Source of the DNA: Batrachochytrium dendrobatidis JAM81
Taxonomy: Eukaryota > Chytridiomycota > Chytridiomycetes > Rhizophydiales
Assembly (NCBI RefSeq): GCF_000203795.2
Contig: NW_006281102.1
Location: 1,478,582 to 1,542,581, forward strand
Reading direction: 5' to 3'
Length of the DNA stretch: 64,000 bases
Part shown: piece after piece, positions 1-64,000 of the stretch
Layout of the letters: each line of letters opens with the position of its first letter
Numbering within the stretch: position 1 is the stretch's first letter
Notes under the pieces: model-generated
Told to the model about the DNA's origin: nothing
What the model saw: only the letters and a program-made list of their open reading frames with translations
Databases searched by the model: none
Position numbers and translations under genes: made by a program

Positions 1-634
1 CACCGAAACCACGCTTTGATAATTGGAATGATAAAGTCTCTGTTAGATGAAAATACTATTGCGTCGACAGTTATTATTACGGTTAATATGGTCAAAATGT
101 CTGCAAGTTATATGGACTGAATCAGATTCAAAATTACAACCTTATTCACGTAAAATGAAATGTTTCTGTATTTATCTTAAAAACAATGATTGTACGTTTC
201 AGGAAAGTTGCAGATTGGACAAGCGTCAAAGATATGGGATGTATGAAACAGATATGTAATGTGAGCATTTGCTCTGCATTCTTGTACAAGAATGAGTACG
301 GATCAGACCAATCAACTAAAGAGCTCAGAGGGCAATTGCTATTCAGTAAATCTAGCAAAAACTGGTGCGAATCTTTTTTTTAAAAACTAGAATGCAAATA
401 TATCCAAGATTAGGATGCAACAAAGATGAGTTTGTAGAGTTTAATTATATGTGTATCATATGATGGGATTTGTATTTATTGAATTGATAATGTCAATCTG
501 GTAGAAAAGCGCAACAAATATTTAATCTGCTTATTCCAAAGCAAGTGTTTCATTCCATAAATACAACTGCTGCAGTTTAGTACTATGAATTAATAATTGG
601 TATATATATGTAGACCCTGAAAAGTTTACAACAA
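1..634. other. Intergenic, with a family A element end
   Basis: No convincing gene is visible. A family A terminal motif (ATTCACGTAAAATGAAA) begins at about 143, and a degenerate internal segment of the same family (aactagaatgcaaatata... then gattaggatgcaac) lies near 387-422. The short open frames here have no protein-like features. Confidence 0.5.
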
Positions 635-705
635 GCGCTAGTGGTTTAGTGGTAAAATTCATCGTTGCCATCGATGAGCCCCCGGTTCAATTCCGGGCTA
701 GCGCA
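635..705 (+). tRNA. tRNA-Gly (anticodon GCC)
   Basis: A 71-nt cloverleaf can be folded by eye. The acceptor stem GCGCTAG (635-641) pairs with CTAGCGC (698-704), with discriminator A705. The D arm contains TGGTTTAGTGGTA, the anticodon loop reads TTGCCAT and the T arm contains GGTTCAATTCC. No intron is present. A T-rich stretch (tgtttttgttttt) directly downstream fits an RNA polymerase III terminator. An identical copy lies on the minus strand at 43111-43181. Confidence 0.96.
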
Positions 706-1022
706 TGTTTTTGTTTTTACTACTCGACAAGATAAAACATTTTTTTGGTTATAAAACTTTGCTCCCATCATGTTTTGGAAATATTCTAATAGCATCAAGC
801 AGGCCGTTGTTGCAACAGACTGATGATTGCCAATAATTTATCGTTTATCTATTCATCCTCATTATCACCAGTCATAGTGGGTCGAGTTAGAGGGCTACAC
901 AATGCAAATCCTCTGCCATCAACAAATTTTGTTTTCTAAATAACACCCTTGCCACTCCACTTTAAAAGATAGCGTAAAAGTTCAGCTCATAATCAAGTCT
1001 ATTCGTGATACATGATGCTTGG
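706..1022. other. Intergenic gap
   Basis: AT-rich sequence between the tRNA and the 3' end of the DNAJC3-like gene. Apart from the Pol III T-run at the left edge I see no gene or repeat in it. Confidence 0.4.
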
Positions 1023-3199
1023 TTAGCCAAAGTGAAATTTGAATTGACCACCGCCCTGTCCACCAAATGGAAATCCGTGTTGATGGAATCCATCCTGATG
1101 GAAAAAGTTGTTACCACGGAATTGATTTCCACCTCCAGATGAATTGTTTGGATCCTACAACAATTTAGTATGCAATAAATCGGTCAACTACTAAATCAAC
1201 ACACACTACCAGATAATAAAAGTATACTCACGTTCGGATCATCGCCATTATCATACTGCTCCCTTAGCTCGTCATTGCCCAAAACTTCATAAGCTTGATT
1301 GATTTCGCTCATTTTTCGCTGAACTTGATCTCTAGATAAAGTGCCAGAATATTTATCTGGATGCCATTGCTGTGCCAATTTACGGAATGCTTTTTTGATT
1401 TCCTTTTTAGTAGCTGATCGTTGAACACCGAGAGTTTTGTAATAGTTTCGCATGCCTGCCTGTTTTTGAAGCTTCTGAGCCCTGTTATATCCTTCCGAAA
1501 TCTGCCATATTGCAAAATCAACAAAGTTAGGGCCGTGCAAAAATCAAAGTGTATAGTGATTATAGCAAATATTTCATACTCTTGGGTCATTCTTGTCGTA
1601 TTCATGTGCTTTTTGGAAATCCGAAATGGCTTCACGATAATCCTCTTTTTCTAGCAAAGCGTTGGCTCGTGTAATTAGAGCCTCCACATTTTCGGCATCC
1701 AACGAAAGCGTCCTCGAGCACCAATCAATGGCATCAATATCTTTGCGAAGCTACAGACAAAAGCATTGCACAAAATAATATAATGTTAAAGCCAGCCTTG
1801 GTTTCAAACATACCAGTGGTTGAACTTACAGCACCATAACCACGACAAGCATAGGAATAAACTTGAATATTCAAGCTATTTGCACCAATGCCCTCAAAAT
1901 CTTTTATAACACCATTTTGACCAAACAAAATGTCAATAACACTCCTCCATTTTCTTTTTTCGACAAAAGCAGCCATGTTCTTGAGCTCCTTATCCAGTTT
2001 CTTTACTCTTTTGAATTGCTTGATGCATTCTCGATGATCAGGATCCAGCCTTAAGCACTCTTTAGAGTTGGCTATAGATTCAGCAGTTTCGCCAAGCTCG
2101 AGATGCAGCAATGAAAGTTTTAGATACAGAGAGGTAGAATCGGGCTTGATCTTGGCACAGATTTTGTAGTCATTAATGGCAGATGCACGATCATTAAGCA
2201 AGAGAAAGCATTCGGCACGAGAAATTCGCGAGTTGTAATTGAATGTGGTCAGGGCTATAAGATTGTTAAGGTGCTCTACTGCTGCTTCACAATTTTTGGC
2301 CTGAAGGTGCTCATCTGCTTGAAGGGAGGCCTCTTTTGCATAAGAGATATCATTAATCTAATATATACAATCAATATTTTGGTTAAATCCAACCGACTTT
2401 AGACCTGAACCAGAACACTGATAAAAACTGGATATGGCTTAATAGGAGTCAACAAAAATACAGTATTTGCATACCAACGATATAACATCCTGCTTGGAGG
2501 AATCCGGATCAAACCACGACGATTCTTTTGATGCCTCGTCAATAGATCCTTCCAGTAGCAAAATCTTTGCCTTTTGCACACGAGACTATGCACCACATAG
2601 ATTCAGATAGTTGGAACGTTGAGAGAAATTTCAATCAATCCAAACATGAGTCTAGATTAGTAGAAATTCAATTCATGGCATGTTATTCAATCACTCGTTA
2701 CCGCAGTGTGGTCGGGCCTGAGTTCTAAAACTTTGCTAAAGTCTGCCAGGGCGTTTGGATAGCGGTTCAATGTCAAATAGGCAGCGGCTCTCTTAAAATA
2801 GTATATATACTCATTTGGCTCCAATGCTAAAGACGCACATTGTATATTAGCATTCATGACTGTAACAGATAGTCCACAGATATGGTATTGAAAGGCTTTG
2901 AAGCGTGCAATAAACACCAAACTGGTTGATGGAATGCAATGGAAACGAAAAAGGAATAGACTAGCAGTCACTTTCCAGTCCAACAAAACAGTAAAGAATA
3001 ATTCTGACAGACTTGGCTTACCGATAGCAGCCTCGAATTGATCCAAAGCTTTAAAAAAGTCCCCTGAACTCATGAGTTTCTTGGCATTGTCCATATGCTC
3101 GGAAGCTGTAGAAGTTGCACTGACAGATGCAGACAGTTGATGATACGAAAGTAGCAACAGCCATAGTAAGGAAAGCGAATTCACCAGCATTGTTGGCAC
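1023..3199 (-). CDS. DNAJC3/P58IPK-type ER co-chaperone (TPR repeats plus J domain)
   Basis: Seven exons, read on the minus strand: 3199-3022, 2826-2702, 2585-2475, 2357-1830, 1750-1580, 1501-1232 and 1154-1023. All frames join, giving 504 residues, the length of animal DNAJC3. Residues 1 to about 28 form a signal peptide (LLWLLLLSYHQLSASVSA). TPR repeats follow from about 35 to 375, for example FEAAIALEPNEYIYYFKRAA and AINDYKICAKIKPDSTSLYL. The J domain lies at about 386-455 with NYYKTLGV and the HPD motif. The Gly/Phe-rich tail ends GGQFKFHFG, the usual end of this family. DNAJC3 proteins bind unfolded clients in the ER lumen through the TPRs and stimulate BiP ATPase through HPD. An in-frame ATG at 3190 is an alternative start. 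The overall match of layout and length makes the identification firm. Confidence 0.93.
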
Positions 3200-4213
3200 T
3201 AGCCCTGCTTATCCGTTTAAAAAGGTTGAATGCTGCTTAGGGAACCTTCAAGATTTATGTTCAAGATTGTTTTACAGCCGCATTCACGCAAAATGAAACT
3301 TTTCTGCATCTTGCATCGACTTTTAGATAATCAATGCTTAAATATGCATTGTGCTTTCCTAATGCAAATTGATTTTTTAATAGACAGCGTCCGTCATATT
3401 ATACTCACAATCAAGCTCTATAGACTCATTCTTGTTGTATTTTAGTCTTGGATACGCTCACATTCTAGTTCAATCCAGCTTATACTTTTACATATTCATC
3501 TTTATTTTCCCATATGTTTTATGGCTTTTTGATGTGGATCTGTATGCTATCAATCAAAACCATGCATATATCTGACCATTTTCAATTGGCAACTTTTAAA
3601 CCACTCGAAATAAACTCGAGTATCTCAAATCTTCTAGATGCATGGCAGTATGAATCAATGCGGTGGTTTAAAAAAATCTACAATACTTTCCAGTTGCACA
3701 AGCCAGCAAAAACCCAGACTATCGAAATAAAGATCAATTTAAACTATGTATATATACGCTTACTACAATCGTATTCATGTAAAATGAAACACTAAATAAA
3801 TGTCAAAATACATGATAAACAGTCTCATATTTGGTGCCAATCTTACTGGACAATATTGTTTTTAAGCTCTTGGTTTACTAATCTTCATGCTCATTCTTGT
3901 ACAGAAATACAGAGCGAATGTTCACATCACATTCCATACCTTTTCAACCTCCAACTTTCCTCTCCTCCAAAACAAACATTTGAAGTAAACATTGCGTGAC
4001 TGGCATGTATGTTACATTCCTGAGATATGTTGAACTAAAACGTATCTGATATTAGGATACAACAGAGTTTCAATAAAAAATCAATTTACAATAATAACGA
4101 ATATGTAACGATTGTTTATTCCGGAGCAAAATAAAGGCTCCAACTGCAAGATAAATACAGAAAAGTGTTTCATTTTAAGTGAATACGGCTGTAAGTGTAC
4201 TAAGTTGGTAATC
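3200..4213. other. Intergenic, two family A element copies
   Basis: This gap is mostly element-derived. One terminal motif starts at about 3280 (GCATTCACGCAAAATGAAAC) and a complete element occupies 3771-4186. The right end of that element is only 28 bp past the stop codon of the ankyrin gene, so it probably lies in its 3' UTR. Confidence 0.6.
3771..4186. mobile_element. Family A TIR element (MITE-like), complete copy, 416 bp
   Basis: It starts GTATTCATGTAAAATGAAAC at 3771 and ends with the inverted form, gtttcattttaagtgaatac, at 4186. Between the ends it carries the family's internal landmarks: ...acatgataaacagtctcat near the left end, ...acgtatctgatattaggatac in the middle, and tattccggagcaaaataaag followed by tgcaagataaatacag near the right end. 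There is no coding capacity, so it is a non-autonomous element. The same landmarks recur in the other copies in this window. Confidence 0.8.
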
Positions 4214-7200
4214 TTATCCAGATGTCTCAAACCGCTTGATGCGATCTCTCACGCTTGCTGTTTTTGACATTGCCCCAGATATATTATTTGAAAATTCTAA
4301 ATCTGCTCGTAAAATAAAACTACTGTTTGCTTGAGGTTGAGGAGTAGACAATGGTTCTTCGGCAATTGCTTCGTTTGGTTTTGGAATGATTTTGGACGAG
4401 TAGTGTGGTTTTTGCTGCGATGGTGTAGACATGGGTTTGTCTGGTGATGTTGTCGTGCTCGATATGCCTGGCTTTGTATCCACAGCAGTTTGAGAATTCA
4501 ATGCTCTTCGTGGAGCAGCCGAATTGGCCTGTCCAGTAAACCCGCCAAGTCGTCGCAGTGGAGATTGCTTGGTCTGAGGCATATTTGCTTCAACAATACC
4601 AGGTCGGTTAAATGCCTGCCTGATCGAATCAACAGTTCCAGTTGCAACCACTTCATCTTGCGGCGGCTGGGCACCAACATATTTGGGTTTCATCTCAAAT
4701 GAAGACTCGGATGACCTCATTTCTTTAAACTCTCCCTTTTTAGATGAGTGCGATATTAAAGATGGTATTATTCCGGTTCTGGATGGAGATTCTGGATCTC
4801 GCACAAGCTTGGATGCACGACGAGACAGTTCAGATGGTCGTCGCAACACTTCGCCCGACTTCACCAATCCACTCACTTCTGGCCCATTGGCTGGTCTCAT
4901 CCATGGAAAATCACTAGTGATTTGATCATGTGTTCTTGTTTGTGACCCATTCCTAAGTCGAGTCTTTCTGGACGCAAACGTGTCCAGTCCAGCCGATGAA
5001 GAAAGTGGGTCTTGTGAATTTGCTGAAACTTCCAAATTGGATACGTGGCTTTCATCAGGAACTTGTAATGTTTGGGATTCCTTAAGTGGGGACGACTCAT
5101 TTTGAACTTTCTTGGCATCTCGATGTTTTGTAGAAACTGCTACCAGAGTATTCGACTGTGATTTTACCGCCTCCGTAATCGTTTCCGACTCTTTACTTGA
5201 TCCAGCCATAAAGTTGACTGTATTAGTTTTATGCTTTGATAAGGTATCCTGTACTTCTGATGTTGGCAAAGCGTCTGTTTTACGTTTGTAAAGTGACTCC
5301 ATGCTGCTTTTACTGCTGGATCTGCTAAGATTAGGAGGATCGGGTGGTACAGTTCCTGGCTTATTAAACTTTTCTTTGAGTCGACCAAACAATGACATAC
5401 TTGTTGAAGCTTCAGGTTTGGTATTGTGTAGTACTGCAGATGTTGGTGCTTCTGGCGCTTTCTTTTGCGATTCCTGAATACGTGGCAAATCTTTGCTCGT
5501 ATTGTCAGATCCAACAGTTTCGAGTTTTGTATTTGAAAAATCAGTGTTCAAATGTGATGCCGTCAATAAATCAGGTGTGCATGAAACGAATCCAAGCGAT
5601 GTTGGATTGTGCAATTGAGTCTCTAAATCCTCGATAGATTGAGTGGATTTCATGCCATCCAAAAATCCATAGATTCCCCTTGAAACTTTAGCTGGTTTTG
5701 ACGCTATTTTAGCATTCGTTTCAGCGTCTTTGATTGTTGATTGGTGTTGTTCCGTAACTTTGTGTGATGCAGATAATTTTTTTGCTAGTGATGGCGAACT
5801 TGAACAAGTCAAAGTACTAGATTGAATCGCAGCAGTCATTCTAGATTTGGGTGAAGTAGGAACGGGTATTCTTGAAATCAAACCAAGCGTGGAAGGTGTA
5901 TTAGAAGCCACGCTTTGTGAGCTGGTCGTTTCTGTCAAATTCTTTTGTGGGATACCACTCTTGCCATTACATTGGTCTGTTAAAACATTTGTAGAAGCAA
6001 CAGTGGTTATTTTTTCTGATTCAATAGTTTGGGATTCCTCAGTTGCATGCAGAGTGTTTTGGGCTGGCGTTGTTTGTTGTCGCTTTGATTCTATAGATAA
6101 TCTAGTCTCTAAATTGGATCGAGGTGTGGACAAGGTGTCTATTAATTTTAATGCATTGGATGCTTTGTTTTGAGTTGATTCTGTTTCAGTCAATACATCT
6201 GCCTTGTTTTGATGAATCGACGCATCGCTCGAGTCACCTTTGCTTAATGTTATATTACTTTCAACAAATTGATTCGAATTTCCATTACTGATTCTCAGAG
6301 CCCCAGGTACTGGATCGAGTATAGCAGATACAACTGTATTGCTTGAGTAGCAGGCAGCTGGTTGATTGATTTCAGTTGATCTCTTGAAACTTTCAGATTG
6401 ATGTTCTTGAGCCAACCCTGAAAAGGCTTTCTCTGATTGCTGTAGAGTTGAACTTACTTTTTCTAAATCTATAATATTTTTACTGGGTTCAGTGTATGTA
6501 GTTGATTCTTTTTGTGATAAATGTGTTGATATAGACCCTGATATCTGCGGTGTTGATGAAGATACAGAGTTTAGCTCATCAGAATTTGAGCAAAGAACTG
6601 GAGATGTGATTACATTGCCCTCAGCGAGCACTAGTCAATTGGAGTTCAAATCAAAAAATACATCTTTAGCCTTCATTTCATAGTACAATAGCAACAGCAG
6701 TGCCATCTCTACTCAATGCATAGATGCTTTGGTATCAGTAAAAACAAGACAGTTACTAGCACATTAAGTGATGCTAATTTAAATAATCCATATGAAGCTG
6801 TTGTATATTTAAATCAATGTTGGAATGTGCAAATCACTTACGTGCCGACGGATCTACACTTCGAGAATTGGCTACCAAATCTCCCATGAGTGATTTATCA
6901 GCATCTTCGGGATCTTTACGTCTTAGTGCAGACTTCATCATTGATGGTGCATGACTAAACCCAAACGGCATAGATTTATGTTCCTTTGATCGATGCTTTT
7001 TTTGTCCAGCAATCTCATCGATTTCATCATCGTCGCTCTCTTCCAAATCGTCCAAATCGCCTTCATCTATATAATTATTATCTACTTCATAGACATTTTG
7101 CGGTGGAGGCGGATATTTAGTTTTTAAAGTTTGAAACAATGCTGCGATTTGGTCTTGCTTGCCATCAAACGCAATATCCTCGGGAATCTCATCGTCCTCA

Positions 7201-9271
7201 TTCAATGGAATCAAATCAATTGGTCCATCAATAGGATAAAGCCAATCTGCGCATTCTGGCTTGGATATATTTTCGGCTTCCGTGCCATAGACGCCTTGAC
7301 ATCTCCCAAGCAACTCAATGATTGGAATGTTTCCCTCTGCCGATGCGCAATGTAATGGTGTCCAGCCTTCACAGTCACGAACATTCACTGCTACATGTGC
7401 CTCCTGTAGCAACATCAATGCAATATCATATGCAGCATGACTACAAGCAAGGTGTAGTGGTGTAAGTCCTTGTTGCGGCGAAAACAAACTATTTACATCA
7501 ATACGCTTAGATGAATCTACTGGTAAATCGAGTCCCAGTAACGATCGCACCAAATCACATCGATTTACAGTCGGATCATCGTTGTGCTGACAAAGGTGCA
7601 GAATCATTGTGGAGGGGTCAAATCCAACTGTTTTTTTGGATTTAGGTTTCAAAGGTGGTGGCTGTTTAAATGACTGTGCCAAACTTTTAGATGCATCTTG
7701 ATTGCGGGATAATTCACCAATACGAAAATCGCCATTGACTGTGCCAGATTTAGTTAGTTTTCGTAAACGACTGTCCCGCGGTGAGCCCGGCTCAATAGAT
7801 GATGATGCAGAATCGGCTCGTTGGCGACTGGAACTATCCCAAGAACTGCTTTTGGAATGAGATCCAGAAGGTTCGGAAATGACTCTGGGTGATGCATTTG
7901 GCACTGCCTGCAGCCTCAAGTCTAGTATGTCATTTCTTTTGTCAGAAATTTCCTTTGCTGCACCGTGATGTTTAGCTTGATCGACTATATTTTAGAATGG
8001 CACAGGATTGTATAGATCAAATGTTGATAAATAGTCAAACATAGAGTTAGCAATCCAGATCGTGGTTGAATAGATTTAAATATGGACTTTTATATATCAC
8101 CGCTTTCCAAATTGCATACAGCATGATTAAAGCAGAGTAAATTCAATCTTATCATAATGTACCCATGCTATAAAACTGATGCTTCCTGATTCACGTAGTT
8201 CAAATACATACTTTCAGTAACCGTCTCAAACATCTTTCTGGTGCAATCATCGTCAGCACAGTCCACCGGTCGATACTTTCTTTCATTGAATTTTCCTGGC
8301 GCAGCACCCAATTCTAAAAGCCTCTTGACTAACTCGCTCATTCCTAAAAATGATGCCAAATGCAGCACAGTATTGCCATTTCCCCAGATCCGACCCATAA
8401 ACTCGTAAAGAACCTTTCGTGCATCTATTTCATCTGTTACATGAACTACAAAGTCTAAAATCACCATGGCTATTTCTTCGTCTCCCAAGATACATGCTAT
8501 TTGAATGGCATTGAGGTGTTCCATGCTGAGTGTATTAGAATTCAAGTAGATCGTGGATAATCACGTTTGTATTGGCATGCCAGGGGACAGTCATAACCAG
8601 TATTACACAAGGTTAGTCGATGAGCAATGATAATATAAGACGTTAGGATAAATTCATTGCCAGCTCCAAATGATGCAATAAAAATAGAATGGGCAGTGGT
8701 GTAGGATGGGCTGTAATCTCATATACTTGAAGATTGTAGATACAACGAGAATATCATGGCATTCACAAACTCCAAGCATGCCAAAACACACCTATATAGA
8801 ATACTGAATTCTATTTACCAGCATGCATACTCCAATGCAGTTACATACCAGAAAAGTAGAAATAAAAGGATATGGCAAAGCAAGATAGACAATGAACATG
8901 TACCTTGGACCTAGAAGCTCATGAGCGTCTTGCATAACCTCTGGATCATGCTTATAAAAGTTGTCTCGATTTGGATAGGAAGTGGTCAGCAGCATCTGCA
9001 ATACGGCAGTAGAGGACGAATAAAGACTAAACACATTCTTGAGATGGTCTGTATCGCCTTCATTGACAGCAGTAAACACGGCGCGCTCCAATGCCATTGG
9101 GTCGTCTAGGCTGACACCCAACATGTCAGACATTGCAGTACTATCCATGGGCTTTGCAGATAATAGTTCGTTGCTATTAAAACTAAGCGAGGTTTCTGAC
9201 AGAGACTTTTCCTGGTTCTGTTGTAGTTCCATCAAGGAATCCTGCATCTCCTGGTCTGCAAGTGTGGTCAT
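4214..9271 (-). CDS. Large ankyrin-repeat protein with long disordered C-terminal half
   Basis: Four exons: 9271-8904, 8525-8212, 7921-6842 and 6630-4214. All phases join, giving 1,392 residues. Ankyrin-type helices appear at about 125-200 (NAIQIACILGDEEIAMVIL, GNTVLHLASFLGMSELVKR) and about 385-445 (GLTPLHLACSHAAYDIALML, GWTPLHCASAEGNIPIIELL). Between them KKTVGF at about residue 324 fits a PP1-docking RVxF pattern. An acidic stretch (DDLEESDDDEIDEI) follows the second block. The last 800 residues are Ser/Thr/Gln-rich and probably disordered, ending KTASVRDRIKRFETSG. Ankyrin plus RVxF recalls MYPT-type PP1 targeting subunits, but the usual order (RVxF just before continuous repeats) is not kept, so no orthologue is claimed. 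An in-frame ATG at 9391 could extend the N terminus by 40 residues; 9271 was preferred because the extra part has no recognisable feature. Confidence 0.72.
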
Positions 9272-9989
9272 GCTATAGCTATGTATTTGCAAAGCCGTGT
9301 TTGACCTGGCAGGCTTACAGACTTGTTTTTTGATATAGATTTGGCTTGGAAGAAAAAGTCGCGTCGTTTTGGCAGTAAATATCTCCGCCATATCATCATG
9401 GTATGATTTTGGGTAAATATCAAGCCATCAGTGTTGATTGTATATTTCAGCAACTTGGTGTCTAAAATGATTTTTTCTAGTAGCCCCATTTATTTCTGAA
9501 AAAGTTGGTTTGCTAATCTCAAATAAACGTTTGGATCAAATTGAAAAGCAACTGATATTCATCCAAGTGAAAATGATTATTTAGATGAATTTATGTTAAA
9601 ATAAACTTGAATGCAGGAGCTGACATGACCTACCGACCTTTGTGATACGATTTTGATTTTACTGTCAGTTGGGACTGATATCGCTGGTATGCTACTTGCA
9701 AAGGGTCAAGTAGTCAGGCTATATGATCAGCTCTTATCTTCTCAAACATTTGCTTCACGAAACAAAGACGCTAATTGGATAAACTATCGCAAGCTAGATA
9801 TATTGGGGCCAATTTGAAACTATACAATTATAAAAGTATCAAAGTGGTTTGCATATAATCACTCATTATTAAGAAATCTAAATAGATAACATCATATTTT
9901 AAAAGTTTATTTTCAAAAACAACAAGCAAAACCATAAAGGAAAATAAAAATTGAAAGCTAAACATCCCAAGTTACACCAGTAAACAGTA
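9272..9989. other. Intergenic gap
   Basis: AT-rich spacer between two convergently spaced minus-strand genes. It holds the promoter side of the ankyrin gene and the 3' side of the NTF2/Jupiter gene. I see no gene or repeat in it. Confidence 0.4.
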
Positions 9990-11669
9990 TTAGCCAAAAG
10001 TAATACTAGAACCACCTCCAGGAGCCTTAAGAACACGGCTGGAAGGACGAGTACCATTCAAATGCTCATTACTCATAGCGTTGGGATCACGACGGCCGCT
10101 ACGGAAAGCAGCATTGGGCAAAGGCTGATCTTCAAAGGGGTTGGTTGAGCGAGGAATAGAGGCGACAGAAGAGCGAGCAGATTGAGCAGCAGCGTGCTTG
10201 ACAGTCTCAGGAGTCTCAGATCCAAACGAAAACTGAGACTGGTTAGAGGCAGAGTTGATCTTTCGGCCAGTATGCAGAGTGTTATGGTGGTGGTTAGGCG
10301 AGTCGGGCAAAGCATTGACATCCGATCCAAACGAGAATTGAGACTTGTTGGTATCACCATAAACACGACGACCCATGCCATGAGTAGAATTGGTGGCATG
10401 ACGTTGACCAACAGTGGAGGAGTCATCTCCAAAGGAAAACTGCGATTCATTGGTCTTTCCAGCATAGGCACGACGGCCACCAATGGAGTGGGTAGTCTGA
10501 CTAGATGCGTTACTGGAGGTCTCTTCAGCAACATCGTCAAGAGAGGACTCTGCAAATTGGCGAACCATGTCTGCATTAGCCTGGGCAGTAGCTTGGGAGG
10601 AATAGGCTGAACGAATGGGCTGATCATCTCCAAAAATATTGCTAGAATGACCACCAGACGGTTGCAAAACGCGAGTAGAGGGACGTGCTACGTTCTTGGT
10701 TTCTTCAGGGAAAACAGACGACATGGCCGATGAGCGACGAGAAGCAGCATAAGACGACGCAGCAGTGTCTGGCTCCAAGCCAAAGACATCCGATTTTTGG
10801 CGATTGTTGCTAGCGCGGATGGGCAGTTCTTCACCTTGAGGATACATGCCTTGAGCAGCCGTACGTCCCTTGACGGGAGTGGCAGGCTTGTTCTCCATGG
10901 CATCTTTCAACCACCAATTCAAACATAAATAGTATAAACATGTTCAGACTAAATTAGAAACCAGACAGATTTCACATCCATAAATTGCAATATGCATCTC
11001 ATGATTAGTTACCACGCTGAGCGTTAGAAAGTCCAGCAGAAGTTTCAACTCTCAAAAGAACATTGGAGTCAAGAATAGAGTCTTGAAGACTGTTAACAAT
11101 AGATCCGTCAAGGACAGGAAGCTGCACCTCGGATGCATTAGCCTTGCAGTACAGAGATCTGGGCAGGACACCAGCCTGGCGCAATACAGAGGCTTGGTCC
11201 CAGTAAACTCTCTTGGAGACAATCTTTCCAGTCTCGTCAAAGGAGAGAATAGTCACCTTGATATAATCCCGTTCGAGTCGTATCAGTAGTCATTAGAAAC
11301 CATAATGGATTTTTCTCAAAGTGTTCATCAGCCAATAGTTACCATGGGGAAAACAATCTGCTTTTTGGTTGGGCGAACACCAGGAAGCAGCCAGTCAATA
11401 GGGTCCGTGTGGATCAACCGCACAATGGACTCTTCAACGACAGACTGGTCACCAACCATACGGGATAGGATCTGCTCGTTCTCGATGATATGAGACTGTC
11501 GGCCAACATTTTTGACAAACTCCTCAATGGCTCGCTTGCCCTGTGCACCTGCAGCAGTAGGAACATACAGAATCGAAGCGCCATCTGCAAAGTGCATTCC
11601 GACTTGTTGAGAAACAGAAGATGATGGGCGGGAAAGAGACGACTTGTGGGCTTCTAGTACAGACAGCAT
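9990..11669 (-). CDS. NTF2/SnoaL-like domain fused to Jupiter/HN1-type motifs
   Basis: Three exons: 11669-11343, 11256-11013 and 10903-9990, giving 494 residues. Residues 1-190 resemble fungal NTF2-like/SnoaL-like proteins: an early acidic core (IEEFVKNVG...) and the hallmark ILSFDETGKIVSKRVYWDQA, followed by SVLRQAGVLP. The C-terminal 300 residues are low in complexity. RPSTRVLQPSGGHSSNIFGD lies at about 264 and RPSSRVLKAPGGGSSITFG at the very end; both match the Arg-Val-Leu...Pro-Gly-Gly...Phe-Gly motif of Jupiter/HN1 microtubule-associated proteins. Between them are three repeats of about 45 residues ending in SQFSFG (ESQFSFGDD, KSQFSFGSD, QSQFSFGSE). The start at 11669 directly follows a possible acceptor (TTATACAG), so an upstream exon is possible. 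The domain calls are by eye; the pairing is the interesting part. Confidence 0.7.
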
Positions 11670-12056
11670 TCTGTATAAATGCAAGTAATAGAAATAAAAT
11701 GAGTTGGATATGAGCAAATGCTACGACATTAAAGGGTCGCATTGCTAGCAATATTAGCACCAGCCAGCAACAAATGCTACTATCCAGTCCACTTTTAAAT
11801 ATACTATCGCAATAAAAGTAGCAGTGCATATGCTTATATTGATATTCATCAAGATACCCGCTCAAGGAACTGGATCCACACCCAACAGCAGTAATACCTA
11901 CAACGTCCGACAAACTTACAATAACTAAATCTTCTAAATTCGGACAATCTGTTTATAAAATCATTTATACTCGATGCAACCGTGTCTTCAGGTGTACAGC
12001 ATTATCATGGCTTATTATTAGATTTCGATACTATCTGAATCTTGTTGATTGGCTCT

Positions 12057-15000
12057 TCACAGTTCGATCGGCTTCTCCACTGGTTTGCGATAGTGGCGTA
12101 TCTGTGTTCCTGGCTCCTGCGGCTTGAATGGTGCATGTGCTCCATACGGTTTAGGAATAGGTAATGTTCCCAGTCCCGTTGCATCGGGAATATATGCATT
12201 GGGTCGTGGCTCTGCCATGGTTCGCACTTTGCCATACATATAAAAATCATCGTCGTCCCTAAATTGTCTTCTCATGTTAGTATCCGAGTTTATAAATTTC
12301 ACCGTCATCTCATGATCGCTATAATACTAAACTTACACATCAACAAGCCGGCCCACTTGCTCGCGTAGATTACGTTCCTTGATCGCTCTTTGTTTACTTT
12401 CTTTGCGCATTCGAGTCTTTTCCATTCGTATAAAATCTCGCTCAATCTGCTCAGTAGGAATATCTCCCTTTTCTAGTCTCATCACTGCTTCCTCAACCAA
12501 TGCTTCCTTTTCGCTTTTTTCTTGATACAGATTCATTGCGTGGGATTGGTACATGGCCAGCTCGGATACTTTTGACATCATAGTGCGTGTAACATGTTTA
12601 ATGCGCTTGGTTAGATCGTTGAGCTTGCGTGTCACTTGATAAGTCTCTTGTTTGCCATCGAGAGTCTGTTTTTTGAGCCGATTAGTAAGTGTTGCTATTT
12701 CTTCCATAATCAAGTCTTTCTCCAACAGTTTTTCCTATTCATGGTGACATTTCAATTTGCAGTAAAAAATTAACAAACTGCAAATTCAAGTGCATTTTGA
12801 CCTATCAATCTAAAAAATTCCAAAAATACAAATACCTCTCTGGTTGCAAGCATGTCTTCTAGCCGCTCAATCTTTTTCAGTAGTTCTATGGGTGTTGGAT
12901 CGGCCCCGTTTAAATTTCTACATCGTTTAGGATCATCTGGATTCTCCATTTCCCGAGACAAATCTATTACATATTTCCTCAGCTTATCTCTTTCCCTTTC
13001 TAGCTTTTCAATCTCAATTTGATACACCCCTACAAGAGGCTCGTCCCTTTTTAGCAGATCAATCTTGCGTTTCAGCTCAGTAGCAATTAATGCCAATTTT
13101 CTAATCTCGTCCTCTCGCTCGCGCAAACCCAGCTCGCCTTTACTCATTATTTCAACTTGGACATTCAGACGCTCATATATGATACAGAGCTCGTCGTTGC
13201 GGTCAAGGAGGTGGACACCTACCATATTGCGCTCTTTTATGAGCTGTTCGTAGCGCAATTTTATGGCAAGCATTTCTTGCTCAGCGCTGTTGATATGAGT
13301 ATTGAGAGATTCGAGTGAAGCCAGATGCTGATCGATCTGATCACGGCGATCACGGTATTGCATCATGAGTTTATTGGCTTCATTTTTGAGTGAATCTCGA
13401 CCTGCGTATGCTGCACTGTTTTCCTGTTTCCTTTTCTATAGGTTATTTTACCAGTATACAACCTTTATAGTCAGTCAAAAGTACTTGCATAGATATTAGA
13501 AATAACTGGTGCCTCTGTCAAAGACCAAGAAAAAATACTGACTACTTACCGACAACTCACGATCTTTGTTATAAATTTCGTGTCGTAAAATCTCAATCTC
13601 GTTGGATAAAATTTTAATCTTTTCCTTCATTTCTGCGGCTCGCTGAGTTGACGACTGGATATGATTCAAATATTTGTTGCGCTCATTCTTGACCAGCTCG
13701 TACAGAGCTCCAAAATCTTTTAACCTGCCAGCAGCTTCAATTGCTCGTTTTGACGCATCCATGATGCTGATTTCTTTAGCAGCTGTATCTCCCTTGATAG
13801 CCCGGGTTTTAGCTTGAATACGAACCACTTCACGTGCGCGAATGTCTTTTTCCATCTTAATCTCATCAACAGCACGGACGGCAGCCAAGTACTCGTTACT
13901 AGCAGACTCCAATTCACTCTCAAGTCGTTTGTTTGCAGCTACCTGCTCTTGTAATTCCTCCATTTCATTTGTTTCTACTTTTTCTTGCATGAGAAAATCA
14001 TACGTTGCAACATCAATAAGTTTGCGTAGTCGGGTGTTTTCCTTATGGTAGAATTTCTCGTCTGCTTTTGCAAATTCGAGCTGACGTCGGTAATCTTCTG
14101 CTTGCTTGCGTATCGATGGAGTCGACATTTTGATGTTATTCACTGTAGTTTCGAGTCGACGATGCAGTTTAAGCTGTGTGTCTTTTTCTCGAATCACTCT
14201 TAATACGGTATCGTGCTCACGTTTGATATCATGGATAGTTTTTTTTGCACTTAAATCCAATCGCACTCGTTCAGCCTTTTGAAAAGTTAGCTGCTCTTTT
14301 GCCAGCTCATGTTCTTTAAAAATATCATCCACTTGACGCTCCATTGCATGTATCAGCCCTCGGCGTTCCTCATAATCAGCAGCTTGGCCCATCCGCATAT
14401 TTTCTAAATCATGCTTTTTTTTTGCTAGCCGTTCCAGTTCTTTGTCCAACTGGGAAGTCAATGTCAATTGCTTTGAATTCTCTCCTCCTAAACTCTGGAT
14501 TGCGTCTTTCAGCACATCCACTTGCTTTTGGATCTTCAAAGGTGTTTCAGTTGCTTTAGCCAATGAAATGACAAACTTTTCCCTTTCTTTTTCGAGCCGA
14601 TCACGCTCAATTGCAACTACTTCATATGTGGATTGCTTTTCTTCCATGTCTTTTTGGAGGTTTTCGACTTGATGGCGGCGTTGATGTATATCCATTTTCA
14701 AATCTTTTGTTGCAGTAATAAGTTGGGGTTCTAGCATGTCGGCCTTGTGGCGACGAATTTCTTCTATATCATGAACTAAATCCTGTTTTTGTTTGGATAG
14801 TTCATCCGTTTCTTTTTGCAGCTTTGACTCGCGCTCAAAAGCTAAATCCACTTCATTCTGTGCCTAATTACTCGAGTGATGGTTGGCATATTGTTATCAT
14901 CAATATTGCATTGTTATAGTATTATACAATGAACTGAAAGCTTTCAATACTTGGTTTTAGTCATTCTGACTCTACTTACTTTAAGAAGCTCACGCTTGAG

Positions 15001-15819
15001 TTCACCAATTTCGGCATTGCCGGAAAACTGTTTGGATACAGCTCGATCCCGTTCAAGCTTCTGCATGGTGACTTCCTTTACACTTGCTTTGAGTTTTTTA
15101 GCAATATTCTTTTCATACTCGTTGAATCGGATCAAGAAACCATGCATGCGCAAGAAACTCTGCTTGAAATGCTCAATCCTGAATTTTAAACATGGTCGGG
15201 TATATTAGCATGTGCTACCATGGCTTTGTAAATTGATTCAACCAAAAAACTAAGCATCCAGGATCGTGATAGTACAAGCATGATGAAAATTGGTCAGCAA
15301 ATACTAAATCGACTTACTGGGATTCTTGTACCTCCTTTTTTCCTTTTAGGGCCTCCAAGGACTTGTAGGCGGGAGAAGTTTCAATATTAAACAGTCCGCT
15401 GAGATAGTACTGGTCTTCCTCGTGGTCTTCAGTGTTTGACTCTCGAGATATAAGAGTGGTTTTGTTTCCTGGGGTTCCCTGGACGGATACACTACCCAAT
15501 TTGGATGATTGAATCAGTTTTGATTGCAACGCGATATCATCGCTGGCTGTGTTGGTGACGGATGGGGAGGGTATATCTGTCAATGTGGTGGATATTTCTG
15601 TTGTGGATGCTATCCCTGTTTGTTCAATATGGGATGGTCCATCAGTCCCATCTACGCTTTTCCAGTCACAATAAAAATTACATTATGTATTCAATCTTTA
15701 GCTTATTATTTTTTGACTGGAATATAAAGTTGCTCAACTAGATATACAGCATAACTTGTGTGGCCAAAAACCCAAATAGATGCATGCTTAGTCTTGTACT
15801 TGCCTTGTGTATGAGACAT
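12057..15819 (-). CDS. CCDC146: CCDC146/MBO2-type coiled-coil protein of centriole and flagellum
   Basis: Seven exons: 15819-15800, 15656-15318, 15178-14980, 14863-13550, 13435-12836, 12734-12337 and 12258-12057. All phases join, giving 1,023 residues (human CCDC146 is about 955). After a Ser/Thr-rich N terminus of about 120 residues nearly everything is heptad-rich coiled coil, for example ETDELSKQKQDLVHDIEEIR. Family hallmarks are NDELCIIYERLNVQ in the central part and the C-terminal block YMYGKVRTMAEPRPNAYIP, LPIPKPYGAHAPFKP and EPGTQIRHYRKP. In animals and algae the family sits at centrioles or axonemal microtubules and supports flagellar assembly or beat. Its presence implies a flagellated zoospore. 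The 20-nt first exon (MSHTQG) is the least certain part. A family B element begins 57 bp upstream of the start. Confidence 0.9.
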
Positions 15820-15875
15820 GATGATTTAGCCCGTATCCAGAATGTCTTGTAGCAATAACGTGTATTATAGCTGGT

Positions 15876-16899
15876 GGCAAAAGAAATGAGAATGGAGAGA
15901 TGGAAAATAAAATGAGAAATTGTCAGCGCCATCAGTGTGTTTTTTGCAAATATCGGTGGATTGTTCATCTGTTGATTTGAATGGCACGAGCATACATTGC
16001 TCGTATCTCCTTACCACGACGACAATCTGATTTGTCGTCACGGTCAGTTTGCTAACCGGCTTGCCGCTCCTCTCGATTCAATATACGACATCGCTCATTT
16101 GGTTTAGCGGCAGCTGCTTGCTGATCTTGGTGCTGTTTTGACAGGCGTCAAAGTTTCACATGGTATAGTATGTATATTAACTTAAAACTGTTATTTCCAA
16201 AATGCTGCAACAACAGCTTGCTTGATGCTGTCTGAATACTATCAAAATATGATGAGATTGGGTTGTTGGAATATAAATAAATGGAAGTTTCTGCGTTTTC
16301 ACTCCCTTTGTCGCTTAATGAATCGTTATTGACATTATGGATAGGCAAAACCATAAAATACATATTCTATTAGAGTTGAGACGATATCAAGGTTTAACAA
16401 TACACGAGAGTCTGCTGGTAACTATAAAACGATCAAAATTTAACGCCATTAATAAAGATGACGATGCAGTTGTGGAACAGACAATTCATTGGGTGAATCG
16501 AGAGAGGTGGATAGTCCCAAAAACAATCCATCCTGTTTCTCGCTCAAAGATCGAGCTCCAACAAGCGCAAGCAAAAACCATCAGCATTTAGATGTTGATG
16601 GGTGCCGTGTACGCTTGGTTGCAACACTGCATTATGCACGAGCCTGGACTGTATGCGAAGCCTCCCATCTCTCATTCTGATGGCGACGCGAACTTGCAGC
16701 CTATAGACGCGAATCTATCCCGAAGCCCCTTCCCCAGACTCCAAAGGGCACTGTGAATTGATAGTGAGAGTTGCAGAGGCAACAAATAGCCCAACCATAC
16801 AAAAAAGTGGTTGAATGAAATCGGTATACTTTTTAAATGATACACATTGCAAATGGTTGACAATCTTTCATTTATCTTTCCGCTCTCATCTCTTTTGTC
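15876..16899. mobile_element. Family B TIR element, long copy (about 1.02 kb)
   Basis: The left end (15876 onward, GGCAAAAGAAATGAGAATGG) and the reverse complement of the right end (GACAAAAGAGATGAGAGCGG, reading back from 16899) form imperfect terminal inverted repeats of about 45 bp. Both run on through a purine tract to aaattgtcagc / agattgtcaacc. The left 346 bp of the interior (15909-16254) recur at 23850-24195 with no net length change and only a few base differences. One 84-codon frame (16337-16591, plus) exists inside but resembles no transposase I know. It lies immediately upstream of the CCDC146 start, on the promoter side. Confidence 0.72.
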
Positions 16900-17589
16900 A
16901 ATAGCTGAAAAGGAATATGGTAGAATCAGCATCTGCAACAATTTCCCTGTGTGTATACTTGTAAGATTATACAGTGCAGCCACGTGCGATAATCCAAGAC
17001 TAGATGACCCAAATACAGCTTTTTAGAAGCAATCCGCCATCCAAATCAATATCTTCGCTTGAATTCGTCTAGAAAACCCGGGTGTGGCACAAGGAACTTG
17101 GTTCCAAAGCATTTACATGCTTCAGAATAGATTCTGAGACATGGAGCTTGAACATTAGAATGGATCTACAGCCTGAATCAATTGAGTTTAGGCTTGAAAT
17201 TGCTTTGAATTTACTAGATTGGTGGCTATTGCAATGGACTTGTAGATGATCTTTGCTTTGAAGACGAGTGTATTATTCGCACAGTAAAGCAGAATATAAT
17301 GAGTGGATATGTCCAAGCATGACAACAAGAACGAGTAAAACAAACTGATAGCCGCTAGCATAGAAATTATCCGTATGGTAACAGCCAATAATGAACCAGA
17401 GCATGGGGCATCTCAAGTGTGGATATACTGTAATACTCTCATGTGCTAACAGCACATTGCGGTTAGATAAAGGCTCGAGTTGCAGAACGTTAGAGGTTCA
17501 TCAGAGGCTGAAACTCCGCTCCTACGTTTCATATTCCCATCTCCTTTTCATAAGCTATCCTCTATCTGTTATATAATCACCCATTAGGA
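16900..17589. other. Intergenic gap upstream of the Ser-rich gene
   Basis: About 690 bp between the family B element and the ATG at 17590. It presumably contains the promoter of the downstream gene. I see no further gene or repeat. Confidence 0.4.
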
Positions 17590-19743
17590 ATGTCAGGCCA
17601 GATATTACATTCAAGGCTATCTTGGAATCCATTTTCAACCCAAGACTCTCAGATCATGAACAACGACAACTGTGATCATGATGATCATGTGAATGTCATG
17701 ACCAAAGCCATGCGTCGAGTTAGTATGGCATTACTTCCCAGCTGGCCATCTCAACCAGATCTATCAGATCTGGTCGATGGTCAAGATGAACCTGCGAATG
17801 AAGGCGCTCCGTCAGTAATAGACGTACATCCTGCACGCCATCGATCTTTCAACACGACGGTCGTTGATCACCAACAACATCTGCAAAGCAAGTCGTTGAA
17901 GGAGAGCAACAAGGTCAGTCTATTGTCAATAGATGAGGACTTTGGACCAAGCATAGCCAGCAGCATCAACAATTCTCTTGGCTATCGTGGACACTATAGG
18001 AGCAGCACTGTAGATACTCAGCTCAAGTATGACAATGGCATGGGATTTGGGACCAAACCCCAACGACACCTGTCCATTAGTACAAATAATAGCTGCAATA
18101 TCTATGCTGCTCAGTCGTCTCCCAAAACCATCAACGATGGCAAGCAAAAATCATGGAAAGCTAGATTGACATCTAAACTACGTAATGGGCTCGGAAAACA
18201 TGATGATGATTCGGAGAATCATCAAGAGCAGATAACACAGCTATCACCCATCCATCCCTGTCGTCACGGTGTTCATATTGTAAATCCTGCCACTTCGTTT
18301 AACCAGAGTACCTATTCAGAAGCAGGTGTTGTCGCAGCTAACAATATCATTTGTCGATCCACGAGTACGGGTGGTAATCGACTTAAAATTCAATCCATGC
18401 ACATAGGGCCAGACCAACTGTTGTCTAAAATGAATGCTAGACAAGACCCAATTATCAGTAGCGAAATACATCCCAAACCACTGCTCTCTGAATCTGCCCA
18501 TTCCGATCCTAGTAAATCCAGCCGAGTATTCGTCAAAGGCTCGCACAAGTCTAAACGTGTCTTGTATTGGCTCAAAAAACTGCCAGTCTTCCAGTCCAAG
18601 CAGTCAGCTCATGAAGAGTCTGCTAGTTTACCCATGCATAGACTTAATGTGCCTGCCGCGATCAATTGTTCAAAAGATATATCACATCTCTCTCACGATC
18701 CTCCCCTTTCGGCTCCGCATGAATCTTCCTCTGCATCAATCATCACTCTAAACTCTGGCCATCAAGCCATTGATCGTCCTCGTGCAAGCGAATCCGATAT
18801 TACTCGCACATCTAGTCATTTTGCCATGTCCACTCCTTTGCCGCCTGCAAAGAAGCTCAATTCTTCCATGATGGCAGCACCGATTTTTCAGCAGGATAAT
18901 GCGTCTACTTGGAGCACTCCCGCCTTTTGTCGTCAAGATGCACCTTTTGCTCACACTCCCGATCGCAGTATTGCCAAGCAACCCGATACTATGCTTGCAT
19001 TCAAGCAATCAAGGGAAAGAAAGGCAAGCGAATCTATCATGCTGCAGTCCTGGAATCCAGCACAAACATCCATGCCTTTTCAACATGTCCGTGGTAAAAC
19101 CATGATGGACTTGACTGATTCGACGCGCGCATCGTCATTTGCAACCCAGCAGCAAGTATCAAGCCTGCATTCGCTTATGCACCAGCCTACTGCTACTACT
19201 AGCCGGTTCTCTACATCACTTAACCATCGTCAATCGGAATTGGTTCATCACAGATTGCAAGACATATATACCTCTGAACAGAGTTTTGATATTCCCCAAG
19301 AATGGAATACACCTACTGACTCTGTTATCTCCCTTCCCTCGCCAGCTGATTTGCCGATTGTAACAGCCCAATCTAGTATATCCAGCATTTTACATGTCGA
19401 TTTCAAGTCTGACTCGTCAATCCAACCACAGTATCATACTTATCTACCTTCACCACCAAAAATCGATACGTTTGTGCTTCCCAAAAGCACCCTCCTATCC
19501 CCGCTTCATATCAATGTGCTTAGTATGCATCAAAAAGAGGAAAAAGAGGACATGTTTGACTCTGTTGCATTTGGTAAGCTTCACTCATCCACTCTATCTG
19601 ATGCATTTGGCCCAAAGGATTCTCCCACGTCAGATTCAAAACATTCAACAATTTCACCATCAATACCCTCTGCTAGCTTTGCTGTTGGACAGCTCGATAC
19701 ATTGATTCGTTGTATCGGTCAAGAGATAAATTACTATGATTAA
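17590..19743 (+). CDS. Ser-rich, probably disordered protein of unknown function
   Basis: A single uninterrupted frame of 717 codons starting MSGQILHSRLSWNPF. Composition is rich in Ser, His, Gln and Pro with no recognisable domain, signal peptide or membrane segment. Two basic, probably helical patches stand out: KSWKARLTSKLRNGLGKHD at about residue 183 and KSKRVLYWLKKLPVFQSK at about residue 318. Such patches could bind acidic lipid or nucleic acid, but this is inference. SRxS/RxxS-like sites are frequent, so phosphorylation is plausible. The length of the frame in an AT-rich genome, and its coding-like codon pattern, support it as a real gene even though I cannot assign it. Confidence 0.75.
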   Translation: MSGQILHSRLSWNPFSTQDSQIMNNDNCDHDDHVNVMTKAMRRVSMALLPSWPSQPDLSDLVDGQDEPANEGAPSVIDVHPARHRSFNTTVVDHQQHLQSKSLKESNKVSLLSIDEDFGPSIASSINNSLGYRGHYRSSTVDTQLKYDNGMGFGTKPQRHLSISTNNSCNIYAAQSSPKTINDGKQKSWKARLTSKLRNGLGKHDDDSENHQEQITQLSPIHPCRHGVHIVNPATSFNQSTYSEAGVVAANNIICRSTSTGGNRLKIQSMHIGPDQLLSKMNARQDPIISSEIHPKPLLSESAHSDPSKSSRVFVKGSHKSKRVLYWLKKLPVFQSKQSAHEESASLPMHRLNVPAAINCSKDISHLSHDPPLSAPHESSSASIITLNSGHQAIDRPRASESDITRTSSHFAMSTPLPPAKKLNSSMMAAPIFQQDNASTWSTPAFCRQDAPFAHTPDRSIAKQPDTMLAFKQSRERKASESIMLQSWNPAQTSMPFQHVRGKTMMDLTDSTRASSFATQQQVSSLHSLMHQPTATTSRFSTSLNHRQSELVHHRLQDIYTSEQSFDIPQEWNTPTDSVISLPSPADLPIVTAQSSISSILHVDFKSDSSIQPQYHTYLPSPPKIDTFVLPKSTLLSPLHINVLSMHQKEEKEDMFDSVAFGKLHSSTLSDAFGPKDSPTSDSKHSTISPSIPSASFAVGQLDTLIRCIGQEINYYD

Positions 19744-20223
19744 ACTTGTCTTGAACTGCTACACTTTTTGCTGCTGTTGATCGAGATATACCACCATGTT
19801 GTTTTGATGTTCAAAATTCATCTGAAAATTGAAACCATACATCAAAATAAAACATTGATTGCATATTATCCAGCGTATTTTATGTGTAAAAACAGCATTG
19901 GGCTCTAATGTTATAAACTCTTGTTGCATCTTAAATCATACATTTGCAATCTAGTTCAAGAAACCAATCTCGGGAATACAACTATATATGCCAAACACCA
20001 CAAACAAAACCGATCGACTAAAAAGTTCAACTGACATTGGTCATGAAACTGGCTGTTTATTATACACTTTGACACGAATATGACTGTAAATAGCAATGCA
20101 TTTGGATGAATCCAATTTGAGATCTGAGTGGAAATCAGACATTCTTGTTGGATTAAAGTTGTAAATATTTTACTCAAACTCAATCTCAATTCTATCAACA
20201 CTGAGAACTCTAATCCCAACACC
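19744..20223. other. Intergenic, with a degenerate family A end
   Basis: Mostly AT-rich spacer. At about 20038-20095 the string catgaaactggctgtttatt..atacacttt..cgaatatgactgtaa matches the right end of family A in diverged form (compare the reverse complement of 24941-25000). This lies just upstream of the pyruvate-carrier gene. Confidence 0.5.
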
Positions 20224-20951
20224 ATGGCATCAGCAGCAAGCCAATCATGGGCATCCAGGTTTCTCAACCACCCTGCAGGTACTATGAAGACCATCATCCA
20301 GCAATGCACTCTTATGATTTTTGGCTAACGACAACTTTGGTTAAACTTGAATGACAATCTAGGACCCAAGACTATTCACTTTTGGGCTCCTGCTATGAAA
20401 TGGGTACAGCTTGACCTATCTTGGCCATGATAATGAGTTATATCATATGGACAGACTGTTATTTGTATACTGTTGTAGCGTCGTGACGTTATTCTGTTAC
20501 TGACTCTGCTGATGCATATCTGTTGTATCTCATAGGGTCTTGTTATTGCAGGTCTTGGTGACCTCCAACGGCCAGCAGACAAGCTCAGCTTGACACAGAC
20601 CACTGGTAATGCTATCATCTCCATTGCTATTACATCCACTTCAAATACCAGTTGCTAACAACAACATTTTTCACCTTTGTATCTGCGCTATTGTTTAGCT
20701 CTTGCGGCTACTGGCATTATCTGGTCCAGGTACTCTCTAGTTATTATCCCAAAGAACTACAATCTGTTTTCAGTAAATGTTTTTGTTGGAGCGATTGGAT
20801 GTTATCAATTATTCCGGATCTGGCAGTACGTATTTTTGTTGGATCCATCACATTATGAAAAAGGTTGAATATCATTTAATAAAGCTGCTAACTTTACACT
20901 ACTTTGAATTTCAGATACAATCAAGGACTCAAGGCTGCTGGATCTACGTAG
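20224..20951 (+). CDS. Mitochondrial pyruvate carrier subunit, MPC2 type
   Basis: Five exons: 20224-20278, 20363-20403, 20536-20605, 20699-20825 and 20915-20951. All phases join, giving 109 residues. The exons together read through the family signature: HPAGPKTIHFWAPAMKWG, GLVIAGLGDLQRPADKLS, LAATGIIWSRYSLVIIPKNY and NLFSVNVFVGAIGCYQL. MPC2-type subunits pair with MPC1 in the inner mitochondrial membrane to import pyruvate. Three short hydrophobic segments fit that topology. At 109 residues it is slightly short for the family because the C-terminal tail after RIWQ is brief (YNQGLKAAGST). No MPC1 is seen in the window. Confidence 0.93.
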
Positions 20952-21193
20952 CTTTTGGCGTTTAAGGCATCCAGAATAATGCCTTGCTGTTAATTCAGAG
21001 TTTAACAAATAAACATTTTGATCATGAGCGCATGATTGTCGGAGCAATCATGATTTATTTATTATTAGCTATTTGTTATTTGTTATTTAAAAGGCATATC
21101 CAATATGAGCCATATCTATGCAGTCGAAATGCAGTGTCGAGACAACACTAGATTGAGTCGAAATAGTTTTTTGTACAAAAATTGTATCTCGAA

Positions 21194-22129
21194 ATGCAGA
21201 AACGAAGAGGATTCAAGCCAGATATCCAGGATGAGGACACTCTGCGACCAGAAGATATCTTGGACGAACAGGGTAAGCTGTGTCACTGCTTTGACTTATT
21301 CTATACTGGCTTCAAGTCAGTATAAGTGATTTACACTCGACTGAGCAGCGTATGCCAACAGCTCATCTGGAATGATTCTTGTATGGATACACCTTTTTAT
21401 CAATAGCTCAAGAAACAGTCATTGAAAAGTTTAAGGAGGAAGATGACCAACGAAACTACATATTCAAGGTATTTAAAGATGTGTCTGCAGACACAGTATT
21501 AATACACATTGCATGCATCCCAAGTGTTGGCTAACTAGGCCAATTCCTTTGCTCAATGCGTTTTAGATTATGTTTACTCTGCTTGCTTGGTCATTTACAG
21601 CAGTGTAGGTCCCATATTGCAGTATCTAGTCATCTCGATCAACACATACAATTATGTCCAGTTGCTAATGAGCGTTTGCATATCTAGATACATGGTATTT
21701 GCATTCAACAAGGCAAATCCAGACAGCCCAACATTTGCTACAGAATCCTACTTTGAATCTGAAATTATATTCCCACGGATGTATCAATCCTGCATATGGG
21801 TATCATTGATGGTCACACTTTTATCACCAGTGTTTCTTTATGCACCGTCAACTTTTAATCCAGGAGTGATTCCCACAAGGGATCAGCCTGTATCTATGTG
21901 GACCGTGGCGTTTTACATTCATCTCATGGTGTCCATTATCCCTTTGGCAGCAATGGTAAGCCTGCATGGCCCCCACGTGAAAGTGATCATGACCCAGGCA
22001 GAATACGTTTTGTGGGGATTACCAGTCATCAACGTTTTGGTGATGGGATATATTGCAAGGGAAATGGTTCGTGTGCATTCAGAGATTGACGAGTTGAATG
22101 ACAAGAAATATGTTCTCAAGGGTGCTTGA
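21194..22129 (+). CDS. Four-helix membrane protein, unknown function
   Basis: Three exons: 21194-21272, 21407-21468 and 21539-22129, giving 243 residues. The N-terminal 60 residues are hydrophilic (MQKRRGFKPDIQDEDTLRPE). Four hydrophobic segments follow: about 65-95 (CLVIYSSVGPILQYLVISI), about 135-155 (WVSLMVTLLSPVFLY), about 175-197 (VAFYIHLMVSIIPLAAMVSL) and about 212-230 (YVLWGLPVINVLVMGYIA). The tail is charged (REMVRVHSEIDELNDKKY). I do not recognise the family. The third exon was started at 21539 because the AG at 21566 would shift into a frame that stops within 14 codons. The 3' UTR runs into a family A fragment starting at about 22168. Confidence 0.65.
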
Positions 22130-22167
22130 ACAGCATATCTCAAAATGGATGTATTGGCTTGATTAGA

Positions 22168-22297
22168 CCTTTGTGAACATCCTATGATGGTCGTTGTGTT
22201 TTGAGAAACTGACATGTCAATTTCCAGTAGAAAAGTGCAAACATTGAAGCATTGTTCATTGCAAGATAAATATAGAAAAGTTTATTTTACGTGAATA
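22168..22297. mobile_element. Family A element, right-end fragment
   Basis: Positions 22168-22235 (tttgtgaacatcctatgatg onward) are nearly identical to 25271-25338 inside the complete copy at 24941-25408. The fragment ends in the terminal motif ttattttacgtgaatac at about 22297. It has no left end, so it is truncated. It lies just past the stop codon of the preceding gene. Confidence 0.7.
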
Positions 22298-22354
22298 CAG
22301 CTATAAATACCAATTGCATTTCTTTTTTTTTAAAACCATCAAACTCTAAACAAG

Positions 22355-23480
22355 TCACTGACGACTCCAACCCGTGTTCGAAGGTGTATTGCCACCACTA
22401 CTCGACACCTGCAACCCATACTGTTGTTGGGAGGAAGAAATTATATTACTGTTGGGATTAGCGGTGTACAACTGCCCATATGAATCCTGTCTAGCAACTC
22501 CCGATCCATTCCCAAAATGCTGATTAACTGGTGCATGCTGCTGCTGGTTGGGTGTACTGTACTGTTGTTGCTGGACCATGGACAGGATTTGTGCTCTACG
22601 GTTAAAGTCATCAGCATTGGATTGAAACGATGCAGCAGAAATTTCAAATGTCATGGTAAGGCATCGTATCCAATCAACATAGTCAGTAGAAGTTTTGCAA
22701 ACAAAGCGAAGATCAGCTCTAGCCAGATGCAGGACAAATGTGCATGCAGAATTGAGAGCAACTTCGTCAGAGATGGCACGAACTTCATCGAAATGAATAA
22801 ATACTGGCGAATCTGCTCTGGACTCGGATGGAAGAATGACTAGAAGCGGGGTTGCTAAAGCAATAAGAATTGATTGTGAATATACAGGGTCGATACAGGA
22901 AAATATAGCTCTTGAAATAAATAGGGTTTATAGGCTTATCAATAATTGAATATATATTCATACCTTTGACGGCAGCAAATGCCACATTGCCTAGCCAAGG
23001 AATAGAGCGAGCATCGACAGGTTTGGCAGGATCAGACACAAATAGCAGCTCATAAACTGACTGAATGTCTTGTATAGAGATGGGAGCGCACAATACCATG
23101 TATTTGTCCGAGCTGATAAGACCTTTTTTCAGACCAACCACGGATCGCTTGATCAGAAATGTTGAATTTGTCGGAGGCATGTAGCCAGAAGAAGGAACAG
23201 AAAGTGGCCCAGAGATGTGGTGGAAAGCGAGATCTGATGATTGCCTATGTTGTAAAGGAGTGGTATTAGCAGCCGCAGAATGGGCCGTGGCATGAGTGGA
23301 GTAAGGGAGATGGTACTGCTGGTAGTGGATGGTTGGTTGCTGTAGTGCACCCGCCGGTATACTTGATAATGGTACACTTTCATTTGCACTTGCGGGTGGG
23401 CTGGGCAGTATAGTTATTGATGAGGGTGAATGGGTAGTCTCATTGTTCGTATAGACAGTCTTACCAGAAGCACTCTGCAT
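22355..23480 (-). CDS. PH-like-domain protein with Gln/Ser-rich flanks
   Basis: Two exons: 23480-22964 and 22854-22355, giving 338 residues. Residues 1-95 are Ser/Pro/His-rich. From about 105 to 245 the pattern fits a pleckstrin-homology-like fold: FLIKRSVVGLKKGLISSDKY, then YELLFVSDPAKPVD, FIHFDEVRAISDEVALNSAC and a terminal helix with the typical Trp (STDYVDWIRCLTMTFEIS). The C-terminal 80 residues are Gln/Asn/Ser-rich. PH-like domains usually bind phosphoinositides or proteins at membranes; the partner cannot be told here. The intron is placed at GTATG...TTTAG with phase 1 on both sides. A divergent PH-like superfamily member other than a classic PH domain is possible. Confidence 0.6.
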
Positions 23481-23839
23481 AGTTTATATCGATAAGTTGA
23501 AGGGCAATCAAGTCCAACCTACTCGTTATATATGAATTTTGTACATGGGATTAGCAGCTGCCAGAGCCTGTAATAGTTGGCGACGCGTTTCGATCCGTCA
23601 ATTTCATGCAACTTGTCCAGTTAAACCCTTGAAAATGGATATTCAAGGGTTTAGTTCAGACTGTCAGCATCCATACACACTCATTTAAGCTCTATCAAAC
23701 TAAACCATCGTTTTAACTGTCAGGCGCTTTGCAATAGGTTTCAGATAATTGGCACAAGGTCAATTTGATAATACCCTGAGCTAATTTGTAGCATTCTGGA
23801 TTGCCAAGCCACCTATATCACATCTGGTACAAAAGGCAT
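23481..23839. other. Intergenic gap
   Basis: AT-rich region upstream of the PH-like gene, up to the family B element. I see no gene or repeat in it. Confidence 0.35.
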
Positions 23840-24238
23840 GAAAACAGAGAAAATGAGAAATTGTCAGCGCCATCAGTGTGTTTTTTGCAAATATCGGTGG
23901 ATTGTTCATCTGTTGATTTGAATGGCACGAGCATACATTGCTCGTATCTCCTTACCACGACGACAATCTGATTTGTCGACACGGTCAGTTTGCTAACCGG
24001 CTTGCCGCTCCTCTCGATTCAATATACGACATCGCTCATTTGGTTTAGCGGCAACTGCTTACTGATCTTGGTGCTGTTTTGACAGGCGCCAAAGTTTCAC
24101 ATGGTATAGTATGTATATTAACTTAAAACTGTTATTTCCAAAATGCTGCAACAACAGCTTGCTTGATGCTGTCTGAATACTATCAAAATATGATGGTTGC
24201 TGGCAATCTCTCATTTTATTTTCTCCTCATCTCTTGTC
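23840..24238. mobile_element. Family B TIR element, short copy (about 0.4 kb)
   Basis: Positions 23850-24195 repeat 15909-16254 in the same orientation at constant offset (7,941), with only scattered substitutions (for example gtcgtcacgg versus gtcgacacgg). The right end, gctggcaatctctcatttta, is the inverted form of the left end aaaatgagaaattgtcagc. This copy looks like an internal-deletion derivative of the longer copy at 15876-16899. It sits 36 bp past the stop codon of the BAG gene, probably in its 3' UTR. Confidence 0.75.
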
Positions 24239-24273
24239 TTCAGCCATGAAGTCAAAATCAACGCTTTGTATCA

Positions 24274-26103
24274 CTATAATGACGATAGGTTTTTCGAATG
24301 AGCGACAACCTGCTCCTTCAATCCGTCCAAAATATCCAATTGTCCTTGAATAAGCCGCACTGCTTCCCGCCTTTTAGCTCGCAATTCAGTCTCGTTGGAC
24401 TCACATTCTACTCCGTCGATTTTTAGTAGGCACTGCAAGAGTGATTCGCTAATACGCGCATATTCATCGTGCAACTGCTTTGGTGTGAGTGTGTTGGATG
24501 AGCTTTTGTCATGTAAAAGAAAATCATCTGCATGTTTCTTGTAAGCACCAAAAAGGGGCTGGATTATAGTCTGTGTGTACTCAATCTGATCATTAAGCAA
24601 TTTAAAGAGTCGCTCCTCTCGAGGAAGCTCAGGCTCTTTAGGCAGCACAGGATGAGTCGGCGGCGGTATCCTTGGAGATGTGGTTGTTGTAGATGGGCCC
24701 CAATTCTGCTTTGGTCGCTTATCAACAAGCATCATGACTTTAGATCCAGTCCCAAGACCGTAAAATGAGAGTGGTGCATCCATATCCAACATCACGACTG
24801 TAAAATCAATTGATAAATTGATGGCATATTTCAAAAAGCAGTATAAAGTAGTGATGAGTTAAAATAATGATAAAAAGTTAGTCTAATCTCTGTTATAAAC
24901 CTATTATAACCCATGCATCAAGTAGACATAGGATACAGTTGTATTCACGTAAAATGAAACACTAGATATGCTAAAGTGTATAGTAAACAGCCAGTTTACT
25001 GAAACATGCTGTCCTCTGAACTCCTTGACAAAGTTTACTGATCTTTCTCTTGATAACTGACATGGAAACAACAGTTATACTTTCGAGATGTGCAATCCCT
25101 GCTCTTGGACTAGAGCACAAACGTATCTGAGGGCGTTAGGATACAAAGTACAATTCTATTGACAACACCAAAACAGTGGAACCCAATATATGGATTGCAA
25201 TACACGAATCTAGCCATCGTACAATGTATGGCTATGCAAAATGAGAATAATCCCAGTTCAAAACTACAGTTTGTGAACATCCTATGATGGTCGTTGTGTT
25301 TTGAGAAACTGACATGTCAATTTCCAGTAGGAAATGCAAACATTAAAGCACTGTCTATTCCGAAGCAGAATAGACATTGCAAGATAGTATTCCATTTTAC
25401 GTGAATATACAAGATAAATAGATAGATTAAATGAACATCACTCAAGATCCGCACCCCATGAACCAGAATCTTCCCCTATTGTTCTGCTGCTGCCGTCTTC
25501 TCTACTATTGCTACTTCCTGAATCACCACTCCCTGATCCATCCAATCGATCTAAAAATCCAGTGACCGCATTCGACCCCTGCTCAACAAGATCCATAAAC
25601 TTGCCCCATGCAGAAACTGCAACGCTGGAGCTATCCCTATCACCGCTGCTTTTTTTTCTGGGCAATGGATGCTGAGATTGTTTATGGTTTGAATGTTTCG
25701 ATGCTGAACTGATTCTGTCAGGAATGGTGAACGAACTCTGCTCGCTCGATTGGTTACGCAAAGGTGATGATGAGTAGAATGTACTAGAGTATTCAGCTGA
25801 AGTCCGAGTATGAGGAGTCCTAGAAGCAGCAGCAGACGACTTGGAAGGGGAAGACCGAGTCCCTATAGGGCTATGGCGGTTTGAATCAGTAGGAGGATAT
25901 CGACGACTTGGAGGATGACGAGATCTCTCACCACCAGATGACAACAGCTTGATGTTTTCTGCAGGCACTCTGGATTGTTGCGACAGCTGGTCAATTAGTT
26001 GTCTTAAAGTCACTGCATCTGCCCATTCATCGCCCAGCCGTGTGTACTCTGAATCAAAAGATGTTTGGAACTTGCGGCCTTGAAATGTGACTGTTAGGGA
26101 CAT
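24274..26103 (-). CDS. BAG-domain Hsp70 co-chaperone with split ubiquitin-like domain
   Basis: Two exons: 26103-25932 and 24797-24274, giving 231 residues. The N terminus is a ubiquitin-like domain (MSLTVTFQGRKFQTSF...IDQLSQQSRVPAENIKLLSSG). It continues across the intron as VVMLDMDAPLSFYGLGTG and SKVMMLV, the order seen in BAG1. A Pro/Thr linker follows, then the BAG domain at about residues 120-225 (EYTQTIIQPLFGAYKKHADD...REAVRLIQGQLDILDGLKEQ). BAG domains bind the Hsp70 ATPase domain and promote nucleotide release. The intron is unusually long (1,134 bp) and holds a complete family A element. Reading straight through the donor GTGAGAG stays open to a stop at 25438, which would give a 221-residue Ser/Arg-rich protein ending WGADLE. 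The ATG lies 12 bp from another family A end (26116). Confidence 0.85.
24941..25408. mobile_element. Family A TIR element, complete copy, 468 bp, inside BAG intron
   Basis: The left end is GTATTCACGTAAAATGAAAC at 24941; the right end, tattccattttacgtgaata, closes at about 25408 in inverted form. Internal landmarks are a cagccagtttactgaaac block, acgtatctgagggcgttagg, gtacaatgtatggctatg and ctattccgaagcagaataga. No coding capacity is present. Its left half matches the copies at 3771 and 30504; its right half matches 22168-22297 and 57780-57812. Confidence 0.85.
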
Positions 26104-26115
26104 GGTTTATCTTGT

Positions 26116-26215
26116 GTATTCACGTAAATGGAACTTTATCTTGCAGTCACTATTTTGCTTCCAAATAACCAATATTTAAATGCTCGTTTGCTTTCCTACC
26201 AATTGACTGCTCCAA
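26116..26215. mobile_element. Family A element end next to the BAG start codon
   Basis: The motif GTATTCACGTAAATGGAAC begins at 26116, followed by tttatcttgcagtcac and a stretch (tgctttcctaccaattgac) that recurs near 3355 and 63275 after similar ends. It occupies the probable 5' UTR or core promoter of the BAG gene. The inner boundary is uncertain. Confidence 0.55.
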
Positions 26216-26847
26216 TAAACGCAACGCCCATTATATGACGCTCACAAGCAATCTTGGCAAGAATAAAGGCCGAGTTGCGCAGATTGAAATATACATTGGA
26301 ACAAATTATACTCAATAGCACTACAATCTTTATTCAGTCAATAGACGCACACAACATGTTTAACCCATATGCTCTATGCAATCTGATAGGCTTGTGCTGC
26401 CAAATTCAACTCATACTCATTCAGTCACTGCAATAATTGATACTACCACACTTTACATGTAGCTTATTAAACAATATATAACCCGATACCATGACAAGCA
26501 ACCACGATCTGGTGTCTATGCAACTCGAAACAGTGTCAATCAAATCTAATCCATCAACTCTGACAACACTTTAACCCAGTCAAAACACTCAACATTCACT
26601 GCTACATCTCAACGTTGATCAAGTGTTGGATGTATGGCCCAGCGGTATTGCAATGATCGATACTAACACTCCAACTGAAACCAGCATATAAAAAACACTC
26701 GATTGATTAGACATGGAAATATTGTAAATTGTATCTAATGTAGTGAATTCATTTGAAAATTAAAATACTATGATGGACAAATAGACAGTATAGTTGCAAC
26801 ATGCACACTAGAGTCGGTAGACTTCAAGTGATAATGCAGATCTGACA

Positions 26848-27813
26848 TTACAACACATCGGTGACTAGTGAAATAATGGCAGTGGTCAATACAGCCAAAG
26901 CAAGATGTGCGTTTATATCACCAAGTATGCTCAATGAACTGGATACTAGTCCTGCACCAGTGTGTGGCATTGGTGCAGTTTCACCATTTGTACCAAGTTG
27001 TGATGTGGACAATGGCATGTGTTGAGTCGATGCTGATGCCGACATTGAACTGGAAGACTGTTTAAGAGTCTGCGTTAAAACAGGCGATTGGACTGTTGTT
27101 TGATCAGAAGCGTGAGTAAGACTAGAAGAGACTACTGACTGCGACGATGGCAACTCGGCTGGTTGTTGAGGGATCTGTGAGTGTGTTGGCTTGCGAGTGG
27201 TGGAATCTGGACTTGATTCAGGTTCAGGTTTAGGTGCTGGCTCAGGTTCAGGTTTGGGTGTTGGTTCAGGATCTGAGTTGGGAGTTGGAGTTGGATGAGG
27301 TTTACCAGAAGACCCAACTGGAGGAAGCAAATATGCAGGCAGCAGATTACGCTGTCCAGGAGTGCATTCTTCTGGAGATCCAAAACATGTGCCGCTGCAG
27401 TAACTCTGCGAGGTAATTCTCCACGAACAAGTCTGTGGGTCCAACGCATTGGCACCTGGAAAGGCATTTTGGAAACTAGTGTGCGACACATCCAAACCAG
27501 GCGCTCCTTTTTGGTCTACAGCCAACACGAACATTGATGGTCCGCCTGCTGCATTTCGGAATTCAAGACACTGTGCACACATGCTTGAACCAAGTCCATT
27601 TACTGCCACGATACGCTGAATGTTGAGTGCCGAGTATCGAATACCGCACCATCCAGGTGCATTATCATATGCTGTTGCACCAAGTCGCGCAAGATCTTCT
27701 TCGTATGGATGATATGTACACGGACCAGTAGACCATCCGTCAGACTGAGCAGACACGCTGGAAATCAACAAAACAGTAGCAACAAACGACAGTGCACGAT
27801 TAATAAAATGCAT
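26848..27813 (-). CDS. Secreted expansin-like (DPBB) protein, Pro/Glu-repeat linker, left copy
   Basis: Single exon, 321 residues from the ATG at 27813. That start gives a clean signal peptide (INRALSFVATVLLISSVSA); an upstream in-frame ATG at 27966 would bury it. Residues about 25-150 form a double-psi beta-barrel of the expansin/RlpA kind: STGPCTYHPYEED, GWCGIRYSALNIQ, CAQCLEF and the core GLDVSHTSFQNAF with LDPQTCSWR. Eight or more Cys suggest disulfides. A linker of PEPxPKPEP repeats (about 175-200) and a Ser/Thr-rich stretch follow. The last 25 residues are hydrophobic (LALAVLTTAIISLVTDVL), suggesting GPI anchoring. Expansin-like proteins loosen or bind wall polysaccharides without hydrolysis; the substrate here is unknown. 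The right copy differs by Asp versus Glu in the linker. Confidence 0.85.
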   Translation of the reverse strand: MHFINRALSFVATVLLISSVSAQSDGWSTGPCTYHPYEEDLARLGATAYDNAPGWCGIRYSALNIQRIVAVNGLGSSMCAQCLEFRNAAGGPSMFVLAVDQKGAPGLDVSHTSFQNAFPGANALDPQTCSWRITSQSYCSGTCFGSPEECTPGQRNLLPAYLLPPVGSSGKPHPTPTPNSDPEPTPKPEPEPAPKPEPESSPDSTTRKPTHSQIPQQPAELPSSQSVVSSSLTHASDQTTVQSPVLTQTLKQSSSSMSASASTQHMPLSTSQLGTNGETAPMPHTGAGLVSSSLSILGDINAHLALAVLTTAIISLVTDVL

Positions 27814-28176
27814 GAGTAATGGATTATGCTGGTGTAAATGTATAAATGTTCTAGTTGCAGAATATGTATTCGAGTATAATAAATAAATGGGTTTGCTATT
27901 TGGCAGTAATTGGGAGTCGGAGTATTTTGTGCCTGAAACGAGGGAAGCAGGCCGTTCTTTTATCACAATTTTGTTACAAATTTGTTACTGATACATAGTG
28001 GCACTTGGATTGTTTCGTGGCAGGGATTGCACAATGCCAGAGTAAAACCGACCCTTTGTGTAACAAGCAAGCCATCAATCAGTAATTATTGCATTATTGC
28101 GATTTATTTCGGTCTGTTTTGTTGGCAACCCCTGAAATTCGCTGATTAATTACAACTAAAAAAATAAGTGATCTGA
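27814..28176. other. Shared upstream region between expansin-like and small ORF
   Basis: About 360 bp between two same-strand ORFs inside the arm. It contains no other ORF of note. The same sequence occurs inverted at 32295-32657, so any promoter here is duplicated as well. Confidence 0.4.
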
Positions 28177-28503
28177 TTATTTAGGATCAACAATGTGAAA
28201 TCTTGTCCCAATAAAAAATAAGACAAAACTACAAGCCAGTCCGAGCTTGAACCCCAACAGTCTACAAAATACCCTGCTATATACTGACCCTTCATAACCT
28301 AGCGGAGTTGTGCAATAATTGGGGTGTTGCAATTGTCTAGTCATCGCCAGCCAATCATACTCGACAATAGCGACTGCCACCCCAAAATAAAGCGACTGTT
28401 CACAATTATATGCACAGCCATCAAATGCATTCGCTATAAAGTGATGTGCAGCTACAAGCTTGGATAGTAATAAGAGTGTCAACCACGGCGTCCATTTAGC
28501 CAA
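28177..28503 (-). CDS. Small signal-peptide ORF, left copy (108 aa, unknown)
   Basis: A 108-codon frame beginning MAKWTPWLTLLLLSKLVAAH, which looks like a signal peptide. A Cys-containing segment follows (CAYNCEQSLYFGVAVAIVEY) and then a hydrophobic C-terminal helix (LGFKLGLACSFVLFFIGTRF). It could be a small secreted or membrane-anchored protein or a remnant. No family is recognised. An identical copy lies at 31968-32294. Absence of homology and small size keep confidence low. Confidence 0.4.
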   Translation of the reverse strand: MAKWTPWLTLLLLSKLVAAHHFIANAFDGCAYNCEQSLYFGVAVAIVEYDWLAMTRQLQHPNYCTTPLGYEGSVYSRVFCRLLGFKLGLACSFVLFFIGTRFHIVDPK

Positions 28504-29631
28504 CCCTTATTTTGATCATATTGTGTAAATAGTGTGATATTGATACAGTCCAAAGTCTGATTGGTTGATCTTTACGCTTTTGTCGCAGTCACCATATTTG
28601 CATGGCTTAATTGTATCAGACATTATCCAAACTATTGGTGCTTTGATAAACTAGCAAATCTACAGTGGTATTTTTAGTCAATATATGACAAAGCGTGGCT
28701 TGATTCGACTACTCTACTTGATGCCGCTTGTAATATAATGCCAGTATATTTATTTTATATACATTGATCCAGTTAAAATACATACCATTATTTCACTTGT
28801 CGCATTAATACTACGACTCGGATAAACCCAACTGTTGGTATTGAAAATGGTCAACAATCAGACATTGGTATTCTTAAATGCATGTGATGGCCAATGTGGG
28901 GCCGTTACAGTATTTGGTTTGCCGAATATTACATTATTTGGAAACGACAAATATCGGTTAAAATGCAATTTAGCTCAACTATTCGAGTCTTGAGCTCATG
29001 GACACCCAGTCCCCTTGTACCTGCATCATTATTGACCGAGTTGATTGCATATACACTACATTTGTACAAGACTTTATGAAACAGCATCGCTTTTGGACTA
29101 CTACATGGGTTTTGGTTAATCTGGATGCTTATAACAGTTGATGCGTATGATATGCTTAAAAGTCACTACAGTCAAAGAGATACAGCAATGACCATGCTAT
29201 TGCATGATAATCGACATTTGTTATGGACGAGACCTGAAAATCGGAAAAAATGCTTATCGACCGTCATTGTAGGGACTATGATGTGCATGTATCAGAGGTG
29301 TTGCTGTGTAGCATACTGTATTATAGCACCGAGTTTCGACTACAACGGTGCTTTCGGCTTCAGCCATCTCGGCTTTAAAGCATGCCATTTTGATTCATCC
29401 GCTATATTACATGCCTTATTGCTGTTTACTTGCAATAGTATGATGCTGATGTATTGTAATAGAATACATCATTGAGTTATCATTCCCAGTTCAAAGTGTT
29501 TGATTTACTGTCAAATGAAATCGGATGATGTTCAGATAGTTGTAGAATAATCACTGTCAGGGCTACACAGTGTTCAAGCCATTTATTTGAATTATTGAGT
29601 GGTTTCATTCGATTAAACTCAATCTATGGTT
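28504..29631. other. Arm sequence without a convincing gene
   Basis: About 1.1 kb of the left arm. Open frames of up to 116 codons exist (29125-29475, plus) but the translation is Met/Cys-rich without domain or signal features, and I do not treat it as a gene. The same sequence is present inverted at 30840-31967. Confidence 0.4.
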
Positions 29632-29670
29632 GTATTCACCCAAAATGAAGTATATTTTGCTGATCGATAC
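29632..29670. mobile_element. Family A left-end remnant at inner breakpoint of left arm
   Basis: The motif GTATTCACCCAAAATGAAG starts at 29632. Its first seven bases (29632-29638) are shared with the end of the arm and the rest belongs to the unique spacer. It is followed by tatattttgctgat, as in other family A ends. Confidence 0.65.
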
Positions 29671-29785
29671 AATCACTCCCTTATAAAACTGAGTAGAGGA
29701 AAATCATGTTTCATTTAAATCCGAATTTCAAACCAGGAAACAAGTCAATCAAGTCTAGTAAGCGAATGTATCGGCGTGCATAGAA

Positions 29786-30064
29786 TCATTGGGCTTGTGC
29801 TTTTTTCCTATATTTCTTTAATGAATCCTTTGGAATGTGTTTCTTTTTGTGGTGAGGTGGGCTAGGGCCATCACTCGTTCCTGGCACTTGTGAATCCTTG
29901 GGTGTTGGTTTTTTAATTTTTTTGAAGGGGTTAAATCCACCACAGCAGCCGGTATTGCTGGGGGTTTCTTCCAATTCCTGTAGAGATTGAGACAATACTG
30001 GGGACGGCGCGGCCATTACCAATTGCGAGCAGGCCAAGGTGAATAGTAAAGAAACAAGTTGCAT
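29786..30064 (-). CDS. Small secreted Lys-rich protein in the inverted-repeat spacer
   Basis: Single-exon 92-residue protein. MQLVSLLFTLACSQLVMAAP is a clear signal peptide with predicted cleavage after AMA/AAP. The mature part has one Cys pair (NTGCCGGFNPF), then a strongly basic, Pro-rich C-terminal half (KKIKKPTPKDSQ, HHKKKHIPKDSLKKYRKKAQ). No family is recognised. Small basic secreted proteins are common candidates for wall- or host-interacting factors in chytrids, but that role is inference. Unlike its neighbours it lies in the spacer and is single-copy in this window. Family A ends lie on both sides. Confidence 0.65.
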   Translation of the reverse strand: MQLVSLLFTLACSQLVMAAPSPVLSQSLQELEETPSNTGCCGGFNPFKKIKKPTPKDSQVPGTSDGPSPPHHKKKHIPKDSLKKYRKKAQAQ

Positions 30065-30503
30065 GGTTGTTGAGAAAGTAGGCTGCTATTAGTTGTCTTT
30101 GTCAATGGTTTAAAATTAGATGCGAATCTTGATCGGTTTATATAGTAAACTAGTGCATTATCAGGGCTAGGTTGTACATTGATAAATCTCCCTTTTAGAG
30201 GCCTTGCATGAATAGCGCTTGAGCCATTAGTGTTCTAATGTATGATTTAGGAAGCTTTCAATGCCATTTAAACTTGTGCAATACTCCCTTGCTTATATAA
30301 CATCATCCTTTATACTTTCCTTGCATTGCTGCTGTAACCATATCCAATCTGTGAACTTGCTTAATATGCGCGCATCAATTATCATTGAGAAACCCTTTCG
30401 AGTCCTGACATTTACCCTAGCACTCATGCTTGACCGTCCCTAAAAGTCTAAAATCCATGTCAACCATCATATTTTATCTAAAAGCAGCCGTTTAATCACT
30501 GCC

Positions 30504-30839
30504 GTATTCATGTAAAATGAAACATTAAGGGAGTCGAAGCACATAATAAGCATCCAGTCTTATGGAATGACTGGTCTCGGACAATCACTGGTAACGTGTC
30601 TTTTAAACCCTTTAGCCTAGTAGGGTTTCTTTGGACAATTAGCATGAAAGCAACAGTTGCATTTCTGGAATGTGTAATATTGGTTTGTTGAGCTAGAGCG
30701 CAAATGTACGAGATTTTAGAATATATAGTTTGTAGTTTGATTGGTAATATCAAAGATCGAATCTAATATTTAAACTAAAATGCGTGAATCTAATTTCAAA
30801 CTTGATAATCGTACAATGTATGACTATGCCAATGAATAC
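30504..30839. mobile_element. Family A element, copy ending at inner breakpoint of right arm
   Basis: It starts GTATTCATGTAAAATGAAAC at 30504 and carries family landmarks (gcatgaaagcaacagttgca, gagctagagcgcaaatgtac, gtacaatgtatgactatg). It ends with TGAATAC at 30833-30839, the inverted terminal bases. The usual segment just inside the right end (cgaagcagaatag...tgtttcattttac) is missing, so it is internally deleted. The terminal TGAATAC is also the first bases of the right arm. Confidence 0.75.
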
Positions 30840-31967
30840 AACCATAGATTGAGTTTAATCGAATGAAACCACTCAATAATTCAAATAAATGGCTTGAACA
30901 CTGTGTAGCCCTGACAGTGATTATTCTACAACTATCTGAACATCATCCGATTTCATTTGACAGTAAATCAAACACTTTGAACTGGGAATGATAACTCAAT
31001 GATGTATTCTATTACAATACATCAGCATCATACTATTGCAAGTAAACAGCAATAAGGCATGTAATATAGCGGATGAATCAAAATGGCATGCTTTAAAGCC
31101 GAGATGGCTGAAGCCGAAAGCACCGTTGTAGTCGAAACTCGGTGCTATAATACAGTATGCTACACAGCAACACCTCTGATACATGCACATCATAGTCCCT
31201 ACAATGACGGTCGATAAGCATTTTTTCCGATTTTCAGGTCTCGTCCATAACAAATGTCGATTATCATGCAATAGCATGGTCATTGCTGTATCTCTTTGAC
31301 TGTAGTGACTTTTAAGCATATCATACGCATCAACTGTTATAAGCATCCAGATTAACCAAAACCCATGTAGTAGTCCAAAAGCGATGCTGTTTCATAAAGT
31401 CTTGTACAAATGTAGTGTATATGCAATCAACTCGGTCAATAATGATGCAGGTACAAGGGGACTGGGTGTCCATGAGCTCAAGACTCGAATAGTTGAGCTA
31501 AATTGCATTTTAACCGATATTTGTCGTTTCCAAATAATGTAATATTCGGCAAACCAAATACTGTAACGGCCCCACATTGGCCATCACATGCATTTAAGAA
31601 TACCAATGTCTGATTGTTGACCATTTTCAATACCAACAGTTGGGTTTATCCGAGTCGTAGTATTAATGCGACAAGTGAAATAATGGTATGTATTTTAACT
31701 GGATCAATGTATATAAAATAAATATACTGGCATTATATTACAAGCGGCATCAAGTAGAGTAGTCGAATCAAGCCACGCTTTGTCATATATTGACTAAAAA
31801 TGCCACTGTAGATTTGCTAGTTTATCAAAGCACCAATAGTTTGGATAATGTCTGATACAATTAAGCCATGCAAATATGGTGACTGCGACAAAAGCGTAAA
31901 GATCAACCAATCAGACTTTGGACTGTATCAATATCACACTATTTACACAATATGATCAAAATAAGGG

Positions 31968-32294
31968 TTGGCTAAATGGACGCCGTGGTTGACACTCTTA
32001 TTACTATCCAAGCTTGTAGCTGCACATCACTTTATAGCGAATGCATTTGATGGCTGTGCATATAATTGTGAACAGTCGCTTTATTTTGGGGTGGCAGTCG
32101 CTATTGTCGAGTATGATTGGCTGGCGATGACTAGACAATTGCAACACCCCAATTATTGCACAACTCCGCTAGGTTATGAAGGGTCAGTATATAGCAGGGT
32201 ATTTTGTAGACTGTTGGGGTTCAAGCTCGGACTGGCTTGTAGTTTTGTCTTATTTTTTATTGGGACAAGATTTCACATTGTTGATCCTAAATAA
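31968..32294 (+). CDS. Small signal-peptide ORF, right copy (108 aa, unknown)
   Basis: Identical in translation to the copy at 28177-28503: signal peptide MAKWTPWLTLLLLSKLVAAH, Cys-containing middle and hydrophobic C terminus. It runs toward the right-hand expansin-like gene on the same strand, with about 360 bp between them. Same low confidence as the left copy, because intactness of both copies is explained by the recency of the duplication. Confidence 0.4.
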   Translation: MAKWTPWLTLLLLSKLVAAHHFIANAFDGCAYNCEQSLYFGVAVAIVEYDWLAMTRQLQHPNYCTTPLGYEGSVYSRVFCRLLGFKLGLACSFVLFFIGTRFHIVDPK

Positions 32295-32657
32295 TCAGAT
32301 CACTTATTTTTTTAGTTGTAATTAATCAGCGAATTTCAGGGGTTGCCAACAAAACAGACCGAAATAAATCGCAATAATGCAATAATTACTGATTGATGGC
32401 TTGCTTGTTACACAAAGGGTCGGTTTTACTCTGGCATTGTGCAATCCCTGCCACGAAACAATCCAAGTGCCACTATGTATCAGTAACAAATTTGTAACAA
32501 AATTGTGATAAAAGAACGGCCTGCTTCCCTCGTTTCAGGCACAAAATACTCCGACTCCCAATTACTGCCAAATAGCAAACCCATTTATTTATTATACTCG
32601 AATACATATTCTGCAACTAGAACATTTATACATTTACACCAGCATAATCCATTACTC

Positions 32658-33623
32658 ATGCATTTTATTAATCGTGCACTGTCGTTTGTTGCTACTGTTT
32701 TGTTGATTTCCAGCGTGTCTGCTCAGTCTGACGGATGGTCTACTGGTCCGTGTACATATCATCCATACGAAGAAGATCTTGCGCGACTTGGTGCAACAGC
32801 ATATGATAATGCACCTGGATGGTGCGGTATTCGATACTCGGCACTCAACATTCAGCGTATCGTGGCAGTAAATGGACTTGGTTCAAGCATGTGTGCACAG
32901 TGTCTTGAATTCCGAAATGCAGCAGGCGGACCATCAATGTTCGTGTTGGCTGTAGACCAAAAAGGAGCGCCTGGTTTGGATGTGTCGCACACTAGTTTCC
33001 AAAATGCCTTTCCAGGTGCCAATGCGTTGGACCCACAGACTTGTTCGTGGAGAATTACCTCGCAGAGTTACTGCAGCGGCACATGTTTTGGATCTCCAGA
33101 AGAATGCACTCCTGGACAGCGTAATCTGCTGCCTGCATATTTGCTTCCTCCAGTTGGGTCTTCTGGTAAACCTCATCCAACTCCAACTCCCAACTCAGAG
33201 CCTGAACCAACACCCAAACCTGAACCTGAGCCAGCACCTAAACCTGAACCTGAATCAAGTCCAGATTCCACCACTCGCAAGCCAACACACTCACAGATCC
33301 CTCAACAACCAGCCGAGTTGCCATCGTCGCAGTCAGTAGTCTCTTCTAGTCTTACTCACGCTTCTGATCAAACAACAGTCCAATCGCCTGTTTTAACGCA
33401 GACTCTTAAACAGTCTTCCAGTTCAATGTCGGCATCAGCATCGACTCAACACATGCCATTGTCCACATCACAACTTGGTACAAATGGTGAAACTGCACCA
33501 ATGCCACACACTGGTGCAGGACTAGTATCCAGTTCATTGAGCATACTTGGTGATATAAACGCACATCTTGCTTTGGCTGTATTGACCACTGCCATTATTT
33601 CACTAGTCACCGATGTGTTGTAA
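32658..33623 (+). CDS. Secreted expansin-like (DPBB) protein, right copy
   Basis: 321 residues, single exon from the ATG at 32658; same domains as the left copy. These are signal peptide, DPBB domain with GLDVSHTSFQNAF and LDPQTCSW, PEPxPKPEP linker, Ser/Thr-rich stretch and hydrophobic tail suggestive of a GPI signal. The only difference seen is Glu (GAG, third base at 33200) where the left copy has Asp (GAT), in the linker NSxPEPTP. Near-identity means the two genes probably make the same product, doubling dosage, unless the inverted structure is an assembly product. The two copies are transcribed away from each other. Confidence 0.85.
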   Translation: MHFINRALSFVATVLLISSVSAQSDGWSTGPCTYHPYEEDLARLGATAYDNAPGWCGIRYSALNIQRIVAVNGLGSSMCAQCLEFRNAAGGPSMFVLAVDQKGAPGLDVSHTSFQNAFPGANALDPQTCSWRITSQSYCSGTCFGSPEECTPGQRNLLPAYLLPPVGSSGKPHPTPTPNSEPEPTPKPEPEPAPKPEPESSPDSTTRKPTHSQIPQQPAELPSSQSVVSSSLTHASDQTTVQSPVLTQTLKQSSSSMSASASTQHMPLSTSQLGTNGETAPMPHTGAGLVSSSLSILGDINAHLALAVLTTAIISLVTDVL

Positions 33624-34840
33624 TGTCAGATCTGCATTATCACTTGAAGTCTACCGACTCTAGTGTGCATGTTGCAACTATACTGTCTATTTGTCCATCA
33701 TAGTATTTTAATTTTCAAATGAATTCACTACATTAGATACAATTTACAATATTTCCATGTCTAATCAATCGAGTGTTTTTTATATGCTGGTTTCAGTTGG
33801 AGTGTTAGTATCGATCATTGCAATATCGCTGGGCCATACATCCAACACTTGATCAACGTTGAGATGTAGCAGTGAATGTTGAGTGTTTTGACTGGGTTAA
33901 AGTGTTGTCAGAGTTGATGGATTAGATTTGATTGACACTGTTTCGAGTTGCATAGACACCAGATCGTGGTTGCTTGTCATGGTATCGGGTTATATATTGT
34001 TTAATAAGCTACATGTAAAGTGTGGTAGTATCAATTATTGCAGTGACTGAATGAGTATGAGTTGAATTTGGCAGCACAAGCCTATCAGATTGCATAGAGC
34101 ATATGGGTTAAACATGTTGTGTGCGTCTATTGACTGAATAAAGATTGTAGTGCTATTGAGTATAATTTGTTTTTGAACACCATTTCCTTTTTTAATATTC
34201 AAACCTTCACCATAGACATATCATGCTATATTCCACGCTAATATATACAACATTCCATTTTGACTCATTCGTGCTTATTATTATGGAACTGAGTAGTATT
34301 TGCTTCATGATTATTGCATCCTTTTGTTTACGTAGCATTATTTTGTCCTATATAGCCTACTGTAATATTTTTAAAAGCATACTAGTAATACTGTTAGTGT
34401 TTTGATAAAGCAATGCTGACTATTCCAATAGTAAAGATACCAAATACTGGTTGGTGTGCTTATTTGCAAGTGTTTGTTATTCAAATGGGTTTCTGTTTGG
34501 TATATTTTCAACGGTAATAGTTTATAATTCATGCTTGATTTATAGATATGGTAGTTCAAAGAACATGATGGTCCAATGATTTACAACATATGCGCGAATA
34601 GCTCTTGAATTCGCGATTGTTTTCAGCAGTTTCTCAATTTTGATCATGTACTCCCTAGAAAGCATATTTCTGGTGTTTGATCTTATAATGAATTGCCCCG
34701 AGATTTTAAAGCACATTGGAATAAACAAATTTCAGGAATCCATTTATTTGGATAGCTCAACTGCATGTGCATTTCAACTCGACATATCGCCGAGTTGAAA
34801 TTAAACATGCAATACGTGTTAAAAGTAACCCATAAATGTG
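33624..34840. other. End of right arm and unique spacer
   Basis: Positions 33624-34171 belong to the right arm (the 3' side of the expansin-like gene). Positions 34172-34840 are AT-rich unique sequence with no gene I can support. Confidence 0.45.
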
Positions 34841-36781
34841 TTACAAAGGGATAGTCTCGGTCTGCATCCGAGCCGACGGGATGGATGCAGGTGAAGCTAT
34901 CGACTCTTGAGAATTCACTTCAATATTTTCGGTTTTTATCTTTTTGATTATATTTGTTGTTTTTGTTTGCGATACCAATTGCTCCAAAACTCCAGGTTTT
35001 AGTCTTGGATGGCCCTTGTCAAAATTTACAGGAGGTCCAGCCACACCATTAGCCTGCATAAAATCATAATTGAAGTCAAAGTGTACAGGGGTATATGCGG
35101 GTGAAGCTAGCTTATGCCGCTCGGTAATCGCATGTCGCTGCCGATCTTCCACTATACGCTTTTCTTTTGTTGCTGTAGTGAAATCTTTTTTTAGCAGTGC
35201 TTCAGTGACTTTTTGCCATACCCTGTATATTCAAATATCCAATATGTCAAGAGAATATTAGGATTGTGCGACGTTATATACTTGAATGTGTCATGGTACA
35301 AATAAATTAACATACCGTTGACTTTCCAGCTCGTGTTGATTGGCCAAGTCCTGAACAATTTTTGGTTCGACATCCGATGTCTTCATATCAAACAAGAGTA
35401 TATCTTCATTTGATCCAGCTAGCCGATAAAATATCTGACCGTTCCATTGACCAGATAAAGTGCATAGCAAATCTTCTTTGGGAACAAGAGAGAGTTTCTC
35501 TGAATCTTTTCGTTGCTTGGGAGTCAGATTCGAGTTCTTTTGAAAATCGTATTTGAAAATCTTTCCATTGATGGCGAATTTGGGACGACCAAAATACGAC
35601 TATACAATAAAGTATGAGTCAACAAATACATGGTTTACAGCTGCTTAGTGCATGAATCTCACCTCTTCCACGTACTGCAAGATTGCCTTGATACCGGATT
35701 TAGGGCATATGATTACAGTCTGCTCACTGACAACAATATATGGCGAGCTTGTCAACAACCCATGAACAGTAGCCCAGGCATGAGTGATATTATAAACCTC
35801 ATCGTGGTCCTTTAGTGTGATATAAACGCCCGAGTTGTATTCTCCTGGTCCAACTTTAAAAGCGGTCCCAGTGAAACGAGCAACAACATGATCGAGCCCA
35901 CTAGCAACTATACGGGCGTCGGCAGTTGTATAGGTAAATGCAGAGATTGGAGGATAGTGAGAAACCTGCTCATTGATGCAGAACAGAGTTGTTTCTTTAG
36001 ATGGTGGCTGAGCCTTGTCCGACTGATCGAGGTCTGCAGCAGAAGACACTTTTGTCAGACTTTCGTGTGCGATGTTGGGATCGCAAGGAACTTTCCAATG
36101 ACAAATATACCGCTCTCCTAAAATGGGATTGTAAGGCTTTCGCAGTTGGTGATCCTATCATTGCAGGGTCAGTAAATAGTGCATACACTTATTTGTCAGT
36201 CTACTTGTTTATAAAAAACTCTTCCACATTCATAGGATAGCTGGATGATTCTGATAGAAATACCTTCCACTTTGTGTCTTTTGAATACCAAAATCGAATT
36301 ACTCGCAGCATTCTTTCGAGTGGATCTACTCCATCTGGAATGCTAATCCACACAAGCACAATTAGTATAGTTAATTATTTTGCTCAATAGCCATATCTGT
36401 ATTGTCTGTTCAAACATATACATTTCATAGTTGATGGACTTGCCTTACAAATATATCTGGACGGTCGACATAATTCCAGAATTCCAAATTAGACTGAGGC
36501 TCCATCAAATTAGCAGGCAATGATATTCTCCTACAAATGGATAAAATCATATTGTCTAGTGAGCATATATGAGGATGGCTTTAAAAGCCACTAATGGTGA
36601 TGACTGATTGGTCACTTGTTTTTAAAACTTACATGCTAACCAAGTCCTTGGCACCAACAAAGCGAGAGAGTAGACTGGCTATAAACTGGAATTTTGAGCC
36701 ATTCCCATTGAACTCGACATGCTCAGGCACATTGGTGGCGATGGGAGTAGTAGTGTTTTTAGGAGTATTAACAGTGCTCAT
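34841..36781 (-). CDS. Oxysterol-binding-protein-related lipid-transfer protein (Osh/ORP)
   Basis: Six exons: 36781-36633, 36530-36444, 36342-36264, 36154-35663, 35599-35316 and 35222-34841, giving 490 residues. It consists of the ORD domain only, without PH or ankyrin parts. Hallmarks are ISLPANLMEPQSNLEFWNYV, DPLERMLRVIRFWYSKDTKW, KPYNPILGERYICHW and the signature, which here reads EQVSHYPPISAF. The family signature is EQVSHHPP; the second His is Tyr (codon TAT). In known Osh proteins the His pair contacts the PI4P phosphate, so ligand use may differ. The C-terminal helical part (WQKVTEALLKKDFTTATKEK) is typical. The intron after exon 2 appears to use a GC donor (AAG|GCAAGT), because the GT at TTT|GTAAGG would leave exon 3 out of frame. 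Confidence 0.88.
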
Positions 36782-37558
36782 GACTGAATTTGCTTGGATT
36801 CAATAGTTTCGTCTACCAATAGTTAGACCAATGGCCGAATTATTAATATTTTCAAGGAAAGCGAGCGAGTATTGCTTTGCTTGAACTTTGATGAGTTGAA
36901 CTGATATTGCCTAAGCCATACGCGCATTTGTTTCCAGTCTCGTTTTATTTCAATCTCAAGAATGGAATGATTTAGAGAAATATTGGTAAAAAGCAATGGC
37001 GTGTTGACACCATTCTACAAGCCCAAATACATTGTTCATTGCGAATTTTGTAGCACAGTAGGTTTATTCAGCGTATAGGTTTCTAGAGCACAGGAGTTGG
37101 TGGTATAAACTGGGTAGATCCAAAATGCCAAACTCTTTCCATTTAAGAATCATGAATAATTTAACGAATTATTATAGATCTTGACTGCACATGGGTCTTT
37201 AGAGTGTATATTCAGCCTAGTCCAAAGGAATACATGGATGGGTGTGGTTATTACAAAAGCAATGTGAATCAGACAGGATCAAGCGGTATGTTAACTACAT
37301 CGTACTTGTTCAACTAATGACCATGTGAACAGTTAATGATGTTGTGTCTGATGCTAGATGATTAAACTATTGTGCTTGAGTTGATCAAAGTGACATACAA
37401 GGCGAGTAGTGCTTGTCGAGAATATTCAGTTGCAGAATGATAAAGGGTTCAAATTAGAATTTATTTAGTTTATTCAAAACAGTTTGAACATGTTCATCTA
37501 AAAAAGCATTCCAGTTGAATCCACTGGAAATGGCTAAACCAAAGAAACTTTAAAAGGC
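36782..37558. other. Intergenic gap
   Basis: About 780 bp upstream of the ORP gene and downstream of the EF-hand-like gene. No gene, repeat or element end is evident. Confidence 0.4.
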
Positions 37559-38101
37559 TCAAGTTGTGGATCTAGGAATAAAAGGTGCAATCAATTGTCG
37601 TTTCTGCAGTCCAAACCCAATATTGTAGTCGGAGGAAGCAGCCTGTCTCCAGCTGTCAATGTATACCACAACAGCCCATCGACCATCACCCATAAAAGGA
37701 TAGACAAATTCACCCCATGAAACCCTGCTGTTTCCAGTGACATCCAAGTTGGTATGAAGTAGAGTCATCTCACTATCGGACATGCTTGAGCCAACACCCA
37801 TGACATTCAACAGACTAATAAACTGTGAGACAGTCAGGTCGCAACTGCCAGTAGACTCATCAGGAGCAGTGAGTGATGATGCAGGAAGGTCAGTATTGCA
37901 GTCGGATGGCAGACAGAGCGCACGAAATACTCTTGGAACCAGAGTAGCCCAGTTCTGTTGCTGAAGAGTCAGAGCAGTGCGGAACAGGAAGACATATGAG
38001 ATGATAATAGGAATGAACACTAGCAAGTGCTGGAAGAATTGGAATCGTTGTCTGGCAGTCGCAGTATGAAAGAACTTGCACATAATAGCCAAGTAGTTCA
38101 A
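37559..38101 (-). CDS. Single-pass membrane protein with EF-hand-like segment
   Basis: Single exon, 180 residues from the ATG at 38101. A hydrophobic segment at about 24-45 (HLLVFIPIIISYVFLF) could be a membrane anchor. After a Cys-containing region, LTVSQFISLLNVMGVGSSMS and NLDVTGNSRVSWGEFVYPFM look like the two helices and loop of an EF-hand. The loop DVTGNSRVSWGE has D, N and S/E in liganding positions, so calcium binding is plausible but weak. No family is recognised. Its ATG faces that of CDC27 across 155 bp, suggesting a shared bidirectional promoter. Confidence 0.55.
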   Translation of the reverse strand: MNYLAIMCKFFHTATARQRFQFFQHLLVFIPIIISYVFLFRTALTLQQQNWATLVPRVFRALCLPSDCNTDLPASSLTAPDESTGSCDLTVSQFISLLNVMGVGSSMSDSEMTLLHTNLDVTGNSRVSWGEFVYPFMGDGRWAVVVYIDSWRQAASSDYNIGFGLQKRQLIAPFIPRSTT

Positions 38102-38256
38102 AAGTTAAATTCAACTCCGCTCTTCCATCAAGACAATCCATTAAGCTGGCTAATGACAACTCAAGAATGCCATCAATCGAGTGTTGCTTTGTATTATTAG
38201 TAGAGCAGTTTAGCTCAGTTCAAACTTTGTTGAAAATAAGACAATCTTGTTAGTGC

Positions 38257-41241
38257 ATGACGACTCTCGACACCACGGCTGCTGTTGAGCTGTTGCAATC
38301 ATCTGCTATTTCTGCTCTGCATGCTGGAGAGTATGAAACGGCTGTATTCCTCTGCCATCGAATCATGTCTTTGTTCCCTTTGCCATCAATCAGTCATGGC
38401 ATCTTCCTGCTTGCTCGGGCTCAATACCTTATGGGAAACCACAGAGCTGCTCTCCATACACTTACTGACACTGTTGGTTCGACTCCCACCATTCCAACCA
38501 CGTACTTGCAGGCCTTGTGCTATTCCAATATGGGCTTACTGTCTCAGGCAAATGCCTCGTTTACCAGTCTGGTTCGGTTGCATAACTCGACATCAAAGAC
38601 TGGATCTGCTGGTCCTGTTACGGACTACACTGACCAATATTATGGCAATGCTGCTGCTGGATTGGATATATCCTTTTCTGTCCTTTTGTCCATTGGACTA
38701 GTCATTCCCTGGGCTAGCGTATATTGCAAATTGGGTCTAATTCAGAGGTAGTGTTGGTTTTTAAAAAATATCATTTACTGCCGAGTACAGCACATCTATA
38801 ATGATGAGCATCTTTTTATTATTCAAAACTTAGACGGATGGGTCTGGTAGAAGATGCTGTCAAGTCTCTCCATACTACTTTGGAACTGGATCCGTTGAAC
38901 TGGACTGCCGTCAAGACTCTCTGCGAAATGGGTATATTGTCATTGCCATGCATTGTGGTGAGATCTCATTTCTTATGCATGTTTATATCAATGCTGTTAG
39001 GATTTCCTCCACAAAGAGACCATGTTTTTGAACCCACGGCCTTGTCTGCCCATTTCAAATCCATAATGCAACACATTGGCACATCACATCAACCAATTAG
39101 TGAGCAGAAACAGGATCTGGAATCACATGCATCGTGAGTTAATTGACCTGCTTTAAAACATCTCATTTGTAAATTGGTCTTTTTACTCAAGGTATATATT
39201 TGCATAGATCCTTGCAGCAAGGTGGAGCATACACTAGTACGCGGCTAAGATCGATCCGAAAGGTTGATTTACCAACCACTCAACCAACACTTGGCAGAAG
39301 AGTGGCTGCAAGAACGGATTCTAAAATTGTGAGCCAAGTTTACAATATCTGTATTATAATCAACATATTAGGATCTTGTTTAGATGAATTCATGTCTGAT
39401 TTTTATCTCTGAATCGAACCAATACTCTGGAAATTTAGACTGCTGGATCTGCACATAGAAAACGCACAAGAGATGAACACACAACTACAGCTCCATCTTT
39501 GTCTCAGCAGTCGTCTGGTAAAACAAAAACTCATGTATCTTCTCAGTCAAAGGATAACCAAGCTCAAGAAACCAACCAAACTGCAACTGAGTTGGTATCC
39601 TCTACTTTAAAGGATATTTTATCTGGATATGCTGCTTTATGTACGTTTAATATCCCTCGTGCTTTGAGATGGTTTAAAATACTTTCTGCTTCACAGCGAC
39701 GCTCTCCTGATATTCTCATTATGGTATGTACTCAATTAAAAGGAATGATATGGAAGCGGGGTTTTAAAAACTTGGTTGGCTTTGCTAATTTACTAGCCAA
39801 TCTTGAATTCAGATTGGCCGTGCATACTTTGAGGCTACAGATTATGAATTGGTAGGCATATAGTATTTGGAAAGAATAGATTGTTAAAGTTTATTTAATA
39901 CTCACTTGGATGAACTGTTTGCGCTTTAGGCTGCAAGAGCGTTTGAGCAAGCCAGGTAATTCATCCTTGATATTCTTTACCATTTATATGTTTAAAATAT
40001 GCGGATTTTGAATATATTGGCTTAATTTAGGAGATTACAGCCTGCACAAATGAATGAGATGGATACATATGGCACTTGCTTATGGCATTTGCGCAAAGTG
40101 ATTGAGTTGAGCTATCTTGGCAAAGAACTTGAGCAAGAGAATAGACTTGCGCCTCAAACTTGGTGAGTGGTTTGTTTTGAAATGGTGTGGTCAATATGCA
40201 CTAACGTTGTGAGTTTTAGGTGTGTTATTGGCAACTATTTTTCGTGAGTTTACAAACTTTACTCGAGTTGGATTTCTTTTTCAAATTCCTTAGTTAATTT
40301 TATATATGTACTCATATGAATTGATCAAGACTTAATCAGGAACATGATCAAGCTATTCAATCCTTTCAACGGGCAATCAAGGTTGATCCTGAGTTTGTCA
40401 ATGCACACACGCTGATTGGCCACGAGTACCTTACAAGTGAAGATTTAGAAAATGCAGCTATTCATTTCCGCACTGCGCTACGACTTAATCCAAGACATTA
40501 CAGTGCTTTGTAAGCGTTGATTTACTGTACCACTTTAATGCAGAGCAGTGTTGGTTTAGAAAATACTTGTAAATGAGTACAATCTGTTAACACCAATATT
40601 TTTTGCCACTGCAAATCTGATGTTTTTGGTGTCAATAGGTATGGACTAGCCTCTCTTTTATATAAACAGGAAAAGTACACCATTGCAGAGTTTTATAATA
40701 ACAAGGCGATGAAACTGTGTCGGTTTAATTTGGCGTTACTGGAATTTGCAGGAGCTGTAAGATGAATGCGTTAAATTTGAGTGTATGAGCCTCCATTTAT
40801 ATGCTTGTAGATCCACTTACAACGAATGTCTTTTCAGATTGTCAGTAAAGATCCAAAGCGATTGGAAGTAGCATTGAAGATTTATACGCATTGTGGGAAA
40901 CTAGCCCCACAACGCACATCTGTCCAGTTGTCCAAATCAAATGTATTGACTCAGCTTGGAAAATTTCAGGTATTTTGACATTTCAAATAAGCCGAGTAAT
41001 ATCTGGCACAGCATGTTTTTAACTCTACTTCAACTCTTTATAGGAGGCACTGGAAGTACTTGAATCGATTCTTTTGAACAAACGAGACTCGAATGTGTAT
41101 TTTAAAATGGGCGAGATATATGACAAGATGGGCGATGCAAACAATGCACTGCTGTACTATAGCAAAGCGCATGATGGAAAATCACGCAAGATTTCAAAGG
41201 ATGTCCAAGAAGCCATGCGTGAGTTATCTAGTGTGTTATGA
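38257..41241 (+). CDS. CDC27: Anaphase-promoting complex subunit 3 (Cdc27/APC3)
   Basis: Thirteen exons: 38257-38747, 38834-38931, 39001-39133, 39208-39328, 39439-39723, 39813-39851, 39930-39955, 40031-40162, 40220-40243, 40330-40509, 40639-40756, 40838-40969 and 41044-41241. All phases join, giving 658 residues, close to S. pombe Nuc2. An N-terminal TPR region (AISALHAGEYETAVFLCHRI, LLARAQYLMGNHRAALHTL) is followed by a basic disordered middle. The C-terminal TPR array includes the conserved run IGRAYFEATDYELA, LWHLRKVIELSYLGKELEQE, LAPQTWCVIGNYFS and NQEHDQAIQSFQRAIKVDPE. APC3 dimerises and binds the IR tail of the co-activators, directing ubiquitination of cyclin B and securin at mitotic exit. 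Very small exons (24, 26 and 39 nt) are supported by frame and homology. Confidence 0.93.
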
Positions 41242-41435
41242 GAAAATACAACACCATGACTGATTGTAGATGAATGGGTATGTAGGGGGTATACAAGATA
41301 AACTAGACAAGGCAGGAGCAATAGAATCATGATTAGGTTTAATACCATGGCTAGATTTTCAATGGATTAAACATCACGTGATGATGGATCCACACTTTGA
41401 GCATTTAAACTTTTCTTTGGTTAAAATTACATAAT

Positions 41436-42887
41436 GTGGCGATTATGGACAAGAATAAAGACAGAAGCTATTGTAAAGATGAATCAAAACCACCCCTAGG
41501 TTTATTCCAGAAACTTCCCTATGAGCTACAGGAGTTGATTCTAGTGGGGTCATTAAACCCACAATTGGCACTCACATGCCGCTCCTTCCATCGCATGTCG
41601 CAGCAAGTTGTGGTTATCGCAAAACAGCTGCTGTTTTCCAAAAAAATTTGGTCTCCATGGGGACTGTTACTTCCACAGTCATCAGATCATTTTCAATGTA
41701 CAGATGCTCCAGTAGTAGCTACCACTCAGCAATACCAGCAACTTTTGAAAGATCGGTACTACCCAAAAGATCGAATCCAGTTCCCAACTACAGAGCAATG
41801 GATATCTATAGTAGAAGATCCACAATTCACTCATCAGGTTGCAGTATGCATTTTTGATATGCATATGGACGACGATGCATTGGTGGAGATTGTGACAGAG
41901 AATGCTGCAATGCACGGGCGATTGGAACTTATGGAATGGTTGCTTGTCAATGCTCCAACAAACAAGAGTCGCCTTGGAACCAGTAGCAATGGGTCGATCG
42001 ATATGAGAGACAGACTTGTTTCTACTGCCTTTAGGGATAATCAGCAGCAGTTGGTATCGGCAATGCATTCAACAACTCTGTCAGATCCTTTACAGCAAAA
42101 ACAGCCATTTTTAGGATTATCACAGCGACTTAAAGATTCTGCTCTGGTTCAATCCTGTTTGTTTGGCCACCTACAAGTAGCATCGCTACTGCTTGTCAAG
42201 GGGAAAGCCAATAGCGCATTCGATGTAGGTGCATCCTTGTCCATGGCAAGCAAGTATGGTCACTTGAACTGCGTTAAACTACTGTTGGAATCAGGAGCAG
42301 TTGTCAATGGAGATGATAATTACGCTCTTTGTTGGGCATCTCGACATGGATATACTCCCATTGTGCAACTGCTCCTTGATGCAGGCGCAGATATCAATGC
42401 ACGCAGAGGATGTGCACTCAACTGGGCAGCCGAGCATGGCCACGACTCTACGGTCAAACTGCTCATACAGTATGGTGCAGACATTCATTCAAATGACGAT
42501 TATGCTCTCAGATGGAGTTGTGTACGCGGCCAGGTGGATGTGGTTCAATTGCTGCTCGCAGCTGGCGCAGATGTTCATGCAGTTCAGGATTTCCCTCTAC
42601 GGAATGCAGTCAAGTTTGGACACGTAGAATTAGTCAAGCTATTGGTTCAAAATGGAGCAGATGTTCGAGCTTGTGAAGATGAAGCTATCAAATGGGTCAT
42701 GCAACACAATGCTAGCGAGTGGCAATCGGAGATGATACAGATCCTGTGCAATGCAGCCAACCAAGATCTGACACTAGAATATAAACGGCTACCATTAAAT
42801 ATGGGCACTGAAAGTAACAGTGCCTTATTTCTTGACGCAGATCTACTTGTTGATCAAGTCTTGACTGGACCACAGGTGATCGAGTGA
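41436..42887 (+). CDS. F-box-like and ankyrin-repeat protein
   Basis: Single exon, 483 residues. LFQKLPYELQELILVGSLNP followed by LALTCRSFHRMS (about residues 23-60) resembles a short F-box. Eight or so ankyrin-type repeats of about 30 residues run from about 170 to 440. The clearest are SMASKYGHLNCVKLLLESGA, WASRHGYTPIVQLLLDAGAD and WAAEHGHDSTVKLLIQYGAD. The combination suggests a substrate receptor for an SCF ubiquitin ligase, but the F-box match is by eye only. Such intronless ankyrin genes tend to be multi-copy in chytrids, which is background knowledge rather than something seen here. It lies 195 bp past CDC27 on the same strand. Confidence 0.78.
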   Translation: MAIMDKNKDRSYCKDESKPPLGLFQKLPYELQELILVGSLNPQLALTCRSFHRMSQQVVVIAKQLLFSKKIWSPWGLLLPQSSDHFQCTDAPVVATTQQYQQLLKDRYYPKDRIQFPTTEQWISIVEDPQFTHQVAVCIFDMHMDDDALVEIVTENAAMHGRLELMEWLLVNAPTNKSRLGTSSNGSIDMRDRLVSTAFRDNQQQLVSAMHSTTLSDPLQQKQPFLGLSQRLKDSALVQSCLFGHLQVASLLLVKGKANSAFDVGASLSMASKYGHLNCVKLLLESGAVVNGDDNYALCWASRHGYTPIVQLLLDAGADINARRGCALNWAAEHGHDSTVKLLIQYGADIHSNDDYALRWSCVRGQVDVVQLLLAAGADVHAVQDFPLRNAVKFGHVELVKLLVQNGADVRACEDEAIKWVMQHNASEWQSEMIQILCNAANQDLTLEYKRLPLNMGTESNSALFLDADLLVDQVLTGPQVIE

Positions 42888-43110
42888 AGCAAAACATACA
42901 GTTTTGATACAATACCCATTTCAAATGAATTTTTTATTATGATATACGCTGGTTTCGCTATTCTGTATAAAAACAGATGGGTCTGGTTTTAAACTTGATG
43001 ATCGTGCAATGTATGGATATATCAAAAAGTGTAGCAAATGCCTAGCCATTGTTCTGAAGCAAAACAGAGACGAGTTTACTTTTACATCAATACGATTGTA
43101 AAAACAAAAA

Positions 43111-43181
43111 TGCGCTAGCCCGGAATTGAACCGGGGGCTCATCGATGGCAACGATGAATTTTACCACTAAACCACTAGCGC
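43111..43181 (-). tRNA. tRNA-Gly (anticodon GCC), second copy
   Basis: Base-for-base identical to the tRNA at 635-705, read on the minus strand from 43181 to 43111. The downstream flank is T-rich (tttttgttttta), as in the first copy, and acts as a Pol III terminator. An LTR-like dispersed repeat begins about 50 bp upstream of the gene. Confidence 0.96.
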
Positions 43182-43228
43182 TTGTGTTTTTGTTGAGGGT
43201 CAAAGAGATTTGTTATTGAATGGACAAA

Positions 43229-43490
43229 ACCTAACGAGAAACAGACGAAGAGTGTTTTAAGGTGTCTTTATTTGTTAATGCTATCAACACGATAGTGTTA
43301 AATAAAGGGAAAAGTGGTCTCTTAAGGATCTCAGTCGTGGTTCTCGAGTCATGAGATACTAACAACTGTGGGATTATGCCGGTATGCATGCCCGCCTCGT
43401 GATTATAAGGGACAAAGGTCAACAAAAGGCAGAGTAATAGAGCGATTGGATCCTATGTGGGTGTGGTCCCAACAACGTCAAGAAAGTTGC
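43229..43490. repeat. LTR-like dispersed repeat upstream of tRNA-Gly, copy 1
   Basis: Positions 43229-43490 align with 52930-53150 in the same orientation. Shared blocks include ctaacgaga, gtggtctct/atggtctct, gtcatgagatactaacaact/gtcgtgagatattaacagct, gtgggattat, ggcagagtaatagag/aatag and ttggatcctatgtgggtgtg. No ORF is present. Position just upstream of a Pol III gene is where Ty1/Ty3-like retroelements insert, so a solo LTR is possible; terminal dinucleotides and a target duplication could not be confirmed. Confidence 0.55.
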
Positions 43491-43850
43491 TATCTGTATA
43501 TGTTATTATTTAATCATACCTGCACAGAAATAGTTTTGCAATCTTGGATCTGTTGGTAATCGGTTAGAACGACTAAGCAGTTGGACTTTTGAATTAAATT
43601 TACTCTGAAGCTAATTAAACTATTTTATTTTCACACGTCTTTTTCTCAACTATCTTTAATTCTTTAATAATGCACTCACACATCTTATTAGTTATTATGT
43701 ATATCAGAGTGGTTAAAATACAATACAATAGATAGTCAATCCAGAATCATTCCAGTGTAGTTGAAATGACCTAGATATATAAATAAAATAACTGCGGTAC
43801 TGTGCCAACAATACTGAAGCACATTACCACAGCTGGTGTTTATTTGGGAT
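43491..43850. other. Intergenic gap
   Basis: AT-rich sequence between the LTR-like repeat and the 3' end of the unknown minus-strand gene. No gene or repeat is recognised. Confidence 0.35.
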
Positions 43851-45368
43851 TCAATCCCATATTTTGGCAAAAACAGCATATATCTTTTTAAAGATGTATG
43901 CTGTTTTTGATTCCAATGGACTTGGAATATGATGCGCAAAGGCATCGGTGGGACCAGAAGCAGTCGTAGAATCAACCCGAGAAGATCTACGACTGGTCTG
44001 GGTCATCATAAAACGCACTCTGTTGCAGAGGGTTTTCCATGACAACGCACCCTTTGATTTAGGCTCAAAGGAATAAAGCCCAAGCTCGACCGCCCGATAG
44101 ACGTTGTTGCGGAAGTTGCTGACACAGTTTCTTGACACACCCCTGTATCCTGGGTGATGTGTGTCAAGCTGGGTGTAAACTGTGCGAGCATGCAAGTGCT
44201 CCATGTATTCCTCGAGCTGATCGCTGTTTAGATCCAAGATGTTGTAGTACTTCATCTTGTAGAGCTCGTTGAAGTAGAAGCAGTCGTACAGCAACTGTGT
44301 CGTGTACCGGAATACGTCTTGGTCCTGCTGAGAAAAAGACGCAATAATCTTGCGGACTTTTTTAAGGTCTGCAGCAGTCCATTGTTTTACTGTAGAATTC
44401 AATGAAAAAATAGTAAGCCATCTGACCATCCATTCCATGTAACAAATGATATTCTCCATCTAATCATAAATAATATGTAAAAACCAGCATTTGAATTACC
44501 AGAAAAGCTTCGAAGTTTACAAATAATAGCAGGTGAAACCATACTTTGAGATATATGGCCAAAGTATTGACTGATAAATCTCCAGAGCTCATCGTGAGAA
44601 CATTCCAAAGTTTGATCAAGACTATACAACACGTCAAAATAAAATTCACATGTTATTATCATGCCATTCTTGATAGTTTCTTACAACTAGTCTTTCCAAA
44701 TTACTTACATGGAGAAATCAGTGGGATTGGAGATGAAGCTTTTCATAATTTTATCAAGACTCTTTTCAGTCTGCTGTCTCGAGTAACAATCAGAGGCATT
44801 GCCGTATACAAGATGTGCAGTATCAGAATTCGCACATGCCATGATGTCTGTAAACGCACATGTCAGTCATTAGAGTGGATATAAAATCAAACCAGGCCAA
44901 CAGGCATTGTTCCCAAGCCCAAATCTATATACTTACCACTATGATAGATAATATCTCCAATAATCTGAAGAAGCTTTGGAATGCAGACGCCGTTTGGCAA
45001 TGTCACCATAATGTGATCAAATGCGTGGAAATCGTATATCTGAATCACAGCATCTATTAAAAGTATACAAAAACATTAGCCATGTCCAGTACATTGGGAA
45101 CAACTATTTGGTAGTATGCTTTTTAAACACTGTCGCTCAGTAGCTACAAACTCTACATGATTCACAGCCATCAAATGCATAATCATGTTGTAGATATCAA
45201 CAAGTATATCCATCATGCTTATCAGCTGGAAACTGATTTGCGTGATTTTCAATAAAGTTATATCCATTTCATCAACATCAGCTTACCTTGGTGGTCATCT
45301 TTTTTTACATCTGGTTTAGGATTTTCTAAAAAAATCTGTTCTAGCATGAGCTGAGCGGCGTAGCACAT
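43851..45368 (-). CDS. Unknown multi-exon protein; one exon junction unresolved
   Basis: Exons that join in frame: 45368-45287 (MCYAAQLMLEQIFLENPKPD), 45053-44937, 44847-44709 and 44621-44545. An exon then starts at 44459, and the last part runs to the stop at 43851. From 44459 the upstream phase gives GEYHLLHGMDGQMAYYFFIE, which stops soon after. The long downstream frame (WTAADLKKVRKIIASFSQQD...YMEHLHARTVYTQLDTHHPG) needs a shift. A 37-nt intron (donor GTCAGA near 44426, acceptor CTACAG near 44390) would restore it but is unusually short with a weak donor; a frameshift or sequence error is the alternative. The protein is mostly soluble and helical. I recognise no family. Confidence 0.5.
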
Positions 45369-45776
45369 TTTGATTAGTAAGATTAGGCTGCAATATTTGA
45401 GATAGTGTCGATCTGAATACAATAATTAATCCACGTAAAAGTAAAAATCCTGAAATACAAATGGTTTTAAATGGTTTGTTCATACTAAAACGCTGAAAAT
45501 TATCCATGTACAATGCATTGGATGACTTTAAATCCCGCTCTTGAGCTGCTTCATCTATTGAAAACTCGCTATTCAATCAAGTTTTGACAATATCTACAAC
45601 TCAAGATACTAATACCCACAACCTATATCAACAAATATAAAGCCATTCGACTACTTTTACAAAAACCGATTTTTTGATCACATTCCTTCAAATAAAATTC
45701 ATTGTCAATTCAGTTACATGCTCTTGTTAAACAGAAGCTAGCAATTACCAATTTTTTATAGGTTTGCCAGAAAGAT
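45369..45776. other. Intergenic gap
   Basis: Short AT-rich spacer between the unknown gene and the 3' end of the M1 aminopeptidase. A hydrophobic frame at 45400-45500 (minus) might be an upstream exon of the unknown gene but has no supporting splice pattern. Confidence 0.35.
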
Positions 45777-48700
45777 TCAACAACTATTGCTCAAGACTGT
45801 CTTGTTTGATTCGATCCATTTCTGGATGGTTTCACGATCACGCTCGAGCCATTTGGTAGAGCTACGAACACGCTCGATGGACTGATTTAGAGGACGCTGA
45901 GCAGCCTTGAGTTGCTCTACACGGGTTGCCTTTTCTTCATCGGTTGCTAGCTCATCACCACGAGACCAAGCCTCGACTTCATCAGCAAACGCATTGCCAA
46001 TTTGACCACTGACACACAATTGAACAGATGCCCCAAGAAGACCAAGCGATGGCTTAAGGCGCTCATACAGAACTGGCCAGTTGGACTTGAGGAAGTTCCA
46101 CATAATTGGCAGTACTTCCTTGAGTGCTGGGGATGAGCGGAGTGAGTTGAGAGGATACATCATATCTTGGAGTCGGACAAGATTGCCATCCATCAAAACC
46201 TCATTCAGAACACGATTGACAACATTGATGTTGGGCGACGCACCAAGAGTACTCAGAGCCGTCAAACGAGCTTCAACATTGGTAGAAGTCTTGTAGATGT
46301 TCAAAAGTGCTTCAAAAACAGATTCGTCGTCCGTGTTTTTGCAAGCAGTGCGGTAGGCAATGGATCGAAGATTGGTATCAAGTGCAGATTCATCACCACC
46401 AACAAACTTGTGGAAACGATCTATGAGCTCCTTGATCACAACAGGGTCTTTAGCATCTGCTGCAGCTGCAATGACTAGCGTACGCTTCATGGCAGCAAGA
46501 TGTCCTTCTGTTTTGGAGTATTCAAATCCAGATGCCTTGGCCTTGGGTGAAAACAAATACCGCTTAAGCATGTCGATTCCGTTACGAACCTCCTCAGACT
46601 CATTGAGTAAAATAACAGAAACGCTTGCAACATTAGCCGAGAGTTCTGATAGTACAATAAAGTCTTCTTCAGCAACAAATCCCCTGGAAATATCGAGAGC
46701 ACCAGCAGTCAAACTATTGCCAGACTTGGCAGTAGCAAAGGCATCAGAGATAATGCCAATACGATCCTCGGTAGTAAACAGACTGAGATTGGCTGCAAGT
46801 GCAGCACCAAGATGGGCCTGCTGTTTGGTATCCAAATTGGTGCGGTAGAAACCATTGGAGCGGTAATTGAACTTCCAAAAGAAATTATTCTCGTGCGAAT
46901 ATGGAAATGTAATCTTGGTTTCCTTTTCAGTCAAAACATGGCGAGTTGGACTGTGGGGATTGACATGAGTGACAATGGTCAATGGAACAGTCCAAAGACT
47001 GGAAGCATCTTCATCAGGTGTGAGATCACCAGAAGACAAGAAGCGAGATTGACGGACTGTCAGAGTAAGCTCCTGCTTGGACTCATCAAATTCTTCATTG
47101 GTAACACTCAGTATAGGATATCCCATGGTACGAGTCCACGAGTACATCAGCTTGGCAACATCGTGGCCAGATACTTCGGAAAGCGCAGCCCACAGGTCCA
47201 AAGTAGTGGCATTAGAGTATGCAAATTTCTTGAGATATATACGTACTCCAGCAGAAAAGATTTCTGTGGTAAGAAATGATGAAAGCATACGAATAACAGA
47301 CGCACCCTTGGAGTATGAGATGGCATCAAAAATTTGATTGATCTCAGCAGGGCTTTGGACATCAACTTCAATGGGATGACTGCTACGCATGCTGTCAAGA
47401 CCCATACCCTTAGAGTAATCGCCAGTGACAAACTGTGTCCAAACTTTCCATTCGGGGAATATGTTGTCGGTTGCTAACCATCCAACAAATGTAGCAAAAC
47501 CTTCATTAAGCCAGAGCTCACTCCACCAGTCTAAATGATGATGCATGTTGATTAGATTTAGTTGAATATAAAAAGTATGCAAGATTGAGAAACGCACCCA
47601 TTGTAACAAGGTTACCAAACCACTGATGGGCAAGTTCGTGTCCAACAACTAAATTAGCAAAACCGGTAAAATGTCAGTATGCAGGGTAGAGCTGTAGTTT
47701 TAATGCATTCGTTCAGTTACTAAATCATACCATATGCAACACCCTGCTTGGCAGGAGCGCTAGTGTTTTCATCCACCAACAACATAACTTCACGGTAGGT
47801 TACCAATCCCCAGTTCTCCATGGCACCTGCACCAAAATCAGGAATGGCAATCATATCCATCTATTGTGTCCAAAACCATCGTATTAGCAATCAATAAACT
47901 AAAAAACACACTAAAATGGATTGTTACCTTTGGAAGAGGGTAAGCCAGATCAAAATACTCGGAAAAGTATTCAAGCGTCCTGGCACCAACGTCGAGTGCG
48001 AATTTGCCAAGGTGCGACTGACCCTTGAGAGTATAGACACGAACAGTGATGGGTTTGGCATTAGCAGGCAACTTGGGCTGAGCCATAGTTTCGATATATT
48101 CAAAATCACCAACAGCCATAGCAAGCAGATACGTGCTCATAATAGGAGTGCGAGCAAAAGTGATTTCTTTGAGCGACTTGTTCTCGTGCTGAACAGTACG
48201 CTCTTCAGTCTGATTCATATTGGACAGAGCACAAAATACGGGATCGACAATAAGCTTGACATCAAAAGTAGCCTTCAGATTCGGTTCATCCCAACATGGA
48301 ATGGCACGACGACAGTCTGTAGCTTCAAATTGGGTGACAACAAGATGCTTCTTGACATCGTCCTTGCCAGTGTAACTGCTGCGGTATAAACCAGCCATCT
48401 GATCATTGTGAATGCCAGTGTAATCGACTGTAAGCTCGACCTTTGCACCAGCAGGCAGTGGAGTCTCGAATTCAAAAGTAACAGTTTCCTTTTTCTTGTC
48501 AAGAGTGATGGCTTTGGCAGTCTGACTGGAATATGGATTATTAAACGTTTTAGATGGGTTGATACAGATCTGTATGCCAAACAGGATAGAGTCGCAACTT
48601 ACGTTGTTTCGGTCTTGACATGAACAACAACAATACTAGCAGATTTGATGTTGAGCTCATTGGCATTGGCAACAATTGTGGATGTTTCTTCCTTGACATC

Positions 48701-48890
48701 GAGACTGATATAGCAAATACAATGATATTATGAGTGCATAGTACAAACCCAGACGAATGGTTGGCTCAAGGAATTTACCTGATTTGAACATGACCAGCGA
48801 ATTCAAATGATTCAAAGTTGGGAGTGATGCTTAAAGAATAATGAGAAGGTTTTACATTGGTAGGAAGTACTTCACGAGAAGTAGATGAAC
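45777..48890 (-). CDS. M1-family zinc aminopeptidase (Aap1/Ape2, puromycin-sensitive type)
   Basis: Exons: 48890-48779, 48704-48603, 48525-47928, 47860-47731, 47648-47598 and 47530-45777. They encode about 915 residues. Exopeptidase motif [11 protein letters not shown] is in the fourth exon. The zinc site [10 protein letters not shown] (HExxH) in the fifth is completed by WLNEGFA at the start of the sixth. The N-terminal domain opens [20 protein letters not shown], as in yeast Aap1, and the C-terminal ERAP1-like helical domain is complete. The enzyme removes N-terminal residues from peptides, probably in the cytosol since no signal peptide is seen. The first exon starts in phase 1 at a likely acceptor (CCAGTCAG), so a short upstream exon with the true ATG, probably within 48900-49100, is missing from this model. 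Confidence 0.9.
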
Positions 48891-50210
48891 CTGACTGGAG
48901 TGGACCGTTGTTACACACGATTATCTAACAATTACTTGATGGATTCACTCTTTATTTATAATTACAGACCATTGCTAAAGGGTGAGTACAGTAGACTACT
49001 ATATGATTAACATAAAACGCAAGACTAACATACTGTTTTTGTTGTACGAGTAAAGTTGAAAACGATGTGTTTTTATAAGATTCGACACTTTGCTGGTTGC
49101 GGGTCGACCACGTCATTCGACAAGCAACTGCATGGTCAAGTCACGCTTGACTGTCACGGAAGATTCGATTCTTTATCTTGTTATTGGCTTGAAGGTTTTC
49201 AAGTTATATTCACGTAATATTAGCACACATTCAACATGAGACTGTTTATCATGTATTTTGGCAGTTTAATGTTCCATTTGCCTGAATATCGCCTTATTCA
49301 TGCTACCTACAACAGACTATCACCAAGTCGTTAAAACTATATGGTTACAAACAATCATTGTCAAGGGACAGCTGCTATGTATGAATGGTCTGTGCGTCTA
49401 TTTATTTTGACAAGTCAGTGCAGTACTACAAAAACAGTACCAAGTGCTTGTGACGTGATGTTGGAATAGGGTGATGAACCAAGTTAAAGGACGACTGAAA
49501 ACAGCCTGAATAAAAGGGATGATAAATTGGAAAACGGCTATAAAGATATTGAAAATACATACTTTATACAATAGGTTTTCATCAGTTTAATACCGGCTGC
49601 ATCATCGATTGCGAGTTATACAAACTGACTGATCATACTTGCATTCCATGTTGAAGAAATCAGACATTGACCGTTTACGAACCGTTCAAATGGTTAGCTT
49701 GGATCTGCTGTAATATCTAAGAAGGATGCCTCTAAGCCTTAACCCTTAACAAGTAAGCATTAGCACTTGTATTGTACACTCCCTAATTTATCCTTTCCTC
49801 ATTATATCTACATAGCCAACTAAAAGGAATAAGTCCTATTGGTCAAACCAATTACAGCTACAACTACTTATTATTAAGCATTATGCTGTTTGTGATACCG
49901 ACCGCAAACAGTCAATTACTATAAAAACCAAGATATATTATTATTAAATAAACTATCATCTGAATATCATCTGAACATCATCTGACATAACTTCGTTACT
50001 ATTTATCAAGTTCAACTCTATTCTGTTGACTTTGACTTACGTGACTACTTCCTGATTATCATTCAAGATCTCTTCTGGCCAATCTTTTCTACAGCAGCAT
50101 ATTATACGCTGTTACAATTATATTATACTAATTGAAAGACTCAGTTTCTTTCTCTATCTCTATATATTTCTTGTACGATAATCAATATCTTTAAGATTCC
50201 ATACTGCCTC
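48891..50210. other. Intergenic, 1.3 kb, with a family A remnant
   Basis: The left part presumably holds the first exon and promoter of the aminopeptidase. A family A end (TATTCACGTAATATTAG, 49206) is followed by an inverted stretch (catgagactgtttatcatgt at 49237) that matches the complement of the left part of the copy at 3771. The rest, 49310-50210, is AT-rich with no gene seen. Confidence 0.5.
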
Positions 50211-52235
50211 ATGGTTCTTTTTTTGGTAGCAGTTTTAGCTGCAATATCTTGCATCAATGCTCAAACTCTTACAAGATCAACATCAATACCATCTACCTTT
50301 GTTAAAGATATTTGGTCTGACTATAGACCCATCAAACTCGATCGTGATGCTGGATTGTTTACCTTTTTCCCACATACTCTTGAACAGCGAAAAATTCTAA
50401 TGTCGAATTCCAAAAATTTATTCGAGGCAAGTTGTCATTTCCATCACAATCTGATACTATAACCAACACAATATATTGCAACACATTATTAACTGACCAA
50501 CAATTACAATCGAACTCCAATGATTCAACATGTCCAGGCATGGGTCCATTTTGAATCAAAACTGAAATATCATGGTCAAGAGGCAAATCCATATCCTGCT
50601 CTCGAGCATATCCAAAACAATATCGAAACCCTTACTGATGAACAGATTCAACTCGGGTTATTGGATGTATTTGCTCAAACTCGCGACGCACATACTGTCA
50701 TGTCATTGTCTGGTCCGTATAGTTGCTTTTATATTACCATAGGCATTTATTTTGAGTTCATTGATGGTCCAGGCGATATGATCCAAGACCCAACAATTGT
50801 CGTCAGCCAACCCGTCGATCGTGAAATATTAGACCTACTACGTAATACCGCGTATAACCAAATCAATGTTGGAGATCAACTTCTTAGCATTAACGGCCTC
50901 ACTTTTTACAACTGGAAAAACAAACATCGAAATGTAATTGGTGGGTCCACCGAAGCTCATAATCAGCGTCTAGCATTAAAATATTTGTCCTTCAGATATG
51001 CAGCTCTTACCCCACTTCCTGATGAAAACTCTATCAAGCTTAAATTTAAATCTCGTGTTGGCACCATATACGAAGTCAATGTACCGTACATGTCTGCATA
51101 CCAATATACCTGTTGGGAATACTCGAGCAAACTTTACACACAGCTGACAGGCGTGACTCTTGATATACATTTACAAAATACAGTTGCTGTAAAATCCAAT
51201 AGTCATGCCTTGCCAACTACAACAGTCGATGATCATACCACAAGTTCACAGTCTACCATGCCATTGGTTGCTGCTCGCCATATTCGAAAGCGGAGTCAAA
51301 ACAGTCAAGATCAAGATACAGGACGATTGTCAAAACGTGGTTTACAGATTACATTTTATGAAACGAGTATATTCGAACTATCTTGGACAATTTGGAAACC
51401 TGACAGCCAAAACATGGGAATAATCAAACTGGCATCGTTCGAGTGCACATCCCGCACAACAAACACACAAAAGGTTTCTGAAGGAGTTCTTGAAGTGGAA
51501 AGACTATTGAAGACAGTACTCAAAGACACCAATTCTATTTTGATCGATGTTCGTGAAGGTGGTGGTGGAAGTCTGGATTTTGCACATGAGATTCTACAGC
51601 TATTCAAGAGCGATATTGAGCCATTTAAAGTGAAGTATCTTAGGAACAAGGTCACATTCAATATATTTGTAGAATCACCCATAGATTTGAGATCGTCTCG
51701 TAATGCTTGGCTCAAAACACCACCCGACGACAGCGAGTACTCACTATTCCATGATTTTACGGATCCAGAAGACTCCGGCACTTACAATCAGATTTATGAT
51801 AAACCAATGGGTGTATTTACCAGTGGTAATTGCATGTCTGCATGTGAAGCTATGACAGGAACTGTGCAGTCGTATAACATTGGAACAGTATTTGGTGAGG
51901 ATGCCACAACAGCTGGTTCTGGTGCAATCGTTTGGGATCTAGATCCAGACCTTATCTTTTATGATCCGACAGACTTTAAACCAATGCCATTCAAAAAAGA
52001 GTTGACATTTAGTACCAAGGATAAATTTTACAACCAAATGGCTGTAGGTAATCGAGCATTCATCCGTAATGGCGATCATAAAGGACAGCCGGTTGAAGAT
52101 GTTGGCATCGCATCTGACATTGTAATCCGACCAAAACTGGATGATATTATTTTTGACACAATGGATAATTCGCAGTACGATTATGTTGGTAATTATTTGA
52201 TTAAAGCTGAGGGAAGACCAGCCAAAACAGTTTGA
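50211..52235 (+). CDS. Secreted S41-like (C-terminal-processing-type) serine peptidase
   Basis: Two exons: 50211-50426 and 50538-52235, giving 637 residues. MVLFLVAVLAAISCINAQ is a signal peptide. The mid-region (about 140-210, GDQLLSINGLTFYNWKNKHR) is compatible with a PDZ-like segment. The S41 core shows ILIDVREGGGGSLDFAHEIL at about 405 and the catalytic-serine segment VFTSGNCMSACEAM at about 503, followed by VFGEDATTAGSGAIVWDLDP. This fits the secreted fungal S41 family, expanded in pathogenic chytrids according to published genome work. Catalytic Lys was not located. The intron uses an apparent GC donor (GAG|GCAAGT) with TCCAG acceptor, since both flanking frames are open and no suitable GT exists. 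A family A end lies 79 bp past the stop. Confidence 0.83.
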
Positions 52236-53558
52236 AATCTTTGAGGAATTCTGTAGTGAAACAGTTGATTACTATAAATCGACGAGTTTACGTTACTTCA
52301 GCTATTCACTGCTGTATTCACGTAAAATGTAGTTTGCATTTATCTTGCAGCAATCGACTTGTTGGAATAAACAATGTTTGAATATTTGTCGTTTTCGTAC
52401 ATAAATTGACTTTGATAGACACTCGGTCCAGTGTAGTTCCAATCTTCGTGCCATTTGTTGAATGGTTGGTAAACCATGTTTAATCAGACGGTTGTTTTGT
52501 GGAATGGAATACTGTTTGGAATAACATGCGTGCTTTGGAATGTTGCATGTCGTTGTTTAAAAAGTCTTGACATGTTACGGATTGCTGAAACCTGGAATGT
52601 TGGAAGTCTGGAATGCTGGAAAGATTGCACGGCAACCAACAGATTCCTACTACACAACACACAATCAGATACCGTATATGTTATTGGAAACGCTGGTTTG
52701 ACACACAACCAACAAATATCTGGCACAACCATGCCATTGAACAAGTGCTGTTGTATCCTAATATCAGACATGCTCTACTTGAATAACGCCAAAGATTGCA
52801 CGTATCAGGAATGCAACTGTTGTTTCTATGATGATCATCCAGTATTGTAGTGTTTGGTTTGGAGATTGAAGAAATGCCAAGAATATGCAGTGTTGCTGAA
52901 TGCTGAGAGGAGTTCCAACGGTTGAGCGAGGCTAACGAGAGACTGAGAAGAGAGTATTGTGTTAAGTTTTATTGTTATTGTTAACATGAGTGTTTAATAG
53001 TGCGAAAAATGGTCTCTTTGGGAAGATTTCGAGTCGCAGTTCTCAGGTCGTGAGATATTAACAGCTGTGGGATTATAATGAAGAGATTAACAAGAGGCAG
53101 AGTAATAGAATAGTTGGATCCTATGTGGGTGTGGTTTTAACATGTTCAAGCCCGACAAAACGGTACTAGTTTCTATACTTGTCAATTTCTATATTGCATT
53201 ATGGATTGATAAGCTTTGCTCCAAATTGTCAAATGGCATCTATCTATTGGATATAGATTGATATTGTACATCCTAATCGACTTTTATTCCAGAAAATTAC
53301 ATCATGCTGGTTTTTGCATAGTGGAAAGTTCGGTGTTGGCATTCCAATGAGCCTCCACCCGAGAAAACTGCTCATTCGAGTCAAGGTAAATGATGTATGC
53401 AAACAAAATAGTTGGTTTTATTGGGTAAATAAAAACAATACATCAGCTAATAGCCAATGGAATCTACGTAATAAAATACATTTATAGAATGATCAAGATC
53501 AATCATTTATCTGCCGTGAGAACAATGTAAATATTGGAAGCATCTATTACAGCAAAAA
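52236..53558. other. Intergenic, 1.3 kb, element and repeat debris
   Basis: A family A left end (GTATTCACGTAAAATGTAG) starts at 52314 and is followed by tttatcttgcagcaatcgac. Positions 52500-52620 contain several ggaatgttg/ggaatgctgg microrepeats. The second LTR-like repeat copy occupies 52930-53150. No gene is supported. Confidence 0.5.
52930..53150. repeat. LTR-like dispersed repeat, copy 2
   Basis: Homologous to 43229-43490 in the same orientation but diverged and shorter (several gaps). Shared blocks include gctaacgaga, atggtctct, gtgagatattaacagctgtg and gttggatcctatgtgggtgt. It has no tRNA gene beside it. Confidence 0.55.
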
Positions 53559-54851
53559 TTAAACCTCTGTGTGGTGCACCATAGGAGTGGGACTAGACGA
53601 ACCAGAGATTCCACCAACAACTTTCATCAGCTCACTCCACATGCTATTTGAAGTAAACTCGTATATTTTGATTCCGAAAATGACGAGGTACACCAATCCA
53701 GCAGCAATTCCAAACCCATCGGCAACTTGAGCAGATAGACACAAGTTGGGTGTACCGACTTCTATAACAGCATTGCTGTAGCATTGTTTGTATGTGCGCA
53801 ATGTCGTATCTGCAGTAGTAGACAACCAAAAGATGACCACTATAAATGTTGCAAGAATATCGACAGAGGCCCCAAATGGTTTGTCAGTTGCTAAAAGTGG
53901 TAATGGATGGTTGGGAAGAGAAACATCGCCAATAAAAAACCAAATACTGTAGAGGATAGATGCAATCCAGGTGGTGGCTGCAGCCACAATAAAAAACTGC
54001 ACCGAGGCAAAAACATCCTTTGGAAGAATCTGGTAATTGTTTTCAAAAATACCAAGCATAATACCGAATGCTATCACCGAAGCGACAATAGCTATCGAAT
54101 GGAGAATAATACGATACTGCGTGTATATGGGGGACTGATGGGCATGCATCTGCTGGTCTCGTTGATGCGTGGTGTTGAAGGTGTACATAGTGTTGCTGCC
54201 TTCCAAATTTGCTGGGTGATATCCAGGCATCGTTTCAAGTACCTGCATTGTTGGATCTTTGTTGTTGCTAGTTTCAAATGTAGTAAAAGTTGGATGTTGT
54301 GGATCTTTGCTGGTTGCGTCTATATGAGTGCTTGCCAAATCCCCAGTATAGTAATCAAGATACGACCCGCTTGTACCTATTTTGGAAGGAGGTACAGGTG
54401 GGACGTTGGAAGTATCGTTCCCGTCATACTGCAGGTGAGTCTGCTTTGAAGGATCGTCGCTATTGTATGGTCGTTGCTCCATGCCACCATCATGCATAGA
54501 ATAGTCTTGATGCTCGTTCTGTGGTTGTTGCGGTTTATTTCCCAAAAACGAGTTCCTCAATCCTCCAAAAAACGACGAGCGCAATGGGCTTGGCTGGGTA
54601 GGTACTTTGGTTTTTCGGTTACTGTAGGTGCGACCGTTAGAGTTTTTGTAATGTGCGTACTCATTAACTGTACCGGGTGATGAATCGCCAGCATTCGATC
54701 GAGCAATTTCGTAGGTAGAGTCTGCAAGTGTTCTCAAGTCCTGTGACGGTCTCTGTGCTGGGTCTCGATCAAACGGAAGTGGGAGTTCAAGGTCACCCGA
54801 GTATCGCATAAGGCGCTTGCCTTTATCTGGTCTAGTCGGGGATGTCGACAT
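53559..54851 (-). CDS. MARVEL-like four-helix membrane protein with disordered N terminus
   Basis: Single exon, 430 residues. The first 245 are hydrophilic and Ser/Pro/Gln-rich. Four hydrophobic helices follow: about 250-270 (HSIAIVASVIAFGIMLGIF), 285-308 (FASVQFFIVAAATTWIASIL), 330-350 (VDILATFIVVIFWLSTTAD) and 378-398 (FGIAAGLVYLVIFGIKIYEF). The spacing, and the Trp/Ser-containing third helix before a Cys-flanked loop (CYSNAVIEVGTPNLC), resemble fungal MARVEL-domain proteins such as those of eisosomes or cell-surface membranes. The cytoplasmic N terminus contains many potential phosphosites. The name is by topology, not by a strong motif. Confidence 0.65.
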   Translation of the reverse strand: MSTSPTRPDKGKRLMRYSGDLELPLPFDRDPAQRPSQDLRTLADSTYEIARSNAGDSSPGTVNEYAHYKNSNGRTYSNRKTKVPTQPSPLRSSFFGGLRNSFLGNKPQQPQNEHQDYSMHDGGMEQRPYNSDDPSKQTHLQYDGNDTSNVPPVPPSKIGTSGSYLDYYTGDLASTHIDATSKDPQHPTFTTFETSNNKDPTMQVLETMPGYHPANLEGSNTMYTFNTTHQRDQQMHAHQSPIYTQYRIILHSIAIVASVIAFGIMLGIFENNYQILPKDVFASVQFFIVAAATTWIASILYSIWFFIGDVSLPNHPLPLLATDKPFGASVDILATFIVVIFWLSTTADTTLRTYKQCYSNAVIEVGTPNLCLSAQVADGFGIAAGLVYLVIFGIKIYEFTSNSMWSELMKVVGGISGSSSPTPMVHHTEV

Positions 54852-56149
54852 TATAGTTGATTGCTGCGGTAAATAATCGATGATGTGCAGGCGGTTGAAG
54901 TAAGTACAGAGTTATAAAAATAAATGCTAGTATAGTTACAGGTAAAGATGTCTAAAATAACCGCATTCATCTAATACGGCTGTAATTGCCAATGTTTCAG
55001 GTGTGGCGGAGGCGTTGGCGATTCAAACTTTTAGAGCCGCAAGTTTGAATCGCTGGTTTTTAAATGAATAGCGAGACTCGACGACAGTGGTATACATAGG
55101 ACACTGGATGAGACTGATTTTTAGGCAAGGCTTGTTGCCAAGATATTTAAAAAGTCAATCCGGCTTTCTTTACCAGAATATGTGGTAAACTCATTCATTT
55201 TTTTTATAAAAGTTGGCAATTCCAATTATGATTAAAGACAAACGATTAGTATTTTTGCACTATTCATCCACAAGGCGCCTATAGATATTTACAATACTAA
55301 TTAAACAGACGTTTATAAAGTCGTATCATTTTTACACTAAAATGTTGTTACTCATTCCTACAATTAAACCATCATCAAAGCTGTCCTTGTCAACATCTAC
55401 TGTTCATTTCATTCAAAATTGTTTTAAAACAAGCGATTCTGACACTGCTCCCTTGAAAGTATCAATTTCTTTCAAATGACCAATTTCTTTGATTCAACGT
55501 GATGGGTTTTCCGTAGGGTCATTAGAAAAACGGGTCAGTAATTTGCTTTAAAGTTTCAGTCAACCAAGCATCGAGATTAATAACTGGGTTTTTCCAAGTT
55601 GGAATAGCAATCTCGTAATTCCTGTTTAATCCCGTTTAGAATGCCTGTATTTTGCATTGCGCATACCATTCCATTTCCCGTGGCAGAGATATTTTCCATT
55701 CATCAGGTTCTTGGTTTGTTTCTTGACTCGAGTCGAGTGTTGAATTCTAATTAATTGATCTTGTTGATTATTGCATTGGTGCAACTTTTTGAATCTAGCC
55801 GCTTTAGATGTTTTTCATTTACTGCTATTTTCCATCAGATCTACGTCTCGAGAATAAGGATATTTTACTTGGAACGCTATCGAATTTTTCATCTATAATG
55901 TAGAAATATCCACTAAGCAGGTTTTGGCTATTGAATCCATTGGAATTGTCTTGATGTACTGTGATATTCATTATTAGAAACAGTACTCTTCAATAGCAGC
56001 AATCCGTGCATTGCCAAGTTTTTGCTATTTTAAAGATTGTGTATCAAGTACTCGAGTGCATGATATATACTCGATGCTTTCCATGAGTAAATGTCATTTA
56101 ATCAAAGTTAAATTACAAATATCCTTGTAAAAACTTACAGGATTTGTAT
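54852..56149. other. Intergenic, 1.3 kb
   Basis: AT-rich, with no ORF above about 50 codons that looks like a protein, and no element end recognised. The left third is the promoter side of the MARVEL-like gene; the right end is the 3' UTR side of the OCIA-like gene. An unrecognised non-coding RNA cannot be excluded. Confidence 0.4.
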
Positions 56150-57334
56150 TCATTCAGTCGAATCTCCGTATTTGTTGGTTCGTTTCTTTAAAACTACCTG
56201 TGCTGCTTCCACTTCCTCTCTAGTACGAGGAAGTAATTTTACCTCACCATCATCATGAGTCTTGTCGTGTGCTGATGACGATAGCGGAATCACAGTCACT
56301 TGTTCAAAGTCATCCAAATCCTCATAGGATTGCATTTGGACGTGGCGCATACCAATATCCTGTCTGGAATCGCTATGATCTAATTCAGGGGTTTCTTGTG
56401 GTCCGAGATTGTTTTGTTTCCTCAATCGATCCCATGTTGTAACAATCGAACTATCGTGTTGGCGTCGGATACTATCCCAAGAAGGTGCACCAGTAGCTTC
56501 TGCAACTTTTTGAATTGTCACTACTGCTTCACGACGCTTCTTTAGCGCTTCTTCAATCAGTCGAGGCGATGCTGATTCAAAGTCAAATTCTATTTCTGCT
56601 GATGGACCTGCCTTGATCGTAGCTGATCTGCTCAGCTTAAACAGGTCAAATCCAATATCACTAAATATTGAATATTCATGAAAAATGTTGAATATCCAGT
56701 ACAGTCAATTTATGATGAATCCAGCACTTGCTTACCTGCTTTCTAGCATCATCCGAAGCGCAGAGTCTTGAGGTAAACCCAATTTGAGCATCTCACCTGC
56801 CTGATGATTACCATACCTTCGTCCAATCAATTCACCCAATGCAAACCCTCCAGTCAGAATAAACCCGCCACGAATCGAAATGGGCTTAAGAGACATCTTC
56901 CTAACTATAAACTCCATTGATTTAATCAGAAGAATATATAACGATGCAAGGCTGTATGAATATTTGGCAGATCTGCAGGCAGTCTAAAATAAACATGATT
57001 GATGGTGACAAATGAATATCAGTGTAGCATGAATATAACTTACTTCCATAGATGCCGACAGTCATTCCCAGAACAATACCAGCAATGTCTACATGAGCAT
57101 GATGATTTGTTGGATACAGTAGTATAGATGTTGAGATAGTGACTCATGCATGATGGCTCAGATTGGCAAGAACAATGTCTGTGCATGAATGAATTGCAGT
57201 CAAGACCAAGAATACTTACGACAAGACAGCATGTACTTTGCTGCATTATGAAAGACTTGTTTCTCATTAGCAGTGGGTGTGTACTGAAACCCAATTGTTG
57301 TTCCTATTTCACGTCGGTCTTGCTGTTCTGGCAT
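56150..57334 (-). CDS. Possible OCIA-domain-like mitochondrial protein
   Basis: Four exons: 57334-57220, 57088-57044, 56904-56736 and 56660-56150, giving 279 residues. MPEQQDRREIGTTIGFQYTP precedes TANEKQVFHNAAKYMLSCHI, AGIVLGMTVGIYG and GGFILTGGFALGELIGRRYG. A conserved helix before two Gly-rich hydrophobic segments is the pattern of OCIA-domain proteins, which sit in mitochondrial and endosomal membranes. The C-terminal half is charged, with WDSIRRQHDSS and TWDRLRKQNN. The join of exons 2 and 3 uses acceptor TTTATAG. Without it the DNA would make two smaller genes, one starting at the ATG at 56917. Family assignment is tentative. Confidence 0.55.
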
Positions 57335-57893
57335 ATGTAAAGCTGGTAAATTTATTTCAGGGTAAAAAGCTATTCTTCAATCGTATCGACGCAATGGAAG
57401 ATCAAGATACAAACAGCCAATCTCATGAAATGATTGTGTCAATTTACTAAACATTAATGTGTTTTGGACTCATTACTTGACTGATTTCTTGATGATTGGC
57501 ACAGAAACAACCGTTGTATTTCCAAGATTGCATTATTGAACTAGAACGCGAGCGTATCTGCAAGTTTGGAATACTTGACACAACCCGATATGTGAATTGA
57601 AATGGATGAATCTGGTAATTGTACAATATATATCTATATCAAAAATGTAAAAAGAAATCATTGCAGTTCAAGCTATAGTTTAATCATGGGCATTATATAA
57701 TAAGCGTTGTGTTTAGAAAAGTCAGTGTAGTCGATCTGTAGTGGAAAACAACAAATATTGTCTATTCCAAAGCAAGATAGATACAGAAAGGTGTTTCATT
57801 TTACGTGAATACGGCGGTAAAATAAATCTATATTATAGAATACAACTTCAAATACTTGATGCATAGTATTCAACTGCATCAAAATATTGATAT
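57335..57893. mobile_element. Intergenic with a family A element ending at 57812
   Basis: The right end is well preserved: attccaaagcaagatagata, then gtgtttcattttacgtgaat ending at 57812. Upstream landmarks of the family appear at 57506 (gcacagaaacaaccgttgta) and 57541 (ctagaacgcgagcgtatctg). The left end, expected near 57400-57425, is degraded. The element lies about 80 bp past the stop codon of the neighbouring minus-strand gene. Confidence 0.65.
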
Positions 57894-60800
57894 TTAAAGA
57901 CGTTCCAATACTGCAGTCACTTGAGCCAATGCTGCAACACATATAGATTTAAAATCCATATCCACGGGTCTATTGCTGGGGGTAAAAGCATCAGTTGATC
58001 GAGCAGACGCATCCAATGACACTCCATCAGCTGTAGAGGATGGTGAAGGAGATAACACTGCTCTCTGATCCTGTACATATTCGCTTGTATTAGATACACC
58101 CATAAACACACCTAACCCGCTATCGTCCAGTCTTGGCGTTCTTCTAAACTGAGGCGAGCTACCACTACCATGACCCATGAATGGAAATTCCACATCCATA
58201 CCCTTTGAAAGAGAGTGGTGATGTTTACCGACACGACCGCTGCTGCTCATTTCGCGACGAATGAAGTGGGGCGTGGGTATATCTGATATGAGCGCAAGCG
58301 TTCGAGTGCCAGTTATTCGAGTTTGCCCCGACAATAGTGTAGGAGTTTTGCTTCTAATGAACCCACTAAATGATGCACTTCGTTTCCGTTCAAGTTGTCT
58401 TGGTGGTGAAGTGGTGTCCAAGGGAGACGCTATTCCTGGACGATCGCTTCCAATTATCAAGTCGGGATTAACGTCCACAAACTCATTGGATTCAGGTATA
58501 GAACAATCTGAATTTTGCTCATGGAGTTCAAGTGACTGAGATACAATGCTGTGATGGGTTAGTCCAAGTTGGACTAGCATGCCTTGAGAATTAAACCCAA
58601 TATCACGAGGTCGTCCTTCCTTGACCAAATCCAACAAGATGCGTTTGGAAATATCCCATTTGGAAAATCCAGCACCTTTCAGCTCTGCCATTTCAAGCCA
58701 CGCATATGATATAAACTTGGCAGTGACGGATACATGCGTGGCATCCAATTCATCGTCCAATTGGATACAGTGTCGAAAATGTTCAAACGAGTGGTGTTTC
58801 TGCAAAGAAACATTAGAGTGAACATGCTCTTGCATACAAGCTAGAGCAATATACTTGCATATTGTACCAGCAATTAAATGATATACAACATCTATTTTGA
58901 TGTACAATGAGTTTTTGGCTTTTGCAGGTTTGGATGCATTCCGTAATGCGGTGGTTTGTTGGTAAATGGCTTCCAAGAGCGTTTTCAGACTATACAAGTG
59001 TAATGAGCTGGTATTGGACTGTGCAATACTCGCTATGCCTCGGAAAAGATACACTGAAACAAACAGCATATATGGGTATAGTATTTCATCCGTCCCAACC
59101 CATTCAAGCACCAGTTTACATGCACGTATCATAGACAGACCCTACATATTTCAGCACCGTATTGAAATAGCAGAGTATAGAAACAGTCAGAGCCAAATAT
59201 CTAGGCAGGATTGACATGAAATAAATACAATCTACCTTGATCCCCGTCCCTTGTTGCGAGGAAATCAGATTTATGTTTTGTCTGCAACTAGCCAGCACAT
59301 CTGCAATATTAATTACACAGTCATAACAAGCTTCCTTAGTTGAATCCAAAACAGGAAATATTGCAGCAATGCCACATATCAACACTCCGGCAACTTGCTG
59401 GCAGTCATTAATGTCTCTGCAAAAGTGTGATGTTAAAACAGTACTCTTTGAATCTAATGGCAAATTACGAGGATCCCATACTCGCAATAGAGTATTATAA
59501 GCATGCGCGTAGTCTTGAAGTAATAGTGCAGTTATTCCCATTTCTAAAAGCAGGCGAGTGGATGTCTGTGACGCTGGTGGTGACAATTGCATGCATGCAT
59601 CAATAATGTTGTATCCCCACTGTGGCTGTCCAATATTGCGACAAGCAGTGCTGCAAACTAGAGCCATACTCTTTGATTTCCTAAAAACAGTTGACGTTTA
59701 AATTTTGTATGCTTTAGACATTATTTTACAGTAAATATTGCAGCAAGAATATAATCACTCTTACGAATAGTTTTGTTGAATTATTTGTATAATTTGGGTG
59801 ACTAGCTCAGACTCGGCCACTACAGATGGAAGCGAACAAAATGCGAGGGGGCTATTGATAACACAGGAAAGGTAGGCTATAGCAGAAAATGGAGCTGCGA
59901 CATATATCCATTCAAGATAAATCAGTTATCACTGTTCATTATCAAATAGCCCAAGCAAGTAAGGAACAGCAAGCAATTACTTACCGTATACATTATCTTG
60001 ATATGTGGCTAGGAATAAAGACTCCATAGCACCGTGTGCCTTGTTTCGCACTCCAACTGTCTTGAAAAACACAATAAGTGACCTTGAAAGCTAAAATATA
60101 AACAGTCAAGTCAGCCCATATAAAAACATCAAGTAATATTATAATGAAAAATGCAGAATAAAACCTACAAAAACAGGAGCAACGCAAAATATGGATTTTC
60201 CCAAATCCAATGCACCGACTACATCAGTGTACAGTGCTTTTGTAGCCCGAGTGACAGTGATTGAATCGCTACATCTTGAAGTAGCAAAATGTGTCCCAAT
60301 GGTAGCAGCATTGTGTCCAATCTCGTCGGTCGTAGAAATGCCTTCTATCTGTTTAGATATCTTTTGCAACAGCTGCCACGATTTACGCAAATTCATTGCA
60401 CCATTGATATCTCTTCCATCTAAAATCTGAAAGATTCCACGAAGAAGTAACAACAGTACCAAACAGCATTCAATATCCAGCTTCCATAGTTTCCAAAACA
60501 GAGTTTCTTGTCGAAGTGATGTAGATGTTGCCACTCCATGATCCAACCATGCCGTACTTGAACTTTTTGAATGGGTAGAGCCAAAAGTAGGCATCCGAGA
60601 ATTCAGGGAAATTGATGGAAAACTAGAAAGCGCAACAGAAATATACTGTGTGTCGGATATGTCCAACATTTTTAAGCAAACAGACATGGCTGAGTTGAGT
60701 GATCGATATAGCTCGTCTTTTGTCTGGTGCGATCCAACTGAGATATGCTGCAAAAATCGAGTCTATATGCGCCAGATTAAATAAAAAAAGTTGGCCGTCA

Positions 60801-62440
60801 TTGCATTTAATTCCAGTTTTTGATACATCCTTTCAAATACTACTTACAAAAACGATTAAAAGAGAAAACCGAGACAGTACTTTATCGCGAGACTGGGATT
60901 TAGCAATGTCCAAAACTCCTTCAAAATGATTGGTCCACAGCTGATTGCATGCTTCATTAAATTCTTTGCGCCGAATAATGAAATTTTCAAAAGTATCTTG
61001 CTCTGGCCGAGCTCTTCTGAACAAAGCCGAGTCAGGTGCGGCAGTGGAAGCAACAAGTCTTTTTGTAGACATTCCTGAAATAGGTAGAAACGTTGACTGG
61101 TGAAACGAGATTGGATGTGGTCTGTCGGATTGAAAGTTTGAATACTCGACTTGATCTGAATAGTCTATGTCAGCAAATGGACGAGATTTTAGCGATGATT
61201 TTTGAATGGAAATGGGAGCTGATGTACACATGTTGATGGTGGAATTGTCCAGTGACGACTTTAATCCTGGCATTGAGCTTTCGATTTTAGCGACGTGTGC
61301 TTCAATAGTATGACCTGTATTTGTGGAGCATGCTGATGAGGTATAGATTCAATTAATTGATGTAAAGTATATTTAAAATATTGCACATTTGAGTTACACT
61401 TGAATGTATACCTAAAGTCGGGACTTTTGTAGTTGCAATATAAGCAGTGGATTCAGGGAAAAAGAAATCAGAAGCATCAAGTGATTGAGCCTTTGCATCT
61501 GTATGAATCGGTGGAGCAGCTTCAACTTGAGAAGTAGCAAGCGTAGATGTATGATCGTTCGAATTTTGCAAATTTGATACATTAAATCTTTGCTCATTCT
61601 CGTCGTGGTCGAATATAGGAGTATAGCCTGCCTGAACATGTATATCTTTAGCCCACACATAATCACCAAAGATCATTGTGACATACACATAACACAGGAG
61701 TTCACTCCATGAAATAAGAAACTGAAATGCGAGGGTAATAAAAGCAAGTCCAGTATACGCAGTTGTTGCTCTAAAAAACATGTACAAGGTAGATATCTAT
61801 ATATTTACAGAACACAAACAGCAGGATTAGAACATATGCATATTTGAATATTTTGCAAGCGCCAAAAACACCATCGACTTACAAACGTGCAGATAAGAGG
61901 GATTCTAAACCGAATAGCCCAATCAAACCGCAATAGAAAAAACAAGATCAGTAGACACCGAATGCAAGAGAGAAGCATCAAGTCGATCGGCGGCAGATTA
62001 ACGATGGAAGAAGGAAATGGCAGACGAAGTTTGTCAGGATAAACAACGATATAAACAACGAACAGACAGACAGAGCAGATAAAGTCGATGGCAGTCAGTG
62101 CAGCCAAGACATGACTATATCTGATGGTTGGACTGGATCCAGCATTGAATCTGGTGGATTGTAAGTTGGCATCTGCGGGTGTGCTGCAGACTGGATGGCC
62201 AAGTGGCCTATCGGCCATTACTGGAACAGAGCGTTTATAAGGGAAGCCCGACAGCATCCACTGAATCAAACTGCTGTTGTTGGAGATGCCAGGATCGATC
62301 TCTACAAAGGACATGACAGGATCTACATCGCTGCCCAATAACCCATCAGATTCATGTTCTGCATCCGATTCTCTACCATTGTTCATATTGATTTCAAGCA
62401 CACCCAAATCAGTGTTGCTACTAGAGAGTATCTGCACCAT
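57894..62440 (-). CDS. Large protein: N-terminal four-helix membrane region plus TTC39/Iml2-like C-terminal part
   Basis: Eight exons: 62440-61883, 61796-61412, 61314-60848, 60762-60169, 60090-59985, 59876-59765, 59680-59236 and 59141-57894. All phases join, giving 1,304 residues. Residues about 105-270 hold four hydrophobic helices (LTAIDFICSVCLFVVYIVVY, IDLMLLSCIRCLLILFFLLR, AYTGLAFITLAFQFLISW, LLCYVYVTMIFGDYVW), reminiscent of the MENTAL domain of STARD3. From about 390 the protein is soluble and helical. LDIECCLVLLLLLRGIFQIL, NGAMNLRKSWQLLQKI and VVGALDLGKSIFCVAPVF recall TTC39/Iml2 proteins, which work in lipid-droplet and inclusion clearance and organelle homeostasis. The C-terminal 250 residues are Ser-rich. 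Two genes fused in error is the main alternative, at the 61412/61314 junction. Confidence 0.55.
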
Positions 62441-63511
62441 ACTAATAGCAGCAAGTAGTTCAAATGCAGGACAATTGACACTATCGGAGTTTGTTATAAA
62501 TACTCTCAGTCCTGCCAGTGCATTTTAAGCATATTTGACCCAAGCTCTAGCTGATAGCTTTTTAGTCATGTGTTTGAAGCTCATTCAGAACGATTGATAT
62601 CGAAGTGCGTTGCACCCGTTTAAACTATCAACGACGTCTCGGATGTTAAAGAGTTCAGAATAAACTTGGTATTGGCATCATGCATACAATGGTGCTATGA
62701 CTGAATGCTCGATTATGTCTAGTTTGTATTATTCAACATGTTGAATAATACGACTAGGCTTGAATCTACAATATTCTAATCCAAGGTTTACCAACTCCAT
62801 TCATGAGAGCATGTGTTGGAGATTCATGAGGTAACTCAGTCCAATCAATAGATGGTATAGTTCGTTATTTATGGAAATCATCTCGAGTATCTTGGTCATC
62901 CTTTCAATAGTTGAAGGTGTATCTGGTAGCTTAGCTTGGATTCGTTTAGTAGATTCATTGATGCCAAACGGCCAGCACATGGACTTTAGTTGATGCATAT
63001 TCAAGTTAGAAATCATAAATATCAATAAACAGCCATCTAAATCTGATCCAGTTTAAAATATTTGTTCATAATACTGACGAGTTTTATTTTCCAAAATAAT
63101 TAATGGCATTCACAAGTTCCTTCATTGATCGTAGATGGAATCTATGCACTAAACAACCCAACCGCCTCAATAGCTGTCGCTCTAGTGTGTGTAATCTACA
63201 GTCGTATTCACATAGAATGGAGTACTATTTATCCTGCAATGGCTGTCTTGTTCCATAATATGCAAGATTCGTTATGCTTTCCTACAAAAATTGATCTTTT
63301 TGATTCTTCCATCAACACAATATCCATCGTATGATATCGACAGTCAAACTATAGTGTTGAACTGGAATTAATTCATTACGATCCAAATATTGAGTTTGAC
63401 TGTTGTACAGCAAGTATGGTGTGAATTATCATGTCATGAAACTGACTGTATATTATACACTGGCTTATTTAATGTTCTACTTTACATGATGCAGCATAAA
63501 AGTATATAGGT
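62441..63511. other. Intergenic, 1.1 kb, with a diverged family A copy
   Basis: A diverged family A copy spans roughly 63204-63494. Its left end is GTATTCACATAGAATGGAG and its right side contains catgaaactgactgtatatt followed by ctactttacatgatgcagc. Positions 62441-63200 are AT-rich with no gene supported; the short frames there lack protein features. Confidence 0.5.
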
Positions 63512-64000
63512 CTATTTATTAAACCAATGCTCCACAAATTTACTGTGCGCATCGTTGCTTTCATCCATATAATCAGATGCTTTTTTTGTTTTAGATCTGA
63601 TTTTTGCGCTCAGCCTGGCTATCTTTTCTTTAATTTTATCGCATCGAGCAGCATCACGTTCTTTAGTCTGTGTATCCTGTTTGGATTCATTGTCTGCACT
63701 AGTATCGGAATTTACACTAGCTTCCAATTCTTTTAGACACTTTTTTAACTTTCTCTCAAGTTTAATCACTCGGAGTTTGAGTGAAAGTGCATTGTGAGCG
63801 CTCAAAATAGCTTGATCTTTCAACATGGACGCTTGTTTTAATTGGGTTTTAGCGCTTGTGTCCAAATGGGTAGAAGGTTTGGATTTTGGTACAGAAACTT
63901 GAAAGTTTGGATTGGGATTTAAACCAAGATTCAAACCGTAGTTTGGCTTGGATCCCTGAATAAGTCTTTGCTTGGAACCTGAATCAAGAGTCAAACTGTG
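63512..64000 (-). CDS. Charged coiled-coil protein, partial (5' end beyond the window)
   Basis: The frame is open from the window edge to a stop at 63512, leaving at least 162 codons. No ATG is found in the visible part. The N-terminal 50 residues are Asn/Pro/Lys-rich (LNLGLNPNPNFQVSVPK). Two heptad-type helices follow, ALSLKLRVIKLERKLKKCLK and RDAARCDKIKEKIARLSAKI, ending with EHWFNK. This style (repetitive N terminus, then charged helices) is seen in small secreted protein families of chytrids, but no signal peptide can be tested here. Function unknown. Confidence 0.55.
   Translation of the reverse strand, partial: HSLTLDSGSKQRLIQGSKPNYGLNLGLNPNPNFQVSVPKSKPSTHLDTSAKTQLKQASMLKDQAILSAHNALSLKLRVIKLERKLKKCLKELEASVNSDTSADNESKQDTQTKERDAARCDKIKEKIARLSAKIRSKTKKASDYMDESNDAHSKFVEHWFNK

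Follow-up and report, generated by a model that had tools for sequence, protein, structure and literature searches.

The window analysed here (the whole stretch of 64,000 nucleotides from Batrachochytrium dendrobatidis JAM81) contains two long arms in inverted orientation, which are separated by a short spacer. The left arm (26300..29638, reverse strand) and the right arm (30833..34171, forward strand) each comprise 3,339 bp and pair position by position, with coordinates that sum to 60471 and with no indels, and the spacer (29639..30832, no strand assigned) has a length of 1,194 bp. The arm length, the coordinate sum and the spacer length had been given in an initial annotation and were reproduced. 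In addition, a single base difference had been noticed, but there are three mismatches (26645/33826, 27271/33200 and 28669/31802), giving an identity of 99.91% and a difference of 0.09%. The mismatches are scattered and do not cluster at the edges, and the likeness is full-length, up to sharp ends.

Such a match goes far beyond what chance would produce. Of the six inverted pairs listed in the window, the one next in length has 86 bp and lies around two tRNA-Gly genes; an Rfam search of the whole window at gathering scores yielded two tRNAs and nothing else. Searched against the genome, 2,001 bp of the arm gave three matches, namely both arms and a paralogue match of 204 bp at 74% identity. 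The contig has 1.6 Mb, and the site lies within it at a distance of about 87-95 kb from the end, with different sequence to its left and right.

Beyond the left arm lies a gene with a BAG domain, represented by two open reading frames (24274..26103, reverse strand). The right flanking gene (34841..36781, reverse strand) encodes an oxysterol-binding protein in several exons, its start and exons having been assigned by eye, and its end lies 670 bp away from the right arm. The spacing of locus tags in other strains was tried as a guide to the interval: the BAG gene corresponds to RTP6_001852 and the oxysterol gene to MT418_003854, which belong to different annotations and hence give no gene count between them. 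The spacer contains a small open reading frame (29786..30064, reverse strand) of 92 amino acids with a start that resembles a signal peptide by eye; its one weak relative (43%, E 8.8e-4) lies on the same contig.

The expansin/barwin-like gene of the arms

The gene product is a secreted single-domain expansin/barwin-type protein of 321 amino acids, with one gene per arm, at 26848..27813 (reverse strand) in the left and at 32658..33623 (forward strand) in the right arm. The initial annotation had described duplicated expansin-like genes; near-identical copies of a secreted expansin-like gene are indeed present, but each arm carries only one credible gene. One of the three mismatches alters an amino acid, codon 181 specifying Asp in the left copy and Glu in the right copy, and Glu181 is also the residue in BDEG_21947 of JEL423. 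The best protein match of the gene is a B. dendrobatidis gene.

The predicted fold of about residues 24-177 resembles the structures of expansin domain 1, sugarwin, barwin-like proteins, loosenin and cerato-platanin, and the model shows the double-psi beta-barrel domain 1 of two-domain expansins. Neither the proteins of the window nor the families listed for the 15 A1 members include a Pfam match to the carbohydrate-binding domain 2. The predicted fold is the feature shared with barwin/expansin domain-1 proteins and single-domain fungal loosenins and cerato-platanins. Unlike those proteins, the product has a Pro/Ser/Thr-rich tail (residues 177-300, mostly with pLDDT below 50), a hydrophobic C-terminus, and a score with the Barwin family PF00967 of 18.1 bits (E 0.0026) that stays under the curated Pfam cut-off of 21 bits; at E 0.01, Barwin matches occur in 8 of the 15 members of A1. 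The protein is possibly GPI-anchored. With NCBIfam, the gene gave six matches, all far under the cut-offs and all starting in the low-complexity tail (at residue 164 or later), while three other open reading frames tested had no match. Protein clusters were also considered as a source of copy number. P0001 has four members on one contig, as do P0012 and P0041; since P0012 nevertheless occupies one place in this genome, such counts are uninformative.

A dispersed repeat at the putative breakpoints

The spacer had been called unique, which holds for the spacer taken as a whole, yet it contains pieces of a dispersed repeat. The 5' part of this repeat (30639..30832, forward strand, model positions 2-199) stops at the final base of the spacer, exactly at the junction with the right arm. 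A 3' part of the same family (26115..26251, reverse strand, model positions 232-400) is located 48 bp outside the left arm. The two pieces lie on opposite strands, the 5' part within the end read as inverted and the 3' part beyond it, which is the arrangement of a split sequence. When the spacer is turned back, they form one collinear match to the repeat model, from position 2 to 400, with 211.8-212.0 bits versus 126.7 and 83.1 bits for the pieces as found. Furthermore, the four bases TTGG stand at the left cut end (26296..26299, forward strand), and the same four bases on the reverse strand close the spacer at 30829-30832; TTGG begins at 0.67% of the window positions. The junctions that would be new lack long homology: 26299/26300 shares 0 bases, and 30832/30833 shares at most 2 bp (TG) if the common TTGG is counted once.

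A repeat terminus, TTGTATTCACCCAAAATGAA, runs unbroken across the junction between left arm and spacer (29630..29649, forward strand), and therefore this junction looks ancestral. The terminus TTGTATTCANNNAAAATGAA has 27 matches in the genome, compared to 0 for the reversed control, and one of these matches crosses the left inner junction.

It should be noted that the 44 bp between the repeat halves are not element-like, the rejoined sequence scoring 211.8 bits, no better than the medians of 214.6 after shuffling of these 44 bp (n=200) and 215.5 after their replacement by random window sequence (n=200). Lone 3' parts of the repeat are common (22 of the 52 chains in the sample, the piece at the left arm included), and another one in the window, at 22171, also begins at model position 232, so that this position may be a family boundary rather than a cut. 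The chance that a lone 3' piece lies on the required strand within 60-100 bp of either breakpoint was estimated at 0.0007 to 0.008, using the density in 250,105 bp; the arithmetic took two other pieces starting at model positions 190-260, a recount gave three, and the latter number was used for the lower figure.

Possible origins of the inverted pair

The split repeat and the shared TTGG point to one physical rearrangement. On the simplest reading, to which we give about an even chance, the inverted duplication is the scar of a genuine, small and recent inversion of spacer and arm in which a second arm copy stayed behind. Inversions with breakpoint duplication carry inverted copies of one segment at both ends of the inverted stretch, and the two arms have this arrangement. 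The ancestral order would have been the BAG gene, an intact dispersed repeat, the spacer in the opposite orientation, a single arm carrying the expansin-like gene, and the oxysterol-binding-protein gene. One break in the dispersed repeat and one break region spanning the arm would have led to the inversion of spacer and arm (about 4.5 kb), while the second arm copy would have stayed in place, resulting in the order arm (reverse), spacer, arm (forward). The left arm would then be the inverted, newer copy, the right arm the copy still in its original place, and the spacer inverted relative to the ancestral order. Two complete gene copies would result, each with about 1.8 kb upstream. Two variants can be envisaged. 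Staggered breaks might have been filled in upon rejoining, with a stagger of 4 nt at the left and 3.3 kb at the right, or a replicating end might have jumped to a template at the far end of the arm, copied arm and spacer in the backward direction, and then returned. Whereas the arms, the cut repeat, the common TTGG and the unbroken terminus at the left inner junction are read directly from the sequence, the order in the ancestor, the single step and the existence of the molecule as assembled are inferred.

A two-step origin makes use of the same ancestral-order evidence and appears rather unlikely: an inverted arm copy would first have entered the dispersed repeat, TTGG being the 4-bp target duplication, and the spacer would have been flipped afterwards when the arms recombined. 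Long, near-identical inverted arms are good substrates for a recombinational flip, and arms of 3.3 kb with 99.9% identity would suit it. However, two events are needed where one suffices, and a target-duplicating insertion of a 3.3-kb segment without a visible transposon gene would be odd.

An assembly artefact is improbable. In that case, the structure would stem from chimeric reads or from two alleles joined wrongly, and no chromosome would carry the inverted copy. The 0.09% difference between the arms is about the level expected between alleles: the data set of PMC3744429, as far as its available text goes, contains 761,000 bi-allelic heterozygous positions, which by our own arithmetic is roughly 1.5 per kb if they are spread over the 22 genomes named in its legends. 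In addition, an inverted repeat of 385 bp stands at the end of the contig. Nevertheless, both base-exact new junctions agree with one rearrangement, and a plain fold-back yields neither a 1.2-kb single-copy loop nor a return to the right flank. The window is free of N, there is no indel between the arms, and ten 10-kb stretches of contig C1 contained no repeat pairs, inverted ones included, of at least 150 bp at 85% identity or more, a sampling that reveals only pairs fitting inside one stretch. A head-to-head join of two haplotypes, which the initial annotation had named as one option, would not by itself create two new junctions; as the split repeat and TTGG fit one rearrangement, it was set low.

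Simple insertion, in which left arm and spacer are ancestral and an inverted arm copy was inserted where the spacer met the right flank, agrees with the ancestral look of the left inner junction. The cut repeat should then resume at 34172 onward, but its 3' part was not found at this right outer flank (best score -3.3 bits); the fitting part sits at the left flank instead, and the order expected from inserting the right arm leaves the repeat halves apart. This origin is quite improbable.

A very recent duplication and gene conversion between the arms had both been suggested, and both fit the near-identical arms. Gene conversion is common between nearby inverted copies, the arms are inverted and close together, and the six direct repeat pairs found on this contig show greater divergence (95.1-98.8% identity), but an old duplication homogenised by conversion is very improbable, being superfluous if the event is young and at variance with the full-length likeness and the spread differences.

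Comparison with known rearrangements

The locus is likely to be a clear example of a known rearrangement type, and its likely origin via a split repeat a new result. As with the inversion of D. subobscura described in the accessible part of PMC7584159, the inverted stretch is bordered by inverted copies of a segment from the breakpoint, a pre-existing breakpoint sequence is split between both ends, and the joins lack long homology. Unlike in the fly, where the duplicated stretches have 58 and 534 nt, the duplicated segment of this fungus has 3.3 kb, which is long for a stagger and exceeds the 1.2-kb spacer, no more than 4 nt are duplicated at the other end, and the ancestral order is a reconstruction. 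With template-switch and fold-back inverted duplications, judging from extracts of PMC3907307, PMC10766183 and PMC11790251, the locus shares a single-copy spacer that parts the inverted copy from its source; unlike in those cases, there are only two arm copies with unique sequence beyond both, and no triplication or terminal inverted duplication was seen. ODIRA-type or palindromic amplicons have at least three copies and an inverted centre, whereas no third arm copy is present in the assembled genome. In the literature on inverted duplications or expansins in Batrachochytrium, as far as the available excerpts go, no inverted-duplication paper is evidently about this locus.

The engineered yeast construct IR-1000 (2-kb arms, 1-kb spacer) has nearly the same geometry, and its behaviour after a break is therefore the best guide for this locus, although in yeast the break was induced nearby. 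According to the available portion of PMC6103520, it gives mostly inter-molecular annealing and dicentric dimers, with fewer fold-backs. The proposal of a hairpin-capable palindrome has to be toned down accordingly, fold-backs being the lesser product in yeast.

If the molecule is real, it would be a single-sequence example of a small inversion that doubles a secreted gene in a pathogen of amphibians that is mostly clonal, and the split repeat polarises the hypothesis by indicating which arm moved and which junctions are new. The 99.9% identical inverted pair would make variant calling from short reads unreliable within the arms. A young inverted repeat of this kind would be able to flip its spacer or to swap sequence between its arms. 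That the locus is a still-active flip cassette, in which arm recombination repeatedly turns the spacer, together with its small secreted open reading frame and its repeat pieces, between two divergent promoters of expansin-like genes, is a long shot; if true, individuals within clonal B. dendrobatidis populations would differ at a secreted-protein locus in orientation, in copy number or in both.

The inverted arms and their gene

The inverted duplication was confirmed as a sequence feature: the left arm (26300-29638, -) and the right arm (30833-34171, +) pair over 3,339 bp without an indel, around a spacer of 1,194 bp (29639-30832). The initial annotation had noticed one base difference between the arms, but their comparison yields three substitutions (left/right: 26645/33826, 27271/33200 and 28669/31802), a divergence of 0.0009 (Poisson 95% interval 0.00019-0.0026). 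A whole-genome search with 2,001 bp of arm sequence returned three matches, namely both arms and a 204-bp match (74%) to a paralogue on contig C12. Since the window occupies C21:1478582-1542581 on a contig of 1,600,105 bases, about 87-95 kb separate the duplication from the end of the contig.

Each arm carries one credible gene for a protein of 321 aa (26848-27813, -; 32658-33623, +), and the 5' ends of both copies point to the spacer. The substitution 27271/33200 alters codon 181, which specifies Asp in the left and Glu in the right arm. Among proteins matching the gene product, BDEG_21947 of Batrachochytrium dendrobatidis JEL423 (P0001) ranks best, with 97% identity across 97% of the query; outside its leader, its sole mismatch falls at this codon, where it has Glu, as in the right arm. 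The N-terminus of the BDEG_21947 model takes 19 residues out of an upstream ORF (28177-28503), followed by VSAQSDGW (window 27760-28351, mirror 32120-32711), and omits the signal-peptide-like start of the window gene; it reflects an unusual splice form or else an error in the model.

Both termini of the 321-aa protein are hydrophobic, with 17-residue hydropathy peaks that begin at residue 7 and at residues 304-305; this points to a signal peptide and possibly also a GPI anchor. The interior comprises a Cys-rich domain, which is conserved, and a tail rich in Pro, Ser and Thr. Against Pfam Barwin the protein reaches 18.1 bits, below the cut-off of 21, and a profile of 15 relatives has weak matches to sugarwin, a papaya barwin-like protein, Epl1 and barwin (E 0.0013-0.083). 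The structure prediction, which has a mean pLDDT of 66 overall and block means of 77-96 across residues 21-160, matches structures of expansins, sugarwin, barwin-like proteins and cerato-platanin. Because of these profile and predicted-structure matches, the designation "expansin-like" is fair for domain 1; expansin domain 2 was looked for in the protein and not found. The homologues number 39, and all 26 that have an organism name belong, as we presume from these names, to zoosporic (chytrid-type) fungi.

A dispersed repeat at the junctions and the origin of the duplication

Matches of the spacer elsewhere in the genome repeatedly stop at 30832, its final base. They belong to a dispersed non-coding repeat about 490 bases long, which also occurs at 25057-25420, 57495-57882 and many other places genome-wide and has a conserved terminus, TTCATTTTACGTGAATAC, close to one end; Rfam found nothing but two tRNAs in the window. 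A repeat model of 494 positions, built from 39 unique sequences with the region itself left out, gave 60 hits, joined into 52 chains, in 250,105 bp (the window and 19 stretches): 24 chains have both parts, 22 only the 3' part, five only the 5' part, and one is of another kind. The spacer's chain is the only one of the five 5'-only chains that extends past model position 165, ending at 199, at the right-arm junction. A 3' part (model 232-400) lies outside the left arm at 26251-26115, on the strand opposite to the spacer's 5' part.

When the spacer is turned round, bringing its right end to the left flank, a single collinear element (2-400) is restored, with 212.0 bits versus 126.7 and 83.1 unturned. 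The pieces remain apart in the alternative simple order, and the 3' part was sought in the right flank and not found. Given the density in the sample, a 3'-only piece would fall by chance on the required strand and within 60-100 bp of either of two breakpoints with a probability of 0.0007-0.008, the strict bound using three other pieces instead of two. TTGG is common to both cut ends. The repeat terminus TTGTATTCANNNAAAATGAA (27 genome matches versus none for the reversed control) spans the left arm/spacer junction unbroken; of the two inner junctions, therefore, this one is probably ancestral and the right one new. Together, the rejoined repeat, TTGG and the intact terminus would give the ancestral order BAG gene (24274..26103, -) - repeat - reverse complement of the spacer - arm - oxysterol-binding protein gene (34841..36781, -), from which spacer and arm would have been inverted with a second arm copy retained. 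This origin is plausible and testable.

Two observations speak against it. The repeat model is a poor match for the 44 bp expected to form the element's middle, the rejoined element scoring 211.8 bits, below the medians of both controls (214.6 with the 44-bp stretch shuffled, 215.5 with random window pieces in its place; 200 trials each). In seven of the 24 chains with both parts, the alignment is likewise interrupted in the middle, so the misfit is tolerable, though not supportive. Furthermore, a second lone 3' part beginning at model position 232 is present in the window, at 22171, and position 232 may thus be a family boundary instead of a cut.

Mechanism, rival explanations and stability

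PMC7584159 states that isochromatid and chromatid forms are indistinguishable by pattern and that repair alone is another possible cause; it also cites single-stranded DNA of up to 3 kb at stalled forks, to which the 3.3 kb found here is close. A template-switch route would yield an identical product. The main rival to the inversion is a two-step history, in which an inverted insertion was followed by a flip. An assembly artefact is unlikely: the arm divergence does approximate allelic divergence in the species, by rough arithmetic from PMC3744429, but one rearrangement would account for both junctions, the loop consists of 1.2 kb of single-copy DNA, and ten stretches of contig C1 gave no other inverted pair (at least 150 bp, at least 85% identity). 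At this threshold, the whole sample contains eight repeat pairs: the arms, an inverted pair of 385 bp at the end of the contig, and six direct pairs, one of them in the window and the other five elsewhere on C21.

Inverted repeats of 2 kb in yeast, separated by a 1-kb spacer and located close to a break, undergo mainly sister-chromatid annealing, giving dicentric dimers (PMC6103520). By analogy, the locus may be unstable, chiefly by means other than a hairpin.

Other repeats nearby

The 385-bp repeat at the end of C21 (L033 7140-7524) is inverted relative to a 99% identical copy about 12 kb inward (L032 4898-5282); neither TTAGGG nor CCCTAA occurs in the final 7.5 kb of the contig. Another recent duplication near the window consists of head-to-tail repeats of about 2.2 kb with 98% identity (L027, C21:1470000-1478581, at local positions 3647-8262), which encode small secreted-looking proteins starting MKLLIAVLSSILVACSVT. 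Within the window, a 346-bp direct repeat (15909-16254 and 23850-24195) is 98.8% identical, and two tRNA-Gly (gcc) genes (635-705, +; 43111-43181, -) lie in opposite orientation inside a 97% inverted repeat.
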